From positions 2,608,001 through 2,672,000 of the forward strand of contig NC_009656.1 in NCBI RefSeq assembly GCF_000017205.1: a stretch of 64,000 nt of DNA, read 5' to 3'. The notes under the pieces are model-generated. The model did not search any database and was not told the origin of the DNA. It saw only the letters and a program-made list of their open reading frames with translations. Both the position numbers and the translations under genes were made by a program. This document shows positions 1-64,000 of this stretch, piece after piece (within the stretch, counting starts at the first letter, position 1; each line of letters opens with the position of its first letter). The stretch is from Pseudomonas paraeruginosa PA7 (GTDB lineage: Bacteria; Pseudomonadota; Gammaproteobacteria; Pseudomonadales; Pseudomonadaceae).

Positions 1-607
<607 letters not shown>

Positions 608-630
608 GAAGGGCCGCCGCCCGAACGAGA

Positions 631-657
631 AAAAGGCCGGTTCGCACCGGCCTTTTT
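631..657. terminator. Intrinsic terminator between convergent icd and cspD
   Basis: AAAAAGGCCGG-ttcgca-CCGGCCTTTTT forms a GC-rich hairpin flanked by A and T runs, so it can work in both directions. It sits between the end of icd on the plus strand and the end of cspD on the minus strand. Confidence 0.9.
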
Positions 658-680
658 CATTTCCGCGTCCGCGCTGGTGC

Positions 681-953
681 TCAGGCTTCGATCGGCGACG
701 CCTGGGGCTCCTCGAGCGGGGTGGGGGCGGAGGATGCGGCGGTTGTCGCGGTGGCGGGACTGATGTTGATGGCGTGCAGTCCCTTCGGTCCCTGGATGAT
801 CTCGAAATTGACCGGCTGGCCCGCCTTGAGTGTCTTGTAACCGTCCATCTGAATGGCCGAGTAATGGGCGAACAGGTCCTCATCTCGGCCCTCGGCCAGG
901 ATGAACCCGTAGCCCTTGGCGTTGTTGAACCACTTGACCTTACCGCTGAGCAT
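681..953 (-). CDS. cspD: CspD-type cold-shock domain protein
   Basis: This 90-residue protein has one cold-shock (OB-fold) domain that binds single-stranded nucleic acid. The family start [18 protein letters not shown] with the RNP1-like KGYGFI motif is followed by an acidic [10 protein letters not shown] block. In CspD the domain inhibits DNA replication, and the protein is induced in stationary phase or by stress. A roughly 25-residue Ala/Ser/Pro-rich tail follows the domain. The ATG at 953 is chosen over the in-frame ATG at 959 because the AGAGGG ribosome site lies 7-8 bases from 953 but only 1-2 bases from 959. It is divergent from clpS, as is common in gammaproteobacteria. Confidence 0.92.
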
Positions 954-1076
954 GCTCATATCCCTCTGCAAAGGACTCCAACGCTGGAGTATCATCCACT
1001 ACGATCCCGCGTCCGACCTGGGTCATGACGGGTGCGGAACCCCTGATACCCTGTAGGGGTATTCCATTGTTTGTAA

Positions 1077-1547
<471 letters not shown>

Positions 1548-1574
1548 TCGGATGTTTGGGAGCGAGGTGAAGCC

Positions 1575-3851
<2,277 letters not shown>

Positions 3852-3868
3852 TCCGGATGGCTGCAACG

Positions 3869-3897
3869 AAAAAGCCCGGCGCATGCCGGGCTTTTTC
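3869..3897. terminator. Intrinsic terminator between convergent clpA and infA
   Basis: AAAAAGCCCGGC-gcat-GCCGGGCTTTTT is a perfect hairpin with A and T runs on both sides. It can end clpA on the plus strand and infA on the minus strand. Confidence 0.92.
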
Positions 3898-3933
3898 TTT
3901 TGCAATCGGCGAGCCGTGAAGGCTCGTGACGAC

Positions 3934-4152
3934 TCAGCGGGCGCGGTAGGTGATGCGGCCCTTGCTCAGGTCGTAGGGCGTCAGTTCCACGCGGACCTTG
4001 TCGCCGGTGAGGATGCGGATGTAGTTCTTGCGCATTTTGCCGGAGATGTGCGCGGTGACGACGTGCCCATTTTCCAACTCCACACGGAACATGGTGTTGG
4101 GCAGGGTGTCGACGACAGTACCTTCCATTTCGAAGCTGTCTTCTTTCGACAT
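3934..4152 (-). CDS. infA: Translation initiation factor IF-1
   Basis: The 72-residue protein [11 protein letters not shown]...KGRITYRAR has the exact length and OB-fold sequence of bacterial IF-1, which sits in the 30S A site and helps IF-2 and IF-3 select the initiator tRNA. The [24 protein letters not shown] core is diagnostic. A longer open frame runs upstream to about 4335 but overlaps the end of bpt, so the ATG at 4152 is used. It is the last gene of a minus-strand run trxB-aat-bpt-infA. Confidence 0.98.
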
Positions 4153-4256
4153 GCAGTAGAGCCCTCGGTATCTATGGGTGGCCCTTTCAATGAGAGGTGG
4201 GCCGTGAAAAGCGGCGTGCATTGTGCCAGAAAATCGACAACAGCGCCACACGGCTA

Positions 4257-4964
4257 TCAGGTGAGGGCGACCCAGCGCTGGTTGACGAACAGTTCGATGG
4301 GGCGGTACTGGGTCTTGTAGTTCATCTTCCGGCAATTCTTGATCCAGTAGCCCAGGTAGACGGCTTGCAGGCCTAGGCGTTCGGTCTCGGCGATCTGCCA
4401 GAGAATCGCGTAGCGTCCCAGGCTGCGCTGCTCTTCATCGGGGTCGTAGAAGGTATAGACCGCCGACAACCCGTTCGGCAGTACGTCGGTCACCGCGATG
4501 GCCAGCAGGCGTCCGTGCAGGCGGAACTCGAAGAAGCAGCAGAAGGGCAGGTCGCGGACCAGGAAGGTGGCGAACTGGTCGCGACTGGGCGGATACATGT
4601 CGCCGTCGGCGTGGCGCTGCTCGATGTAGCGGCGGTAGAGGTCGTAGTACTCCTCGTTGAAGCTCGGTCGCTTGCGGATCACCTGCAGTTCGGCGTTGCG
4701 CTTGAGGATGCGTCGCTGCTGACGGTTCGGGCTGAAGCCGGCGACCGGTATGCGCGCGGCGATGCAGGCGGTGCAATGCTGGCAGTGCGGGCGGTAGAGA
4801 TGGTCGCCGCTGCGACGGAAGCCGACTTCCGACAGCGAGGCGTACAACTGCGTGTCCATGGGCTGGCTGGGGTCGAGGAACAGGGTGGTGGCCTGTTCCT
4901 CGGGCAGGTAGCTGCACGGATGCGGTTGCGTCGCGTAGAACTTCAGTCGGGCGAGTTCGGTCAT
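4257..4964 (-). CDS. bpt: Aspartate/glutamate leucyltransferase (Bpt, often annotated Ate)
   Basis: This 235-residue enzyme belongs to the arginyltransferase-like family. In gammaproteobacteria the Bpt branch moves leucine from Leu-tRNA to proteins with N-terminal Asp or Glu, making them ClpS-ClpAP substrates. The Cys-rich [15 protein letters not shown] motif near residue 60 and the C-terminal [20 protein letters not shown] block are the family signatures. The start ATG at 4964 gives the standard [11 protein letters not shown]-terminus. It lies between aat and infA on the same strand. The PAO1-style name is ate, but its length and type fit Bpt. Confidence 0.93.
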
Positions 4965-5018
4965 GGTGAACTCCAGCAGGGACCCATAAGCAAGTTTATG
5001 CCAGGCACGGAAACTCGC

Positions 5019-5699
5019 CTAAAAATCCAGGGTGCCGCTGGGAGATTCGTCGCGATAGCGCTGCAGGTAGTCGGCGAATGCCTCGCGGCTGATGGCACGT
5101 GCGCCCAGGCTGTGCAGGTGGCGGGTCGGCATCTGGCAGTCGATCAATACGAAACCGGCGTCGCGCAGGTGTCGGACCAGCGTGACGAAACCCACCTTGG
5201 AGGCGTTGTCGGCGCGGCTGAACATCGACTCGCCGAAGAACAGCCGGCCCATGGCCAGGCCATACAGGCCGCCGACCAGCTGCCCGGCCTGCCAGACTTC
5301 CACCGAATGGGCGACGCCGCGCAGGTGCAGCTCCTGGTAGGCCAGTTGCATCGGTGTGGTGATCCAGGTGCCGTCGGCGTAGTCGCGCGGCGCGGCGCAA
5401 GCCTGGATCACCGCCCGGAAGTCACGATTGAAAGTGACTTCGAAGCGTTGCTGGCGCAGGCACTTGGCCAGGCTGCGGGACACGTGCAGTTCCTCGGGGA
5501 GCAGCACGGTGCGCGGATCGGGCGACCACCAGAGGATTGGCTGGCCATCCTGGTACCAGGGGAAGCAGCCGTGGCGGTAGGCGGCGATCAGACGGCGCGG
5601 GTCGAGGTCGCCGCCGGCCGCGAGCAGCCCGTTGGGCTCCTGCAGGGCCTTGTCGAGGGGCGGGAAATCGTAATTGGTGCGGGAAAGCCAGGTCAGCAT
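5019..5699 (-). CDS. aat: Leucyl/phenylalanyl-tRNA--protein transferase
   Basis: Aat (226 residues) transfers Leu or Phe from aminoacyl-tRNA to proteins with N-terminal Arg or Lys, creating primary N-degrons read by ClpS. The family signature is visible: [21 protein letters not shown] near residue 50, then [19 protein letters not shown] and [15 protein letters not shown]. The frame is open another 40 codons upstream, but the family N-terminus [16 protein letters not shown] sets the start at 5699, 37 bases after trxB. It is likely co-transcribed with trxB and bpt. Confidence 0.96.
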
Positions 5700-5736
5700 G
5701 GCGGGGTAGGGGAGGGCGGGCCTCCCCTGGGTCCGA

Positions 5737-6765
<1,029 letters not shown>

Positions 6766-6883
6766 CTACACCTATCCGCAAAAGGCCGGCAAAACCCCGG
6801 GCCGGGATCGGCCATCCAAGGGACGGCGCTGATTCCGGGTGTGATTTTTCAGAGTTTCCTTAAAGCCGTACAATAGGCGCGTT

Positions 6884-9349
6884 TTGACCAATACAGCTTC
6901 TAAAGCACCAGCCGTGCGCAGGAAAAACAGCGATTTGAAGGATTCGACCACTGCGACCCATGCCGCCGCATGGCGTCAGCAACTGCATTCCCGCCTGAAG
7001 GAAGGGGTATTGATCGCGCTCGGTGCGCTCTGCCTCTACCTCTGGATGGCATTGCTCACCTACGATCCGGCCGATCCGAGCTGGAGTCATTCGAGCCAGG
7101 TTGACCAGGTGCAGAACGCCGCCGGTCGGCTCGGTGCGGTATCCGCCGATATCCTGTTCATGACGCTCGGCTACTTCGCCTACCTCTTTCCGCTGTTGCT
7201 GGGCATCAAGACCTGGCAGGTGTTCCGCCGCCGCAACCTGCCGTGGGAATGGAACACCTGGCTGTTTTCCTGGCGCCTGGTCGGGCTGATCTTCCTGATC
7301 CTGGCCGGCTCGGCGCTGGCCTACATCCATTTCCACGCCAGCGGCCACATGCCGGCCAGCGCCTCGGCCGGCGGCGCCATCGGCCAGAGCCTGGGCAGGG
7401 TCGCGGTGGACGCGCTGAACGTGCAGGGCAGCACGCTGGTGTTCTTCGCCCTGTTCCTCTTCGGCCTGACGGTGTTCGCCGACCTCTCCTGGTTCAAGGT
7501 GATGGATGTCACCGGCAAGATCACCCTGGACTTCTTCGAGCTGATCCAGAACGCCTTCAATCGCTGGATGGGCGCGCGCGCCGAGCGCAAGCAACTGGTC
7601 GCGCAACTGCGCGAGGTCGACGAGCGTGTCGCCGAGGTGGTGGCACCGAGCGTGCCGGATCGCCGCGAGCAGTCCAAGGCCAAGGAGCGCCTGCTGGAGC
7701 GCGAAGAGGCCCTGGCCAAGCACATGAGCGAGCGGGAGAAGCGCCCGCCGCCGAAGATCGATCCGCCAGCGCCGCCGAAGGCCCCGGAGCCGAGCAAGCG
7801 CGTGCTGAAAGAGAAGCAGGCGCCGCTGTTCGTCGATACGGCGGTGGAGGGCACCCTGCCGCCGCTGTCGCTGCTCGACCCGGCGGAAGTGAAGCAGAAG
7901 AGCTACTCGCCCGAGTCGCTGGAGGCGATGTCGCGCCTGCTGGAGATCAAGCTGAAGGAGTTCGGCGTCGAGGTCAGCGTGGACTCGGTGCACCCGGGCC
8001 CGGTGATCACCCGTTTCGAGATCCAGCCCGCGGCCGGGGTCAAGGTCAGCCGCATTTCCAACCTGGCCAAGGACCTGGCGCGCTCGCTGGCGGTGATCAG
8101 CGTGCGGGTGGTGGAGGTGATTCCCGGCAAGACCACCGTCGGCATCGAGATTCCCAACGAAGACCGGCAGATGGTGCGCTTCTCCGAAGTGCTGTCGTCG
8201 CCGGAGTACGACGAGCACAAGTCCACCGTGCCGCTGGCCCTGGGCCACGACATCGGCGGCCGGCCGATCATCACCGACCTGGCGAAGATGCCGCACCTGC
8301 TGGTGGCCGGTACCACCGGTTCCGGTAAGTCGGTGGGGGTCAACGCGATGCTCCTGTCGATCCTGTTCAAGTCCACGCCGAGCGAGGCGCGGCTGATCAT
8401 GATCGACCCGAAGATGCTCGAACTGTCGATCTACGAGGGTATCCCGCACCTGCTCTGCCCGGTGGTCACCGACATGAAGGAAGCCGCCAACGCCCTGCGC
8501 TGGAGCGTGGCGGAGATGGAGCGGCGCTACCGCCTGATGGCAGCCATGGGCGTGCGCAACCTGGCCGGCTTCAACCGCAAGGTGAAGGACGCCGAGGAGG
8601 CCGGCACGCCGCTGACCGACCCGCTGTTCCGTCGCGAAAGCCCGGACGACGAGCCGCCGCAACTGAGCACCCTGCCGACCATCGTGGTGGTGGTCGACGA
8701 ATTCGCCGACATGATGATGATCGTCGGCAAGAAGGTCGAGGAGCTTATCGCCCGTATCGCGCAGAAGGCGCGGGCGGCCGGTATCCACCTGATCCTGGCG
8801 ACCCAGCGGCCGTCGGTGGACGTGATCACCGGCCTGATCAAGGCCAACATCCCGACCCGGATCGCCTTCCAGGTGTCCAGCAAGATCGACTCGCGGACCA
8901 TCCTCGACCAGGGTGGCGCCGAACAGCTGCTCGGCCACGGCGACATGCTCTACCTGCCGCCGGGCACAGGCCTGCCGATCCGCGTGCACGGCGCCTTCGT
9001 TTCCGACGACGAGGTGCACCGGGTGGTCGAGGCCTGGAAGCTGCGCGGCGCGCCCGACTACATCGAGGACATCCTCGCTGGCGTCGACGAAGGCGGCGGC
9101 GGTGGCGGTTCCTTCGATGGCGGCGACGGCTCCGGCGAAGGCAGCGAGGACGACCCGCTCTACGACGAGGCGGTACGTTTCGTCACCGAGAGTCGCCGGG
9201 CATCGATCTCCGCCGTGCAGCGCAAGCTGAAGATCGGCTACAACCGCGCCGCGCGGATGATCGAAGCGATGGAGATGGCCGGCGTGGTCACTCCGATGAA
9301 TACCAATGGCTCCCGCGAAGTGATCGCGCCGGCGCCGGTTCGTGATTGA
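6884..9349 (+). CDS. ftsK: DNA translocase FtsK
   Basis: FtsK anchors at the septum and pumps chromosome ends so that XerCD can resolve dimers at dif. Four to five N-terminal membrane segments (about 40-190) come first, then a short charged linker (about 240-330) rich in Arg, Glu and Pro, then the alpha-beta motor with Walker A GTTGSGKS near residue 476 and Walker [10 protein letters not shown]. The C-terminal winged-helix gamma domain (about 755-815), which reads KOPS, is intact. The start is uncertain: TTG 6884 has a weak AGG site; GTG 6914 would give 811 residues, the length I recall for PAO1. lolA follows after 24 bases. Confidence 0.95.
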
Positions 9350-9373
9350 ACCCGACAGGTTTAGAGGATTCCG

Positions 9374-10000
9374 ATGCGACTGATCCGCACGTTGTTCGTT
9401 GCCGCCCTGGCCATGGGCACTTCGCTGGCCCATGCCGACGACAGCGCAGCCGTCCAGCGCCTGACCGGCCTGCTGAACAAGGCCCAGACCCTGACCGCGC
9501 GCTTCTCCCAGCTGACCCTGGACGGCAGCGGTACCCGCCTGCAGGAGACCGCCGGCCAGTTGAGCCTGAAGCGGCCGGGGCTGTTCCGCTGGCATACCGA
9601 TGCGCCGAACGAGCAGTTGCTCATTTCCAACGGCGAGAAGGTCTGGCTGTACGACCCGGACCTGGAGCAGGTGACCATCCAGAAGCTCGACCAGCGCCTG
9701 ACCCAGACCCCGGCGCTGCTGCTCTCCGGCGATATCTCGAAGATCAGCGAAAGCTTTGCCATCACCTACAAGGAAGGCGGCAACGTGGTCGATTTCGTGC
9801 TCAAGCCGAAGACCAAGGACACCCTCTTCGACACCTTGCGCCTGTCGTTCCGCAGCGGCAAGGTGAACGACATGCAGATGATCGATGGCGTCGGCCAGCG
9901 CACCAACATCCTGTTCTTCGACGTGAAGATGAACGAGGCGCTGGATGCGAAGCAATTCACCTTCGACGTTCCGCCGGGCGTCGACGTGATCCAGGAGTAA
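9374..10000 (+). CDS. lolA: Outer-membrane lipoprotein carrier protein LolA
   Basis: LolA (208 residues) is the periplasmic chaperone that takes lipoproteins from LolCDE in the inner membrane to LolB in the outer membrane. A Sec signal peptide is clear ([21 protein letters not shown], cleaved before DDS). The mature part shows the family [19 protein letters not shown] and the [19 protein letters not shown] strands that build the open beta-barrel cavity. An AGAGGA ribosome site lies before the ATG. It is co-directional with ftsK and rarA, with only 9 bases before rarA. Confidence 0.96.
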
Positions 10001-10009
10001 CCGCAAGCC

Positions 10010-12729
<2,720 letters not shown>

Positions 12730-12730
12730 C

Positions 12731-14128
12731 ATGGACTTCCTGCCGCTGTTCCACTCCTTGCAAGGGCGCCTGGCGCTCGTGGTCGGCGGCGGCGAAGTCG
12801 CCCTGCGCAAGGCGCGCCTGCTGGCCGACGCCGGCGCGCGCCTGCGCGTGGTCGCGCCGCAGATCCACATCGAACTTCGGCATCTGGTGGAGCAGGGCGG
12901 CGGCGAGCTGCTCGAACGCGACTACCAGGACGGCGACCAGCCCGGCTGCGCCCTGATCATCGCCGCCACCGACGACGAACCGCTGAACGCCGAGGTGTCG
13001 CGGGCGGCCAATGCGCGCGGGATACCGGTCAACGTGGTGGACGCGCCGGCCCTGTGCAGCGTGATCTTCCCGGCCATCGTCGACCGTTCGCCGCTGGTGG
13101 TGGCGGTCTCCAGCGGCGGCGACGCGCCGGTGCTGGCGCGGCTGATCCGGGCCAAGCTGGAAACCTGGATTCCTTCCAGCTACGGACAGCTGGCCGGACT
13201 GGCCAGCCGTTTCCGCAACCGGGTCAAGGAACTGCTGCCGGATCTGCAACAGCGCCGGGTGTTCTGGGAAAACCTGTTCCAGGGCGAGATCGCCGAGCGG
13301 GTCCTGGCCGGACGTCCAGCGGAAGCCGAGCGTCTCCTGGAAGAGCGCCTGGCCGGCGGCCTCGCGCACATGGCCACGGGCGAGGTATATCTGGTCGGGG
13401 CCGGGCCGGGGGATCCGGACCTGCTGACGTTCCGTGCCCTGCGCCTGATGCAGCAGGCCGACGTGGTGCTCTACGACCGCCTGGTGGCGCCTGCGATCCT
13501 CGAATTATGCCGCCGCGATGCCGAACGTCTGTACGTCGGCAAGCGCCGCGCCGAGCATGCGGTGCCGCAGGAGCGGATCAACCGCCTGCTGGTGGAGCTG
13601 GCCAGCCAGGGCAAGCGCGTGCTGCGCCTGAAGGGCGGCGATCCGTTCATCTTCGGCCGCGGCGGCGAGGAAATCGACGAGCTGGCCGCCCACGGGATTC
13701 CCTTCCAGGTCGTGCCGGGGATCACCGCGGCCAGCGGCTGCGCGGCCTACGCCGGGATTCCGCTGACTCATCGCGACCATGCGCAATCGGTTCGTTTCGT
13801 CACCGGTCATCTGAAGGATGGCACCACCGACCTGCCGTGGAAGGATCTGGTAGCGCCTGGCCAGACCCTGGTGTTCTACATGGGCCTGGTGGGATTGCCG
13901 GTGATCTGCGAACAACTGGTCGCCCACGGTCGCTCCGCGCAGACCCCGGCGGCGCTGATCCAGCAGGGGACCACCGCCCAGCAGCGGGTATTCAGCGGAA
14001 CCCTGGAAAACCTGCCGCAACTGGTGGCCGAGCATGAAGTGCATGCGCCGACCCTGGTGATCGTCGGCGAGGTCGTGCAACTGCGCGACAAGCTGGCCTG
14101 GTTCGAAGGCGCCCGCGAGGGCGCCTGA
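12731..14128 (+). CDS. cysG: Siroheme synthase CysG (dehydrogenase/ferrochelatase plus uroporphyrinogen-III methyltransferase)
   Basis: CysG (465 residues) makes siroheme, the prosthetic group of sulfite and nitrite reductases, from uroporphyrinogen III. The N-terminal half has the NAD-binding [15 protein letters not shown] (about 17-31) and a dimerisation region, for precorrin-2 oxidation and iron insertion. From about residue 216 the SAM-dependent methyltransferase starts with [15 protein letters not shown], followed by [15 protein letters not shown] and [22 protein letters not shown]. All the fused domains are intact. It overlaps nothing but starts one base after serS. Confidence 0.97.
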
Positions 14129-14132
14129 GCCT

Positions 14133-15107
14133 TCAACCTTCTCCCCAGATGCCCTTGCCGGGAAGTCGTTCCCGGCCGGGCGCGCGCGCCAGGTCGAGAC
14201 GCGGGCCCAGCGGTACTATCCCGGTCGGGTTGATGGTGCGGTGGCTGGCGTAGTAATGCCCCTTGATGTGTTCGAAGTCCACTGTCTCGCCGATGCCTGG
14301 GCGTTGGTACAGCTCGCGCAGCCAGCCTGAGAGATTCGGGTAGTCTTCGATGCGTCGCAGGTTGCACTTGAAGTGTCCGTGGTACACCGCATCGAAGCGC
14401 ACCAGGGTGGTGAACAGGCGGATATCGGCCTCGGTCAGGTATTCACCGGCCAGGTAGCGGCGTTCGCCGAGCAATCCTTCCAGGTAGTCCAGCTCCTCGA
14501 ACAACTGGACGAAGGCTTCCTCGTAGGCGTCCTGGCGAGTGGCGAAACCGGCACGGTACACGCCGTTGTTGAGCGCCGGATAGATGCGTCCGTTGAGGCG
14601 TTCGATCTCCTCGCGCAGCGGCTCCGGGTAGAAGTCCAGCGCGTTGGCGCCGATGGCGTCGAAGGCGCTGTTGAAGATGCGGATGATGTCGGACGATTCG
14701 TTGTTGACGATCTTCTGCGCCTGTTTGTCCCACAGCAGCGGCACCGTGACCCGGCCGCTGTAGTGCGGGTCGTCGCGGGTATAGCGCTGGTGCAGGAAGG
14801 CCAGGCCGTCGAGGCGGTCGCCGCTGGAGCCGTGGGCCGGGTCGAAGGTCCAGCCGTTCTCGCGCATCAGCCAACTGACCACGGAAACGTCGATCAGCGA
14901 TTCCAGCCCCTTCAGTTTGCGCACGATCAGGGTCCGGTGGGCCCAGGGGCAGGCCAGCGAGACATACAGGTGGTAACGCCCGGCCTCGGCGGGGAACGCC
15001 GGCTCCCCCAACCAATGGCGGCGCTGGGCATTTTCGCGCTGGAAGCGGCCGTCCTTCTGTGTGTCATACCACTGGTCGTGCCAGCGGCCATCGATCAATT
15101 GTCCCAT
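14133..15107 (-). CDS. Xi-class glutathione transferase (glutathionyl-hydroquinone reductase, YqjG/ECM4 type)
   Basis: This 324-residue protein reduces glutathionyl-hydroquinones in the cytoplasm if it behaves like its family. The thioredoxin-like N-domain carries the diagnostic SLACPWAHRTLIVRKLKGL, whose Cys is the catalytic thiol. The C-terminal helical domain has LAGEYLTEADIRLFTTLVRFD and ends in HYYASHRTINPTGIVPLGP, typical of this class. The ATG at 15107 has a GGAGG site 8 bases upstream, which decides against the ATG at 15122. It is convergent with cysG (4-base gap). The exact physiological quinone is not visible. Confidence 0.9.
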   Translation of the reverse strand: MGQLIDGRWHDQWYDTQKDGRFQRENAQRRHWLGEPAFPAEAGRYHLYVSLACPWAHRTLIVRKLKGLESLIDVSVVSWLMRENGWTFDPAHGSSGDRLDGLAFLHQRYTRDDPHYSGRVTVPLLWDKQAQKIVNNESSDIIRIFNSAFDAIGANALDFYPEPLREEIERLNGRIYPALNNGVYRAGFATRQDAYEEAFVQLFEELDYLEGLLGERRYLAGEYLTEADIRLFTTLVRFDAVYHGHFKCNLRRIEDYPNLSGWLRELYQRPGIGETVDFEHIKGHYYASHRTINPTGIVPLGPRLDLARAPGRERLPGKGIWGEG

Positions 15108-15192
15108 GAGCGGTTCCTCCATACGTCGTTGAGGAACAGTCTAGTGTTGGATGATCGATAAATTTATATAAATAAAGGGCTATTCGTATCGA

Positions 15193-16176
15193 TCAGATCG
15201 ATTCGTTTCGGGTCGCCCAGTAGTGCGAGGCTTCCTTGAAGGCTTCTTCGCGATTCCTGCCAAGGGCCCGTAGCGCCAGGGCCATGGTGGAGAGCACCGC
15301 CAGATGGCCATAGGCGTCGCCTTCACGGCCGTCCCAGACGGCCCGGAGGAAGCCCGGGTCGAGCTGTTCCGGCTTCATGTGCCGGTGCGTCGACAATGCC
15401 GGCCATACCTCGTCCCAGGCCTCGCCCTGGTCGCAACCATACAGGTGGGCGACGACGTCCGGGTTGACTTCGATCTCGCCGCCTTCGCCCTTGATGACGA
15501 TGGCGCGGTCGCCGAGCAGGCGGCTGGCCTCGCGGTGGGTTTCCTGGTAGCCGGGATGGAAGATGCTCTGCAGGATGCAATTCGCGCCCAGCGGGTTGAG
15601 CAGGCGCACCAGCGAATGGATCGGCGAGCGCAGGCCGAGGGTATTGCGCAGGTCGATCATCCGCTGCAGCACCGGCATCCAGGCTCCGAGCGGGATGAAC
15701 GCCAGGTGCGTGCGCTCCAGCGCCTGCTCGACCTGCAGCCAGTCGTGGCAGAGCGGGATTTCCAGCGCCGCCAGCAACTGTTCGCTGTACAGGCGTCCGG
15801 CGGTATGCGCGCCGCCGCCGTGCATGATGATGCGCACGCCATGGCCGGCCAGGCACTTGGCGGCCAGCAGGTACCAGGGCAGGTGGCGCTTCTTGCCGGC
15901 GTAGCTGGGCCAGTCGAGGTCGACGCGCAAGGACGGGACTTGCAGGCGCTCGCGCACCGCCTCGGTGAAACCGGCCAGCTCCTCGCTGCTTTCCTCCTTG
16001 TGCCGCAGGAGCATGAGGAAGGCGCCCAGCTGGGTGTCCTCGACCCTGCCGTCGAGGATCATGCCGAGGGCCTCGCGGGCTTCCTCCCGGCTCAGGCTGC
16101 GTGCTCCGCGCTTGCCTTTGCCGAGGATGCGGACGAACTGGGCGAACGGATGTTCGGCGGGAGTCAGGAGAGTCAT
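15193..16176 (-). CDS. YbiB-like (TrpD2) glycosyltransferase-fold protein
   Basis: This 327-residue protein belongs to the anthranilate-phosphoribosyltransferase-like fold, in the branch known as YbiB/TrpD2. In E. coli YbiB binds DNA and is not a tryptophan enzyme. The helical N-domain (SREEAREALGMILDGRVEDTQLGAFLMLLR) and the HGGGAHTAG glycine loop, in place of the TrpD GTGGD, fit this branch. Its ATG overlaps the tusE stop by 4 bases, so it is the last gene of the tusDCBE operon. A role tied to tRNA modification is only suggested by that context. Confidence 0.82.
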   Translation of the reverse strand: MTLLTPAEHPFAQFVRILGKGKRGARSLSREEAREALGMILDGRVEDTQLGAFLMLLRHKEESSEELAGFTEAVRERLQVPSLRVDLDWPSYAGKKRHLPWYLLAAKCLAGHGVRIIMHGGGAHTAGRLYSEQLLAALEIPLCHDWLQVEQALERTHLAFIPLGAWMPVLQRMIDLRNTLGLRSPIHSLVRLLNPLGANCILQSIFHPGYQETHREASRLLGDRAIVIKGEGGEIEVNPDVVAHLYGCDQGEAWDEVWPALSTHRHMKPEQLDPGFLRAVWDGREGDAYGHLAVLSTMALALRALGRNREEAFKEASHYWATRNESI

Positions 16177-16508
16177 AGACAGTTGCTCGGTTTCGGCAGG
16201 CCGGCCAGTTTCGCGCCAAGCTTGGCCGGGGCGCCCTTGAACAGGTGGTTGAGGTGCAGGCTGTTGCCCTTGTCCGGGCCCAGTCGCTGGGCGACGAACT
16301 TGATCAATGGGCGATTGGCCGGGGATAGCTGGAACTCGGCGTAGAACGCGCGGAGCAGGTGGAGGATCTCCCAGTGCCCGGCGGTCAGCGTCAGTTCCTC
16401 GCGGGCGGCCAGGGCTTCGGCCACCGGTTCCGACCAGTCGTCGAGGTCGACCAGGTAGCCGTCCTTGTCCAGGCGGATTTCCCGGCCTGCGAGCGAGAGG
16501 ATCGTCAT
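16173..16508 (-). CDS. tusE: Sulfur relay protein TusE (DsrC family)
   Basis: TusE (111 residues) accepts persulfide sulfur from TusBCD and passes it to MnmA for 2-thiolation of the wobble uridine in tRNA. The DsrC/TusE fold is clear: DGYLVDLDDWSEPVAEALA, then LTAGHWEILHLLRAFYAEF, then NRPLIKFVAQRLGPDKGN. The essential cysteine is the penultimate residue, C110 (PKPSNCL). The second DsrC cysteine ten residues earlier is absent, as expected for TusE and not for a sulfite-reductase DsrC. The start overlaps the tusB stop. Confidence 0.94.
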   Translation of the reverse strand: MTILSLAGREIRLDKDGYLVDLDDWSEPVAEALAAREELTLTAGHWEILHLLRAFYAEFQLSPANRPLIKFVAQRLGPDKGNSLHLNHLFKGAPAKLGAKLAGLPKPSNCL

Positions 16509-16810
16509 AGCCAGCTGTTGACCTTGTCGAAGCGGGTGGCGAGTTCGACGAAGCCGGGATAGTCCACCGCCCGCAGGCGCGCCGGGACATCCTCGATGCC
16601 GCGCGCCTGGAGGTCTTCCAGCAGGGCGAACAGTTCGATCTCCGCCGGCATCAGCTCCAGCGCCTGGCAGGCGTTGCTGCCGGCGAGCAGGGCGTGCACG
16701 GCGTCGCCGCAGAGCAGCAGGCCGTCGGCGGGATTGAGCAGGTACAGGCAACTGCCCAGGCGGCCGTCGTTGAACGGTGAGCGGGAGAGTACGTGGAGGG
16801 TCGTGGCCAT
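16505..16810 (-). CDS. tusB: Sulfurtransferase complex subunit TusB
   Basis: The 101-residue protein starts MATTLHVLSRSPFNDGRL and has the small DsrH/TusB fold. TusB packs with TusC and TusD in a heterohexamer that relays sulfur from TusA to TusE. It is recognised mainly by length, by the ALLLCGDAVHALL-type strand pattern and by position: it overlaps tusC by one base and tusE by four bases, so translation is probably coupled along the operon. Confidence 0.9.
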   Translation of the reverse strand: MATTLHVLSRSPFNDGRLGSCLYLLNPADGLLLCGDAVHALLAGSNACQALELMPAEIELFALLEDLQARGIEDVPARLRAVDYPGFVELATRFDKVNSWL

Positions 16811-17169
16811 CAGAGGGTGATCACCTGGTCATAGCGTTGCAACAGGTCGCGCAGGGCCTGGTCGTCGAGCACCTCGACCGCCAGGGCCAGGCGTTCTTCC
16901 GCCAGGCCGCGTTCACGCAGGCTGCGCGCCGAGACGTAGAGGTCGTTCACGCCGAACATCGGCAGGGCCTGCAGGTTGGCCTGCAGGTCCTTCTGTTGCA
17001 GCTGCGCCGGCTGCTGGCCGGGAGCCAGCTGGAAGGCGCCGTCGTCGAGGAACAGCATGCCCACCGGCAGATCGAAGGCGCCGCCGGCCAGGGCGATGTC
17101 CAGCGCCTCGCGGGCGCTCGGGCCGGACCAGGGCGACTGGCGGCTGATGATCAGCAGCGACCGGCTCAT
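16810..17169 (-). CDS. tusC: Sulfurtransferase complex subunit TusC
   Basis: This 119-residue protein has the DsrF/TusC pattern: SLLIISRQSPWSGPSAREALDIALAG, then LPVGMLFLDDGAFQL, then an LPMFGVNDLYVSARSLRERGL segment. It is the non-catalytic partner of TusD in the TusBCD complex that feeds tRNA 2-thiouridine synthesis. It overlaps tusD by four bases and tusB by one. Confidence 0.92.
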   Translation of the reverse strand: MSRSLLIISRQSPWSGPSAREALDIALAGGAFDLPVGMLFLDDGAFQLAPGQQPAQLQQKDLQANLQALPMFGVNDLYVSARSLRERGLAEERLALAVEVLDDQALRDLLQRYDQVITL

Positions 17170-17561
17170 CGATCACCCCCGAAGCAGACCAGGCGGTCCG
17201 CGCTTTGCGCCACTTCGTGCAACTGGCCGAGCCCGGAGAGTTCCCAGGGCGCGCCGAGGTTGGCGCCGAGACGGCCGTAGCGCTCGGCCTCCTCGGCGTT
17301 CAGCACGCCGCGGCGCAGGGCGGCGGCAATGCAGACCACGGCGTCCAGGCCGTTGCGCTCGACCAGTTCGCGCCAGGCGGCGGGCAGGTCGAACTCGTCC
17401 TGGCCGCTGACGGTGTTGGCCGAGGCGCTGTGCACGCCGTCCTGGTAGAAGAACAGGCGGACGATCTCATGTCCGCCGGCCAGCGCGGCTTCGCTGAAGC
17501 GCAGCGCGCGGCGGGCGGCGGGCGAGTGGGGTGGGTCGAAGAGGGCGATGGCGAATTTCAT
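17166..17561 (-). CDS. tusD: Sulfurtransferase TusD (DsrE family)
   Basis: TusD (131 residues) is the sulfur-carrying subunit of TusBCD. The N-terminus MKFAIALFDPPHSPAARRALRF, the GHEIVRLFFYQDGVHSA strand and a Cys in LDAVVCIAAALRRGVL, which is the expected persulfide-bearing residue (Cys78 in E. coli TusD), all match. The ATG at 17561 is preferred to an ATG at 17624, which would add 21 atypical residues. It is the first gene of the tusDCBE-ybiB run. Confidence 0.92.
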   Translation of the reverse strand: MKFAIALFDPPHSPAARRALRFSEAALAGGHEIVRLFFYQDGVHSASANTVSGQDEFDLPAAWRELVERNGLDAVVCIAAALRRGVLNAEEAERYGRLGANLGAPWELSGLGQLHEVAQSADRLVCFGGDR

Positions 17562-17627
17562 GCTGCGATACGCGAGGGATTTGTTCGAATGATAAACCAA
17601 TGCCTGTGTTTTGCCGGACCGCAAATG

Positions 17628-17655
17628 AAAAAGCCCGTCGCGGGGACGGGCTTTT
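17628..17655. terminator. Intrinsic terminator downstream of the yccA-like gene
   Basis: AAAAAGCCCGTC-gcgg-GGACGGGCTTTT forms a strong hairpin just past the stop of the yccA-like gene and before the tusD start on the same strand. It therefore separates the two minus-strand units. Confidence 0.88.
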
Positions 17656-17671
17656 GCGGAGGTGGCTTCTA

Positions 17672-18340
17672 TCAGTCGTCGCCGCCAGCGATACCGAAGA
17701 TCTGCAACAGGCTGATGAACAGGTTGTAGATCGACACGTACAGGCTGATGGTGGCCATGATGTAGTTGCGTTCGCCGCCATGGATGATCGCGCTGGTCTG
17801 GTACAGGATCATCGCCGAGGAGAACAGCACGAAGCCGGCGCTGATCGCCAGTTGCAGGCCGCTGATCTGGAAGAACAGCGAGACCAGCACGGCGCCCAGC
17901 AGGACGAAGAAGCCGGCGGTGATGAAGCCGGACAGGAAGCTCATGTCCTTGCGGGTGGTCAGCACATAGGCGGACAGGCCGAAGAACACCAGGGCGGTCA
18001 TGGCGAAGGCCGAGGTGATGACGCTGCCGCCGTTGGGCAGGCCCAGGTACATGTTGAGGATCGGGCCGAGCGTGTAACCCATGAAGCCAGTCAGGGCGAA
18101 GGTGCTGACCAGGCCCCAGGCGCTGTTGCGCAGCTTCACGGTGAGGAAGAACAGGCCGTAGAAGCCGATCAGCACCACGAACACGTTCGGATAGGGCAGG
18201 CGCATCTGCTGCGAGGCGTAGGCCACCAGGCCGCTGAAGGCCAGGGTGAGGGCCAGCAGGCCGTAGGTATTGCGCAGAACCCCGCTGACTTCACGCTGTT
18301 CCGCGACGGCGGAGTTCAGCTGATATTGCTGTTCTTGCAT
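17672..18340 (-). CDS. yccA: Bax inhibitor-1 family membrane protein (YccA-like)
   Basis: The 222-residue protein has seven hydrophobic segments, starting with [20 protein letters not shown] and ending with [20 protein letters not shown]. This is the BI-1/YccA pattern. YccA in E. coli is a substrate and modulator of the FtsH protease; a calcium-leak role is known for other members. The ATG at 18340 has an AAGGAG site about 11 bases upstream; an upstream ATG at 18373 lacks one. It reads away from tRNA-Ser. The function here is inferred only from the family. Confidence 0.9.
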
Positions 18341-18426
18341 GGTGTGGGTACTCCTTAACGGGAACGGGTCCATGACGTACTGGAAGCCATCATAGCAAAG
18401 CCTCTGCCAGGGCCAATCGATAGAGT

Positions 18427-18454
18427 TTGACAGTGTGTTGCTATCCGGTACTAT
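18427..18454 (+). promoter_or_regulatory. Probable sigma70 promoter of tRNA-Ser
   Basis: TTGACA at 18427-18432 and TACTAT at 18449-18454 are separated by 16 bases, and end 15 bases before the tRNA. The first hexamer is perfect and the second matches four of six. Confidence 0.65.
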
Positions 18455-18469
18455 GGCGCCCCGCGATGC

Positions 18470-18559
18470 GGAGGTGTGGCCGAGTGGTTTAAGGCAACGG
18501 TCTTGAAAACCGTCGAAGGGGAGACTCTTCCGTGAGTTCGAATCTCACCGCCTCCGCCA
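18470..18559 (+). tRNA. tRNA-Ser(TGA)
   Basis: The 90-base cloverleaf starts GGAGGTGTGGCCGAGTGG and ends in the encoded CCA. The anticodon loop CTTGAAA gives anticodon TGA. A long variable arm (GGGGAGACTCTTCC) marks a class II tRNA, as expected for serine. The T arm GAGTTCGAATCTC is normal. Confidence 0.98.
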
Positions 18560-18574
18560 TATCCGCGTACTCAG

Positions 18575-18597
18575 AGCCCCGCCGAACGGGGCTTTTG
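18575..18597 (+). terminator. Terminator of tRNA-Ser
   Basis: AGCCCC-gccgaac-GGGGCTTTT is a short GC hairpin with a T run, 15 bases after the tRNA end. Confidence 0.8.
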
Positions 18598-18729
18598 CGT
18601 TTCTGAGCCCTCTCGAACCGCCAGGTCGTCGGTCCGTGGCGCTTTCACGGCATCGCGCGAGAACCGCTGGTGGATCACGGCCCGCCGGATAGCGAGGATC
18701 CCGTGGACACCGTCGGGAGGACCCTGCCG

Positions 18730-19302
18730 TCAGGCCAGCCCGTAGCTGATCTGCTCGGCCTTCACGTGGAACGCCTGGTCCCGGCTCGGCAGGTGCTGGT
18801 TGGCATCGGCATGCTGTCGGTCGAGGCGTTCGGATCTCAGCGTCGGCAGGCGGAACACATCCTGTCGCTCGGTCTGCAGCGCATTCCCCCGTATCAGTTC
18901 CATGAGCGGCACCTGCATCGCAGGGCTGCTCTGGCCGAGGAAGTAGTTGGGCACCTCGTCGCACCACAGCAGCATGTAGTCGCTCACCGCGTCGTGCTCG
19001 GCATCGAGGACCACGTACTCGACGCGGTGGCGCAGGACCACCTCGGCGTCGATGCTCCAGCGGGTGTCAACGGTGAACAGCGGTACGTGCTTCTCCACCT
19101 CCACCAGCAGGCCGTTCACCGCCTTGCAGCCGGCCTTGCGGCAGGCCACGTGGTAGCGCTTGTCGGGAAGGGGATGGCGCGCCACCACGTCGCGTCCGCC
19201 CAGCAGGTGCAGGTCGAACTCCTTGATGCGGATGTCGATCAGCTCGCACGGCAGGTCGAACCCCACGGGCGTCAGCAGCCTGGGGCAGAAATGGATAAGC
19301 AT
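18730..19302 (-). CDS. qteE: Quorum-sensing threshold regulator QteE
   Basis: The 190-residue protein MLIHFCPRLLTPVGFDLPC... matches my recollection of QteE, which blocks accumulation of LasR and RhlR protein and so delays quorum sensing. No DNA-binding motif is visible; the protein has HVACRKAGCKAVNG and several acidic strands but no known catalytic motif. The ATG at 19302 has a GGAG site 6-7 bases upstream, which decides against upstream in-frame ATGs at 19314 and 19461. It sits two genes from vqsR, as in PAO1 (PA2593). The identification rests on sequence memory and context. Confidence 0.85.
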   Translation of the reverse strand: MLIHFCPRLLTPVGFDLPCELIDIRIKEFDLHLLGGRDVVARHPLPDKRYHVACRKAGCKAVNGLLVEVEKHVPLFTVDTRWSIDAEVVLRHRVEYVVLDAEHDAVSDYMLLWCDEVPNYFLGQSSPAMQVPLMELIRGNALQTERQDVFRLPTLRSERLDRQHADANQHLPSRDQAFHVKAEQISYGLA

Positions 19303-19491
19303 GATTGTCTCCATCGGGCGTGCCCGAGGCTTCCGGGCCTCGGGAGAGAGGCCTGTCGATCGGTTGTGGGACCGCCGGCAAGCCCCGCTCCAGTGAGTGG
19401 CGAGACCCTCGCCGCTGCCGGCTGAGCTTGCTGGACGTTCTGCTGTCGAGGCTTCCCGCAACTCGCCCGGCGGGGCGTGGCGGGTCGGCCG

Positions 19492-20595
19492 TCAGCTGCC
19501 GCTCTTGACCCGGCTCCAGACCCGGGTGCGGATTCTTTCGAGCTTCAGTGGCAGGGTCTCGAGGGGGAACAGGGTGGCCATGGTTTCCTTGCTCAGGTAA
19601 ACCGCCGGGTTTTCCCGCAGCTTCCGTTCCACCAGCGCCAGCGCTGCCTGGTTGCCATTCGGATAGCCCACGTAGTTGGAGGTCCTGGCGATGACCTCGG
19701 GGCGCAACAGGTAGTCGATCAGCGCATAACCCTGCTCGGGATGCGGCGCATCCTTGAGCAACACCAGGTTCTCCGCCCATACCAGCGAGCCCTCCCGCGG
19801 AATGCTGTAGGCGATCCTGCGGCCATTGCCGGCCTGTTCGTTGTTGACCTGGGCCATGTAGGCCGTGCCCTGCCAGCCGACCACCACGCAGACGTTGCCG
19901 TTGGACAGGTCGGAGTCGACCTTCGAAGAGTCGAAATAGCTGATGTAGGGACGGATCTTCAGCAGCAGCGCCTGGGCTTTCTGGTAGTCCTCGGGATTCC
20001 GGCTGTTGTGCGGCAGGCCGAGATAGTTGAGGGCGATGGAAACCAGCTCGGTGGGCGAGTCGAGCGTCGCGACGCCGCATTGGCTGAGGCGCGAGATGTT
20101 CTCCTCCTTGAAGATCAGGTCCCAGGAATCGACTGGTGCGTCCGGGCCGAGCAGCGTGCGCACCTTGTCGACATCGTAGGCGATGCCGGTGGTGCCCCAG
20201 AGGTAGGGTACGGCGTAGCGGTTGCCGGGGTCGTTGGCCTGCAGTTTCCCGAGGATCTGCGGGTCGAGGTTCGCCCAGTGCGGGAGCTTGTCGCGGTCGA
20301 GCTCCTGGAGAACGCCGGCCTTGATCAGTCCGGGCAGGATGTTGGAGGTGACCACCACCACATCGTAGCCCGAGCGGCCGACCATCAGCTTGCCCTGGGC
20401 GGTCTCGGCGCTGTCGAAGGTGTCGAGGATCACGCGGGTGCCGGTTTCCTTGCGGAAGTCCCCGGGCGTTTCCGGGGCGATGAAGTCATACCAGTTGTAG
20501 AGATGGACGCTGGTTTGTGCGGCCCATGCACTGTTCGCCGCTGTCGCACCGATCGTGGTCAGGATCGATAACGCCAGTGCACAAACTTTTTTCAT
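19492..20595 (-). CDS. Periplasmic polyamine-type ABC substrate-binding protein (PotF/SpuD-like)
   Basis: The 367-residue protein has a Sec signal peptide (MKKVCALALSILTTIGATAANSAWA) and the PotD/PotF family start SVHLYNWYDFIAPETPGDF. Later GYDVVVVTSNILPGLIKAG and NRYAVPYLWGTTGIAYDVDKV line the polyamine pocket in relatives. No permease or ATPase gene is next to it, so it is an orphan binding protein. It is divergent from vqsR, and the las-type box in the gap could affect both. The ligand (putrescine or spermidine) is not proven. The ATG at 20595 is the only start compatible with the signal peptide. Confidence 0.88.
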   Translation of the reverse strand: MKKVCALALSILTTIGATAANSAWAAQTSVHLYNWYDFIAPETPGDFRKETGTRVILDTFDSAETAQGKLMVGRSGYDVVVVTSNILPGLIKAGVLQELDRDKLPHWANLDPQILGKLQANDPGNRYAVPYLWGTTGIAYDVDKVRTLLGPDAPVDSWDLIFKEENISRLSQCGVATLDSPTELVSIALNYLGLPHNSRNPEDYQKAQALLLKIRPYISYFDSSKVDSDLSNGNVCVVVGWQGTAYMAQVNNEQAGNGRRIAYSIPREGSLVWAENLVLLKDAPHPEQGYALIDYLLRPEVIARTSNYVGYPNGNQAALALVERKLRENPAVYLSKETMATLFPLETLPLKLERIRTRVWSRVKSGS

Positions 20596-20636
20596 TGGAT
20601 TTCCTTTCCGAAACGAAACAAGTTGGTTTTTTGCAC

Positions 20637-20652
20637 CTACCAGAACTGGTAG
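20637..20652. promoter_or_regulatory. las/rhl-type box upstream of vqsR
   Basis: CTACCAGAACTGGTAG fits the CT-N12-AG pattern of LasR/RhlR operators and is nearly palindromic. It lies 97 bases before the vqsR start. vqsR is known to be under LasR control through such a box. Confidence 0.75.
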
Positions 20653-20748
20653 TTCTGACCTGTGGCTATCTCCGAATGCGTCGATATTATGCACATTCGA
20701 ATTCTTCCTGACATAACGCCGAGTGACTAATCCCAGAGGAGTAGTTGT

Positions 20749-21558
20749 GTGGATATCGCACTGCGCGGCAGCACCTGGCACGGCTCACTGGGAGCGTTGA
20801 TCGAACGGCTGGACAGGGCGGATTTCTGGCGCAGCCTGGCGGGGACGCTTGGCGAGTTCGCGCCGGTCGACAACTCGGCGGCGCTGATATTCAGCAATTC
20901 CACTCCGCTGATTCTTTCCTTCATGGAGGAGGAAAGAGAGGAAGTCGAACCCGATCCGCTGATCAGCAGATATATAACCGGGCTCTATCGTCAGGATCCT
21001 TTCTACCTGATATCCAGAACCTGCCGGCATGGTGGGCTGTACCATCTTCCGGATATCGTCTCGGAACAGTTTGAAGCGACTGAATATTACAATGCGTACT
21101 TTTCTCATTATGTCGTGACGGATGAAGTTCAATATAACGTCCCGCTCGACCACGAAAGGACCTTGTGCCTTTCGCTGGGCAGTGAGAGTCGCTTCGGCGC
21201 CGAGCAGATCGCCCTGTTCGAATTGCTTCGTCCCTGGGTGATCGCGCTGATGAAGAAGCGTGTCCATTTCGAGGGCGCTCTCCGGGAGGAGGTGGGCGTG
21301 GAGGCGAAGGTGGAGGACATGGACATGCAAGCCTGGAAAGGATTGATCTCACCGCTCACCGCGCGGGAGTCGGATGTCATCCGCCTGATGCTCGATGGTC
21401 ATTCGAACAAGGAGATAGCGGATCGACTGGCTTTGTCTATCGCCACCATCAAGGTCCATCGCCGGCATATCTACGCAAAGTTGAATGTGAAGTCCCACTC
21501 CGAGGTCTTCGCCCTGTTGATCAACTCTCCGGCGCCACGGGCCGTGGCCGCGAGATAG
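20749..21558 (+). CDS. vqsR: LuxR-type virulence and quorum-sensing regulator VqsR
   Basis: VqsR (269 residues) is an orphan LuxR-type regulator that affects virulence genes and quorum sensing in P. aeruginosa. The C-terminal LuxR helix-turn-helix is clear: LTARESDVIRLMLDGHSNKEIADRLALSIATIKVHRRHIYAKL (about 202-245). The N-terminal part does not show the conserved Trp/Tyr pocket of AHL-binding proteins that I can recognise. The start is GTG at 20749, preceded by AGAGGAG. It ends 30 bases from a convergent AraC gene. Confidence 0.9.
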   Translation: MDIALRGSTWHGSLGALIERLDRADFWRSLAGTLGEFAPVDNSAALIFSNSTPLILSFMEEEREEVEPDPLISRYITGLYRQDPFYLISRTCRHGGLYHLPDIVSEQFEATEYYNAYFSHYVVTDEVQYNVPLDHERTLCLSLGSESRFGAEQIALFELLRPWVIALMKKRVHFEGALREEVGVEAKVEDMDMQAWKGLISPLTARESDVIRLMLDGHSNKEIADRLALSIATIKVHRRHIYAKLNVKSHSEVFALLINSPAPRAVAAR

Positions 21559-21588
21559 GCCGGCTGGCATCGGCGGTTCCGGGCTGGG

Positions 21589-22617
21589 TCAGCGCTCGCC
21601 CTTGCGGCGCACTGCCCGGGGCTGGGTGTGATCCTGGCGATAATCGTTGGCACATTGTCCCGTCCAGCGACGGAAGGCATGGCGAAAGCTGGAGGTGTCC
21701 ATGTAGCCGAGTCTCTCGGCGATATCCTCGATGCGCAGGCATTCGTTCCGGAGCAGTTGCCGGGCCCTGTCCCGGCGTACCAGGTCGAGCACCGCCCTGT
21801 AGGTCGTGCCCTCTTCGGCGAGCCGCCGGCGCAGCGTTCTTTCGGTGACCCTCAATTGTCGGGCGACCCAGGCAATGTTCGGATAGCGGTCCTGCAGCGA
21901 CTCCAGCAGCGACACGATGCGCTGCCGGTAACCGCCCATTTCCCGGGCGACCCGGATGTTGAAGGTTTCGCTGCTGAGCGCCAGGGAGGCCTGGAAGACC
22001 GCGGCGTTGGCGGTGGCGATGCGGGTTTCGAGCAGATCCGCCGGAAGAGTGAAGGTGATGCCCGCGCCAGCGAAATACACCGGTACCCGAAAATATTCCT
22101 CGTATGGCGTTGCCTCGCCGGGTCGCTCCGGCAAGCGCAGACGGACCAGTTCCAGGTCGCCCAGCAGCAGGTCGCGGAACAGCGCGTAGGCCGCCGACGC
22201 CAGGACATTCGCATGATAGATGCGTGCCGGCGCCGGCCAGTCCGGTCTGGTCTGCAGATGGATGTCCACGTCGACGGTATCGCAACTGGAGCGTTTCACC
22301 TCGATGCCGCTGACGTCCCGGTTGAACAGCAGCATGTTGGTCCTGACCAGTTGCAGGGCTTCTGCCACGGTGCCGGCGCTTTGCAGGGCCAGGCCCGCGA
22401 CGCCGTAGTCGGAAAGGCGGTAGTGCTCTCCCAGGCTGAGTCCTTCCAGGGGCGAACGGGCATTCAGGACTATCCATTCGTAGAGCGCCTCGCTGGGCAA
22501 TCGGGGGACGGTTCCGAGGGGCTGGTGGAGGTCCGGCGGGACGATGCGTTGCACGGCGAGGTAGTTGCTGAGTGGTCGCCACTCGAAGTCGTACTGGATG
22601 TTCTCGGACTGGCTCAT
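21589..22617 (-). CDS. AraC-family transcriptional regulator
   Basis: The 342-residue protein has an N-terminal Arabinose_bd-like domain (LHQPLGTVPRLPSEALYEWIVL...LSLGEHYRLSDYGVAGLALQSAGTV) and a C-terminal AraC double helix-turn-helix (about 240-335) with VTERTLRRRLAEEGTTYRAVLDLVRRDRA and the second-half motif EDIAERLGYMDTSSFRHAFRRWTG. It resembles the OruR/ArgR-type group in domain order. It corresponds by position to PAO1 PA2588. The target genes are not visible; it is convergent with vqsR and upstream of a 631-base gap before pqsH. Confidence 0.9.
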   Translation of the reverse strand: MSQSENIQYDFEWRPLSNYLAVQRIVPPDLHQPLGTVPRLPSEALYEWIVLNARSPLEGLSLGEHYRLSDYGVAGLALQSAGTVAEALQLVRTNMLLFNRDVSGIEVKRSSCDTVDVDIHLQTRPDWPAPARIYHANVLASAAYALFRDLLLGDLELVRLRLPERPGEATPYEEYFRVPVYFAGAGITFTLPADLLETRIATANAAVFQASLALSSETFNIRVAREMGGYRQRIVSLLESLQDRYPNIAWVARQLRVTERTLRRRLAEEGTTYRAVLDLVRRDRARQLLRNECLRIEDIAERLGYMDTSSFRHAFRRWTGQCANDYRQDHTQPRAVRRKGER

Positions 22618-23248
22618 CGGTTACCTCTTGCTGCACGCGTTGCGAGAACGCCCCGATGACTGCGGGGCTTCTTTACTACGGATGTTTGTCTTGCGGACGA
22701 TTTTCATACGCAGGGCGGCCGTTAATCACTACCTTGCGTAAGGGGTTGACAGGGTGGCCCTCTGCGTATAGCTGGTCTCCGCCAACGTCCGTCCCAGGCG
22801 TTCGCGGGCATTCCTCGCCGGGGACCGGCCAGCGGGCGAGACGGCCACCACGTCGGGACTCCAGAGCGAAGAGGGGCGGTACGAAACGGTTCGGCGCATG
22901 GCCGTACTTCCGAGCCGCAGGAGGCATCGTCTCCCCGTGGCGAGCCGGAGCTGCCTGGCTGAAGTCGATCCCGGGTACGCCGATGCCGGCGGTCGCCGGG
23001 GATTTCCGGCCAGGCATGGCGGGGTAGCGTGCGGCCGTGGGCCGGTACGGCAGCGTTTGTCGGCGTCTCGCAGGGGCCGGGATGTTGGCTTGGCGATGGA
23101 GGAGCGGCTCTGCGGGTTGGGGTCAACTCGAAATTCTGGCAGGGCCGGCGGAGCGTCCGGGGCGGCTAGGATGAGGATTTTTCCACTGTCCCGGGCAGGT
23201 GCGTCGTGATAGTGCAAGGTCCATGGGGCCACTAATAAGGAGTGTCGG
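22618..23248. other. 631-base gap between the AraC gene and pqsH
   Basis: The gap holds no open frame with convincing start, ribosome site or protein-like composition. A TTGACA at 22745-22750 is followed by TATAGC after only 15 bases, so I do not call it a promoter. The pqsH ribosome site (AAGGAG) is at the right edge. No clear las box (CT-N12-AG) was found next to pqsH, although pqsH is known to be LasR-regulated. Confidence 0.5.
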
Positions 23249-24397
23249 ATGACCGTTCTTATCCAGGGAGCCGGGATCGCCGGCCTGGCGCTGGCGCGCG
23301 AATTCACCAAGGCCGGCATCGACTGGCTGCTGGTCGAGCGGGCCAGCGAGATCCGGCCTGTGGGTACCGGCATCACCCTGGCGGGAAACGCCTTGGCCGC
23401 GTTGTCCAGCACCCTGGATATCGAGCGCCTGTTCCGCCGCGGGATGCCGCTGGCCGGCATTCACGTCTATGCCCACGACGGGGCGCGACTGATGTCCATG
23501 CCCTCGAGCCTGGGCGGCGAGGCGCGGGGCGGCCTGGCGTTGCAGCGCCACGAACTGCACGCGGCGCTGCTCGACGGTCTGGACGAGACGCGGATCCTCA
23601 CCGGCGTTTCCGTCGTCGAGATCCTCGATGGCCCCGAACACGAGCGGGTGACCTTGAGCAACGGCACCCACCTCGAGTGCTCCCTGGTGGTCGGCGCGGA
23701 CGGCATCCGTTCGAGCCTTCGCCGCTATGTCTGGCCGGGGGCGACACTGCGTCATTCCGGGGAAACCTGCTGGCGGCTGATGGTTCCCCATCGGCTGGAG
23801 GATGCCGGGCAGGCGGGGGAAGTCTGGGGCCACGGCAAGCGACTCGGCTTCATCCAGGTCAGTCCAGGCGAACTCTATGTCTATGCGACCCTGAAGGTGC
23901 GCCGGGAGGACCCGGAGGACGAGGAGGGCTTCGTCACGCCGCGCCGGCTCGCCCTCCATTACGAGGATTTCCGGGGCATCGGCGCGAACATCGCCGGGTT
24001 GATCCCGAGCGCCACCGCGATGGTCCACAACGATCTCGAGGAATTGCCGGGGGCGTCGTGGCATCGCGGGAGGGTGGTATTGATCGGCGACGCCGCCCAC
24101 GCCATGACCCCGAACCTCGGGCAGGGCGCGGCGATGGCGGCGGAGGACGCGTTTCTCCTGGCGCGCCTGTGGCGCCTGGCGCCGCGTCCAGAGACGCTGA
24201 TCCTGTTCCAGCAGCAGCGCGAGGCCCGCATCGAATTCATCCGCAAGCAGTCCTGGCTCGTCGGTCGCCTGGGCCAGTGGGAGTCACCCTGGAGCGTCTG
24301 GTTGCGCAACACCGCCGTTCGCCTGGTACCGGACGCCAGCCGCAGGCGTCTGCACCGGAGGCTGTTCAGCGGCGTCGGCGAGCTGGCCTTGTCGTAG
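23249..24397 (+). CDS. pqsH: FAD-dependent monooxygenase PqsH
   Basis: PqsH (382 residues) hydroxylates 2-heptyl-4-quinolone (HHQ) at position 3 to make the Pseudomonas quinolone signal PQS, using NADH and oxygen. The FAD-binding GAGIAGLALAREF (about 7-19), the VVGADGIRSSLR motif (DG fingerprint, near 150) and the second FAD motif VLIGDAAHAMTPNLGQGAAMAAEDA (near 275) are complete. An AAGGAG site precedes the ATG. The pqsABCDE operon is elsewhere in the genome; being next to gacA, vqsR and qteE puts it in a regulatory cluster. Confidence 0.95.
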   Translation: MTVLIQGAGIAGLALAREFTKAGIDWLLVERASEIRPVGTGITLAGNALAALSSTLDIERLFRRGMPLAGIHVYAHDGARLMSMPSSLGGEARGGLALQRHELHAALLDGLDETRILTGVSVVEILDGPEHERVTLSNGTHLECSLVVGADGIRSSLRRYVWPGATLRHSGETCWRLMVPHRLEDAGQAGEVWGHGKRLGFIQVSPGELYVYATLKVRREDPEDEEGFVTPRRLALHYEDFRGIGANIAGLIPSATAMVHNDLEELPGASWHRGRVVLIGDAAHAMTPNLGQGAAMAAEDAFLLARLWRLAPRPETLILFQQQREARIEFIRKQSWLVGRLGQWESPWSVWLRNTAVRLVPDASRRRLHRRLFSGVGELALS

Positions 24398-24764
24398 CGG
24401 TGGATGCCAGGGCGCGGCCGCGCGAAGAGATGGAAGAGAGCTGCTTCCGCTTCCGATGGAAGTGGCCTTGGCTGGGTGGGTCTCTTTCGCTTTTTTCGAG
24501 CAGGCTCGGCCGACCTGTGCCAGTCGTGGAGGCGTTTGCGGCGGGGCCCGGCAACCGCTCGCGCTGCTCCGCCCTGCCGCTCGGCGCGGGGTGGCGGTAT
24601 AATCGGCGACGCCCGTTCGATCTCGTCGAATGATGTTTCCCTGACGCTTGATTTATGACGCCTTTGCGCCAAGCTAGGTCATGGAATGGCTTTCTGTTAA
24701 GGTTGCCGAAATCTCCTGGGGGCCCCTGTGGGCAGTAGTCTGCTAATGCGCGACGAGGTGCAGC
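24398..24764. other. 367-base gap between pqsH and gacA
   Basis: No gene is seen. The sequence contains GC-rich stretches and a TATAAT-like GTATAATCGG near 24596-24605 that could be a -10 element for gacA transcripts, but no matching -35 is convincing. Confidence 0.4.
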
Positions 24765-25409
24765 GTGATTAAGGTGCTGGTGGTCGACGACCACGATCTG
24801 GTACGCACCGGTATTACCCGCATGCTGGCCGACATCGAAGGCTTGCAAGTGGTCGGCCAGGCCGACTGCGGTGAGGACTGTCTGAAACTGGCGCGCGAGC
24901 TGAAGCCGGACGTGGTCCTGATGGACGTCAAGATGCCCGGCATCGGCGGTCTGGAAGCGACCCGCAAGCTGCTGCGCAGCCAGCCCGACATCAAGGTCGT
25001 GGTGGTCACCGTCTGCGAGGAGGATCCGTTCCCCACTCGCCTCATGCAGGCCGGCGCCGCCGGCTACATGACCAAGGGCGCGGGGCTGGAGGAGATGGTC
25101 CAGGCGATCCGCCAGGTGTTCGCCGGCCAGCGCTACATCAGCCCGCAGATCGCCCAGCAGCTGGCGCTGAAATCCTTCCAGCCGCAGCAGCACGATTCCC
25201 CCTTCGATTCGCTGTCCGAGCGCGAGATCCAGATCGCCCTGATGATCGCCAATTGCCACAAGGTGCAGAGCATCTCCGACAAGCTGTGCCTGTCGCCGAA
25301 GACGGTGAATACCTACCGCTACCGTATCTTCGAGAAGCTCTCGATCACCAGCGATGTGGAACTGGCGTTGCTCGCCGTCCGTCATGGCATGGTCGACGCC
25401 GCCAGCTAG
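24765..25409 (+). CDS. gacA: Response regulator GacA
   Basis: GacA (214 residues) is the response regulator paired with sensor GacS. It activates the small RNAs rsmY and rsmZ, which titrate RsmA and switch cells to secondary metabolism and biofilm functions. The receiver shows D8-D9 and the phospho-acceptor D54 in VVLMDVKMPG; the C-terminal LuxR helix-turn-helix (LSEREIQIALMIANCHKVQSI...LSPKTVNTYRYRIFEKL) is complete. The start is GTG at 24765. uvrC starts on the base right after the stop, the widely conserved gacA-uvrC pair. Confidence 0.97.
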   Translation: MIKVLVVDDHDLVRTGITRMLADIEGLQVVGQADCGEDCLKLARELKPDVVLMDVKMPGIGGLEATRKLLRSQPDIKVVVVTVCEEDPFPTRLMQAGAAGYMTKGAGLEEMVQAIRQVFAGQRYISPQIAQQLALKSFQPQQHDSPFDSLSEREIQIALMIANCHKVQSISDKLCLSPKTVNTYRYRIFEKLSITSDVELALLAVRHGMVDAAS

Positions 25410-27236
25410 ATGACCGCCGTTTTCGACGCGAGCGCCTTCCTCGCCACCTGTAGCAACCGGCCAGGCGTGTACCGCATGTTCGATGCGGACGCCAAGCTGC
25501 TCTATGTCGGCAAGGCGAAGAGCCTGAAGAAGCGCCTGGCCAGCTATTTCCGCAAGTCCGGCCTGGCGCCGAAGACCGCCGCCCTGGTGGTGCGGATCGC
25601 CCAGGTGGAAACCACCATCACCGCCAACGAGACCGAGGCGCTGCTGCTGGAGCAGACGCTGATCAAGGAGTGGCGTCCGCCGTACAACATCCTGCTGCGG
25701 GACGACAAGTCGTATCCCTTCGTCTTTCTCTCCAGCGAGGACGAGTATCCGCGGCTGTCCCTGCATCGCGGCGCGAAGAAGCGCAAGGGACGCTACTTCG
25801 GCCCGTATCCCAGCGCCGGGGCGATTCGCGAGAGCCTCAACCTGCTACAGAAGGCCTTCCTCGTCCGCCAGTGCGAGGACAGTTATTTCCGCAACCGCAC
25901 GCGGCCTTGCCTGCAGTACCAGATCAAGCGCTGCAAGGGACCCTGCGTGGGTCTGGTCGGCCCGGAGGAGTACGCCGAGGACGTGCGCCACTCGGTGATG
26001 TTCCTCGAAGGGCGGAGCAACGCCCTGGCCGATGAGCTGAACACCGGCATGGAGCAGGCGGCGATGCGCCTGGACTTCGAGAAGGCTGCCGAACTGCGCG
26101 ACCAGGTGGCGATCCTGCGCAGGGTCCAGGACCAGCAGAGCATGGAGGGCGGCAACGGCGACGTCGATATCGTCGCGGCCATCGTCACCCCCGGCGGCGC
26201 CTGCGTCCACCTGATCAGCGTGCGCGGCGGACGGGTGCTGGGCAGCAAGAACTTCTTCCCGCAGGTGGCGATCGAGGAGGAGGTCGGCGAAGTGCTGCTG
26301 GCGTTCCTCGGCCAGTACTACCTCAGCCACCAGGAGCGCGACCTGCCGGCGGAACTGATCGTCAACGTGATGCACGAGGATTTCCCGGTGCTGGTCGCGG
26401 CGATCGCCGAGGCCCGCGGCCGCCAGCTGGAAATCAGCTACCGCGTGCGCGGCACCCGCGCCCGCTGGCAGCAACTGGCGGTGACCAACGCCGAGCAGGC
26501 GCTGGGCGCGCGCCTGGCCAATCGCCAGCACGTGGCCGCACGCTTCGAGGCGCTGGCCGAGGCGCTCGACCTGGCCGAGCCGCCGCAGCGCCTGGAGTGC
26601 TTCGACATCAGCCATTCCAGCGGCGAGGCCACCGTGGCTTCCTGCGTGGTGTTCGGCCCGGAGGGACCGCTGAAGTCGGACTATCGCCGCTACAACATCG
26701 AAGGCGTCACCGCCGGCGACGACTACGCGGCGATGCACCAGGCGCTGACCCGCCGTTTCAGCCGGCTGAAGGAGGGCGAGGGGAAGATGCCCGACATTCT
26801 CCTGGTGGATGGCGGCAAGGGGCAGCTGGCCATGGCCCAGGAAGTACTCCAGGAACTGGCGGTCGCCGGCCTGATCCTGCTCGGCGTGGCCAAGGGCGTG
26901 ACGCGCAAGCCGGGGCTGGAAACCCTCTACCTGAACGACGCCGCCCACGAGTTCACTTTGCCGGCCGATTCGCCGGCGCTGCACCTAATCCAGCAGATCC
27001 GCGACGAAGCCCACCGTTTCGCCATTACCGGCCACCGCGCGCGGCGCGGCAAGGCGCGGCGGACCTCGACCCTGGAGGACGTGCCTGGCGTCGGTCCCAA
27101 ACGTCGGCGCGACCTGCTCAAGCATTTCGGCGGGTTGCAGGAATTGTCACGGGCCAGTATCGATGAACTGGCCAAAGCACCCGGTATCAGTAAAAAGCTC
27201 GCCGAGCAGATTTATGCCGTCCTGCACAGCGAGTAG
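25410..27236 (+). CDS. uvrC: Excinuclease ABC subunit C
   Basis: UvrC (608 residues) makes both incisions in nucleotide excision repair. The GIY-YIG nuclease for the 3' cut is N-terminal ([24 protein letters not shown], about 16-40), the UVR domain that contacts UvrB is near 200-235 ([20 protein letters not shown]), the RNase H-like half for the 5' cut contains [16 protein letters not shown] and [13 protein letters not shown], and the double helix-hairpin-helix closes the protein ([18 protein letters not shown]). It is translated directly after gacA. Confidence 0.97.
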
Positions 27237-27269
27237 AATGCCGGCTCACCTCGCAGCCTAGATGGTCCG

Positions 27270-27830
27270 ATGAATATCCCCAATCTGCTCACGTTACTGC
27301 GCGTCCTGCTCATCCCGATCTTCATTCTGCTGTTCTATCTGCCGACATCGTGGAGCTACCTGACCGCCAGTGCCGTGTTCGCCCTGGCCGCCGCCACCGA
27401 CTGGCTGGACGGCTACCTCGCCCGTCGCCTCGGGCAGAGCACGCCGTTCGGCGCCTTCCTCGATCCGGTAGCGGACAAGCTGATGGTGGCGGTGGCGCTG
27501 GTCCTGCTGGTGGAGGAGCACGCCAACCTGTGGCTGACCCTGCCGGCGGTGATCATCATTGGCCGGGAGATCGTGGTCTCCGCGCTGCGCGAGTGGATGG
27601 CCGAGCTGGGGGCGAGGGCGCAGGTCGCCGTTTCCAACCTGGGCAAGTGGAAGACCGCCGCGCAGATGCTGGCGCTGGTCATCCTGCTGGCGAATCCGCC
27701 GCTGATGACGTTCTGGGTGATTCTCGGCTATGTCCTGCTGATCATCTCCGCGGCGTTGACTCTGTGGTCAATGGTGCACTACCTGCTGGCCGCCTGGCCG
27801 CACCTGTCGACCACCCCGAAAGAGAAATAA
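27270..27830 (+). CDS. pgsA: CDP-diacylglycerol--glycerol-3-phosphate 3-phosphatidyltransferase
   Basis: PgsA (186 residues) makes phosphatidylglycerol-phosphate in the inner membrane, the committed step to PG and cardiolipin. The CDP-alcohol phosphotransferase signature D-G-x2-A-R-x8-G-x3-D-x3-D is seen as [27 protein letters not shown] (about 49-75). About five hydrophobic segments cross the membrane. It lies 33 bases after uvrC and is probably in the gacA-uvrC-pgsA transcript. Confidence 0.96.
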
Positions 27831-27849
27831 ACTTTTTTGAATCAAGGAG

Positions 27850-27877
27850 TTGACACGGCGCCACGATCCTATACAAT
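27850..27877 (+). promoter_or_regulatory. Probable sigma70 promoter of tRNA-Gly
   Basis: TTGACA (27850-27855) and TACAAT (27872-27877) are 16 bases apart and end 21 bases before the tRNA. Both hexamers are near consensus. Confidence 0.75.
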
Positions 27878-27898
27878 GGCGCCCGTCACCAAGACAAA

Positions 27899-27974
<76 letters not shown>

Positions 27975-27980
27975 GATATC

Positions 27981-28012
27981 GACCTGCAGAACTCCACTGG
28001 ATTCTGCAGGTC
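27981..28012. repeat. Perfect 11-bp inverted repeat after tRNA-Gly
   Basis: GACCTGCAGAA and TTCTGCAGGTC are separated by 10 bases. The hairpin lies between the tRNA end and the terminator, so it would be in the precursor transcript. Confidence 0.8.
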
Positions 28013-28015
28013 ACG

Positions 28016-28041
28016 AAAAGGGCCGAAAGGCCCTTTTTTCG
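28016..28041 (+). terminator. Terminator of tRNA-Gly
   Basis: AAAAGGGCC-gaaa-GGCCCTTTTTTCG is a stable GNRA-loop hairpin followed by six T. Confidence 0.9.
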
Positions 28042-28480
28042 TTTCTCCGCATGCTTCGCCGGCCTGGTGCCGGAGCAGCATCCGCATCGCCCGGACTCCT
28101 TGCCGGTTCTCATCGACCCGCCTTCAGGAAGTCACCCCACTTGCGCACCAGATAGTTGTGTTCGTCGATCACTGAATTCCACGCACCGATGTGAACCACC
28201 TGCCTGGCGGGCCTGGCAACGCGCGCATGGCGGCGATCATCCGCCCGTCCCGGATTCCGATGAACGTCGGGCGCATCCTGCACGAGGCGCTCGGCACCGG
28301 CTGGTCTTCGGGTCGTTGCTCTACGGCACCGTCGAATCCGCCTCTTCGTGCCTGCGCGACCACCTGCTCCGTGCGCGCGACCGGAGCCTGCAGCGGCTCG
28401 AGGTGCTGTCGTCCTGCCCGAGCCGGAGTTGCCGCCCTATCTGGAGCGATTGGCGTAACGGCGCCGAGTCGACCGGCGGC
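28042..28480. other. 439 bases without a confident gene; possible decayed coding sequence
   Basis: No intact gene is supported. On the minus strand a short frame ending near 28110 reads VVHIGAWNSVIDEHNYLVRK, which looks protein-like, but it has no start or partner sequence upstream. This may be a remnant left by strain-specific gene turnover between tRNA-Gly and the EAL gene. Confidence 0.4.
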
Positions 28481-30034
28481 TCACTCGCAGCGCCGTGTCC
28501 CCGGTTTCAGGCGTTCCTGCAGTTTATCGGGTGTTTCCGGATGGCCGAAATACCAGCCCTGGGCGAAGATCGTCTGTCCGACGCCCTCCAGCAGTTGCGC
28601 CTGCTCCCGCGTTTCCAGCCCTTCGAAGACCAGGCCGACCTCGAGCCGGCGGGCGATGGCGAGGATCTCCGGAATGAGCGAGGCGCGCTGCCGGGCCGAG
28701 CCGGGTAGCAGGGAGCGATCGACCTTGATGTAGTCCACCGGCAGGTGCTGCAGCTGCGCCAGGCTGGAGTAGCCGGTGCCGAAGTCGTCGATGTAGATGG
28801 GATGCCCCTGTCCGCGCAGGCGTTCGAGTTGCGGGAGGATGTCCTGCAGTTCCGCTGTGGAGCGTTCGGTCAGTTCGAAGCCGACATGGTGCCGGCCAAG
28901 GCCTTCCGGCCAGAGCCGCTGCAGGGTGGCCGCCAGACTGCCGTCCAGCAGTTCCGGGGTGCTGATGTTGATGGCCACGCGGAAGTCCGGCAGCTTCTCG
29001 AACAGGCCGCGCATGTCCTCCAGTACGGTGTCCAGGACGAATGCCGTGATGGCGCCGATCACGCCGCAGCGCTCGGCTTCGGCGATGAACACGTCCGGCG
29101 GGGCCGGGCCGTCGGGCCAGCGGATCAGCGCTTCGGCCGAGACGATCTCCGGCGGTTCGCCCAGGCGCATGATCGGTTGATAGCGCACGGTGAATCCGCC
29201 GTTCGCCAGCGCCCGCCGGATCTGGGCCGAGAGTGCGGTCCGGCGGCGGTGCAGGAGCAGGGCCAGGCCGCCCAGGGCGCTGCCCAGCAGTATGCCGGCA
29301 CTGCCCAGCAGCCAGGCTGCCTGGCGGTTGGCGTGTTCTTCAGCGGGGCGAGCCTGGACCACGGTGGCGCACAGCGGGACGCGTGCGGAGCAGAACCTTT
29401 TTCCCTGTTCGAAACCCGCCACCCGCGCGGCCTCGATGTAGCCGGGCAGGCCGTGCCTGTCCAGGCCTATGACCAGCGGTGTCGGTTCGTCGCGGAGCGA
29501 GATGACATAGTTGAGGCCGGGCGAGGTTGGCACGCCGAAGGCATCGAGGTCGATCAGCAGGCTGGATCGCTTCGCCCGGACCACCACACCCAGGGTGCTG
29601 GGGTCCAGCAGCAGTCCCGCTTTCCAGAAGAGTTGCAGACCGCCATCGAAGGGTATGGATCGCTGCTTCGGGACGAAAGGTTCAGGCAGGACGCCCAGCA
29701 TCGTCGTACAGGCGAGGTCGTTGCCTTCCAGGCGCCCCAGGTCCTTGGTGAACTTCGAGCGCATCAGTTCCGAACGCAGCAGCGACAGGTCCGCCGCGCT
29801 GCACGCGGCATGCCCGGAGCGGTCGATGGCGGTGAGCGTGCGTACCACCGAGGCCATGACCTGGTCGACCTGTGCGATCACCTCCGCGCCCTGGTTGCCG
29901 ATCGAGCGGGTGAGAAGGCGTTCTGCAACAGGATTGCTTGCTTTCAGGGCAGATAATGTGGTTACGAGCAAAACGACGAGGAACACCAGATAGCCCGACC
30001 ATCTGGAGGTCGCCCATCTCTGCGCTTTCATCAT
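28481..30034 (-). CDS. CSS-motif EAL-domain cyclic-di-GMP phosphodiesterase
   Basis: The 517-residue membrane protein has a transmembrane segment at about 12-30, a periplasmic CSS-type domain (about 35-238) with cysteines C78 (in AACSAAD) and C109, a second transmembrane segment at about 240-262, and a cytoplasmic EAL domain. The catalytic pattern is complete: EALIRW, FRVAINIS, FELTERS, IDDFGTGYSSL, IKVDRSL and FEGLET. It should hydrolyse c-di-GMP to pGpG. In CSS phosphodiesterases the disulfide state of the periplasmic cysteines controls activity. The ATG at 30034 is used because it precedes the first membrane segment; a longer frame to 30157 looks non-coding. Confidence 0.9.
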   Translation of the reverse strand: MMKAQRWATSRWSGYLVFLVVLLVTTLSALKASNPVAERLLTRSIGNQGAEVIAQVDQVMASVVRTLTAIDRSGHAACSAADLSLLRSELMRSKFTKDLGRLEGNDLACTTMLGVLPEPFVPKQRSIPFDGGLQLFWKAGLLLDPSTLGVVVRAKRSSLLIDLDAFGVPTSPGLNYVISLRDEPTPLVIGLDRHGLPGYIEAARVAGFEQGKRFCSARVPLCATVVQARPAEEHANRQAAWLLGSAGILLGSALGGLALLLHRRRTALSAQIRRALANGGFTVRYQPIMRLGEPPEIVSAEALIRWPDGPAPPDVFIAEAERCGVIGAITAFVLDTVLEDMRGLFEKLPDFRVAINISTPELLDGSLAATLQRLWPEGLGRHHVGFELTERSTAELQDILPQLERLRGQGHPIYIDDFGTGYSSLAQLQHLPVDYIKVDRSLLPGSARQRASLIPEILAIARRLEVGLVFEGLETREQAQLLEGVGQTIFAQGWYFGHPETPDKLQERLKPGTRRCE

Positions 30035-30431
30035 AGGAACGGCTCTTTGCGATAGAAGGGGCGTTCCCGATCGACGGGGCCCCGAATGATGTTTCCGACT
30101 ATCCAGCGGCCGCTGAAACGACAGCCCGGTCATGCCTGGACCCGGCTGACGCGCCATATCCTAGATGATGGCCTGGCGGCCTCATAGTGCAAGGAAGATG
30201 AAATTTTCTGACGAGGCCGCTGATGCTTGCCAGTGGCTCGTGAGTTTTCTTACAGAATTTCGCCTGTAGTTCTGTGTTCGGTCCTGCTGTCCCGCTGGCC
30301 GGTGGGAGCAGCGGATGATCATCGGGTTCACTCCATACCCCTTCGCTACCTCGGAAGGACGGTGACGGCAGCCAGGCCTCCCGCAGCGCTTCTGCCTGAC
30401 CTGGCGGCGTTCTGGGGTGGCCAGGCCGCGC

Positions 30432-31376
30432 TCATTCGCGTCCCGCCGTGTTTCCGGCCAATTCCTGCGGGCTCATGGACAGGCTCGGCGATTGGCGCAT
30501 CAGCTCCAGGGCCCAGTCGACGAAGCAGCGTACCCGCGCGGAAAGGTGGCGGTCGCCAGGGTAGACGAGGTGGATGGGGCGTGGCGCGAAGCTCCATTGC
30601 GGCAGGACCGGCACCAGCGCGCCAGCGCGCACCCAGCTTTCCACCGCGAAGGGGGCCGCCGGACAGATGCCGCTGCCGGCGAGACAGGAGGCGATGGCGA
30701 CGTCGGGATCGTCGAAGCGCAGGCCTTGGCTTGCGCCGAGATCGAAGGAGCCGTCGGTCGACTCCAGTTTCCAGGCGAAAGGGTTGCGCTGGCCGGTGAA
30801 CCAGGAGAGCCGGCGATGTTCGCGCAACTCCCGGGGATGCCGTGCTCTGCCCGTGTCCTCGAGGTAGCCCGGCGCGGCATACAGGCCCAGCCGCACGTCG
30901 CAGGCGTGGCGTGCGACCAGGCTGGAGTCCGGCAGCGTACCGCCACGGATCGCGCAGTCGATACCCTCTTCGAGCAGGTGGCTGACGCGGTCGCTGGCGC
31001 ACAGCGTGAGCGTCAGTTGCGGGTAGCGGTGCTGGAACTCGTGCAGACGGGGAGCGAGCACCCAGCGGGCGACCGAGGCCAGGGCCTCGATCCGCAGGCT
31101 GCCGCGGGGTTCGATCAGGCCACCCCTGAGGGTCGCTTCCAGCTCATCCACCTGCTGGAGGATGGAAGCGCACTTGCTGTAATAGGCGCGTCCGTCCTCG
31201 GTCAGGTTGAGGCTGCGTGTGGTCCGTTGCAGCAGTCGTGCGCCAAGGTGGCGTTCCAGGTCGGAAATGCGCTGCGAGACGCGCGCCTTGGGGATCGACA
31301 GTCGTTCGGCGGCGCGGGTGAAGCTGCCGGCCTCTACCACCGCGCCGAAGGTGGCCATCGCTGTGAGCTTGTCCAT
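30432..31376 (-). CDS. LysR-family transcriptional regulator
   Basis: The 314-residue protein has the N-terminal LysR helix-turn-helix (MATFGAVVEAGSFTRAAERLSIPKARVSQRISDLERHLGARLL) and an effector-binding domain in the CrgA-like group (RGSLRIEALASVARWVLAPRL). It is divergent from the SnoaL-like gene at 31482, with a 105-base AT-rich gap that holds an inverted repeat, so that gene is the likeliest target. The inducer is unknown. Confidence 0.9.
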   Translation of the reverse strand: MDKLTAMATFGAVVEAGSFTRAAERLSIPKARVSQRISDLERHLGARLLQRTTRSLNLTEDGRAYYSKCASILQQVDELEATLRGGLIEPRGSLRIEALASVARWVLAPRLHEFQHRYPQLTLTLCASDRVSHLLEEGIDCAIRGGTLPDSSLVARHACDVRLGLYAAPGYLEDTGRARHPRELREHRRLSWFTGQRNPFAWKLESTDGSFDLGASQGLRFDDPDVAIASCLAGSGICPAAPFAVESWVRAGALVPVLPQWSFAPRPIHLVYPGDRHLSARVRCFVDWALELMRQSPSLSMSPQELAGNTAGRE

Positions 31377-31383
31377 TGGGATT

Positions 31384-31441
31384 GTTAAATAAAAAAGAAC
31401 GAAGAGTGATTTCCTAGCATATATATCGATAAGAATTTAAC
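31384..31441. promoter_or_regulatory. Candidate LysR operator region
   Basis: GTTAAAT (31384-31390) and ATTTAAC (31435-31441) form an inverted repeat in the AT-rich gap between the LysR gene and the divergent gene. The wide spacing fits separate recognition and activation sites, but no typical T-N11-A site was confirmed. Confidence 0.4.
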
Positions 31442-31481
31442 AAATAGTATTCGCCTCACCTTCACTTTCCGAGGCGACCCC

Positions 31482-31928
31482 ATGTCCAAGGCCCTGCTCT
31501 GCGCATTGTTCCTGGTAGCTCCCATCTGCGCCTGGGCGCAGGATCCTCCGCGTTCTCCGGAAGAAGTGCCGCAAGTCCTGGAGCGCTACTTCAACGCCGG
31601 TGACCTCGATGGCCTGGCATCGCTGTACGGGGAGAACAGTGCGTTCGTGAGCGCCCCCGGTACCCGGGTCCTGGGTACCGCCCGGATCCGGAGCGCCTTG
31701 CAGCGGTTCATGGCGACGGGCGCACCGATTCGATTCAGCGTTCGCCAGGTCTACCGGGCCGGCGACATGGCGCTGATCCTGGGAGACTGGCGGATCGAGG
31801 GCGAAGGAAGGGATGGCAGTCCGGTGGACATGCGTGGCACCGCTACCGACGTGGTGATCCGGCGAGCCGACGGCAGTTGGATATACGCGATCGACAACCC
31901 GTTCGGCGTTGCCCCGGCGGCGCGGTGA
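31482..31928 (+). CDS. Secreted SnoaL-like (NTF2-fold, SgcJ/EcaC type) protein
   Basis: The 148-residue protein has a signal peptide (MSKALLCALFLVAPICAWAQ) followed by an NTF2-like domain: EEVPQVLERYFNAGDLDGLASLYGENSAFV is the typical DUF4440/SnoaL start, and later RVLGTARIRSALQRFMATGAPI. Members range from ketosteroid-isomerase-like enzymes to non-enzymatic binders, so no reaction can be assigned. It is divergent from the LysR gene and 56 bases upstream of a DsbA-family gene. Confidence 0.78.
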   Translation: MSKALLCALFLVAPICAWAQDPPRSPEEVPQVLERYFNAGDLDGLASLYGENSAFVSAPGTRVLGTARIRSALQRFMATGAPIRFSVRQVYRAGDMALILGDWRIEGEGRDGSPVDMRGTATDVVIRRADGSWIYAIDNPFGVAPAAR

Positions 31929-31984
31929 GCCCCCTGATCGACGGGCGGCCGGGCCGTCCCTGCAACCTGAAGAGAGATGCGAAC

Positions 31985-32704
31985 ATGATGACCTGCGATC
32001 CCGTCACCGGCGCCTGCCTCCTGCCCGAGCCAGAGTCTGCGCAAAGCGTTGCGCAATCTGGGGTGCACGCCGCTCCAACCGTTCACTACATCGGTGATCC
32101 GATGTGCTCCTGGTGCTGGGGCATCGAGCCGGTGGTCGGCGAGCTGGCGGCTTTCTGCGCCGCCGAGGGCATCGGCTTCGCGCTCACGGTGGGTGGCCTG
32201 CGCGCCGGTGGCGGCGATCCCTGGAACGCGGATTTCATCGAGTTCCTGCGCGCCGAATGGCGACGTATCGGCGAAGTCACCGGCCAGCCGTTCGGCTTCA
32301 CCCTGCTCGATGCGCCGTATTTCGACTATGACACCGAGCCCGCGTGCCGGGCGGTGGTCTGCGCACAGATACTCGGAGCGGACAGCGCGGACCCGAGTGC
32401 CCGGCGTTTCTTCTCCGCGGTACAGCGCAGGTTCTACGTCGAGGGCAGGGACCCCAAGGAAACCTCGTTCTATGCCGACCTTTGCGAGGAGGCAGGCCTG
32501 GACTTCGGGGCCTTCCGTTCGCTGTTCCTGTCCGCCGAGGCCCGGCAGGCGACGCAAGCCGCTTTCCTACGTTGCAGGCAGTGGGGCGTGCGTGCGTTCC
32601 CGACGCTCGCTGTCGAGCGCCGCGGGGAACTGCTGTTGCTCGCCGCCGGCTTCACCACCCGTGAGCAGGTGCTGTCGCGGCTGCGGCGGGGCCTGGCTGG
32701 CTGA
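31985..32704 (+). CDS. DsbA/FrnE-family thioredoxin-fold protein
   Basis: The 239-residue protein shows HYIGDPMCSWCWGIEPVVGEL near residue 33, a CxxC site (C-S-W-C) typical of the DsbA-family FrnE-like branch, and ends with GVRAFPTLAVERRGELLLLAAG, the cis-Pro loop region. There is no clear signal peptide, so it is probably cytoplasmic. It may be an oxidoreductase or an isomerase-type enzyme; the substrate is unknown. The ATG at 31985 has an AGAGAG site; the upstream ATG at 31877 overlaps the previous gene. Confidence 0.82.
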   Translation: MMTCDPVTGACLLPEPESAQSVAQSGVHAAPTVHYIGDPMCSWCWGIEPVVGELAAFCAAEGIGFALTVGGLRAGGGDPWNADFIEFLRAEWRRIGEVTGQPFGFTLLDAPYFDYDTEPACRAVVCAQILGADSADPSARRFFSAVQRRFYVEGRDPKETSFYADLCEEAGLDFGAFRSLFLSAEARQATQAAFLRCRQWGVRAFPTLAVERRGELLLLAAGFTTREQVLSRLRRGLAG

Positions 32705-32831
32705 GTCGTGTCCCGATGGATCGGTGGCGGATTCTGGGCCGAAAGAAGACAAGGCCTACCGTTTTGCGTGCCGCGCGCCGACGTATCGGGTAATCTCTCG
32801 GGCAAATGAACCAGCACTAGTGAAGCGAACG

Positions 32832-33374
32832 ATGGGTTTTGAACAACTTGCCGAGCTGAGGGACCGTCTGCGGGCGCAGGCGGAACAGGCGAAACCGGCC
32901 AAATCGGCTCAATCCAAAGCCAAGGCTTCTCCAGGGCGTGCGGCGAAGAAGCGCGAACCCGTGGATCCCGAGGTCGAGGCCATCTGGCGGTTGCAACGGC
33001 ATTTTCCGCTGGCGTTTCCGAAGAATCCTGCGCCAAAGGTGCCGCTCAAGCAGGGCATCCTCGAGGATGCTCAGCAGCATCTGGAGAGCCTCGGTATCAC
33101 CGCCGAGCAACTCAAGCAGGCCATCGCCACCTGGTGCCAGGGCAACCGCTACTGGTCCTGCATGGTGGAAGATGCGCCGCGCCTGGACCTGCAGGGCCAG
33201 GTAGCGGGCAAGGTCACTGCCGAGCAGGCGGTCTACGCGAAGCGCCAGGCCTCGCGCCGCCAGCGTGACCAGATGCGCGAGAAGCGCGCCAAGCGGGCGC
33301 GTGCCGCTACCGAAAGCGCAGCGGACAAGCTCGAAAGCGATGCCGACGCGCAGCCCGACTCAAGCGCTTTCTGA
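32832..33374 (+). CDS. proQ: ProQ/FinO-domain RNA-binding protein
   Basis: The 180-residue protein has a basic Lys/Ala-rich N-terminal region (about 10-40), a ProQ/FINO core (about 45-130: EAIWRLQRHFPLAFPKNPAPKVPLKQGILED, then CQGNRYWSCMVEDAPRLDLQG) and a basic C-terminal helix (KRQASRRQRDQMREKRAKRAR). ProQ proteins bind structured RNAs globally, including small RNAs and 3' ends. It corresponds to PAO1 PA2582, by memory. It is the last core gene before the accessory sulfatase locus. Confidence 0.92.
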   Translation: MGFEQLAELRDRLRAQAEQAKPAKSAQSKAKASPGRAAKKREPVDPEVEAIWRLQRHFPLAFPKNPAPKVPLKQGILEDAQQHLESLGITAEQLKQAIATWCQGNRYWSCMVEDAPRLDLQGQVAGKVTAEQAVYAKRQASRRQRDQMREKRAKRARAATESAADKLESDADAQPDSSAF

Positions 33375-33475
33375 TGCCTCGGGCGGCCCCCGGTCTCTGG
33401 TGATCGCACGTCTGCCGGCGTTCCAGCTTCGTCAGCGGCCCTGGCTGGCTCAGGCACGCCAGGTTTCCCGATCGA

Positions 33476-34918
33476 TCAGGAAGGTTCCACGCTCCCTTGC
33501 GCTGGACCAGGGGGCTGCTGGAAAGGAGGTTCCGGCGGCGGGTTGTTTCGCGGCGCCGACTGCCTGGCCAGGGCGTCGAGCAACTCGCGGTGCTGCTCCG
33601 GTCCGATGGGGTAGTACCAGGTGAGCAGGAACACGCCCGTGGTGCCCAGCAGCGGCACCAGCGACATCGTGGCCACGAGCAGTTGCAAGGTATCCGGCGA
33701 CTGCACGCTGTTGGCCACGAAGCCGATTTCTCCCAGGACCATGCCCAGGGCGCCAGCGGCGAGGCCGAGCGCGGCTTTCTGGGCGAAGATCACCGTGCCG
33801 ACGATCAGCGACTCGGTGCGGATGCCCGAGCGCCACTGACCATACTCCACGGTATCTGGGATCATCGCCCAGAAGCACACGGCGTTGGCGCTGACGCCGA
33901 TGGCGATGAAAGTCAGCACGATCATGAGCCCGGCGTAGCCGGCAGCGCTGCACAGGAACCAGAGCGCGAAGCCCAGGCCATAGAACGCCGTACCGAGCAG
34001 CAAGGCGAAACGCTTGCTGCAGCGGCGCGCCAGCTGTGCCCAGAGCGGGGCGGCGAGCGCCGCGACGACAGCCATCAGGGCGAGCGCCGTGCCGCCGAAG
34101 TCGGCGTCGTTGCGCACGTACTTGAAGTAGTAGAGAAGGTTCTTCGAGAAGAAGGTGCCGGCGAACGAGTTCATCAGGGCGATGCCGAGCATTAGCAGAA
34201 GAGGCCGGTTGAGCAGCAGCGCGGCGAGTGCGTAGCGCATGCCGGGCCAGGTGTCCGCCGGGGTGTCTTCCTCGCAGGCATCGCCGGACCCTGCCGCCAG
34301 CGCGGCGATCCACAGCATGACGCAGGCGGCGCAGGCGAAGAGCGCGGTCACCAGGCCCCAGGAGTAGGCGCCGCCGCCGAAATAGCGGACGGCTGGCAGG
34401 GTCAGCGCCGACACCGCCATCGCGGCGAGAATGGCGAATACCATGCGGATGCCGGCCATGGTCGCACGTTCTTCGCTGCTGCGGGTCACCCGCGCGTAGA
34501 GCGACGCATAGGGGACCGAGACCAGGGCGAAGAGGGTCCGGAAGGCAAGGTGGGTCGCTGCCGTCAACACCAGCAATTGCGGGCCTTCTCCGCGGGGCAG
34601 CAGGAACATCAGGACGAACGCCACGGCCAGGGGCAGCGCTCCCAGCAGCAGGTAGGGGCGGAAGCGGCCCAGGCGGGTCCGCGTCCGGTCGGCCAGGGCG
34701 CCGATCAAGGGGTCGACGACGGCGTCCCAGATGAGCGCGCTCATGTAGATGAGGCCCGCCGCGTAGGCGGATAGGCCAAGGACGTCGGTATAGAAGAACA
34801 GCAGGAAGAGCGAAGCGATCTGCCAATAGATGTTCACCCCGAAGTCGCCTGCACCCAGAGCGATCTTGCGCATCATCGGAATGCGCTGCTGTGCCATCGA
34901 AGGCGCCCGGTCCATCAT
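33476..34918 (-). CDS. GPH-family glycoside:cation symporter
   Basis: The 480-residue protein has about 12 hydrophobic segments and the glycoside-pentoside-hexuronide family signature ALIWDAVVDPLIGALADRTRTRLGRFRPYLLLGALPLA (about 60-100), with relatives such as MelB and XylP. It should import a sugar glycoside with a cation across the inner membrane. The C-terminal tail is Pro-rich. It is divergent from the formylglycine-generating enzyme gene, from a promoter region with two TetR-type operators, so it is probably the importer for the product of the sulfatases. Confidence 0.88.
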   Translation of the reverse strand: MMDRAPSMAQQRIPMMRKIALGAGDFGVNIYWQIASLFLLFFYTDVLGLSAYAAGLIYMSALIWDAVVDPLIGALADRTRTRLGRFRPYLLLGALPLAVAFVLMFLLPRGEGPQLLVLTAATHLAFRTLFALVSVPYASLYARVTRSSEERATMAGIRMVFAILAAMAVSALTLPAVRYFGGGAYSWGLVTALFACAACVMLWIAALAAGSGDACEEDTPADTWPGMRYALAALLLNRPLLLMLGIALMNSFAGTFFSKNLLYYFKYVRNDADFGGTALALMAVVAALAAPLWAQLARRCSKRFALLLGTAFYGLGFALWFLCSAAGYAGLMIVLTFIAIGVSANAVCFWAMIPDTVEYGQWRSGIRTESLIVGTVIFAQKAALGLAAGALGMVLGEIGFVANSVQSPDTLQLLVATMSLVPLLGTTGVFLLTWYYPIGPEQHRELLDALARQSAPRNNPPPEPPFQQPPGPAQGSVEPS

Positions 34919-35016
34919 TTTCCAACCCTTTGTGATTGCCGTTTCTGGCTATTGTTTTTTCCGTGCCGCGAACCTGGCGTACGGGACTTCACCGGCGGGG
35001 GGACGCCATGATGATA

Positions 35017-35036
35017 AATTATCCATATGGATAATT
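35017..35036. promoter_or_regulatory. TetR-type operator O1 (20-bp perfect palindrome) on the transporter promoter
   Basis: AATTATCCATATGGATAATT is fully symmetric. On the minus strand a TTGACA lies at 35060-35055, 17 bases before the -10 region that overlaps the operator, so a bound repressor would block the transporter promoter. Confidence 0.8.
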
Positions 35037-35111
35037 ACCTGTCGGCTCCTACCTTGTCAATTGCCCGGAGCGACAGGTTGGGCGACGGCGATCCAGTGCA
35101 CGAGACGCGGA

Positions 35112-35140
35112 TTGACAAGCTCTGATGGCTCGAATATCTA
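35112..35140 (+). promoter_or_regulatory. Sigma70-like promoter of the FGE gene
   Basis: TTGACA (35112-35117), 17 bases, then TATCTA (35135-35140). Transcription would start near 35147, downstream of the in-frame ATG at 35125, so translation must begin at 35239. Confidence 0.7.
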
Positions 35141-35155
35141 TCCATCCGGATTTTT
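35136..35155. promoter_or_regulatory. TetR-type operator O2 on the FGE promoter
   Basis: ATCTATCCATCCGGATTTTT keeps the core ATCC-N4-GGAT with weaker flanks. It overlaps the -10 and start region of the FGE promoter in the same geometry as the site upstream of the GH1 gene. Confidence 0.65.
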
Positions 35156-35238
35156 TCTGGGGCGGTGTCGGGCCGCCCACTGTCAGGAATCTCGAAACCC
35201 GGGCAGCGACCGAGGCTGCCGTGTCGAAGGAGCAGGAA

Positions 35239-36192
35239 ATGTCAGGCGAGACCGTCCGGACCCCGGACATGCGGTATCTGCCGGGTGGGGTGTTCCGCAT
35301 GGGCTCGGAACGCTTCTATCCCGAGGAACGCCCCGTACGCCAGGTCAGGGTCGACCCGTTCTGGATCGACGTTACGCCGGTCACCAATCGCCAGTTCGCC
35401 GCCTTCGTCGAAGCCACCGGCTACCGGACCTTCGCCGAGAAGGCTCCGGAGCCGGCGGACTATCCCGGCATGCCGGCGGAAATGGCCAGGGCGGGCTCGC
35501 TGGTCTTCACGCCGGTCAGCGCAGCGGTCGATCTCGCCGATCCCTCTCGCTGGTGGTCGTTCCGCTTCGGCGCCTGGTGGCGCGAGCCGCTGGGTCCCGG
35601 CAGTAGCATCGCCGGCCTCGAGGAGCACCCGGTGGTGCACGTCGCCTACGAGGACGCCGCCGCCTACGCCGCCTGGGTCGGCAAGGCGCTGCCGAGCGAG
35701 GCCGAGTGGGAATATGCGGCGCGGGGAGGGCGGGACGGCGAGGAGTTCGCCTGGGGCGATACGCTCGAACCGGGTGGCCAGATACTCGCCAACTACTGGC
35801 AGGGGCGCTTTCCGCTGGAAAACCTGCTGCTCGATGGCTGGGAGCGGACGTCTCCGGTGGGCGCGTTTCCCGCCAATGGCCATGGCTTGTTCGACATGAT
35901 CGGCAATGTCTGGGAATGGACCGCCGACTGGTTCCGACAGCCGGCCGCAACCGATCGACAGGCTTCGAGCTGTTGCGCCAGCCGCAATCCACGCGGTGGC
36001 CGCGAAGAAGACAGCTACGACCCGGCGCTGCCGGCCCTGCGCATCGGCCGCAAGGTGCTGAAAGGGGGCTCGCACCTGTGTGCGGAGAACTATTGCCAGC
36101 GCTATCGACCGGCGGCGCGGATTCCCCAATCCATCGATACCACCACCGGCCATGTGGGATTCCGTTGCGTGCGACGGGAGCCGCCGGCATAG
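35239..36192 (+). CDS. Formylglycine-generating enzyme (FGE, sulfatase-modifying factor)
   Basis: The 317-residue enzyme oxidises the active-site cysteine of type I sulfatases to formylglycine, using oxygen and copper. The FGE-sulfatase fold is complete: FRMGSERFYPEERPVRQV, HPVVHVAYEDAAAYAAWVGK, PSEAEWEYAARGG, MIGNVWEWTADW and GHVGFRCVR. The two catalytic cysteines are C281 and C286 in GGSHLCAENYCQRYR, the same spacing as C336/C341 in human SUMF1, so this is an active-type FGE. The ATG at 35239 is chosen for its AAGGAG site and because the promoter lies downstream of the earlier ATG at 35125. It is the maturase for the two neighbouring Cys-type sulfatases. Confidence 0.93.
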   Translation: MSGETVRTPDMRYLPGGVFRMGSERFYPEERPVRQVRVDPFWIDVTPVTNRQFAAFVEATGYRTFAEKAPEPADYPGMPAEMARAGSLVFTPVSAAVDLADPSRWWSFRFGAWWREPLGPGSSIAGLEEHPVVHVAYEDAAAYAAWVGKALPSEAEWEYAARGGRDGEEFAWGDTLEPGGQILANYWQGRFPLENLLLDGWERTSPVGAFPANGHGLFDMIGNVWEWTADWFRQPAATDRQASSCCASRNPRGGREEDSYDPALPALRIGRKVLKGGSHLCAENYCQRYRPAARIPQSIDTTTGHVGFRCVRREPPA

Positions 36193-36258
36193 GGCGGCTC
36201 CCGCCACCGGCTCCGGTCCTCTCGCCCCCGCCGGCGAAAGGTCCGGAGCGAGGCTGCG

Positions 36259-37965
36259 TCAGGGTTGCGGAAGGACCGCCATGGGCGGCGCGACGACACC
36301 CACGTCCCTGGCATAGCTTCCCCAGGCGGCTTCCAGCTGCTTCAGCCGGTCCGGCATCTCGGCGGAGAGATCATGGGTTTCACCCGGGTCCCGGGCCACA
36401 TCGAACAGGCGCCAGGCGCCATTGCCGGTATCGGTGATCTTCCAGTCGCCCTGGCGGAGGGAGCGCGAGCCGAAGACTTCGGTGCCGATCGCGTCGTCCG
36501 GTCCGTAGACGTACTCGCGCCGACCCTTCAGGTAGGGCACCCAGCTCCGCCCGCGTAGCGGCTCGATCGCGCGGCCCTGGAAACTACCGTCGGTCAGCGG
36601 AATGCCAGCGAATTCAAGGAGAGTCGGGGTGACGTCCATTATCGAGAGGAAGGCCGTCGAGACGGCGCCGGACCTGCCCAGGCCGGGGTACCGAAGAAAC
36701 GCGGCATTGCGGGTACCGCCCTCGGTGGCATAGTACTTGATCAGCCAGGACGGCGCGCTGCCAGCCTGGGCCCAGCCGGGGCCGTAGCCGAAGTAGGACG
36801 TGGCGTTGCCGCGATTCTCCAGGCGGTTGTCGGCACTGGCCGGCATTTCCTTGGTGGTGGCGGTATCGCGGCCTTCGGGACCGTTGTCGGAAAGGAACAG
36901 GATGAGTGTGTCGTCCAGCTCGCCGCTGCGCTTGAGTGCGCTGACGACACGGCCGACGTTCTGGTCCAGGCGGTCCACCATCGCGGCATAGACTTCCATG
37001 TCGCGGGCGGCGAGTCGTTGCCGTTCCGGATCCAGCTCGTCCCAGCGCCGGGTCATGACCATTGGCCGGACCTGCGTGCTCGGAGCCAGCAGGCCGAGTC
37101 CCGCCTGCCGGGCGAGACGGCTCTCGCGGAGCCGGTCGTAGCCCTGGTCGTAGCGTCCCTTGTATTTCTCGATGACTTCCCTCGGCGCCTGCAATGGCCA
37201 ATGGGGAGCGGAGAAAGCCAGGTAGGCGAAGAATGGCTTGGCCCCTTCGTCACGCCGGCCGAGAAATTCCAGCAGCTTGCTGGTGAAGAAGTCGGAGGAA
37301 TAGAAACCCCGCGGCAGTTGCGCGAGCCGTACGCCATCCTCGGTATAGACCGCACCGCCGGTGTTCTGCTCCGGCGCCTTGTTCAGGTCCGCGGCGAAGT
37401 CCAGGCCGTAGTGGTTGTGGGAGCCCTGCAGCAGCGCGAAGCTGTGCTGGAAGCCGCGGGCGTGCGGATCCTGTTGCGGGGCGAGGCCCATGTGCCACTT
37501 GCCGGCCATCATGGTGCGGTAGCCGGCGGCGGCGAAGCGCTCCGCCAGGGTGACCACGTCCGGCCGCAGATAGCCTTCGTAGCCTGGTCTGCCTTTCTGG
37601 TTGGGCGCCACCCGTTCGGCCATGGTGCCGAAGCCGGCGCGGTGGCTGTCGGTGCCGGTCAGCAACATGGCGCGCGAGGGCGAGCAGGTGGGAGCGGTGT
37701 GGAAGCCGGTGAAGCGGACGCCCTCCCTGGCGAGGGCGTCCAGGTTCGGCGTGTCGATCTCGCCGCCGAACGCGCCAAGGTCGGAAAAGGCCAGGTCGTC
37801 GGCGACTATGACCAGTACGTTCGGCTGCCGGGCCCCCGCCTGGACGGACGCCGACATGATCGCGCCGGCGAGCAGAACCGCCATGGCGAGTGGCGTTTTC
37901 CCCATCTTCCGGCCATCCGCCGAATGGCGCCTGGCTGGTTTTTCCTGTTGTCCTGGTCGGTGCAT
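36259..37965 (-). CDS. Secreted Cys-type arylsulfatase
   Basis: The 568-residue protein has a long n-region and Sec signal peptide (MGKTPLAMAVLLAGAIMSASVQA after about 20 residues). The alkaline-phosphatase-fold sulfatase motifs follow: metal-binding NVLVIVADDLAFSDLG, the modification site C94-S-P-S-R (formylglycine precursor) and GKWHMGLAPQ, then a calcium/catalytic LFLSDNGPEG. It resembles AtsA-type arylsulfatases. It should hydrolyse a sulfate ester in the periplasm. The ATG at 37965 has a GAGGAA site. It is divergent from the second sulfatase, with two operators in the gap. Confidence 0.92.
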   Translation of the reverse strand: MHRPGQQEKPARRHSADGRKMGKTPLAMAVLLAGAIMSASVQAGARQPNVLVIVADDLAFSDLGAFGGEIDTPNLDALAREGVRFTGFHTAPTCSPSRAMLLTGTDSHRAGFGTMAERVAPNQKGRPGYEGYLRPDVVTLAERFAAAGYRTMMAGKWHMGLAPQQDPHARGFQHSFALLQGSHNHYGLDFAADLNKAPEQNTGGAVYTEDGVRLAQLPRGFYSSDFFTSKLLEFLGRRDEGAKPFFAYLAFSAPHWPLQAPREVIEKYKGRYDQGYDRLRESRLARQAGLGLLAPSTQVRPMVMTRRWDELDPERQRLAARDMEVYAAMVDRLDQNVGRVVSALKRSGELDDTLILFLSDNGPEGRDTATTKEMPASADNRLENRGNATSYFGYGPGWAQAGSAPSWLIKYYATEGGTRNAAFLRYPGLGRSGAVSTAFLSIMDVTPTLLEFAGIPLTDGSFQGRAIEPLRGRSWVPYLKGRREYVYGPDDAIGTEVFGSRSLRQGDWKITDTGNGAWRLFDVARDPGETHDLSAEMPDRLKQLEAAWGSYARDVGVVAPPMAVLPQP

Positions 37966-38071
37966 ATCGGGTTCCTCTGTGTGTTGTTGTTATTTGGCGT
38001 GCGCAGGGACCTGTACCTGGCTGGTGCGGTGTTTCGCGTCCGGGGCGGGGTGGTCGGCATGTGTTGGTCGA

Positions 38072-38091
38072 AATTATCCGTTCGGATAGTT
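38072..38091. promoter_or_regulatory. TetR-type operator O3 on the arylsulfatase promoter
   Basis: AATTATCCGTTCGGATAGTT keeps the ATCC-N4-GGAT core. On the minus strand TTGACA (38114-38109) lies 17 bases before AACTAT, which overlaps the operator. Confidence 0.75.
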
Positions 38092-38155
38092 GCTGTCGTC
38101 CCGGTGCTTGTCAATGCCTGCCCGGCGCCAGGAGGGTGGACTCTGGGAGTTCGGC

Positions 38156-38184
38156 TTGCCATAAATTATCCGTTTGGATATTTT
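38156..38184 (+). promoter_or_regulatory. Sigma70-like promoter of the second sulfatase
   Basis: TTGCCA (38156-38161), a 17-base spacer, then TATTTT (38179-38184). Operator O4 fills the spacer. The start codon is 114 bases further on. Confidence 0.6.
38164..38183. promoter_or_regulatory. TetR-type operator O4 on the second sulfatase promoter
   Basis: AATTATCCGTTTGGATATTT keeps the ATCC-N4-GGAT core and sits between the -35 and -10 elements of the plus-strand promoter. Confidence 0.75.
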
Positions 38185-38297
38185 GCCCTGAATGCGGGCT
38201 CCGTGAGTCCCCCAGGTCATCGCCGTCCGGAGGTGGCTCGACGGAGTTCGTTCCTTCATGCGGCCGCCTTGGCGGCCCCTGGACCGAGCCGAAAAAC

Positions 38298-40214
38298 ATG
38301 CCGCAGATCGACCGCCGTCGACTTCTCCAGTGGGGCTCCATGTTCCTGGCGTCTTCCCTGACCGGTGTTTCCCTGGCCTCGACGAGTCGCAGGCAATCCC
38401 GGCCCAACATCCTGTGGCTGGTCAGCGAGGACAACTGTCCTTTCATCGGCGCCTACGGCGATCCACTGGCCAGGACGCCTACCCTGGACAGGCTCGCCCA
38501 CGAGGGCATCCTCTACCGCAACGTATATTCCAACGCGCCGGTCTGCGCGCCCTCGCGCTTCGGCATCCTTACCGGGGTGTACGCCGAGTCCTGCGCCCCC
38601 GCCAACCACATGCGCGCCCGGGCCAGGCTGCCGGATGTCTTGAAGACCTATCCGCAGTATCTTCGCGAGGCCGGCTACTACTGCAGCAACAACGCCAAGA
38701 CGGACTACAACTGCGATGTCGATCCGTCCGCCATCTGGGACGAATGCAGCGGCAGCGCGCACTGGCGCTCGCGCCCACGGGACACGCCGTTCATGGCGGT
38801 GTTCAACCACGAGACGACGCACGAGTCGCGAATCTTCTTCGACAGGGGCGGCGCGGTGCGGCCGCAGGACATCCGGGTACCGGCCTACCTGCCGGACACT
38901 CCAGCCATCCGCCAGGACTTCGCTTCCTACTACAACCTCATGGAGCGCCTGGACGGTCAGATCGCCGAACGCCTGGCCGAGCTGGAGGAGGATGGCCTGG
39001 CCGAGGACACCATCGTTTTCTATTACTCGGACAACGGCGGCGTGCTTCCGCGCAGCAAGCGCTATTGCTACGAAGAGGGGCTGCGCTGCGCGTTGATCGT
39101 GCGGGTCCCGAAGAAATGGGCGCACCTGGTGGACATGCCGGCGGGTAGCCAGGTCGACACGCCGGTGACCTTCATCGACCTGGCTCCCAGCGTGCTGGCC
39201 CTGGCCGGGTTGCCCGCTCCAGCGCAGATGCAGGGCTCGGCGCTGTTCGCCGTCGCCGAGCCGAGGACGCAGCGCCATGCCTTCGGCATGCGCAACCGCA
39301 TGGACGAGCGCTACGACTTCGTACGAACGGTCAGCGATACCCGCTATCGCTACATCCGTAACTACCTGCCGCACCGCATCTGTGGCCAGTACCAGGCATT
39401 CGGCTGGATGGCCGGGGGCTACCGGGACTGGTTGCGCCTGTTCCAGGAGGGCCGGCTCTCGCCGCAGCAGGCGGCATTCTTCGGTGAACGGCCCCACGAG
39501 GAACTCTACGACCTCCGGCAGGATCCGGACGAGGTGGCCAACCTGGCGGATTCGCCCGCGCATCGCGAAAAGCTCGAGGAACTGCGGGGTGTCCTCGACC
39601 GGCACATGCTGCAGATCAACGACAATGGTTTCATCCCCGAGGGTTCGCCGCTGGAGGGCTATCTCGAGAGCCGGAAGCCGGGCGCCTACCCACTGCAACG
39701 GATCATGCGCCTGGCCGTGATCGCCGCGCGTCGCGATCCGGCCTCGCTGGACGTGCTGATCGCCAGTCTCGACGACGAGAACGAAGTCATCCGCTTCTGG
39801 GCCGCGAGCGGGCTGCTGATGTTGCGCGAGCGGGCAGCGCCGGCGCGCGAAAGACTGTTGAAGACGCTCCACGAAGACACCTCGCAGACGCGCATCGTCG
39901 CCGCCGAGGCCCTGGTTCACCTGCATGAGGAAGGACCGGCGATCGCGTTGCTTGCCGGCTACCTCGACCCTGGGCGGGACAAGCCGCTGCGCCTGCAGGC
40001 GATCAACGCGCTGACCTATTGCGGCGCGCCGGCGCGAGCGGTGCTGCCGGCGCTCAAGACCTGCGCCGAGGACGACGACCAGGACGTGCGCAGTTCCTCC
40101 GAGTACCTGGTGCGGGTGCTGGAAGGGCGTTTCGATCCGGAGAAACCGGTGTTCGACCTGTGGTTCTTCCTGCGCCAGCGTGTCGTGGAGGCGATTAGGG
40201 CACGGCTTGGCTGA
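38298..40214 (+). CDS. Tat-exported Cys-type sulfatase with C-terminal HEAT-like repeats
   Basis: The 638-residue protein starts with a twin-arginine-like signal (D-R-R-R-L-L-Q, residues 5-11, then a hydrophobic stretch). The sulfatase domain (about 36-480) has NILWLVSEDNCPFIGAYGD, the modification site C83-A-P-S-R and VFYYSDNGGVLPRSKRY. This is the heparan-sulfamidase-like branch of sulfatases, not the AtsA type. Residues about 495-625 carry short paired helices (LDDENEVIRFWAASGLLML and similar) that look like HEAT repeats, perhaps for protein binding. It should also need the FGE. The start has only a weak ribosome site; the Tat signal fixes it. Confidence 0.88.
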   Translation: MPQIDRRRLLQWGSMFLASSLTGVSLASTSRRQSRPNILWLVSEDNCPFIGAYGDPLARTPTLDRLAHEGILYRNVYSNAPVCAPSRFGILTGVYAESCAPANHMRARARLPDVLKTYPQYLREAGYYCSNNAKTDYNCDVDPSAIWDECSGSAHWRSRPRDTPFMAVFNHETTHESRIFFDRGGAVRPQDIRVPAYLPDTPAIRQDFASYYNLMERLDGQIAERLAELEEDGLAEDTIVFYYSDNGGVLPRSKRYCYEEGLRCALIVRVPKKWAHLVDMPAGSQVDTPVTFIDLAPSVLALAGLPAPAQMQGSALFAVAEPRTQRHAFGMRNRMDERYDFVRTVSDTRYRYIRNYLPHRICGQYQAFGWMAGGYRDWLRLFQEGRLSPQQAAFFGERPHEELYDLRQDPDEVANLADSPAHREKLEELRGVLDRHMLQINDNGFIPEGSPLEGYLESRKPGAYPLQRIMRLAVIAARRDPASLDVLIASLDDENEVIRFWAASGLLMLRERAAPARERLLKTLHEDTSQTRIVAAEALVHLHEEGPAIALLAGYLDPGRDKPLRLQAINALTYCGAPARAVLPALKTCAEDDDQDVRSSSEYLVRVLEGRFDPEKPVFDLWFFLRQRVVEAIRARLG

Positions 40215-40275
40215 GGGTGGGAGTTTCCCGGCCGGATGACAGCGGCCGGGATATGTCGCGGGAAACGTACCGTGC

Positions 40276-41637
40276 TCAGCGAACGCCACGCGCCCGCAGG
40301 CTCGCCGGGCTGAAGTAGTCTTCGTTCGGGGCCGGCTGGCTGTAGTCGGTGGTGCCGGGCTGCTCGTTATCCAGCCATTGCACCATGTAGCGGCGCGACT
40401 GCAGGTCATGGAAGACATCCAGTATCGCCCCGGTGGCCGGCAGCTCGTAGAGTCCCGCCAGGTAGGCCATCGACACCCGCCACAGGTCGCCCCGGCTGTC
40501 GTACTGGTCCACCACCGCCACGCTCCAGCTGTCCTCGTCGAGGTACAGGGTGCGCTTGCTGTAGATATGGCGAGCGCCGGGCTTGAGCCTGCCTTCCACC
40601 ACCCAGACCCGGTGCAGCTCGTAGCGGGTGTATTGCGGATCGAGATGTCCGGGCTCGATCAGATCCTTGTATTTCACCTGGGGACTGCCGAGCCGGTAGT
40701 TGTTGTAGGGGATGTAGATTTCCCGCTTGCCTACCAGCGACCAGTCGAAGCGGTCCGGCGCGCCGTTGAACATGTCCGTATCGTCCATGGTGCGCAGCCC
40801 GTCGGTGCTGCTGCCGGGGGTGTCGTAGGCGAACAGCGGGGCGCGGCGGACGCGGCGCTGTCCCGGGTTGTAGGTCCAGGCCTGGCGGGGTTCCTTCGCC
40901 TGGTCGAGGGTTTCGCGCACCAGGTTCGCCGCGCCGGCCATGCGCGCTGGCGCCTTGGTCAGCGTCTGGTAGTAGAACAGGGTGTTGTTCAGGCCGGCGA
41001 AGCTGCCGCCCTGCTGGTAGTACTTGAATAGCATGTTGTACTGGGTGGTGACCGGTGTGAAGCTACCGTCCCGCTGCACGGCGGCTTCCGAGGAGTTACG
41101 CACGAAGTAGCTGCCGCGGTAGCGGGCGATATGGTTCCACAGCGCTTCCAGCCCGTTGGCCGGGATCGGAAAGGGCACCCCGCCGAACGCCTCGGTGAAG
41201 CCGTTGCCGCCCTCCGCCAGCCTGGCGCTGGTGGCGTTGCGAAAGACGTTGTCGTAGACCCACTGCGGCGCTGCGCCGGTGCGCCGGGTGGGATAGACCG
41301 GCATCTGGAAGCTGTCCGGGTAGGCCTTGAACAGGGCGATCTCGCCAGGCGTCAGGTTGGCCTGGTACTGCGCCAGGTTGGCCTGGGTGATGGTGAACAG
41401 CGGCTTGTCCGCGGCGAACGGGTCGGGGCGGTGGCGTCCGGGAACATAGCCCGCCGGTGGCTGGGTCAGGCCGCCCTCCCAGGCCGGGATGGTGCCGGCG
41501 GCATTGCCGGCTCTCTCCGCGCCCAGGGGCGTCAGGTCGTTCTTCAGCCGCACCGCTTCCCCGGCGGGGACCGCGGCCAGGGCGGCGCTGGTGGCAAGCG
41601 CCAGCACGGCGCCGAGCAGGGGGTACAGGTTGCGCAT
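40276..41637 (-). CDS. DUF1329 periplasmic protein
   Basis: The 453-residue protein has a Sec signal peptide (MRNLYPLLGAVLALATSAALAA) and the DUF1329 signature: LTPLGAERAGNAAGTIPAWEGGLTQPPAGY at the mature start, then GVPFPIPANGLEALWNHIARYRG and YIPYNNYRLGS. Such proteins have a LolB/outer-membrane-lipoprotein-sorting-like fold and are almost always next to a DUF1302 gene, often in steroid or lipid-like substrate loci. Their exact role is unknown. A GGAGAG site precedes the ATG. It is the last gene of the GH1-DUF1302-DUF1329 run. Confidence 0.87.
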   Translation of the reverse strand: MRNLYPLLGAVLALATSAALAAVPAGEAVRLKNDLTPLGAERAGNAAGTIPAWEGGLTQPPAGYVPGRHRPDPFAADKPLFTITQANLAQYQANLTPGEIALFKAYPDSFQMPVYPTRRTGAAPQWVYDNVFRNATSARLAEGGNGFTEAFGGVPFPIPANGLEALWNHIARYRGSYFVRNSSEAAVQRDGSFTPVTTQYNMLFKYYQQGGSFAGLNNTLFYYQTLTKAPARMAGAANLVRETLDQAKEPRQAWTYNPGQRRVRRAPLFAYDTPGSSTDGLRTMDDTDMFNGAPDRFDWSLVGKREIYIPYNNYRLGSPQVKYKDLIEPGHLDPQYTRYELHRVWVVEGRLKPGARHIYSKRTLYLDEDSWSVAVVDQYDSRGDLWRVSMAYLAGLYELPATGAILDVFHDLQSRRYMVQWLDNEQPGTTDYSQPAPNEDYFSPASLRARGVR

Positions 41638-41690
41638 GGTTGCTCTCCATGGAGAGGTCCGCCGGGCCGTCAGGGCACGGCGGGACCGGG

Positions 41691-43640
41691 TCAGAAGGAG
41701 TACTTGAGATTGAGGCCGAGGTTGTCGCGGTCGCGCATGTTGTTGCGCTGCCCGGCGCCGTAGAACTCGGTGTATTGCAGTTCCGCCTCGAGAGAGGCGC
41801 GGTAGCTGGCCCTGAGGCCGAGGGTGTGGGCCTTGCGGCCTTCGATGAAGTTGCCGGCCGAGGAGGAGTTGCCCTTGAAGTCCTCCTTGTAGACCAGGTA
41901 TGGCGAGAGGTTGATGCCGGCCACCACGTCGTTCCAGGTACCCGACAGTTGCAGGGTGTAGCCGTAGGCGTTGCGGTCGACCTGGCCGTCGCGGCCGAAG
42001 CCGGCGCCCTTGTTGGCCCCGCTGGCGTAGTGGCGCACGCTGCCATCGAAGGCGGTGTACTTGAGACTGCTGCCGCGCAGGTGATCGCCAGCCAGTTCGG
42101 CCACCCCCGCCAGGCTGTCGAAGGACAGCGCCGGGCCGAAGTTGTAGAGGGCGCCGATGGAGGTGTTGAAGGACTCCACGCGTTCATAGTTGTGGACCGT
42201 GGAGCTTCCCAGGCTGATCGGCTGGCCGCCGACATTCACGATCTGGCCGGCATTCAGCCGGGGAGCCTGGCTCATCAGATCGCCGAGCAGATCGTCGGTT
42301 GCGGCGATGCCGATCGGCAGGTTCGGCCTGTAGGCCAGTTCTCCGAATACCGTGGCATTGCCCAGCGTGGTGTTGAAGCTCACGCCGAACATGCGGATAT
42401 CCTCGGGATACTCGCGCTGGGCAACCAATTGGTTGGTCACATCGGCGACCGTCGCGCCGTTGATCAGTCGCAATGCCTGGGATGCGGCCGCATTGCCACC
42501 GCGAGCTGCGGCGGCGAGCTCGGCGTAGCTACCGAAGCCCCCGAGCGAGGCCAGCCGGTCGAGGTTCACTCCGGCATAGGCGTCGTCCAGGTGGGCGGTC
42601 ACCGAGGGTTCCTTGGCGTGATAGTTGACGAAATAGAAGCCGAACTCGGTGGAGTTGAGCGATTCCGCGAAGTAGCGGAAGGCCACGCCGAACTGCCCGT
42701 CGTTGCGCGCGTTGATATCCGGGCCGACGCTGGCGACCTTGAGCACGCCGTTGCCGTCCAGGTAGGGATTGCCCTGCAGGCCGGCGACATGGTTGCCCGC
42801 CAGTTGGCGATACAGGTCCTGGAACTGGGGGTTGGCCAGCGAAGCGACCCTTGCGTAGGCCGTGTTGCCGCCATCGGCGAACAGGTCGGTGCCCGAGTAG
42901 AAGGTGCCTACCGGGTCGATCCGGGTTTCCTTCCAGTTCCACTGGTAGAAGGCATCCATCGACAGGTTGTCGGTCAGGCCCGCATTGAAGCTGATCGCCT
43001 CGATCGGGATCAGCACCTCCTTCACCTCGGAACCCGGCAGGTGGAAGGCCGAGGCGTCGACCGGGTTGGTGGTGTTGACGCCGCCGCGATAGAACAGGCC
43101 TTCGCCCCAGTTGAAGACCTGGCGGCCGAGGCGGGCTGTGAGTGGTCTACCGGCGACATCCCAGTTGCCATAGACGTAGGCGTCTAGAATTTCCGCGCGG
43201 TGCCCGGCGACATCCCGCGTCGCATCGGTGAAATGGTCGTCGCGGGGATACGACTGGCTGGGCAGGCGCGGCGAGTCGTTGTCGTAGTAGTCGTTGCGCT
43301 TGTCCATGATCTGCGTGTCGTAGAAGGTCGAGCCACGCAGGAACAGGCCATGGTTGCGCCAGGAGGCGCCGAGGTCGGAGGTGATCTTGTAGACCTCGGA
43401 GACCAGGCCGGGATCGAAGTTGCGGTTGCCGTCGTTGCCGTTGATGTCGTCGTTGTTCTTGTCGCGGCCCTGGACGCGCCACAGCGCGCCGTAGGAGATG
43501 GTGGTGTCCAGCGATCCGGAGACTTCGTTGTCGAGAAAGCTGAACTCCACTGCCTGGGCCTGTTCCGCCAGGCACAGCGGCAGCAGTCCGGCGAAAGCCA
43601 GGGCGGTACGCACTGGCGGCTTGAGAGAGAAGGTACCCAT
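41691..43640 (-). CDS. DUF1302 outer-membrane-type protein
   Basis: The 649-residue protein has a signal peptide ending AEQAQA before VEF and the DUF1302 start FSFLDNEVSGSLDTTISYGALWRVQG. The rest alternates short beta strands and ends with an aromatic-rich C-terminus (LGLNLKYSF), as in outer-membrane beta-barrels. The family is thought to form channels for hydrophobic or bulky substrates, with DUF1329 as partner. The ATG at 43640 has an AAGGGG site, and the frame upstream is non-typical. It lies 156 bases after the GH1 gene, with no operator in between, so it is probably read from the same promoter. Confidence 0.87.
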   Translation of the reverse strand: MGTFSLKPPVRTALAFAGLLPLCLAEQAQAVEFSFLDNEVSGSLDTTISYGALWRVQGRDKNNDDINGNDGNRNFDPGLVSEVYKITSDLGASWRNHGLFLRGSTFYDTQIMDKRNDYYDNDSPRLPSQSYPRDDHFTDATRDVAGHRAEILDAYVYGNWDVAGRPLTARLGRQVFNWGEGLFYRGGVNTTNPVDASAFHLPGSEVKEVLIPIEAISFNAGLTDNLSMDAFYQWNWKETRIDPVGTFYSGTDLFADGGNTAYARVASLANPQFQDLYRQLAGNHVAGLQGNPYLDGNGVLKVASVGPDINARNDGQFGVAFRYFAESLNSTEFGFYFVNYHAKEPSVTAHLDDAYAGVNLDRLASLGGFGSYAELAAAARGGNAAASQALRLINGATVADVTNQLVAQREYPEDIRMFGVSFNTTLGNATVFGELAYRPNLPIGIAATDDLLGDLMSQAPRLNAGQIVNVGGQPISLGSSTVHNYERVESFNTSIGALYNFGPALSFDSLAGVAELAGDHLRGSSLKYTAFDGSVRHYASGANKGAGFGRDGQVDRNAYGYTLQLSGTWNDVVAGINLSPYLVYKEDFKGNSSSAGNFIEGRKAHTLGLRASYRASLEAELQYTEFYGAGQRNNMRDRDNLGLNLKYSF

Positions 43641-43796
43641 GGCGAAACACCCCTTGGTCTGATCATTGTTATCGGGCCTGTGGCCCTGTTGTTGTCGATC
43701 CGGCGTGTAGCGTCGTCGCTTCGTCGCTCGGTGACGGAGCGCCGTCACAGGCGCGTCGGGCCGCACCGCGAGACGGTGCTGCCCGGCGGCGGTATT

Positions 43797-45128
43797 TCAG
43801 TGCTTCGGTGCGTCGAGGGCGGCGTTGGCGCGAATGCACTCGGCGAAGTAATGCAGGCTGCGTTTCGGGGTCCGCGACAGGTCGTTGCGATCGACATGGA
43901 TGAGCCCGAAGCGCTTGGCGAAGCCCTGGGCCCACTCCCAGTTGTCGGTCGCCGACCAGTAGAACAGGCCTTTCAACCGAGCTCCTTCCGCCTGGGCGGC
44001 CTGGGCCGCTTTCAGGTAGCTGGCCAGGTATCCGATCCGCTGGTGATCCTCCACCACGCCGTCGCGAGGCGCGGGGTCCGGCACGGCGAAACCGGTCTCG
44101 GTGATGTACAGCTCGGGGGCGTCGTAGTCGCGGTGCAGCCTGAGGAGCATTTCGGTAAGGCCATCGGGCTCGACATGGAAATAGTCGGTGCGCGGCAACT
44201 GCGCTGGCGCTTCGCCCTGGGCGACGCCGAGGGAGCCGCCGCTGTCCGGGCGAACGTAGATGCGGCTGTAGTAGTTGAGGCCGAGGAAGTCCGGTTTCAC
44301 CGCGATCAGCTGCATGTCGCCTTCGCGCACCAGCGGTGCCACCAGCCGGTCGACGGGCGCCGGATAGCCCTTGCCGTAGAGGGGATCGACGAAGGCGCGG
44401 TTCCACAGTGCGTCCACCAGGTGGACCTGGGTGTCGTAGCGCTGCCCATGCTCGGCGCGCACCGGCTGCAGGTTCACCGTGGTACCGATGCGCGGCCGTC
44501 CCGGCAGGCTTGCCCGCAGGGCCTGGAACGCCAGGCCCTGGGCCAGGTTCTGGTGATGGATGGCGGCGAAGGCGGCACTCGCGGAGTCGAGTGCCGGGGC
44601 ATGGACCTGCGCGGCATAGCCGCGTAGCGCGACGCTGTTCGGTTCGTTGAGGACGATCCACTGGTCGATGCGATCGCCCAGCCTGTCGGCGACGACCTCG
44701 GCGTAGTCGGCGAAGCGCTGGCAGATGTCGCGATCACGGAAGTCGCCGGCCCAGGTCGGCACGTCCCAGTGGAACAGGGTCGGCCAGGGGGTCAGGCCGC
44801 GTTCGAGCATCGCATCGACCATCCGTTCGTAGACCTCCAGCCCCGCGGCGCTGGCCGGTCCAGGACCGTTCGGCTGCACCCGGGGCCAGGCGATGGAAAA
44901 GCGGAAAGCCTGGACGCCGGCGTCGGCAAGTAGGGCTAGGTCTTGCGGGTAGCGCTCTTCGAAACCCGTGCAGAGCGCATTGGTCGAGCCGTCCAGCACG
45001 CCGCCGCGCTCGTCGCAGAACAGGTCCCAGTTGCTGCGGCCGCGGCCGTTGCGGCTCTCGGTCTGGGCGGCCGAGGCGGCTACCCCCCAGATGAAACCGG
45101 GATTGAAGGGGGCGGGGGATGGCGTCAT
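43797..45128 (-). CDS. GH1-family beta-glycosidase
   Basis: The 443-residue enzyme has the (beta/alpha)8 GH1 pattern: FIWGVAASAAQTE at the start, FRFSIAWPRVQPNG, then the acid/base Glu E162 in VLNEPNS and the nucleophile Glu E344 in YITETGF. The usual ITENG is ITETG here (Asn to Thr). The presence of the acid/base Glu argues against a myrosinase. There is no signal peptide, so it should act in the cytoplasm on a glycoside brought in by the GPH transporter. An AAGGAG site precedes the ATG at 45128. It is the first gene of the minus-strand GH1-DUF1302-DUF1329 unit. Confidence 0.92.
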   Translation of the reverse strand: MTPSPAPFNPGFIWGVAASAAQTESRNGRGRSNWDLFCDERGGVLDGSTNALCTGFEERYPQDLALLADAGVQAFRFSIAWPRVQPNGPGPASAAGLEVYERMVDAMLERGLTPWPTLFHWDVPTWAGDFRDRDICQRFADYAEVVADRLGDRIDQWIVLNEPNSVALRGYAAQVHAPALDSASAAFAAIHHQNLAQGLAFQALRASLPGRPRIGTTVNLQPVRAEHGQRYDTQVHLVDALWNRAFVDPLYGKGYPAPVDRLVAPLVREGDMQLIAVKPDFLGLNYYSRIYVRPDSGGSLGVAQGEAPAQLPRTDYFHVEPDGLTEMLLRLHRDYDAPELYITETGFAVPDPAPRDGVVEDHQRIGYLASYLKAAQAAQAEGARLKGLFYWSATDNWEWAQGFAKRFGLIHVDRNDLSRTPKRSLHYFAECIRANAALDAPKH

Positions 45129-45487
45129 GGCAAGCTCCTTTTTTCTGGTTGTGTGGCGTGACGGTTCGACGCCGCTAGGCGCCGGGCGGGGAGACGAGAC
45201 GGAGAGGGCGCGTCGCGCCACGATGCTGGGCGAGGGAGGTGGCGCTCTCTGCTGTGGCGAACGGAGTGCGCGGAGGGAAGAGCGTCGGACATCTGGTTCC
45301 TGCCTTTCCGAGCCTGTTGTTGTTATTGCCCGTCCGATGCCGAGGCCGGCGGAAGAGGATGAGATCGGAGGGAGTCATTAAATTATCCGACCGGATAGAT
45401 ACCTGGCTGAAATGGTATTGTCAATGGGAGGGGACCTACGCCAGACTCCGGACCATCCAATCAGATGGGGCAGGTAGAAGCGGACCT
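45129..45487. promoter_or_regulatory. Divergent control region between GH1 and tetR
   Basis: The 359-base gap has no gene. It contains operator O5 and the GH1-operon promoter. A separate tetR promoter is not evident, but tetR autoregulation through O5 is likely. Confidence 0.7.
45381..45400. promoter_or_regulatory. TetR-type operator O5 on the GH1-operon promoter
   Basis: AATTATCCGACCGGATAGAT keeps the ATCC-N4-GGAT core. On the minus strand TTGACA (45424-45419) is 17 bases before TATCTA, which overlaps the operator, as at O2. Confidence 0.75.
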
Positions 45488-46105
45488 ATGAATCGACGAG
45501 TAGCCAAGCAGGAACGCAGCGAGCAGACCCGGACGGACATTCTGCAGACGGCGCTGGATCTCTTCTCGACGCGAGGGTTCGCCGCGGTGAGCCTGCGCGA
45601 CATCGCCGAGCGGGTAGGGGTCAACCACGCGATGATCCGCTATCACTTCGGCAGCAAGGAGGAGCTCTGGCGGGACAGCGCGGCCTATCTGTTCGAGCGC
45701 CTGGCCGAGGAGATTCCGGCTCCGGACCTGGCGAGCGAGGCGGATCCGGTGGCGGCGCTCAAGCGCTACATCAAGGACTACGTCCACTACTGCGCCCGGC
45801 ACCCGGAACACGCGCGCCTGATGGTGCAGGAGTCCATCGTGGCGTCGGACCGGCTGCAATGGGTGTCCGAGAACTACATCCGCCCCAATCATGCCCGGAC
45901 CCTGAAGCTGATCGAGGGCGCCAGCCTGCCTGCCGGGCTAACCGGGATGGACCCGGTCATGCTCCTGTACATGGTGGTGGCGATCGCCCAGATGCCCTAC
46001 CTGGTCACCGCCGAACTGCAGTTCTCCCACGAGCGCGATGTACTGACGAACGAAGCGATCGAGGCGCACGCCGACGCGGTGGTGAAATTCATCTTCCGTG
46101 ATTGA
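45488..46105 (+). CDS. TetR-family repressor of the sulfatase-glycosidase locus
   Basis: The 205-residue regulator has an N-terminal TetR helix-turn-helix (TDILQTALDLFSTRGFAAVSLRDIAERVGVNHAMIRYHFGSKEELW, about 16-62) and a C-terminal ligand-binding domain of the CecR-like size (FIFRD end). The ATG at 45488 is chosen because the HTH starts about 15 residues later. It is divergent from the GH1 operon. The shared 20-bp operators in the three control gaps of the locus fit a local repressor that also controls itself. The inducer, perhaps a sulfated glycoside or its product, is not known. Confidence 0.9.
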   Translation: MNRRVAKQERSEQTRTDILQTALDLFSTRGFAAVSLRDIAERVGVNHAMIRYHFGSKEELWRDSAAYLFERLAEEIPAPDLASEADPVAALKRYIKDYVHYCARHPEHARLMVQESIVASDRLQWVSENYIRPNHARTLKLIEGASLPAGLTGMDPVMLLYMVVAIAQMPYLVTAELQFSHERDVLTNEAIEAHADAVVKFIFRD

Positions 46106-46171
46106 GTGCCTGTCCGGACGGGCTACATGGAACGCAATGGACTGATATGCAAAGTTTTTTTCGCGCAGCGC

Positions 46172-46200
46172 TTGCCAAGGTCGGCGAATCCGTCCATAAT
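46172..46200 (+). promoter_or_regulatory. Probable sigma70 promoter upstream of tRNA-Cys
   Basis: TTGCCA (46172-46177), 17 bases, CATAAT (46195-46200). It would give a leader of roughly 110 bases before the tRNA. Confidence 0.6.
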
Positions 46201-46285
46201 TGCGTCCATTCCAGCGGTAAGTGACTTAAAACTCTTTTGAAATCAAAGAGTTATAAGGTCAAATTTATCCAGGAAAGAGAATTTC

Positions 46286-46310
46286 AGCGCCACGCCGATC
46301 GCGTGGCGCT
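46286..46310 (+). repeat. Leader hairpin before tRNA-Cys
   Basis: AGCGCCACGC-cgatc-GCGTGGCGCT has a perfect 10-bp stem and ends 9 bases before the tRNA. No T run follows, so it is not a terminator. It may guide tRNA 5' processing. Confidence 0.6.
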
Positions 46311-46319
46311 TCGTTCAAA

Positions 46320-46393
46320 GGCTGAGTAGCAGAGTGGTTATGCACCGGATTGCAAATCCGTGAACGCCGGTTCGATTCCGACCTCAGCCTCCA
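46320..46393 (+). tRNA. tRNA-Cys(GCA)
   Basis: The 74-base cloverleaf starts GGCTGAGTAGCAGAGTGG and ends CCTCCA. The anticodon loop ATTGCAAAT gives GCA. The T arm CCGGTTCGATTCCG is normal. A terminator follows at once. Confidence 0.98.
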
Positions 46394-46397
46394 ATAG

Positions 46398-46434
46398 AAA
46401 AGCCCCGTAGCTCAATGAGTTACGGGGCTTTTTT
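46398..46434 (+). terminator. Terminator of tRNA-Cys
   Basis: AAAGCCCCGTA-gctcaatgagt-TACGGGGCTTTTTT is a strong hairpin with a run of six T. Confidence 0.9.
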
Positions 46435-46691
46435 CTTTCCTTGCCCGGGCGAAGCCCCAAGGCTTCGCAGCGCCCCCGTTATCTGCGTGACGGCAAGCCG
46501 GCTGGATGATCGCCGGCATGCGCCCGGGCCGCTCGATCCGCTTGCAAGGGTTCGATCCGTTCGGTGCTTTTTACCTTTGCGCGCAGTTTCCTTGCGCGCA
46601 ACACGCCGAATTTTCCTGTTCCCGCGTAGCGGCAGCAGGCCGCGGCAGTTAGGATGCCTCGACCGCATCCCACTACAGGGAGAGTTTCCAT

Positions 46692-47135
46692 ATGCGCTCG
46701 CTTACACGAATGCTATGCGCCGGCCTGCTGCTCGGGAGCATGGCGAGCCAGGCAATCGCCGCAGGGATCGACGATATTTTCCACTCGCAGGATACCGACA
46801 AGGACGGCGCGCTTTCGCTCGAGGAGGCGCGCGCTGCCGCTCCGGAAGCTTTTCGCCGCCTTGATCGTGACGGCAATGGCATCGTCGACGCGGATGAAAT
46901 CGCGGCGAACATGGTTGCCGAGGCCGGGCCGGGGATGGTCATTCCGCCGGTGACACTGGCCGCGGTGTCGAAGAGCACTGTCGAGCTTTGGGATGGCAAC
47001 CGCGATGGCAAGGTCACCGGGCAGGAATATTCGGATTCGGCCGTCACCCTGCTGATGCTGGCCGATGCGGATGGCGACCGCCGGGTGACCCGCGAAGAGT
47101 TGCAGCGTTTTCGTGGTGAGCCCGCCGCTCGCTGA
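46692..47135 (+). CDS. Secreted EF-hand calcium-binding protein
   Basis: The 147-residue protein has a signal peptide (MRSLTRMLCAGLLLGSMASQAIAA) and four EF-hand-like loops: DTDKDGALSLEEA, DRDGNGIVDADEI, DGNRDGKVTGQEY and DADGDRRVTREEL. The first three keep the D-x-D/N-x-D/N-G pattern; the fourth has Arg in place of Gly and may bind weakly. It is probably periplasmic calcium storage or signalling. It is different in length from the EF-hand sensor EfhP known in PAO1, so I do not give it that name. The gene is followed by a terminator and is a single unit. Confidence 0.83.
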   Translation: MRSLTRMLCAGLLLGSMASQAIAAGIDDIFHSQDTDKDGALSLEEARAAAPEAFRRLDRDGNGIVDADEIAANMVAEAGPGMVIPPVTLAAVSKSTVELWDGNRDGKVTGQEYSDSAVTLLMLADADGDRRVTREELQRFRGEPAAR

Positions 47136-47150
47136 TGGAACTGCCGCCCC

Positions 47151-47175
47151 AAGCCCGGCCTTGTGCCGGGCTTTT
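47151..47175. terminator. Terminator between the EF-hand gene and the lipoprotein gene
   Basis: AAGCCCGGC-cttgt-GCCGGGCTTTT is a GC-rich hairpin with a T run. It lies between two convergent genes. Confidence 0.85.
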
Positions 47176-47261
47176 CGTTTCCGCCGGTGGCGTGCCGTGG
47201 GACGTCCGCGCCTGGCCGATCGGGGCGGCGCTGTTCGGCGCGGTAGTTCGGGGCGGCTCGC

Positions 47262-48302
47262 TTACCTGCCTGTCCGCTTCAGGGAGACCGGAAGACCCCA
47301 GGTCAGGTCCTGCATGCCTTCCTCGCCAAGGATCCGGGTCTTCATCGGTTGGATGCGGGCGAGCACCTGGCGGCCTGTCTCGGTCAGCGTCGGCTGCTCG
47401 CGAGCGATGAATTTCTTCGTCAGTTCCATCGGTGCCGGTCTCATGTAGACCTGGATGTCCTTCAGGGCACACTGGATATTCTGCGTGTCTACCGCCCTGC
47501 AACTTTTCCTGTCGTAGCTCACCGCCGGGGTCTTCAGGTGGAAGCGATCGCTGAGCAGGATCTGCCCGGGCTGTATGGTGAAGGACAGCGGGGCGTGGGC
47601 GTCGGGTATCTGCGCCTGCAGTTTGATGGACGGGACATCCTTGATCTTCGTGCCTTCGGTCCAGCCGCCGTCCGAGACTTTTTCCCGCTGGCTGTATTGC
47701 TGCGCGCTCCAGCCTACGCACTGGCCGGAGGCGACGTGCACGGCGTTGCAGACGTTCTGCGTGTAGGTATTGTCGGCATAGGCCGCATCGCGCCAGTAAT
47801 TCTCCTTGACGAAGGTGCGATACAGCACGGCGGACAGGTTCACCAGGCCCTGCGGGCTGGCTTTCGGTTGCCCCTTGGGAGCCTCGACCTGGGCCAGGGT
47901 GCTGTCGATCCTGTAGTCGATCCCGCCAGACAGCAGGTAGGTCCCCGGCGGGACGATGTTGACCTCGAGGAAGTCCCACAGGTAGACGGCGTCCTTGATC
48001 TTCTCCAGGTCGTTGTTGGCGAAGGCCTGCATGTAGGCGATCCCGGGCACGTCCTTGTTCTTGAAGATGACCCGGTGCGAGTAGCTGGAAAGGTCGGTGA
48101 CGCTCTTGTTGGGCATGAGCGCCGGCACCAGCACCACGGACATGCCCTCGCGGGTAGCCTCGTCGAGCATGTCCAGGAGCTGGTTGGTGGGGTTCTGCTG
48201 GGGGCTGCCGAGTCCGGTTCCGCCGAGAGGCGCACAGGCCGCCAGGAAGCCTGCGGGGGCCAGGAACGCGAAGGGGGTCAGACGCTGGGCGAGCGTTTTC
48301 AT
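47262..48302 (-). CDS. Predicted lipoprotein of unknown function
   Basis: The 346-residue protein has a lipoprotein signal: a hydrophobic stretch ending in the lipobox L-A-A-C (about residues 21-24), then APLGG. Residue +2 is Ala, which favours outer-membrane sorting. The mature part is a mix of beta strands with PPGTYLLSGGIDYRI and LSFTIQPGQILLSDRFHL, two similar 'extract or display' strand patterns, and three later cysteines. I do not recognise the family. It is convergent with the EF-hand gene and divergent from the CheD/CNF-like gene; the gap between starts is 200 bases. An AAGGA site precedes the ATG. Confidence 0.8.
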   Translation of the reverse strand: MKTLAQRLTPFAFLAPAGFLAACAPLGGTGLGSPQQNPTNQLLDMLDEATREGMSVVLVPALMPNKSVTDLSSYSHRVIFKNKDVPGIAYMQAFANNDLEKIKDAVYLWDFLEVNIVPPGTYLLSGGIDYRIDSTLAQVEAPKGQPKASPQGLVNLSAVLYRTFVKENYWRDAAYADNTYTQNVCNAVHVASGQCVGWSAQQYSQREKVSDGGWTEGTKIKDVPSIKLQAQIPDAHAPLSFTIQPGQILLSDRFHLKTPAVSYDRKSCRAVDTQNIQCALKDIQVYMRPAPMELTKKFIAREQPTLTETGRQVLARIQPMKTRILGEEGMQDLTWGLPVSLKRTGR

Positions 48303-48502
48303 AAGATATCCTTATCCATACGAAACAATGACGGAGTGCGAACACAGGGAGAATCGTACTGTACTTCCCAAGCCCCAAAAAAGGGGGGGCCAGCATCGCC
48401 TGGCCGCCCCGGCACTCGCCAGGTGCGAGGCTTTCTCGCAAGTTGCGGAATACCAGGCCATGCATTGCTGCCGGTTCGACATCGAGGCAGAACGAGATCG
48501 GG

Positions 48503-49102
48503 ATGGTATCCCGGCGCAAGGCAGCCCGGCGGAGGGAGACACTGTTCACCACCGGCCTGAACCCGTGCATCGGTGTGCTGCTGTGGGACGATAACTGGAT
48601 AGTGCTGGGCCATTTGCAGGACTCCAGCAGAGGATCGTTCGAAAAGTCTTACCAAGCGGTGTTGGAAAAGATGCGCGCGGATTCCGCAGGCTCATCGGTC
48701 GTCTATGGGGGGATCGCCTATCACCGGCATTATGATGACAGCAGCATCGATCATCGGGAGACACTCAGGAATTTCCTTCGCCTCAATGGGGTCGTGGTCC
48801 AGACCGACTCGGTGGGAAGCAACGAGGATGCTGACTCGCCTTCGCTGAGAGTGGCTATCTCACGCTCCTCGAAATATCTCCATCCACAGATCAGGACGGC
48901 CCTGAAAAGATCGGCTGAACGCTTCCCCGACGATGCGGTTCCAAAGCCGCTCCAGGTGGCCAGGAGCGGCCAGTACGCCGGTCGGGTCCCGCTCAATGGC
49001 GCTCCTGCCATCGCGCTGGTGAGCGGTCAGAACACGGTGGAAACCTTCGACTATGGCAACTTCACTGACAAGATGAAGAAGAATGCACGGTACGCCCTGT
49101 AG
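48503..49102 (+). CDS. Unknown protein with CheD/CNF-type deamidase-like features
   Basis: This 199-residue protein is not a recognised family member. Its N-terminal half resembles the CheD/CNF glutamine-deamidase fold: a Cys (C22 in GLNPCIGVLLWDD) followed by a His (H37 in IVLGHL) at +15, the same spacing as C866-H881 in CNF1. Later VYGGIAYHRHYDDSSIDHRETLRNFL then VVVQTDSVGS resembles the CheD order of GGA, helix, and D-VGG strand. Against this, the pair is preceded by N-P instead of the usual G-S. Start: the ATG at 48503; an in-frame TTG at 48443 also exists, and neither has a strong ribosome site. Confidence 0.6.
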   Translation: MVSRRKAARRRETLFTTGLNPCIGVLLWDDNWIVLGHLQDSSRGSFEKSYQAVLEKMRADSAGSSVVYGGIAYHRHYDDSSIDHRETLRNFLRLNGVVVQTDSVGSNEDADSPSLRVAISRSSKYLHPQIRTALKRSAERFPDDAVPKPLQVARSGQYAGRVPLNGAPAIALVSGQNTVETFDYGNFTDKMKKNARYAL

Positions 49103-49270
49103 AACCGCTGTCTCGGGCCTCGCCCGGATCGGATCCCTCGGTCATTCGTGATTTCCGATCAAATCTATTTTACCGCTCCGCCACTTTTTCCTCTTCCCGC
49201 GCCTGACTAACCTGCCGGTCCTTCAAGTGCGGGCGCCCGGCGCCCGTGTTATCCCTTCAAGGCGAACTTC

Positions 49271-49861
49271 ATGAAAAACATTCTTCTGCTCAATGGCGGC
49301 AAACGCTTCGCCCATTCCGACGGCCGCCTCAACCAGACCCTGCACGAGGTTGCCCTGGCCCACCTGGATCGTCGCGGTTTCGATGTCTGCGAGACCTTCA
49401 TCGATGGCGGCTACGACATCCAGGAAGAACTGGGCAAGTTCCTCCGCGCGGACGTGGTGATCTACCAGATGCCCGGCTGGTGGATGGGCGCGCCGTGGAC
49501 AGTGAAACGCTATATCGACGAGGTGTTCACGGCAGGACACGGTAGTCTCTATGCCAACGATGGTCGTACGCGTTCCGACCATTCCCAGAAATACGGCAGT
49601 GGTGGGCTGGTCAGGGGCAAGCGCTACATGCTCTCGCTGACCTGGAACGCCCCGCAGCAGGCATTCGACGAACCGGATGATTTCTTCGAAGGAAAGGGCG
49701 TCGATGCGGTGTACTTCCCCTTTCACAAGGCCAACCAGTTCCTCGGGATGTCCGGCTTGCCGACCTTCCTGGCGGTGGACGTGATGAAGCGTCCGGATGT
49801 GCCGGCGACGGTGGCCGCCTATGAAGCGCATCTGGACAGGGTATTCGGCAACGCCGCTTGA
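49271..49861 (+). CDS. MdaB-family NAD(P)H quinone oxidoreductase
   Basis: The 196-residue flavodoxin-fold enzyme starts MKNILLLNGGKRFAHSDGRLNQTLHE and has the MdaB signature YQMPGWWMGAPWTVKRYIDEVFTAGHG, which binds FAD. Members reduce quinones by two electrons and protect against redox stress; PAO1 PA2580 is such an enzyme, by memory. The length is standard. It has no operon partner: kynA begins 320 bases later. Confidence 0.9.
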   Translation: MKNILLLNGGKRFAHSDGRLNQTLHEVALAHLDRRGFDVCETFIDGGYDIQEELGKFLRADVVIYQMPGWWMGAPWTVKRYIDEVFTAGHGSLYANDGRTRSDHSQKYGSGGLVRGKRYMLSLTWNAPQQAFDEPDDFFEGKGVDAVYFPFHKANQFLGMSGLPTFLAVDVMKRPDVPATVAAYEAHLDRVFGNAA

Positions 49862-50181
49862 AGTCGGGGCGGCTCCCGTGGCTTGTCGTCGGAGACGAGG
49901 GCGGACCGGGTGTGGTGTCGAACGATGCCGGCAAGCGATCCGGTTCCGGGCGTTTACCCGGCGCGTCGGGGCTGGTCTTAAATTCGAATTTTCCCCCGAT
50001 CCGTCGAATTTGCTTTCATGAAGAACCGCCCGATCCGGCCGGTTTGCACGAATATTCGATTGGGCGCATCGTAAAATGAGCCCGCTTCGAGCGATTCGAA
50101 GCCACCCCGACAATGCCGCTGGCAGGATCGGTCCCGGCTCCCGGTGCCGCGAACGCCTGCCGCCGAATTCAGGAGATTCAC
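49862..50181. other. 320-base gap between the quinone reductase and kynA
   Basis: No gene is seen. The right part is AT-richer and holds a CAGGAG ribosome site for kynA. An Lrp-type control of kynA is possible, but no site could be confirmed by eye. Confidence 0.4.
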
Positions 50182-51048
50182 ATGTGTCCTTGCCCTCACT
50201 CCCAGGCCCAGGGAGAAACGGACGGAGAGGCTGAGTGGCATAACGCCGCGCTGGACTTCACCCATGCCATGAGCTACGGCGACTACCTGAGGCTGGACAA
50301 GGTCCTCGATGCCCAGTTCCCGCTGTCGCCCGACCACAACGAGATGCTGTTCATCATCCAGCACCAGACCTCGGAACTCTGGATGAAGCTGATGCTGCAT
50401 GAGCTGCGAGCCGCCCGCGAGCACGTCAGGAGCGGCAAGCTGGGGCCGGCGCTGAAGATGCTGGCCAGGGTCTCGCGGATCTTCGACCAACTGGTGCATG
50501 CCTGGGCGGTGCTGGCTACCATGACACCGACGGAGTACAACACCATCCGTCCCTACCTGGGCCAGTCGTCCGGCTTCCAGTCCTACCAGTACCGCGAGAT
50601 CGAATTCATCCTCGGCAACAAGAACGCCACCCTGCTCAAACCTCATGCCCATCGACCGGAGCTGCTGGCAGCCCTGGAGCAGGCCCTGCACACGCCGTCG
50701 CTGTACGACGAGGCGCTCCGCCTGATGGCCGCCCAGGGGCTGCCGGTGAGCCAGGAGCGGCTCGCCCGGGAGGCGGCCGCCGGCACCCGCTACGAGGCGT
50801 CGGTGGAGGAGGCGTGGCGGCAGGTCTACCAGGCGCCGGAGCGCTACTGGGACCTGTACCAGCTGGCGGAAAAGCTGATCGATCTCGAGGATTCGTTCCG
50901 CCAGTGGCGCTTCCGCCACGTGACCACGGTGGAGCGCATCATCGGTTTCAAGCCCGGTACCGGCGGCACCGACGGGGTGGGCTATCTGCGCAGCATGCTC
51001 GATACCATTCTGTTCCCCGAGCTGTGGCGGCTGCGTTCCAGCCTGTAG
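50182..51048 (+). CDS. kynA: Tryptophan 2,3-dioxygenase
   Basis: KynA (288 residues) is the heme enzyme that opens tryptophan to N-formylkynurenine, the first step to anthranilate, which feeds PQS synthesis. Family motifs are present: [20 protein letters not shown], then [24 protein letters not shown], whose histidines and Tyr lie around the substrate site, and [18 protein letters not shown]. The proximal heme His region [19 protein letters not shown] is intact. The ATG at 50182 has CAGGAG; the upstream ATG at 50113 gives an atypical extension. kynB and kynU are elsewhere. Confidence 0.96.
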
Positions 51049-51057
51049 TGCCGGGAT

Positions 51058-51079
51058 AGGCGCAGCGTGCTGCTGCGCC

Positions 51080-51080
<1 letters not shown>
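51058..51080. terminator. Hairpin between convergent kynA and GNAT genes
   Basis: AGGCGCAGC-gtgct-GCTGCGCCT is a perfect 9-bp hairpin that ends at the GNAT stop codon. It has no T run, so Rho-independent termination is uncertain. Confidence 0.45.
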
Positions 51081-51649
<569 letters not shown>

Positions 51650-51654
51650 CTAGC

Positions 51655-52092
51655 TCAAGTCATCGGGGGTAGCCGGCGCTTCACCGGAGACTTCTTGACG
51701 ATGGCGGTATTGGTTTCCGCGTAGCCGTTGACCCGGTCCAACAGCGTGTCGAGCTGCTCCATCGAACGGACCTGGAGGCGGGCGATGAAACAGTCGTCGC
51801 CCGTGACCTTGTCGCATTCGGTGAATTCGGCGATCTCCTGGATCTGCCGTTCGACTTCGTGCAGCTTGCCGGGCAGGGGACGGATGCGCACGATCGCCTG
51901 GAACTGGTAGCCGAAGCAGCGGGGGTCGACGTCCAGGGTATAGCCGCGGATCACGCCTCGTTCCTCCAGCTTGCGCAGGCGTTCGGCGACGCTCGGGGCG
52001 GACAGCCCACCGATCTGGGCGAGAGCCTTGAGGGACAGCCGGGAATCGCCCATGAGGGCGTTGATCAGGCGTTGGTCGATATCGTCGATCAT
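51655..52092 (-). CDS. Lrp/AsnC-family transcriptional regulator
   Basis: The 145-residue regulator has an N-terminal winged HTH (DIDQRLINALMGDSRLSLKALAQIGGLSAPSVAERLRKLEERGVIRGY, about 4-52) and the C-terminal AsnC ligand domain (KLHEVERQIQEIAEFTECDKVTGDDCFIARLQVRS). Feast/famine regulators of this size usually sense an amino acid. A longer open frame runs to 52467, but the family start MIDDIDQRLINAL fixes the ATG at 52092. It is divergent from the EamA transporter gene, a common arrangement for amino acid exporters. Confidence 0.92.
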   Translation of the reverse strand: MIDDIDQRLINALMGDSRLSLKALAQIGGLSAPSVAERLRKLEERGVIRGYTLDVDPRCFGYQFQAIVRIRPLPGKLHEVERQIQEIAEFTECDKVTGDDCFIARLQVRSMEQLDTLLDRVNGYAETNTAIVKKSPVKRRLPPMT

Positions 52093-52225
52093 TTTCGTCT
52101 CGAAAGGTTTTTCGCCAGGATAACCTCGATAAAAAAGCACGCGACTCACTTTTGCCTTTTCCATGCGCTGGAGAGGCGGCGAGTGGCCTCGGATAATCAT
52201 AGGCCTGTCTTGCGGGAGAGTGCTC

Positions 52226-53125
52226 ATGAACGATCCGATCCGTCGCGGTACGCTGGAAATGACTTCGGCCATGCTGATCTGCGGCACCATCGGCTGGCTG
52301 GTACTGCTATCCGGTGAGCCGGTGCTCGACGTGGTGTTCTGGCGCTGCGTGTTCGGCTTCGCCGCCTTGCTGGCGGCCTGCGCCGCGCTCGGCCTCCTGC
52401 GCCGCGGGAGCCTGGGGCGCAAGGCATTCCTGCTGGCGCTGCTCAGCGGAGTGTTCATCGTCGGCAACTGGGTTCTGCTGTTCGCTTCCTATTCGCGGGC
52501 CTCGATCGCCATCGGTACCGCGGTCTACAACGTCCAGCCGTTCATGCTGGTCGCCCTGGGCGCGGCGTTCCTCGGCGAGAGGATCACGGCGCGCACGCTG
52601 GGCTGGCTGGGGTTGTCTTTCACCGGCATGCTGGCGATCGCCAGTGCCCACGATGACAGCGGTGGCGCGCGCGGCGACTACCTGCTCGGTATTCTCCTGG
52701 CGCTGGCCGCCGCGCTGCTGTATGCCTTCGCCGCGCTGATCGTGAAACGCCTGCGAGACACGCCGCCGCACCTGATCGCGCTGATCCAGGTGGGCGCCGG
52801 CGCGCTGATCCTCGCGCCGCTGGCCGATCTGGCCGATCCGCCCCGCGGCGCAGCGCCCTGGGCCAGCCTGGCGACGCTGGGCATCGTGCATACCGGACTG
52901 ATGTACGTGCTGCTCTACGGCGCCATCCAGAAGCTGCCGACGGCGCTGACCGGTGCGCTGTCCTTCATCTATCCGGTCGCCGCGATCCTGGTGGACTGGG
53001 TGGTCTTCGAACATCGCCTGGGCCTGGCGCAGTGGCTCGGCGTGGTCGCCATCCTGCTCGCCGCGGCGGGCATGCAGCAGGGCTGGGGGGTGCGCCTGAC
53101 GCGGCCGGCGATGCGCCGGGAATGA
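52226..53125 (+). CDS. EamA-family (drug/metabolite transporter) exporter
   Basis: The 299-residue protein has ten hydrophobic segments in two EamA repeats (about 10-135 and 150-285), with VFWRCVFGFAALLAACAAL in the first and ALTGALSFIYPVAAILVDWVVF in the second. EamA proteins export amino acids or related metabolites. Being divergent from the Lrp-type gene suggests control by that regulator and an amino-acid-type substrate, which is inference. A GGGAGAG site precedes the ATG at 52226. Confidence 0.9.
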   Translation: MNDPIRRGTLEMTSAMLICGTIGWLVLLSGEPVLDVVFWRCVFGFAALLAACAALGLLRRGSLGRKAFLLALLSGVFIVGNWVLLFASYSRASIAIGTAVYNVQPFMLVALGAAFLGERITARTLGWLGLSFTGMLAIASAHDDSGGARGDYLLGILLALAAALLYAFAALIVKRLRDTPPHLIALIQVGAGALILAPLADLADPPRGAAPWASLATLGIVHTGLMYVLLYGAIQKLPTALTGALSFIYPVAAILVDWVVFEHRLGLAQWLGVVAILLAAAGMQQGWGVRLTRPAMRRE

Positions 53126-53154
53126 AAAAGCCCCGCGGCGGGCGCGGGGCTTTT
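53125..53154. terminator. Terminator between the EamA gene and the nitroreductase gene
   Basis: AAAAAGCCCCGC-ggcgg-GCGCGGGGCTTTT is a strong hairpin with T run between convergent genes. Confidence 0.88.
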
Positions 53155-53173
53155 GCATGGTGAGGTCAGCCGA

Positions 53174-53776
53174 TCAGTTGCCGAAGACCTTGAAACGCTC
53201 GCTTTCGGCGATGAAGGCTTTTTCGCCCGCCGCGGCGGCGATCGAGCCGAAGGGCATCTGCGCGCGCAGTTTCCAGCTTTCCGGCAGGTTCCAGGTCTTG
53301 TGGGTCTGGGCGTCGACCAGCGGGTTGTAGTGCTGCAGGCTGGCGCCGACCTTGTGCTCGGCGAGCGCGGTCCAGACCGCGAACTGGGCCATGCCGCTGG
53401 CCTGTTCCGACCACACCGGGAAGTTGTCGGCGTACAGGGCGAACTGCTCCTGGAGCTGACGAACCACCGACTGGTCTTCGAAGAACAGCACGGTGCCGGC
53501 GCCGGCGGCGAAGGAGTCGAGCTTGGTTTCGGTGGCGGCGAAGGCGTCGGCCGGAACGATCTTCCTCAGTTCGTCCTTGGCAATGTTCCAGAACTGCTCG
53601 TGCTCGGCACCGAACAGCACGACCACTCGCGAACTCTGCGAGTTGAACGCGGAGGGGCTGTGCGCCACGGCTTCCTTGACCAGCTCGACGACTTTCTCCT
53701 GGGCGACGGGCAGTTGCTTGCCCAGGGCGTAGATGGTGCGGCGGTTCTTGATGGAGGCGAGGAATGCGTCAGACAT
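53174..53776 (-). CDS. Nitroreductase-family protein (YdgI/Frm2/HBN1 type)
   Basis: The 200-residue FMN-dependent enzyme has the small nitroreductase layout: KNRRTIYALGKQLPVAQEKVVELVKEAVAHSPSAFNSQSSRVVVLFG (about 10-55) is the FMN-binding start with the R-R and S-x-N motif, and MAQFAVWTALAEHKVGASLQHYNP is the central helix and loop. This branch is associated with lipid-peroxide and nitroaromatic stress. The physiological substrate is unknown. It reads toward the EamA gene. Confidence 0.88.
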   Translation of the reverse strand: MSDAFLASIKNRRTIYALGKQLPVAQEKVVELVKEAVAHSPSAFNSQSSRVVVLFGAEHEQFWNIAKDELRKIVPADAFAATETKLDSFAAGAGTVLFFEDQSVVRQLQEQFALYADNFPVWSEQASGMAQFAVWTALAEHKVGASLQHYNPLVDAQTHKTWNLPESWKLRAQMPFGSIAAAAGEKAFIAESERFKVFGN

Positions 53777-54123
53777 GTGAGGCTCCTTGTTTGGAAATTG
53801 GATTGGATATTAGCGGCGGCTTCGATGAGATCAATGGGAAATAACCGGTGATTCCTATCGGCTGGTGCGATGAATGCCGGCAGCCTGCGGAAAGCCCTGC
53901 TGCCGGCCAGTGCTGGAGCGTCGGCAGGCTCATGGGGGCGGCGCATGAAAGTGGAATATCGAGAAAGTCGATGGGCATAAGGAGGTGTGCGAGCGGGACT
54001 TTTGATCCAGGTCAGTCTCCCGGTGGGTAAGAAGGGCGGCCAACCTTAAGTGATGGTGACCCGGGAGGCGGGCTCGGGGAGGGTATTGATTGTAGGATTG
54101 TCGGACAATTTATGGAGCAAACC
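53777..54123. other. 347-base gap between the nitroreductase gene and alkB1
   Basis: No gene is seen. The sequence holds the divergent promoters of both genes, but no element is clear enough to call. An ATTGTCGGACAAT motif at about 54097-54109, an imperfect palindrome, may be an operator of alkB1. Confidence 0.4.
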
Positions 54124-55272
54124 ATGTTCGAAAGGCTTTCCCCCACCACCATGCTCGCTATCAAGAAATATGCCTATTGGCTCTGGCTGCTACTGGCGCT
54201 GTCGATGCCGTTCAACTACTGGATGGCCCGGGGCAGCGAGCATCCGGCGTTCTGGGCATTTGCTCTGGTGTTCGCGGTATTCGGCGTCGGTCCGGTGCTG
54301 GACATGCTGTTCGGCCGCGATCCGGCCAATCCCGACGAGGAAACCCAGACGCCGCAATTGCTCGGCCAGGGGTACTACGTGCTGCTGACCCTGGCCACGG
54401 TGCCGGTGCTCATCGGTACGCTGGTCTGGGCCGCCGGGGTGTTCGTCGACTACCAGGGCTGGGACTGGCTCGGCCGCCTGGGCTGGATCCTGTCGATGGG
54501 TACGGTGATGGGCGCGGTCGGCATCGTCGTCGCCCACGAGCTGATCCACAAGGACTCGGCGCTGGAGCAGGCCGCCGGTGGCATCCTGCTGGCCGCGGTC
54601 TGCTACGCGGGGTTCAAGGTCGAGCATGTGCGCGGCCACCATGTGCACGTTTCCACTCCCGAGGATGCCTCCTCGGCGCGCTTCGGCCAATCGGTCTACC
54701 AGTTCCTGCCGCATGCCTACAAGTACAACTTCCTCAACGCCTGGCGCCTGGAGGCCGAGCGCCTGAAGCGCAAGGGCCTGCCGGTGCTCGGCTGGCAGAA
54801 CGAACTGATCGGCTGGTACCTGCTCAGCCTGGCGCTGCTGGTCGGCTTCGGCTGGGCGTTCGGTTGGCTGGGCGTGCTGTTCTTCCTCGGCCAGGCGTTC
54901 GTCGCGGTGACCCTGCTGGAAATCATCAACTATGTCGAGCACTACGGCCTGCATCGGCGCAAGGGAGAGGACGGGCGCTACGAGCGGACCAACCATACGC
55001 ATTCCTGGAACAGCAATTTCGTCTTCACCAACCTGGTCCTGTTCCACCTGCAGCGGCATTCCGACCACCACGCCTATGCCAAGCGTCCCTACCAGGTCCT
55101 GCGCCACTACGACGACAGCCCGCAGATGCCCAGCGGCTACGCCGGGATGGTGGTGCTGGCGCTGATCCCGCCGCTGTGGCGCGCGGTCATGGATCCCAAG
55201 GTCAAGGCCTACTATGCGGGCGAGGAGTACCAGCTATCGGCCGAGCAGAGCGACACTGCGGCCGCTTCCTGA
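54124..55272 (+). CDS. alkB1: Alkane 1-monooxygenase AlkB1
   Basis: AlkB1 (382 residues) is an integral-membrane di-iron hydroxylase that oxidises the terminal carbon of medium-chain alkanes, using rubredoxin as electron donor. The three His boxes HELIH (about 138), EHVRGHH (about 168) and LQRHSDHH (about 312), and the NYVEHYG block, are all intact. The ATG at 54124 has a GGAG site at the right distance; the ATG at 54112 would put that site inside the gene. No rubredoxin gene is nearby. PAO1 has a second copy, alkB2, elsewhere. Confidence 0.96.
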   Translation: MFERLSPTTMLAIKKYAYWLWLLLALSMPFNYWMARGSEHPAFWAFALVFAVFGVGPVLDMLFGRDPANPDEETQTPQLLGQGYYVLLTLATVPVLIGTLVWAAGVFVDYQGWDWLGRLGWILSMGTVMGAVGIVVAHELIHKDSALEQAAGGILLAAVCYAGFKVEHVRGHHVHVSTPEDASSARFGQSVYQFLPHAYKYNFLNAWRLEAERLKRKGLPVLGWQNELIGWYLLSLALLVGFGWAFGWLGVLFFLGQAFVAVTLLEIINYVEHYGLHRRKGEDGRYERTNHTHSWNSNFVFTNLVLFHLQRHSDHHAYAKRPYQVLRHYDDSPQMPSGYAGMVVLALIPPLWRAVMDPKVKAYYAGEEYQLSAEQSDTAAAS

Positions 55273-55386
55273 GCCGGCCCCGGCGAGTCCTGCCGGTCCC
55301 GCCCGGATAGCTCTTCGTTCGGGCAGTCCCGCGTCGCGCCGGGTTGTCTATCCTTGGCTGTATCTCGGCAGGGAAAGGAGCCTGGG

Positions 55387-56993
55387 ATGAACATTCGGCA
55401 GAGAATCATCGCAGCGGGCGCCATCAGCATCATGGCGGCCATCTTCCTTGGTGGCGTCGGCTTCTGGGGGCAGATCCGCTTGAGCAAGGCGTTGTCGGAG
55501 AACGAACTGAGCGTCAACGCCATGCGCAATCACATGGAAGGCGACATGATGCACGATGCGCTGCGCGCCGACGTGCTCGCGGCGTTCGTCGTGCAGCCCG
55601 GCGACAGCGCCGCCGGCGACCAGGTCCGGCAGGACCTGCAGGAGCACAGCCGGTGGTTCCGCAAGGTCGTCCAGCAGAACCTGGACCTGCCGCTCGACGA
55701 TGCCACCCACCAGGCGCTGGTGGAACTGCAACCGGACCTGCAGGCCTACATCGGTTCCGCCGAGGGCATCGTCGAAAAGGCCTTGCGCGATCCGCTGGCG
55801 GCGCGCGCCGACCTGCCGTCGTTCGACGAGGCCTTCAAGGAACTCGAAGGGCGCAACGAAGCGCTCAGCAGCCTGATCGAGGCGCATGTCGAGCAGACAC
55901 ACCGCGAGCGCGAGGACAGCATGCGTTATTCGGCCTGGATGCTGGGAGGCGGGATTCTGGTCGCCTGCCTGGTCCTCGGCCAGCTCTGTCGCCAATTGTT
56001 GCGCGCCGTCCTGAAGCCGCTGCGCAAGTTGCTTTCCTCGGCCCGGGTGATCGCCCAGGGCAACCTGCAGGAGCCGATCGGCGTCGACAGCGACGACGAA
56101 GCCGGGCAGTTGCAGCGGGCGCTGGGCGAAATGCAGGAAAACCTGGGCAGATGATCACCATCATCCGTGAGGAAAGCGAGGAGCTCCACGGCACTTCCCA
56201 GGCCATCGGCCAGACCTCGCAATCCATCGTCCAGGGCGCCAGCCAGCAGGCCGACAGCGCCACCAGCATGGCGACGAGCATGGAGCAGATGATCAGCAAC
56301 ATCTCGCAGATCTCCGACCATGCCGACAATGCCCGGGTGATCTCGGCCAAGTCGGAGGAGCTGGCCAGCAGTGGCGGCCAGGTGATCCTCAATGTGGTGG
56401 AGGGGATGAGCCGCATCGCCGAGGTGGTCAACCAGTCCTCCAGCAGCATCACCGCCCTCGGCGAGTCGTCGGACGAGATCCATTCGATCATCCAGGTGAT
56501 CAAGGGGATCGCCGAGCAGACCAACCTCCTGGCCCTGAACGCCGCCATCGAGGCGGCCCGGGCCGGAGAGGCCGGGCGCGGTTTCGCCGTGGTCGCCGAC
56601 GAAGTACGTGGCCTGGCGGCGCGCACCACCCAGTCGACCCAGGAGATCACCGCGATGATCGAGCGCATCCGCGCCAGCACCGGGCAAGCGATCAGCAGCA
56701 TGCAGGCCGGTGTCAGCCGGGTCAACGAAGGGGTATCGTTCGCCCGCCAGGCCGGGCTGTCGATCAACGAGATCCTCGAGGGAACTCGTCATGCCGCCTC
56801 GGTGGTGGACGAGATTTCCCAGACCATCCGCGAGCAGTCGCGCGCCAGCGACGAAATCGCCCAGCGCGTGGAGCTCATCGCCCAGCGTTCGCAGCAGAAC
56901 ACCCAGGCGATGCACGAGATGGCGGCCACCGCCCGGCGCCTCAACGAGGTGGCGGCAACCATGCGCTCCTCGGTCGAGCGTTTCAGGATCTGA
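55387..56993 (+). pseudogene. Methyl-accepting chemotaxis protein broken by a one-base frameshift
   Basis: The gene would code for a chemoreceptor of about 535 residues with an N-terminal membrane segment ([23 protein letters not shown]), a periplasmic helical sensor, a second membrane segment (about 185-205), HAMP, and the signalling tip [21 protein letters not shown]. At 56145-56154 the first frame ends ...ENLGR-stop, and the other frame continues [14 protein letters not shown]. Adding one base in CTGGGC-AGATG (to read L-G-Q-M) restores the whole protein. As read, the sensor and signalling halves are separated. The neighbour genes are a response regulator and a kinase. A sequencing error cannot be excluded. 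Confidence 0.85.
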
Positions 56994-56999
56994 ACGCGA

Positions 57000-58343
57000 T
57001 CAACCGGTCGACTCGGGCAGGCGCACGAACAGTGTGTAGCGCGCGCCTTCGATCGCTTCGAAGGCGATCAGCTTTTCGATCAGCGCCAGGTTGAGAACCT
57101 TGCCCGCGTTGAGCAGGAGCATTCCGTTGTTGGCGTTCAGGTTGCGCGCCAGCACCATGCCCGGCACCAGGTCGCGGGTGCCGTGGGGACTGACCTGAGG
57201 GTCGGCCAGGGTGACGTCGGCGAGGATGCTCGCGCAGACCTGGATGAACGGTTCGATCAGGTCCGGATCGTACAGCCGGCCAGCGTACTTGCGGATGTAC
57301 ATCAACGCTTCGTCGCGGTTCATCCGCCGCTCGAGGATCAGCCCACGCTGCAGTTCGACGAAGTCCACCGCCAGCTTGAGCAGGCGCGAGCCGAGCGGAA
57401 TCGCCTCGCCCTTCAAATGGTCCGGATAGCCGCTGCCGTCCCAGTGCTCCTGGTGGTGGCGGATCAGGCGGGCGGCGTCCTGCATGGGTTCCAGCGACAT
57501 CAGCAGCGATTCGCTGAGTTCCGGATAGCCGCGGAAACGGTCGCGGTCGTGATGGTAGAGCAGGTCCGAGGGCGCGCTGAGCAGGGTGTCGTTCCAGCTC
57601 AGCTTGCCGATGTTGTACAGCGCGGCGGCCATCGCCAGGTCGCGTGCGTCCGATTCGTCGACGATCCCGGTGGCGCAGCAGGCGCGGACCAGCTCGATGA
57701 TCTGCTGGTTGGTCTGCTTGTCCTTGGGCAGGCGCTGGTTGACCAGCAGGGAAAAGACCTCGGTACCGACCACATAGCTGCGCTTGAGCTCCTCGTAGGC
57801 CAGGTCGAGCATGTCGGCGGTCTGCTGCAGCTCGGCGGTGCGCGCCTGCACGCGTTTCTCCAGCGTGGCGTTGAGTTGCTGCAGGCGATCGTTCTGTTCC
57901 TGGGTGAGCCGCTCCAGGCGCCGCCGCTCGCGTTCGGAGTGGAGATACTCGAGCGCCTGGCGCAGGGTCAGGAGCAATTCGTCGTCGTTCCACGGCTTGC
58001 TGAGGTAATGGTGGATGCGTCCCTCGTTGATCGCCTTGGCGATGGTCGGCAGGTCGGCATGGCCGGTGAGCAGGATCCGAATGGTCTCCGGGAAGCGGCG
58101 GTGGACTTCCGCCAGCAGGGCGGCGCCGTCCATGTTCGGCATCCGCGCATCGGAGACCACCAGGTCGACGGGACGACTGTCGAGCAGTTGCAGGGCCTGC
58201 TCGCCGCTTTCCGCCAGCAGCAGGTCGTAGGGCTGGTTGCGCAGCAGGCGCCGCAGGCTGCTGAGGATCAACGGTTCGTCGTCGACCAGCAGGACGCTGA
58301 AGCGGATCTCCGTCTCGCTGGAAGGAGGTGCGCTATCGTTCAT
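57000..58343 (-). CDS. Response regulator with degenerate HD-GYP (YN-GYP) domain
   Basis: The 447-residue protein has a receiver (about 12-130) with phospho-acceptor D65 in VVSDARMPN, a coiled-coil linker (about 135-185) and an HD-GYP-like output domain. In canonical HD-GYP c-di-GMP phosphodiesterases the metal pair is HD; here it is Y243-N244 in AAALYNIGKL, while HHQEHWDGSGYPDHLKG (about 296-312) keeps the GYP motif. A YN-GYP protein, PA2572 in PAO1, is known not to hydrolyse c-di-GMP but to affect virulence. It is convergent with the chemoreceptor and divergent from the sensor kinase. The ATG at 58343 is chosen; the ATG at 58370 adds nine residues. Confidence 0.92.
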   Translation of the reverse strand: MNDSAPPSSETEIRFSVLLVDDEPLILSSLRRLLRNQPYDLLLAESGEQALQLLDSRPVDLVVSDARMPNMDGAALLAEVHRRFPETIRILLTGHADLPTIAKAINEGRIHHYLSKPWNDDELLLTLRQALEYLHSERERRRLERLTQEQNDRLQQLNATLEKRVQARTAELQQTADMLDLAYEELKRSYVVGTEVFSLLVNQRLPKDKQTNQQIIELVRACCATGIVDESDARDLAMAAALYNIGKLSWNDTLLSAPSDLLYHHDRDRFRGYPELSESLLMSLEPMQDAARLIRHHQEHWDGSGYPDHLKGEAIPLGSRLLKLAVDFVELQRGLILERRMNRDEALMYIRKYAGRLYDPDLIEPFIQVCASILADVTLADPQVSPHGTRDLVPGMVLARNLNANNGMLLLNAGKVLNLALIEKLIAFEAIEGARYTLFVRLPESTG

Positions 58344-58457
58344 GAGTGTCTGTCCACCGGATAAGGTCATGCCTGAATGTTTCAGGCAAGCATAGTCCTA
58401 CTCCGGTCCGGGCGACGGCACGCAGGAGAGCCGTGCGGGCGGCCGGAGGAGCGGATC

Positions 58458-59795
58458 ATGGAGACGTTACCCATCAGGAACCGGCGTCTGCTGGTGGTCG
58501 AGGAGCTCCAGGTGGAACGCGACCGCTTGTGCGCGGCGCTCGCCGGCGACTACGAGGTGGATGCCGTGGCCAGCGGCGAGGACGCGCCGGCCCGGGTACG
58601 TGCGGCGCTGGACGTCGACCAGCCTTATGCGGTGGCTTTCCTGGGCATGTCGCTGGTGTCCGGCCGCTGCTCGCTGCCCGGGCTGCTCTGGCAGCTCGAT
58701 CCGCGCCTGCAACTGGTGATCTGTTCCCGCCCCGCCGAGTTCCCTCTGCTGGCCGCGCTGGCGGCGGAGGAGCGCCTGCTGCTGCTCGGCTCGCCGGCGC
58801 AAGGCGCGGAAGTGCGCCAGATGGCCGGCAACCTCTGCGCCAAGTGGAGCCTGGCGGCCTACCTGCAGTCGCAGGTGAGCCGGATGGAACGGGATATCCA
58901 GCGGATCACCGACGAGATCGGGCGGGCCAGGGACGCGCTGCGGAAGGAGATCGGCGAACGCCAGGAACTGGAGAGCCAGCTGGTCCAGACCGAAAAGCTG
59001 GCCTCGATCGGCCATCTGGCCGCCGGCGTCGCCCATGAGATCAACAATCCCATCAGCTACATCTCCTCCAACTACACCACCCTGGAGGATCATGTCAGGC
59101 GCTTGCTGGAAGTCCTCCAGGCCTACGAAGAGGCCCGCCCGGCGATTCGCGACCAGGCACTGGCGGACCGCCTGGAGCAACTTGGCGAGCGTGTCGAGCT
59201 GGCGTTCGTCAAGGAGGACGTCGCCGTGCTGCTGCGCGAGTCCCGCGAGGGGATAGGACGGGTGCGCAAGATCGTCCAGGACCTGAAGAACTTCTCGCGG
59301 GTCGACAGCGAGGACGACTGGCAATGGGCGAACCTGCACCAGGGAATCGAGTCGACCCTCAATATCGTCGCCAGCGAACTGAAATACCGGGCGGACGTGA
59401 TCCGCGAATACGGGGAGCTGCCCGAAGTGCGGTGCTTGCCGTCGCAGATCAACCAGGTGGTGATGAACCTGGTGATGAACGCCGCCCAGGCGATGGGGCC
59501 GGAGCGGGGGCGCATCGTGATTCGCACCGGATGTGACAAGGAAAACGCCTGGATCGAGGTGGAGGACTCGGGGCAGGGCATCGCCGCCGATGTCCTTCCA
59601 CGTATCTTCGACCCCTTCTTCACCACCAAGCCGGTTGGCAAGGGCACCGGCCTGGGCCTCTCGCTATCCTATGGCATCGTCCAGAAGCACGCTGGCACCA
59701 TCGAGGTGCGCAGCCAGCCGGGCGTCGGTAGCGCCTTCCGCATCGTCCTGCCCCTGGAAGCGCCCGGGCACACCGGCGGAACCCGCGGAAATTAA
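58458..59795 (+). CDS. Sensor histidine kinase with receiver-like N-terminal domain
   Basis: The 445-residue soluble kinase has an N-terminal receiver-like domain (about 8-125) in which the usual phospho-acceptor Asp is not visible (AVAFLGMSL at its place), then a coiled coil (about 135-180), the dimerisation H-box with H193 in HLAAGVAHEINNP, and a full HATPase_c domain (MNLVMNAAQAM, VEDSGQGIA, KGTGLGLSLSYGI). It has no membrane segment. It is divergent from the YN-GYP response regulator and near the chemoreceptor, so the three probably form one signalling module. The ATG at 58458 has a GGAGGAG site. Confidence 0.92.
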   Translation: METLPIRNRRLLVVEELQVERDRLCAALAGDYEVDAVASGEDAPARVRAALDVDQPYAVAFLGMSLVSGRCSLPGLLWQLDPRLQLVICSRPAEFPLLAALAAEERLLLLGSPAQGAEVRQMAGNLCAKWSLAAYLQSQVSRMERDIQRITDEIGRARDALRKEIGERQELESQLVQTEKLASIGHLAAGVAHEINNPISYISSNYTTLEDHVRRLLEVLQAYEEARPAIRDQALADRLEQLGERVELAFVKEDVAVLLRESREGIGRVRKIVQDLKNFSRVDSEDDWQWANLHQGIESTLNIVASELKYRADVIREYGELPEVRCLPSQINQVVMNLVMNAAQAMGPERGRIVIRTGCDKENAWIEVEDSGQGIAADVLPRIFDPFFTTKPVGKGTGLGLSLSYGIVQKHAGTIEVRSQPGVGSAFRIVLPLEAPGHTGGTRGN

Positions 59796-59907
59796 CTGTT
59801 GCGCCCGGTCAGGTAACGTAAGACAATGATTTATCTACCGTTTGGGGTGGGTCTCGGTTGGGATGCCGGTTTGGCTCTCACAGCCAGCTCACTTGAAGCG
59901 AGATCCT

Positions 59908-59994
59908 GCCCGGATGGCGAAATCGGTAGACGCAAGGGACTTAAAATCCCTCGGGGGCAACCCCGTGCCGGTTCGACCCCGGCTCCGGGCACCA
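59908..59994 (+). tRNA. tRNA-Leu(TAA)
   Basis: The 87-base class II cloverleaf starts GCCCGGATGGCGAAATCGG and ends GGGCACCA. The anticodon stem-loop GGGACTTAAAATCCC gives TAA. The long variable arm (CTCGGGGGCAACCCCG) fits leucine. An integrase gene points at its 3' end, so the tRNA 3' half is the likely attachment site. Confidence 0.98.
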
Positions 59995-60078
59995 TCGTGT
60001 TTCCTGGCGTTCCGCCGATTCCGTAAGAAAATCCCTCCATATTTTCTTTCCGCAATTCCCGATCACTTCCGCAATTTT

Positions 60079-61106
60079 CTACTTCGCCGGCTTCACTTTC
60101 TTGCCTATCCGGTCGCGGATGTAGTGCTCGGTCATCGTTACCGTCGTGTGACCCAACTGGTCCCGGGCCTGCAGAATGTCGCCACTTGATTCGGCGGTAT
60201 CGGTCCCTCCCTTGGCCCGCAGATCCCTGAACTGGAAAGCAGATTTTGGGATCCCGGCTGCATCCCTGGCCCTGTCGAAACGACCTCTGAGCATGTGATA
60301 GGTCATCGGCCGGCCGTCATCGATGACGACCAGGCGCGTCGAGCGGACGCGGTATCCAGTCTTCCTGGCCATAATCCTGTCGATCAGCAGCTTCAGTTCC
60401 CCGATCACCTCGATACGACGCTTCGCCAACGTCTTGCCTTGGCGAATTGCCAGAGTGCCGTCGCGGATATCGCGCTCATCCATCTTCAGGGTGTCGGCCA
60501 CGCGCTGGGCCGTCAGGTAAGAAAGGTCCATGGCATCCTTCAGTCCCTGATCTGCCGCTTCATAGACCGCTGCATAGAGGTCATCCTCGACATACACATC
60601 ACGCCCGCGCTCTCTGTTCCGTTTCACGCCTGAGCATGGGTGGCCAGTTTGGTGTAGCCCATCTCGCGCGCGTAGTTCCAGATGGCCGAAAAAAGCGAGA
60701 TTTCCCGATTTGCGCGAACCGGCGCCGACCGCCGGAAGATCAGGTACTGCTTGATGTGCTTCGGCTCGATATCCCCGATGGCTGCAGGTGGGTCATCGAA
60801 GAACGCCAGCAGTTGCTTGAGCTCGCGGGCGTTGTCCTTCTGCGTTGTAGGGCTTTTCGTTGGCACGACGTCGATGAAATAGCGTTGAGCCACATAGCGA
60901 AACGTGAGCGTCTCCGCTACCTTTGCATCGGCTGTGCGCGCCCTCTCCAGGCGGGCGTATTCAGTGATCGCCAGGCCGTAGTCCGTTCCGAGGGATAGTT
61001 CCTGGCGTGGCTTGCCGCCGAGGTCGTAGTAGTAATAGATCTTGTTTCCGCGGCGTCTTTTGCGGAGCCGGGGAATGCTCCCCGGCTTGGTCGGCCGTCT
61101 TCCCAT
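60079..61106 (-). pseudogene. Tyrosine integrase broken by a one-base frameshift
   Basis: Two reading frames make one phage integrase. The first (61106-60624, MGRRPTKPGSIPRLR...) has the N-terminal arm and core-binding domain and ends ...GYTKLATHAQA-stop. The second (60627-60079) has the catalytic domain: an Arg in LSYLTAQRVADTL, then FRDLRAKGGTDTAE, then QLGHTTVTMTEHYIRD with the Tyr nucleophile. In relatives the junction reads ...LANPCSGV; adding one A in GCC-ACCCATGC restores exactly that (A-N-P-C-S-G-V). The two overlapping frames with GTG-TGA look like coupled genes but fit a single-base deletion better. It points to tRNA-Leu. Confidence 0.85.
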
Positions 61107-61319
61107 TTATCCTGCTTTCCTTGGAGTCCAGCCCGTCTTCTCGGGTTTCGCAGCCGTGGCCGGTGCCAGCAGGCTGGCGGTGATGACGCACGGCCAGTCG
61201 TTGGCCTTCACAGTGTGGCGAATGCCATTCTTTTTCAGCACCTCTATCTGCCTGGCCTTGGTGCGCGCCCCAGTCAGTTCGCACACCTCCTCGTGGGTCA
61301 AGAATGTGATGTTTTCCAT
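61107..61319 (-). CDS. DUF4224-type excisionase-like protein
   Basis: The 70-residue protein MENITFLTHEEVCELTGARTKARQIEVLKKNGIRHTVK... is typical of the short DUF4224 proteins that sit just upstream of phage integrases. The fold is a small winged helix, and a directionality role is likely but unproved. Its stop touches the integrase start, so the pair is co-transcribed. Confidence 0.8.
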   Translation of the reverse strand: MENITFLTHEEVCELTGARTKARQIEVLKKNGIRHTVKANDWPCVITASLLAPATAAKPEKTGWTPRKAG

Positions 61320-61393
61320 GAGTTAGTGCCTCTTCCCGGCCTATAGCCGGACGCTTCCGCAGCCCTTTCCGTTGGGCCGCGGCATGGATGATT

Positions 61394-61726
61394 TCAGGTA
61401 GGATGCACCGGCTCACCGGTGACGGGACCAGCCTTGGCGGGCATGTGCCCCTGATCCGGTGGGCTTTCGCTGGGCGAAGGTCTGGCCGGGAATGGCGTTC
61501 CCGGCAGGATGCCCTGGGCGTCGGTGGCGCGTTGGACGATGTTGAGCGCCACTTGCAGCGCCGCCGCGTCGTCTTGCATGCGCATGAGCGCGGTCATCTT
61601 GGGCCGGTGCTCGGCACACACTTTGTCGCGAAGCTGACCGGCGGCGCGGCGAACAGCGTCGGCCGTGCCGTGGTGCTGGAGCACCAGGGCCATGACCAGT
61701 ACCACGTCGACGCTGTGCATCTGCAT
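61394..61726 (-). CDS. Small phage-type protein of unknown function
   Basis: The 110-residue frame has a helical first half (RRAAGQLRDKVCAEHRPKMTALMRMQDDAAALQVALNIVQRATDAQGI) and a Pro-rich tail. It is co-directional with the other small genes of the element. I do not recognise it, and no strong ribosome site is seen. Confidence 0.5.
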   Translation of the reverse strand: MQMHSVDVVLVMALVLQHHGTADAVRRAAGQLRDKVCAEHRPKMTALMRMQDDAAALQVALNIVQRATDAQGILPGTPFPARPSPSESPPDQGHMPAKAGPVTGEPVHPT

Positions 61727-61776
61727 CGTTGTGGTCCGCAGGAGTCAGCGGGGAAGGGCGATGCCTGGTTTCTGCT

Positions 61777-61899
61777 TTATCCGAAGCACCCCTTCTGCCA
61801 TGCCGCCAGCGTGCGGAGGATCGGGAATATCTCCACCAGCCCTACCACGGCCAGGCCGAGGGCGGTGATGATGCCGAGGGCGGTCAGCGCTCTATACAG
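61777..61899 (-). CDS. Possible small membrane protein, CTG start
   Basis: A 40-residue frame reads LYRALTALGIITALGLAVVG and continues with VEIFPILRTLAAWQKGCFG; it has one hydrophobic helix. An AGGAGGGAGG site lies about 8 bases before a CTG that would be the start. It overlaps the end of the Lar-like gene. It may be real, or a remnant whose ATG changed to CTG. Confidence 0.4.
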   Translation of the reverse strand: MYRALTALGIITALGLAVVGLVEIFPILRTLAAWQKGCFG

Positions 61900-62215
61900 G
61901 GTCGGAGCCTCCCTCCTGCTCGCTCAGCAGGGCGCCGACTTCAGCCGCCAGGTCTTTCCCGCTCGGGTGTGCCGCTGCGAAATCGACAAGTCGCCGCAAA
62001 AGCCCCTCGCTGACCACCACATGGCCTGCGGGGACGGCTCTGGTGTTCCAGGTCTCGGCAATAAGCGGTCTCGGCTCGTCTCCACATGCGTAGCGTGCAA
62101 CTCCGCTCGCGACGCATCCTTTGGATGCGCACACCGCAACTATTCCGCCGTCTTCCAACTCGACGAAACCGGCTTCTCCTCCGCAGTACGGGAAGGGTTT
62201 CAGTTCTTCAGCCAT
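61892..62215 (-). CDS. Lar-like (restriction alleviation) zinc-ribbon protein with altered first Cys pair
   Basis: The 107-residue protein starts MAEELKPFPYCGGEAGFVE and has GGIVAVCASKGCVASG and LIAETWNTRAV, which match the Lar zinc-ribbon layout K-P-C-P-x-C-G-G ... C-x4-C ... W-N-x-R. The first Cys of the usual CPFC is Phe here (PFPYC), so zinc binding may be impaired. Lar proteins reduce type I restriction of phage DNA. The ATG at 62215 follows the small frame above it. Confidence 0.65.
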   Translation of the reverse strand: MAEELKPFPYCGGEAGFVELEDGGIVAVCASKGCVASGVARYACGDEPRPLIAETWNTRAVPAGHVVVSEGLLRRLVDFAAAHPSGKDLAAEVGALLSEQEGGSDPV

Positions 62216-62288
62216 TGTCTTTTTCCATTTTCTCCGGCCAGCCCAATGGCAGCCCGTCATCCCGCGCCAGGTCCTGGACATTGATCAT
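62208..62288 (-). CDS. Possible 26-residue phage peptide
   Basis: The frame MINVQDLARDDGLPLGWPEK then MEKDNG ends 8 bases inside the start of the Lar-like gene (ATGGCTGA overlap). The overlap and composition suggest a coupled small gene, but the length is too short to be sure. Confidence 0.35.
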   Translation of the reverse strand: MINVQDLARDDGLPLGWPEKMEKDNG

Positions 62289-62306
62289 GGCCAGCAGGCT
62301 CTCGGC

Positions 62307-62438
62307 TTAGGAGTGAACGTCGTCGAGGTCCGTCGACCAGCGGTGCGGGGTGCTGTCATGGATGTTGTCCAGGGCTTCGACGATGCCGCGCAGGCGGGTG
62401 GCGCACTGCTCGAACAGTTGGTGTTGGGTAGAGGACAT
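62307..62438 (-). CDS. Small phage-type protein
   Basis: The 43-residue protein MSSTQHQLFEQCATRLRGIV and following residues has a CGGAGA site before its ATG. It is mostly helical and unlike anything I recognise. It is the first gene of the minus-strand phage run. Confidence 0.5.
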   Translation of the reverse strand: MSSTQHQLFEQCATRLRGIVEALDNIHDSTPHRWSTDLDDVHS

Positions 62439-62636
62439 GGTGGTGTCTCCGGTTGCTTCGGCGCCGGCGGCCGGCAGCGGGAGCGCTTGCACGGTCCGAT
62501 CCGTTGGATCGCGCGGGGCTGGGCGGGGGCAACGTGCTGCTATCTGAAGTGACAGGCTCTAAAAAACATCAAACCGAACTTTAGGTATGGTCGAGGCTAT
62601 TGATTTTTTAATAAGTTAAATAAAAAAGGGGGGTGT

Positions 62637-63335
62637 ATGAAAATCTCAAAGCATTTATTGGTTATGCTTATTTCTTATTCAGCATTAGCTGTTGCCGACT
62701 CAGAGATAAAGAGTGGGATGTATTTGCGGGTCGGTGATGGAGGGGTCTTCAATGTTTTTCTTGATAATCATGGAGAAAAGATATTTAGAATTAGGACGCT
62801 AGGTAGTAATGGGCACTCTTGCTCTCTGGGGGGAAGGGTTGATGGTTCTAGGATTATAGTGGAAGGGCCGTCATATGCAGATCGATGTGATATTGATGTA
62901 AAAAATACTGCTGGCAAAATCGAGTTGTCTAGAGGTCGGGAGAGTCTCGGGTGTAGAGACTACTGTGGACCTAGGGCTGGTTTCTATGGAAGTTACAAGC
63001 TTGCATACAGTTTGTGTGCATTTAGTTCTTACAGAAAGAGACTGTCCATGATTGAGGGCGCTTTAAGTTCGGGGGATAAAGACAAAGGGTATTTGCTCTC
63101 GAAGGAACTTTATGAGAAGTGCTCGCAGTTCATGGACTCTCTTTCGCGTATGGGGCTGATAAATAAAATATCCGCCTTGAGTTTGCAGCGGGGAGACAAG
63201 AAAACGTGTCGTAAAATGCAGGATGATGTGGGGTTCTTTGATTCTATAAAGCCTGAATACCTCCCGCAGGATGAAAGAGTAACGTATGAAGCATTACGTG
63301 ATGAACATGCTAAGTTGCAGAGTGAGTGTTCGTAA
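62637..63335 (+). CDS. Secreted cysteine-rich protein, candidate immunity protein
   Basis: The 232-residue protein has a signal peptide (MKISKHLLVMLISYSALAVA, cleaved before DSEIK) and eight cysteines in the mature part, probably paired in the periplasm. The N-terminal half (about 22-110) is beta-rich (GMYLRVGDGGVFNVFLDN); the second half is helical (GSYKLAYSLCAFSSYRKRLSMIEGAL). I recognise no family. The gene is AT-rich, unlike its neighbours, with an AAAAGGGGGG ribosome site. It is 24 bases upstream of a lysozyme-like gene on the same strand, so a periplasmic immunity role is the best guess. The 3' cysteine-rich part could block a muramidase. Confidence 0.7.
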   Translation: MKISKHLLVMLISYSALAVADSEIKSGMYLRVGDGGVFNVFLDNHGEKIFRIRTLGSNGHSCSLGGRVDGSRIIVEGPSYADRCDIDVKNTAGKIELSRGRESLGCRDYCGPRAGFYGSYKLAYSLCAFSSYRKRLSMIEGALSSGDKDKGYLLSKELYEKCSQFMDSLSRMGLINKISALSLQRGDKKTCRKMQDDVGFFDSIKPEYLPQDERVTYEALRDEHAKLQSECS

Positions 63336-63359
63336 GTTTTCTAAGCAGAGGGTTGCGTT

Positions 63360-64000
63360 ATGGATGATGAAGATTTAAAAGAGCTGGAGAAGACTATATC
63401 TGATTTGCTTTCTCCGTATGGAAGTGTGGGGAAGGTAGGCGCCTCACTTGATGAATCGCCTATTACTATATATGCTAATCAAATCCCTTATTATATAAAT
63501 GATACCTGGCTGGCTAACTGGAGTGTGGCTGCTCGTACAGGGATGGCTCAGTCGCTAATTGACTCTATAAATACGACTATTGGGCGGCCCATGGTCGTGT
63601 CTGATCACTATTTCAGAGGGCACGAAATTAGCATAAGAACGGTTCCTGAGACTGGTGGCAGTAATTTGATAACCATGTCTGATTTGTCGGCAAAGCTCAA
63701 TTCTCAAATAAATACATTCATACAAGATAGGATTGATGAAGACAAAGAAGCAAAGGTTGCTCTAATCCAGCAGTCAATGGAGTCATTGGCTGCTGAACAA
63801 ATTAATTCCGACTTTACGGCCAGGCATGAGCTTCCGGCTGGTTCTCGTCCAAACACCGTAACGATTCCTCAGGCAGGTGACTCTGCAATCACGGTCGGAT
63901 ATGGATTTGACTTAGGACAGCACGATGAGCAGGAACTGATTTCCATGGGGATACCGGTTTCTACCAGGGACAAGGTTCGGCCTGGTCTGGGCTTGAGTAG
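63360..64000 (+). CDS. Pesticin/T4-lysozyme-like muramidase-type effector, 5' part
   Basis: The frame starts at ATG 63360 (MDDEDLKELEKTISDLLSPY) after a GAGGG site and is still open at the window end (213 codons). There is no signal peptide. The first 145 residues are acidic and helical and are unknown. From about residue 155 it reads HELPAGS...QAGDSAITVGYGFDLGQHDEQEL, close to the pesticin-like lysozyme motif. The likely catalytic residues are E157, T178 and D184; the T-x5-D spacing equals T201-D207 of pesticin. It should cut peptidoglycan. AT-rich like the gene before it. It is probably delivered by a secretion system or as a bacteriocin, with the preceding gene for immunity. Confidence 0.72.
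   Translation, partial: MDDEDLKELEKTISDLLSPYGSVGKVGASLDESPITIYANQIPYYINDTWLANWSVAARTGMAQSLIDSINTTIGRPMVVSDHYFRGHEISIRTVPETGGSNLITMSDLSAKLNSQINTFIQDRIDEDKEAKVALIQQSMESLAAEQINSDFTARHELPAGSRPNTVTIPQAGDSAITVGYGFDLGQHDEQELISMGIPVSTRDKVRPGLGLS

Follow-up and report, generated by a model that had tools for sequence, protein, structure and literature searches.

A putative TetR-repressed locus for an amphipathic sulfated beta-D-galactoside in Pseudomonas aeruginosa PA7

The locus with which Pseudoalteromonas distincta U2A uses lambda-carrageenan encodes a polysaccharide pathway with GH150, GH110, and GH2 enzymes and periplasmic breakdown; its S1 sulfatases are matured to formylglycine, and sulfate removal by an S1_8 sulfatase opens the way for an exo-beta-galactosidase (PMC12549532). 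The enzyme S1_8C takes the 2-sulfate off terminal beta-galactose and thereby gives a beta-galactosidase access (PMC12549532). Adjacent DUF1302 and DUF1329 proteins are known from other settings. PP_0765/PP_0766 of P. putida are tied to detergent-like compounds, and the pair is reported to be indispensable when Tween 20 is supplied (PMC10866462). AmeA/AmeB of Castellaniella are tied to terpenoid compounds, the DUF1329 protein of the cluster being required for good monoterpene growth (PMC6394551). The locus analyzed here, from P. aeruginosa PA7 (P. paraeruginosa), resembles the U2A locus in its formylglycine-type sulfatases and the two pairs in the adjacency of its DUF1302 and DUF1329 genes. In contrast to the U2A locus, the PA7 locus contains a cytoplasmic GH1 enzyme, a GPH importer, the DUF1302/DUF1329 pair, and a TetR regulator, and no depolymerase. 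PP_0765/PP_0766 and AmeA/AmeB are tied to efflux-type (RND) transporters, whereas the PA7 pair has sulfatases, a GPH symporter, and a glycosidase as its partners. With moderate confidence, we read the PA7 locus as a catabolic regulon under TetR repression, whose substrate would be a sulfated beta-D-galactoside of amphipathic character.

The eight-gene locus is real and intact on the PA7 chromosome, at positions 33476-46105 of the window, that is, the whole 64-kb stretch of DNA that was analyzed. A ProQ-domain gene forms its left limit and a tRNA-Cys is the landmark on its right. All eight reading frames are open, and their family matches exceeded the Pfam cut-offs in a profile search, which bears out the gene list of the initial annotation (FGE, two sulfatases, GPH, GH1, DUF1302/DUF1329, and TetR):

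33476..34918, minus strand: GPH/MelB-type inner-membrane symporter, 480 aa (PF13347, 5.3e-84, 282.7 bits)
35239..36192, plus strand: formylglycine-generating enzyme (FGE), 317 aa, frame open from 35125 (PF03781, 8.5e-80, 268.5 bits)
36259..37965, minus strand: sulfatase S1, AtsA-like, with CSPSR (PF00884, 1.3e-60, 205.7 bits)
38298..40214, plus strand: sulfatase S2, S1_8-like, 638 aa, with CAPSR
40276..41637, minus strand: DUF1329 protein, probably periplasmic, 453 aa (PF07044, 7.3e-156, 519.5 bits)
41691..43640, minus strand: DUF1302 protein, 649 aa, probably located in the outer membrane (PF06980, 8.5e-164, 547 bits)
43797..45128, minus strand: GH1 beta-glycosidase, 443 aa, no signal peptide seen (PF00232, 3.8e-103, 345.8 bits)
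45488..46105, plus strand: TetR-family repressor, 205 aa (PF00440, TetR_N, 1e-14, 54.5 bits)
46320-46393, plus strand: tRNA-Cys

The likely starts are 35239 for FGE, 38298 for S2, 43640 for DUF1302, 45128 for GH1, and 45488 for TetR. A minus-strand ORF of 720 aa at 38256-40418 had no family match and was taken as spurious.

The locus probably belongs to the published island RGP72 (PSPA7_2622-2633), since its gene order fits Table 3 of the PA7 genome paper and the tRNA-Cys adjoins; that table gives no features of interest for the island (PMC2809737). The accessory status proposed at the outset is supported by this island and by a search of 25 genomes from the genus, a single one of which had the GH1 gene (E 1e-30). 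No near-identical left flank was found as DNA in the 24 other genus genomes, the best match being 72% over about 440 bases. Integration at the tRNA-Cys with a repeated tRNA end was discarded, as the last 14, 16, and 20 bases had no second exact copy in the window. A plasmid origin was likewise discarded, since 14 plasmid records gave only short matches of about 70-83%, in the FGE region.

Both sulfatases carry the Cys-type C-x-P-x-R motif of the S1 (formylglycine) family. The FGE contains the cysteine pair SHLCAENYCQR, and S-x-x-C-x4-C-x-R, the motif of the catalytic pair in aerobic FGEs, occurred in all five FGEs compared. Inspection by eye suggests a hydrophobic export signal at the N terminus of S1. 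The best PDB chain for S1 was the arylsulfatase 1hdh (1.4e-175), the sulfur-starvation enzyme AtsA of P. aeruginosa; a separate PA7 paralogue shares 52.8% identity with S1. AtsA is the closest solved relative of S1, but it is cytoplasmic and sulfur-regulated, whereas S1 has the export signal and an operator of the locus regulon. S2 has a twin-arginine signal (judged by eye), a HEAT-like C-terminal part, and a PF00884 match in two pieces (63 and 59.5 bits), both above the cut-off. Its best PDB chain was 9bba, S1_8C (2.5e-86), followed by other S1_8 chains (1.5e-64 to 2.8e-61) and SGSH (3.2e-26). Among these PDB chains, S2 is closest over the catalytic domain to characterized members of the S1_8 subfamily and is assigned to it on that ground, and its similarity to S1_8C makes it a candidate galactose-2-sulfatase in a subfamily that also comprises 2-O-sulfoxylose and N-sulfoglucosamine sulfatases.

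The symporter scored 302.8 bits against TIGR00792 (cut-off 231.35) and aligned to MelB 4m64 at 4.8e-46. The galactoside-recognition residues D19, D124, and W128 of MelB correspond to N, S, and A in this alignment, and MelB-type galactose binding is not indicated. The catalytic LNEP and TETG glutamates of the GH1 enzyme were invariant in all five proteins compared. The DUF1302 and DUF1329 structure models (mean pLDDT 33.7 and 40.9) were too poor for a fold search, including one for the outer-membrane barrel and LolA fold expected of such a pair. An amphipathic cargo for this pair would fit the pairs in PMC10866462 and PMC6394551, which count in its favor. The steroid link raised in the initial annotation is no more than a general association of DUF1302/DUF1329 proteins, and a sphingolipid link via SphA was dropped, as SphA turned up together with COG4313 channels, not with DUF1302.

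The palindrome TTATCCnnnnGGATAA overlaps the promoters of all transcription units except tetR, mostly as TTGACA, 17 bases, and operator, with a variant for S2. The candidate sites are:

35016..35036: candidate operator 1, a perfect palindrome over the GPH promoter -10 (TTGACA on the minus strand, 35060-35055)
35138..35153: candidate operator, imperfect with 3 mismatches to TTATCCNNNNGGATAA, covering the FGE promoter -10 (TTGACA at 35112, 17 bases, TATCTA); it matches the longer pattern at 35136-35156 with 2 mismatches
38071..38091: candidate operator 2, over the S1 promoter -10 (TTGACA on the minus strand, 38114-38109)
38163..38183: candidate operator 3, in the S2 promoter spacer (TTGCCA at 38156, 17 bases, TATTTT)
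45380..45400: candidate operator 4, covering the -10 box of the promoter for GH1-DUF1302-DUF1329 (minus-strand TTGACA at 45424-45419, 17 bases, TATCTA)

Because the pattern was first spotted by eye in the locus, its occurrence there is no test of it; the test lies in its scarcity elsewhere and its recurrence in relatives. AAATTATCCNNNNGGATANWT had four exact sites in the window, all inside the locus, and none in 100 shuffles even with 2 mismatches; the five TATCCNNNNGGATA sites genome-wide in PA7 included four inside the locus. An exact TTGACA lay 25-28 bases upstream of the operator at 12 of 14 sites in PA7 and five related loci, a set that comprises matches within two mismatches plus the FGE site of PA7 (three mismatches) and leaves out the match at 5968 of locus L018, which had no TTGACA nearby. 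Counting both strands, TTGACA occurs just four times in the PA7 locus, each time at an operator site, and 16 of 25,562 random positions had one at the right distance, all due to these four. The promoter-operator unit is found again in four further Pseudomonas clusters, and Pseudomonas sp. BN417 also has it at a second locus, with DUF1302/DUF1329/sulfatase/FGE genes. Sites precede sulfatase/FGE units, GPH-GH1 units, and DUF1302-DUF1329 units alike. The bare palindrome is not specific, because TATCCNNNNGGATA also occurs in genomes that lack the cluster (3 sites in G018, 7 in G365, and none in G009). Among the five cluster genomes, 13 sites lay outside the clusters, the second BN417 locus uncounted; four of these (PA7 5271464, G184 C22, G149 C143, and G142 4546492) had no cluster-gene relatives beside them, and all 13 were treated as chance matches. 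These patterns give good support to a single regulator for the locus, with predicted TetR binding, and the initial proposal of one functional unit under one TetR stands on the shared promoter-operator units.

An arrangement of tetR and GPH-GH1-DUF1302-DUF1329 was found in BN417 (G149), G050, G142, and P. chlororaphis PCL1601 (G184), with proteins 70-87% identical to those of PA7 and a TetR 80-87% identical, in a comparison that covered 8 loci. In PA7, the GPH gene stands apart, at the opposite end from GH1-DUF1302-DUF1329. A contig scan kept 79 loci, many of them on short contigs, and the module occurred in 2 of the 31 checked (L029-L059); these two, L029 and L030, are the same places as L015 and L018. 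This core is common to five genomes and the sulfatases and FGE are variable: relatives of S1, S2, and FGE were not found in two of the five clusters on the stretches read, whereas the initial annotation had treated the sulfatases as core. A search at E 1e-60 gave no S2 in G050 or G184; the core therefore also exists without S2. Conversely, the stretch read in G365 carries S2, FGE, and other sulfatases but no GH1. Such free variation in module content would suit two unrelated neighbors, with nothing but an island site in common between the glycoside module and the sulfatase/FGE module. We consider this very improbable, because one promoter-operator unit precedes both modules in PA7, BN417, and G142 and stands at the second BN417 locus on another contig. 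A function mainly in sulfur scavenging, in which mixed sulfate esters serve the sulfatases as a source of sulfate and the glycosidase has a minor role, would agree with the closeness of S1 to 1hdh, the sulfur-starvation enzyme AtsA, and with the fact that no galactose kinase branch for sugar use was found in PA7. However, the conserved part is the glycoside module, which in two of the five clusters has no S1, S2, or FGE relatives beside it, and the units have a common local palindrome and a local tetR, so this explanation appears quite unlikely.

The neighboring genes of relatives bear on the sugar of the proposed galactoside. In G050, five genes of D-galactose oxidation continue the operon; they encode DgoK, KDPGal aldolase, galactonate dehydratase (686 bits against a cut-off of 311), a sugar dehydrogenase of the SDR family, and a lactonase of the SMP-30 family. 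In G142 the same SDR (81%) directly follows DUF1329; dgo genes or the dehydrogenase thus stand directly after DUF1329 in two species of different genera. DgoK occurred in 1 of 12 genomes tested from the genus of G050, and that copy lies within the cluster. P. chlororaphis PCL1601, one of the carriers of the core, has a DgoK as well. De Ley-Doudoroff galactose oxidation (DgoK, DgoA, and DgoD) adjoins the cluster in G050, whereas DgoK had no match in PA7, which has only distant galactonate dehydratase relatives (33% at best). D-galactonate genes have been reported in RGP72 of strain Zw26 (PMC12369383, Table 1), and galactonate genes in that of strain CR1 (PMC6372532). A beta-galactoside is favored because of the D-galactose oxidation genes of the relative, these RGP72 genes, and the closest solved relative of S2, and a beta-glucoside appears less likely. 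The same regulon and logic might still serve glucose or another hexose, as in an aryl, steryl, or plant beta-glucoside sulfate, with dgo as an independent addition. The GH1 enzyme is closest to proteins named beta-glucosidase, although its TIGR03356 score (GH1 beta-glucosidase BGL; 423.3 bits) fell below the curated cut-off of 478.5; furthermore, PA7 lacks DgoK, and on the stretches read a full dgo block was missing from four of the five clusters, the block occurring in G050 and the SDR also in G142. Against this stand the dgo genes or dehydrogenase after DUF1329, the galactonate genes in RGP72 of two strains, and the closeness of S2 to galactose-2-sulfatases, and we regard a hexose other than galactose as unlikely. 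The sulfated glycoside of the initial annotation is thus supported as a general substrate class, but its glucoside guess gave way to galactose on the relatives' neighbor genes, RGP72 of the two strains, and S1_8C. Glucosinolate desulfation was not adopted, as the neighboring genes point to galactose. Carrageenan or agar use was set aside, since no depolymerase or endo-acting galactanase family occurs among the eight genes.

From the observed gene content, motifs, conserved promoter-operator units, and synteny, we infer the following course for the galactoside regulon. Without inducer, TetR would sit on the palindromes over the -10 boxes and keep the promoters closed, as the site geometry suggests. 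When the substrate or a product appears, FGE would convert the active-site cysteine of both sulfatases to formylglycine in the cytoplasm, after which S2 would be exported by Tat and S1 probably by Sec. The DUF1302 protein in the outer membrane and the DUF1329 protein in the periplasm may bring the compound in, the inward direction being presumed. Once it is in the periplasm, S1 and S2 would strip off its sulfate groups. The GPH symporter would import the desulfated galactoside, and the cytoplasmic GH1 enzyme would release galactose and the aglycone. In relatives with dgo genes, galactose would yield pyruvate and glyceraldehyde 3-phosphate by way of galactonate; PA7, which has no matching kinase and no dgo branch, may gain only sulfate and the aglycone.

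A wider form of this galactoside reading is a dispersed single-TetR regulon, in which DUF1302/DUF1329 would be the outer-membrane entry for sulfated galacto(lipid)-like amphiphiles, and sulfatases, FGE, the GH1 module, and the dgo block would be exchangeable parts that may lie anywhere with the same promoter-operator unit, as on two contigs in BN417. PA7 would have kept desulfation and deglycosylation without sugar use and would feed on sulfate and the aglycone. We hold this wider form to be possible but doubtful. The galactoside reading would give the PA7 island a testable substrate class, and it suggests how a non-marine Pseudomonas could exploit the type of sulfated sugar that is mostly known from marine bacteria. 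Furthermore, the common promoter-operator unit connects the little-understood DUF1302/DUF1329 pair with sulfatases and a glycosidase, so that the question of its cargo is directly testable with defined sulfated galactosides. Sulfatide is one example, and only an example, of a sulfated galactoside.

Eight intact genes lie between a ProQ-domain gene and a tRNA-Cys gene in PA7, and these encode a GPH symporter, an FGE, an AtsA-like sulfatase (S1), an S1_8-like sulfatase (S2), DUF1329 and DUF1302 proteins, a GH1 enzyme, and a TetR regulator. The locus recognized in the initial annotation stands, with its coordinates corrected:

32049-33374, ProQ-domain gene, left limit of the locus
38298, + strand, start of sulfatase S2
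46320-46393, tRNA-Cys, right limit of the locus

By gene order, the eight genes would fit the left part of RGP72 (PSPA7_2622-2633), which Table 3 of PMC2809737 places near a tRNA, naming no feature of interest for it. A full-text literature search for six of these RGP72 locus tags found no mention. A small EF-hand protein is encoded just past the tRNA-Cys (46692-47135) and perhaps belongs to the same plasticity region.

The palindrome AAATTATCCnnnnGGATAnwT, a predicted TetR operator, was matched exactly at four places in the window, each inside the locus, and had no match in 100 shuffles, even when two mismatches were allowed. Across the whole PA7 genome, exact sites of AATTATCCNNNNGGATA were confined to the locus and two sites carried one mismatch; four of the five sites of the shorter pattern TATCCNNNNGGATA were in the locus. 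Every predicted operator of the locus fell within a promoter:

GPH, S1, and GH1-DUF1302-DUF1329 promoters, TTGACA-17/18-(-10), palindrome covering the -10
FGE promoter, TTGACA-17/18-(-10), imperfect palindrome over the -10
S2 promoter, TTGCCA-17-TATTTT, palindrome inside the spacer

Exact TTGACA occurred four times on both strands of the locus, always at palindrome sites. A general promoter scan (4 found vs. 1.6 expected) is weak evidence by itself, and no promoter-operator unit was assigned to tetR.

Among 25 genomes of the genus (E 1e-30), the only GH1 match was PA7 itself, and the 398 family genomes (1e-60) yielded six, including PA7, four at 77-79% identity, and one at 36% (G371), for which no other cluster part was found. 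Overlapping samples from the genera of P. chlororaphis PCL1601 (398 genomes) and G050 (18 genomes) each gave two matches at 1e-100 and no new cluster. The tetR gene was divergent from GPH-GH1-DUF1302-DUF1329 in all four close relatives (Pseudomonas sp. BN417, G050, G142, and PCL1601). This core was flanked by FGE, S2, and S1 in G142, and by S2 and FGE in BN417; no S1, S2, or FGE relative was found on the stretches read in G050 and PCL1601. S2 was present in four of the 398 family genomes (1e-60), namely PA7, G142, BN417 (two copies), and G365, where it was accompanied by FGE and other sulfatases, with no GH1 on the stretch read. The G365 array (L148, 9586-19901) also includes an OprB-like porin and a metallo-beta-lactamase-fold protein. 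In BN417, a GAD-like/Tdi1 T6SS immunity-type gene adjoins the cluster (L015, 12914-13576).

The second S2 copy of BN417 is located on another contig (L149, 3810-11838), where its neighbours are DUF1329, DUF1302, a further sulfatase, and an FGE with 74% identity to that of PA7. Both likely transcription units of this locus are preceded by the same promoter-operator unit as the PA7 locus, and no relative of the cluster TetR was found on the stretch; the locus is apparently controlled in trans. Six regulon loci (the window locus, L015-L018 of the GH1-cluster relatives, and L149) each contained one to four palindromes at ≤2 mismatches; 20 shuffles per locus gave means of 0 to 0.4, with a largest single shuffle of 3 (L015), and the G365 locus had none. 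The bare palindrome is not specific, because TATCCNNNNGGATA sites also occur in two genomes without the GH1 cluster (three in G018 and seven in G365). Exact TTGACA was found 25-28 bases upstream of the palindrome at 12 of 14 sites in the six loci, and because this combination recurs before these genes, the sulfatases and FGE are tied to the DUF1302/DUF1329 pair and the GH1 module. The proposal of one regulon under one TetR has gained much better support, from shared promoter-operator units and their recurrence in relatives, than the initial annotation could draw on.

In G050, the operon continues past DUF1329 with genes for DgoK, KDPGal aldolase, galactonate dehydratase, an SDR sugar dehydrogenase, and an SMP-30 lactonase, and in G142 a G050-type SDR (81%) comes after DUF1329. 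DgoK was detected in 11 of 30 chosen genomes (0/6 in PA7's genus, 1/12 in G050's genus, which is G050 itself, and 10/12 in the genus of PCL1601); the last ten include G142 and PCL1601, in which it is located away from the cluster. Three results count against galactose: no DgoK was found in PA7; the enzymes most similar to GH1 are named beta-glucosidase, yet its score is under the BGL cut-off; and in alignment the GPH symporter lacks the MelB galactose residues, at what we take to be their positions. According to PMC12369383, RGP72 of strain Zw26 carries five D-galactonate catabolism genes that are not in PA7, and for strain CR1 PMC6372532 likewise describes galactonate genes in this island; we infer these to be equal to the five genes of G050. 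The closest solved relative of S2 is S1_8C (2.5e-86), which, as described in PMC12549532, takes the 2-sulfate off terminal beta-linked galactose, so that a beta-galactosidase can work. Sulfated steryl, aryl, or plant beta-glucosides, the earlier guess, are replaced on the basis of the dgo genes in G050, the SDR gene in G142, the RGP72 galactonate genes, and the likeness of S2 to S1_8C by a galactoside as the probable substrate class.

Every part belongs to a family already described, and marine sulfated-galactan loci follow the same logic. The PA7 set, from Pseudomonas, differs from these loci in having DUF1302/DUF1329 and a TetR regulon that is dispersed. Titles and the openings of abstracts held no description of the combination, which is new as far as literature searches show.

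Judged by eye, S2 has a twin-arginine motif (clearest in the BN417 paralogue), S1 has a Sec-like signal, and GH1 has no visible export signal. By analogy with pairs described in PMC10866462 and PMC6394551, DUF1302/DUF1329 may form the entry system; structure models of both proteins were of poor quality. PF00884 matched PA7 in 12 rows; S2, matched in pieces, accounts for two of them. Residues 480-605 of S2 (39735-40112) are similar to alphaRep (HEAT-like repeat) chains. Elsewhere in PA7, a paralogue with 52.8% identity to S1 (G000:C1:278275-279522, L003) is probably AtsA. Past tRNA-Leu (59908-59994), GC falls to 0.49 at 62001-64000, where another island begins, perhaps RGP26 by position.
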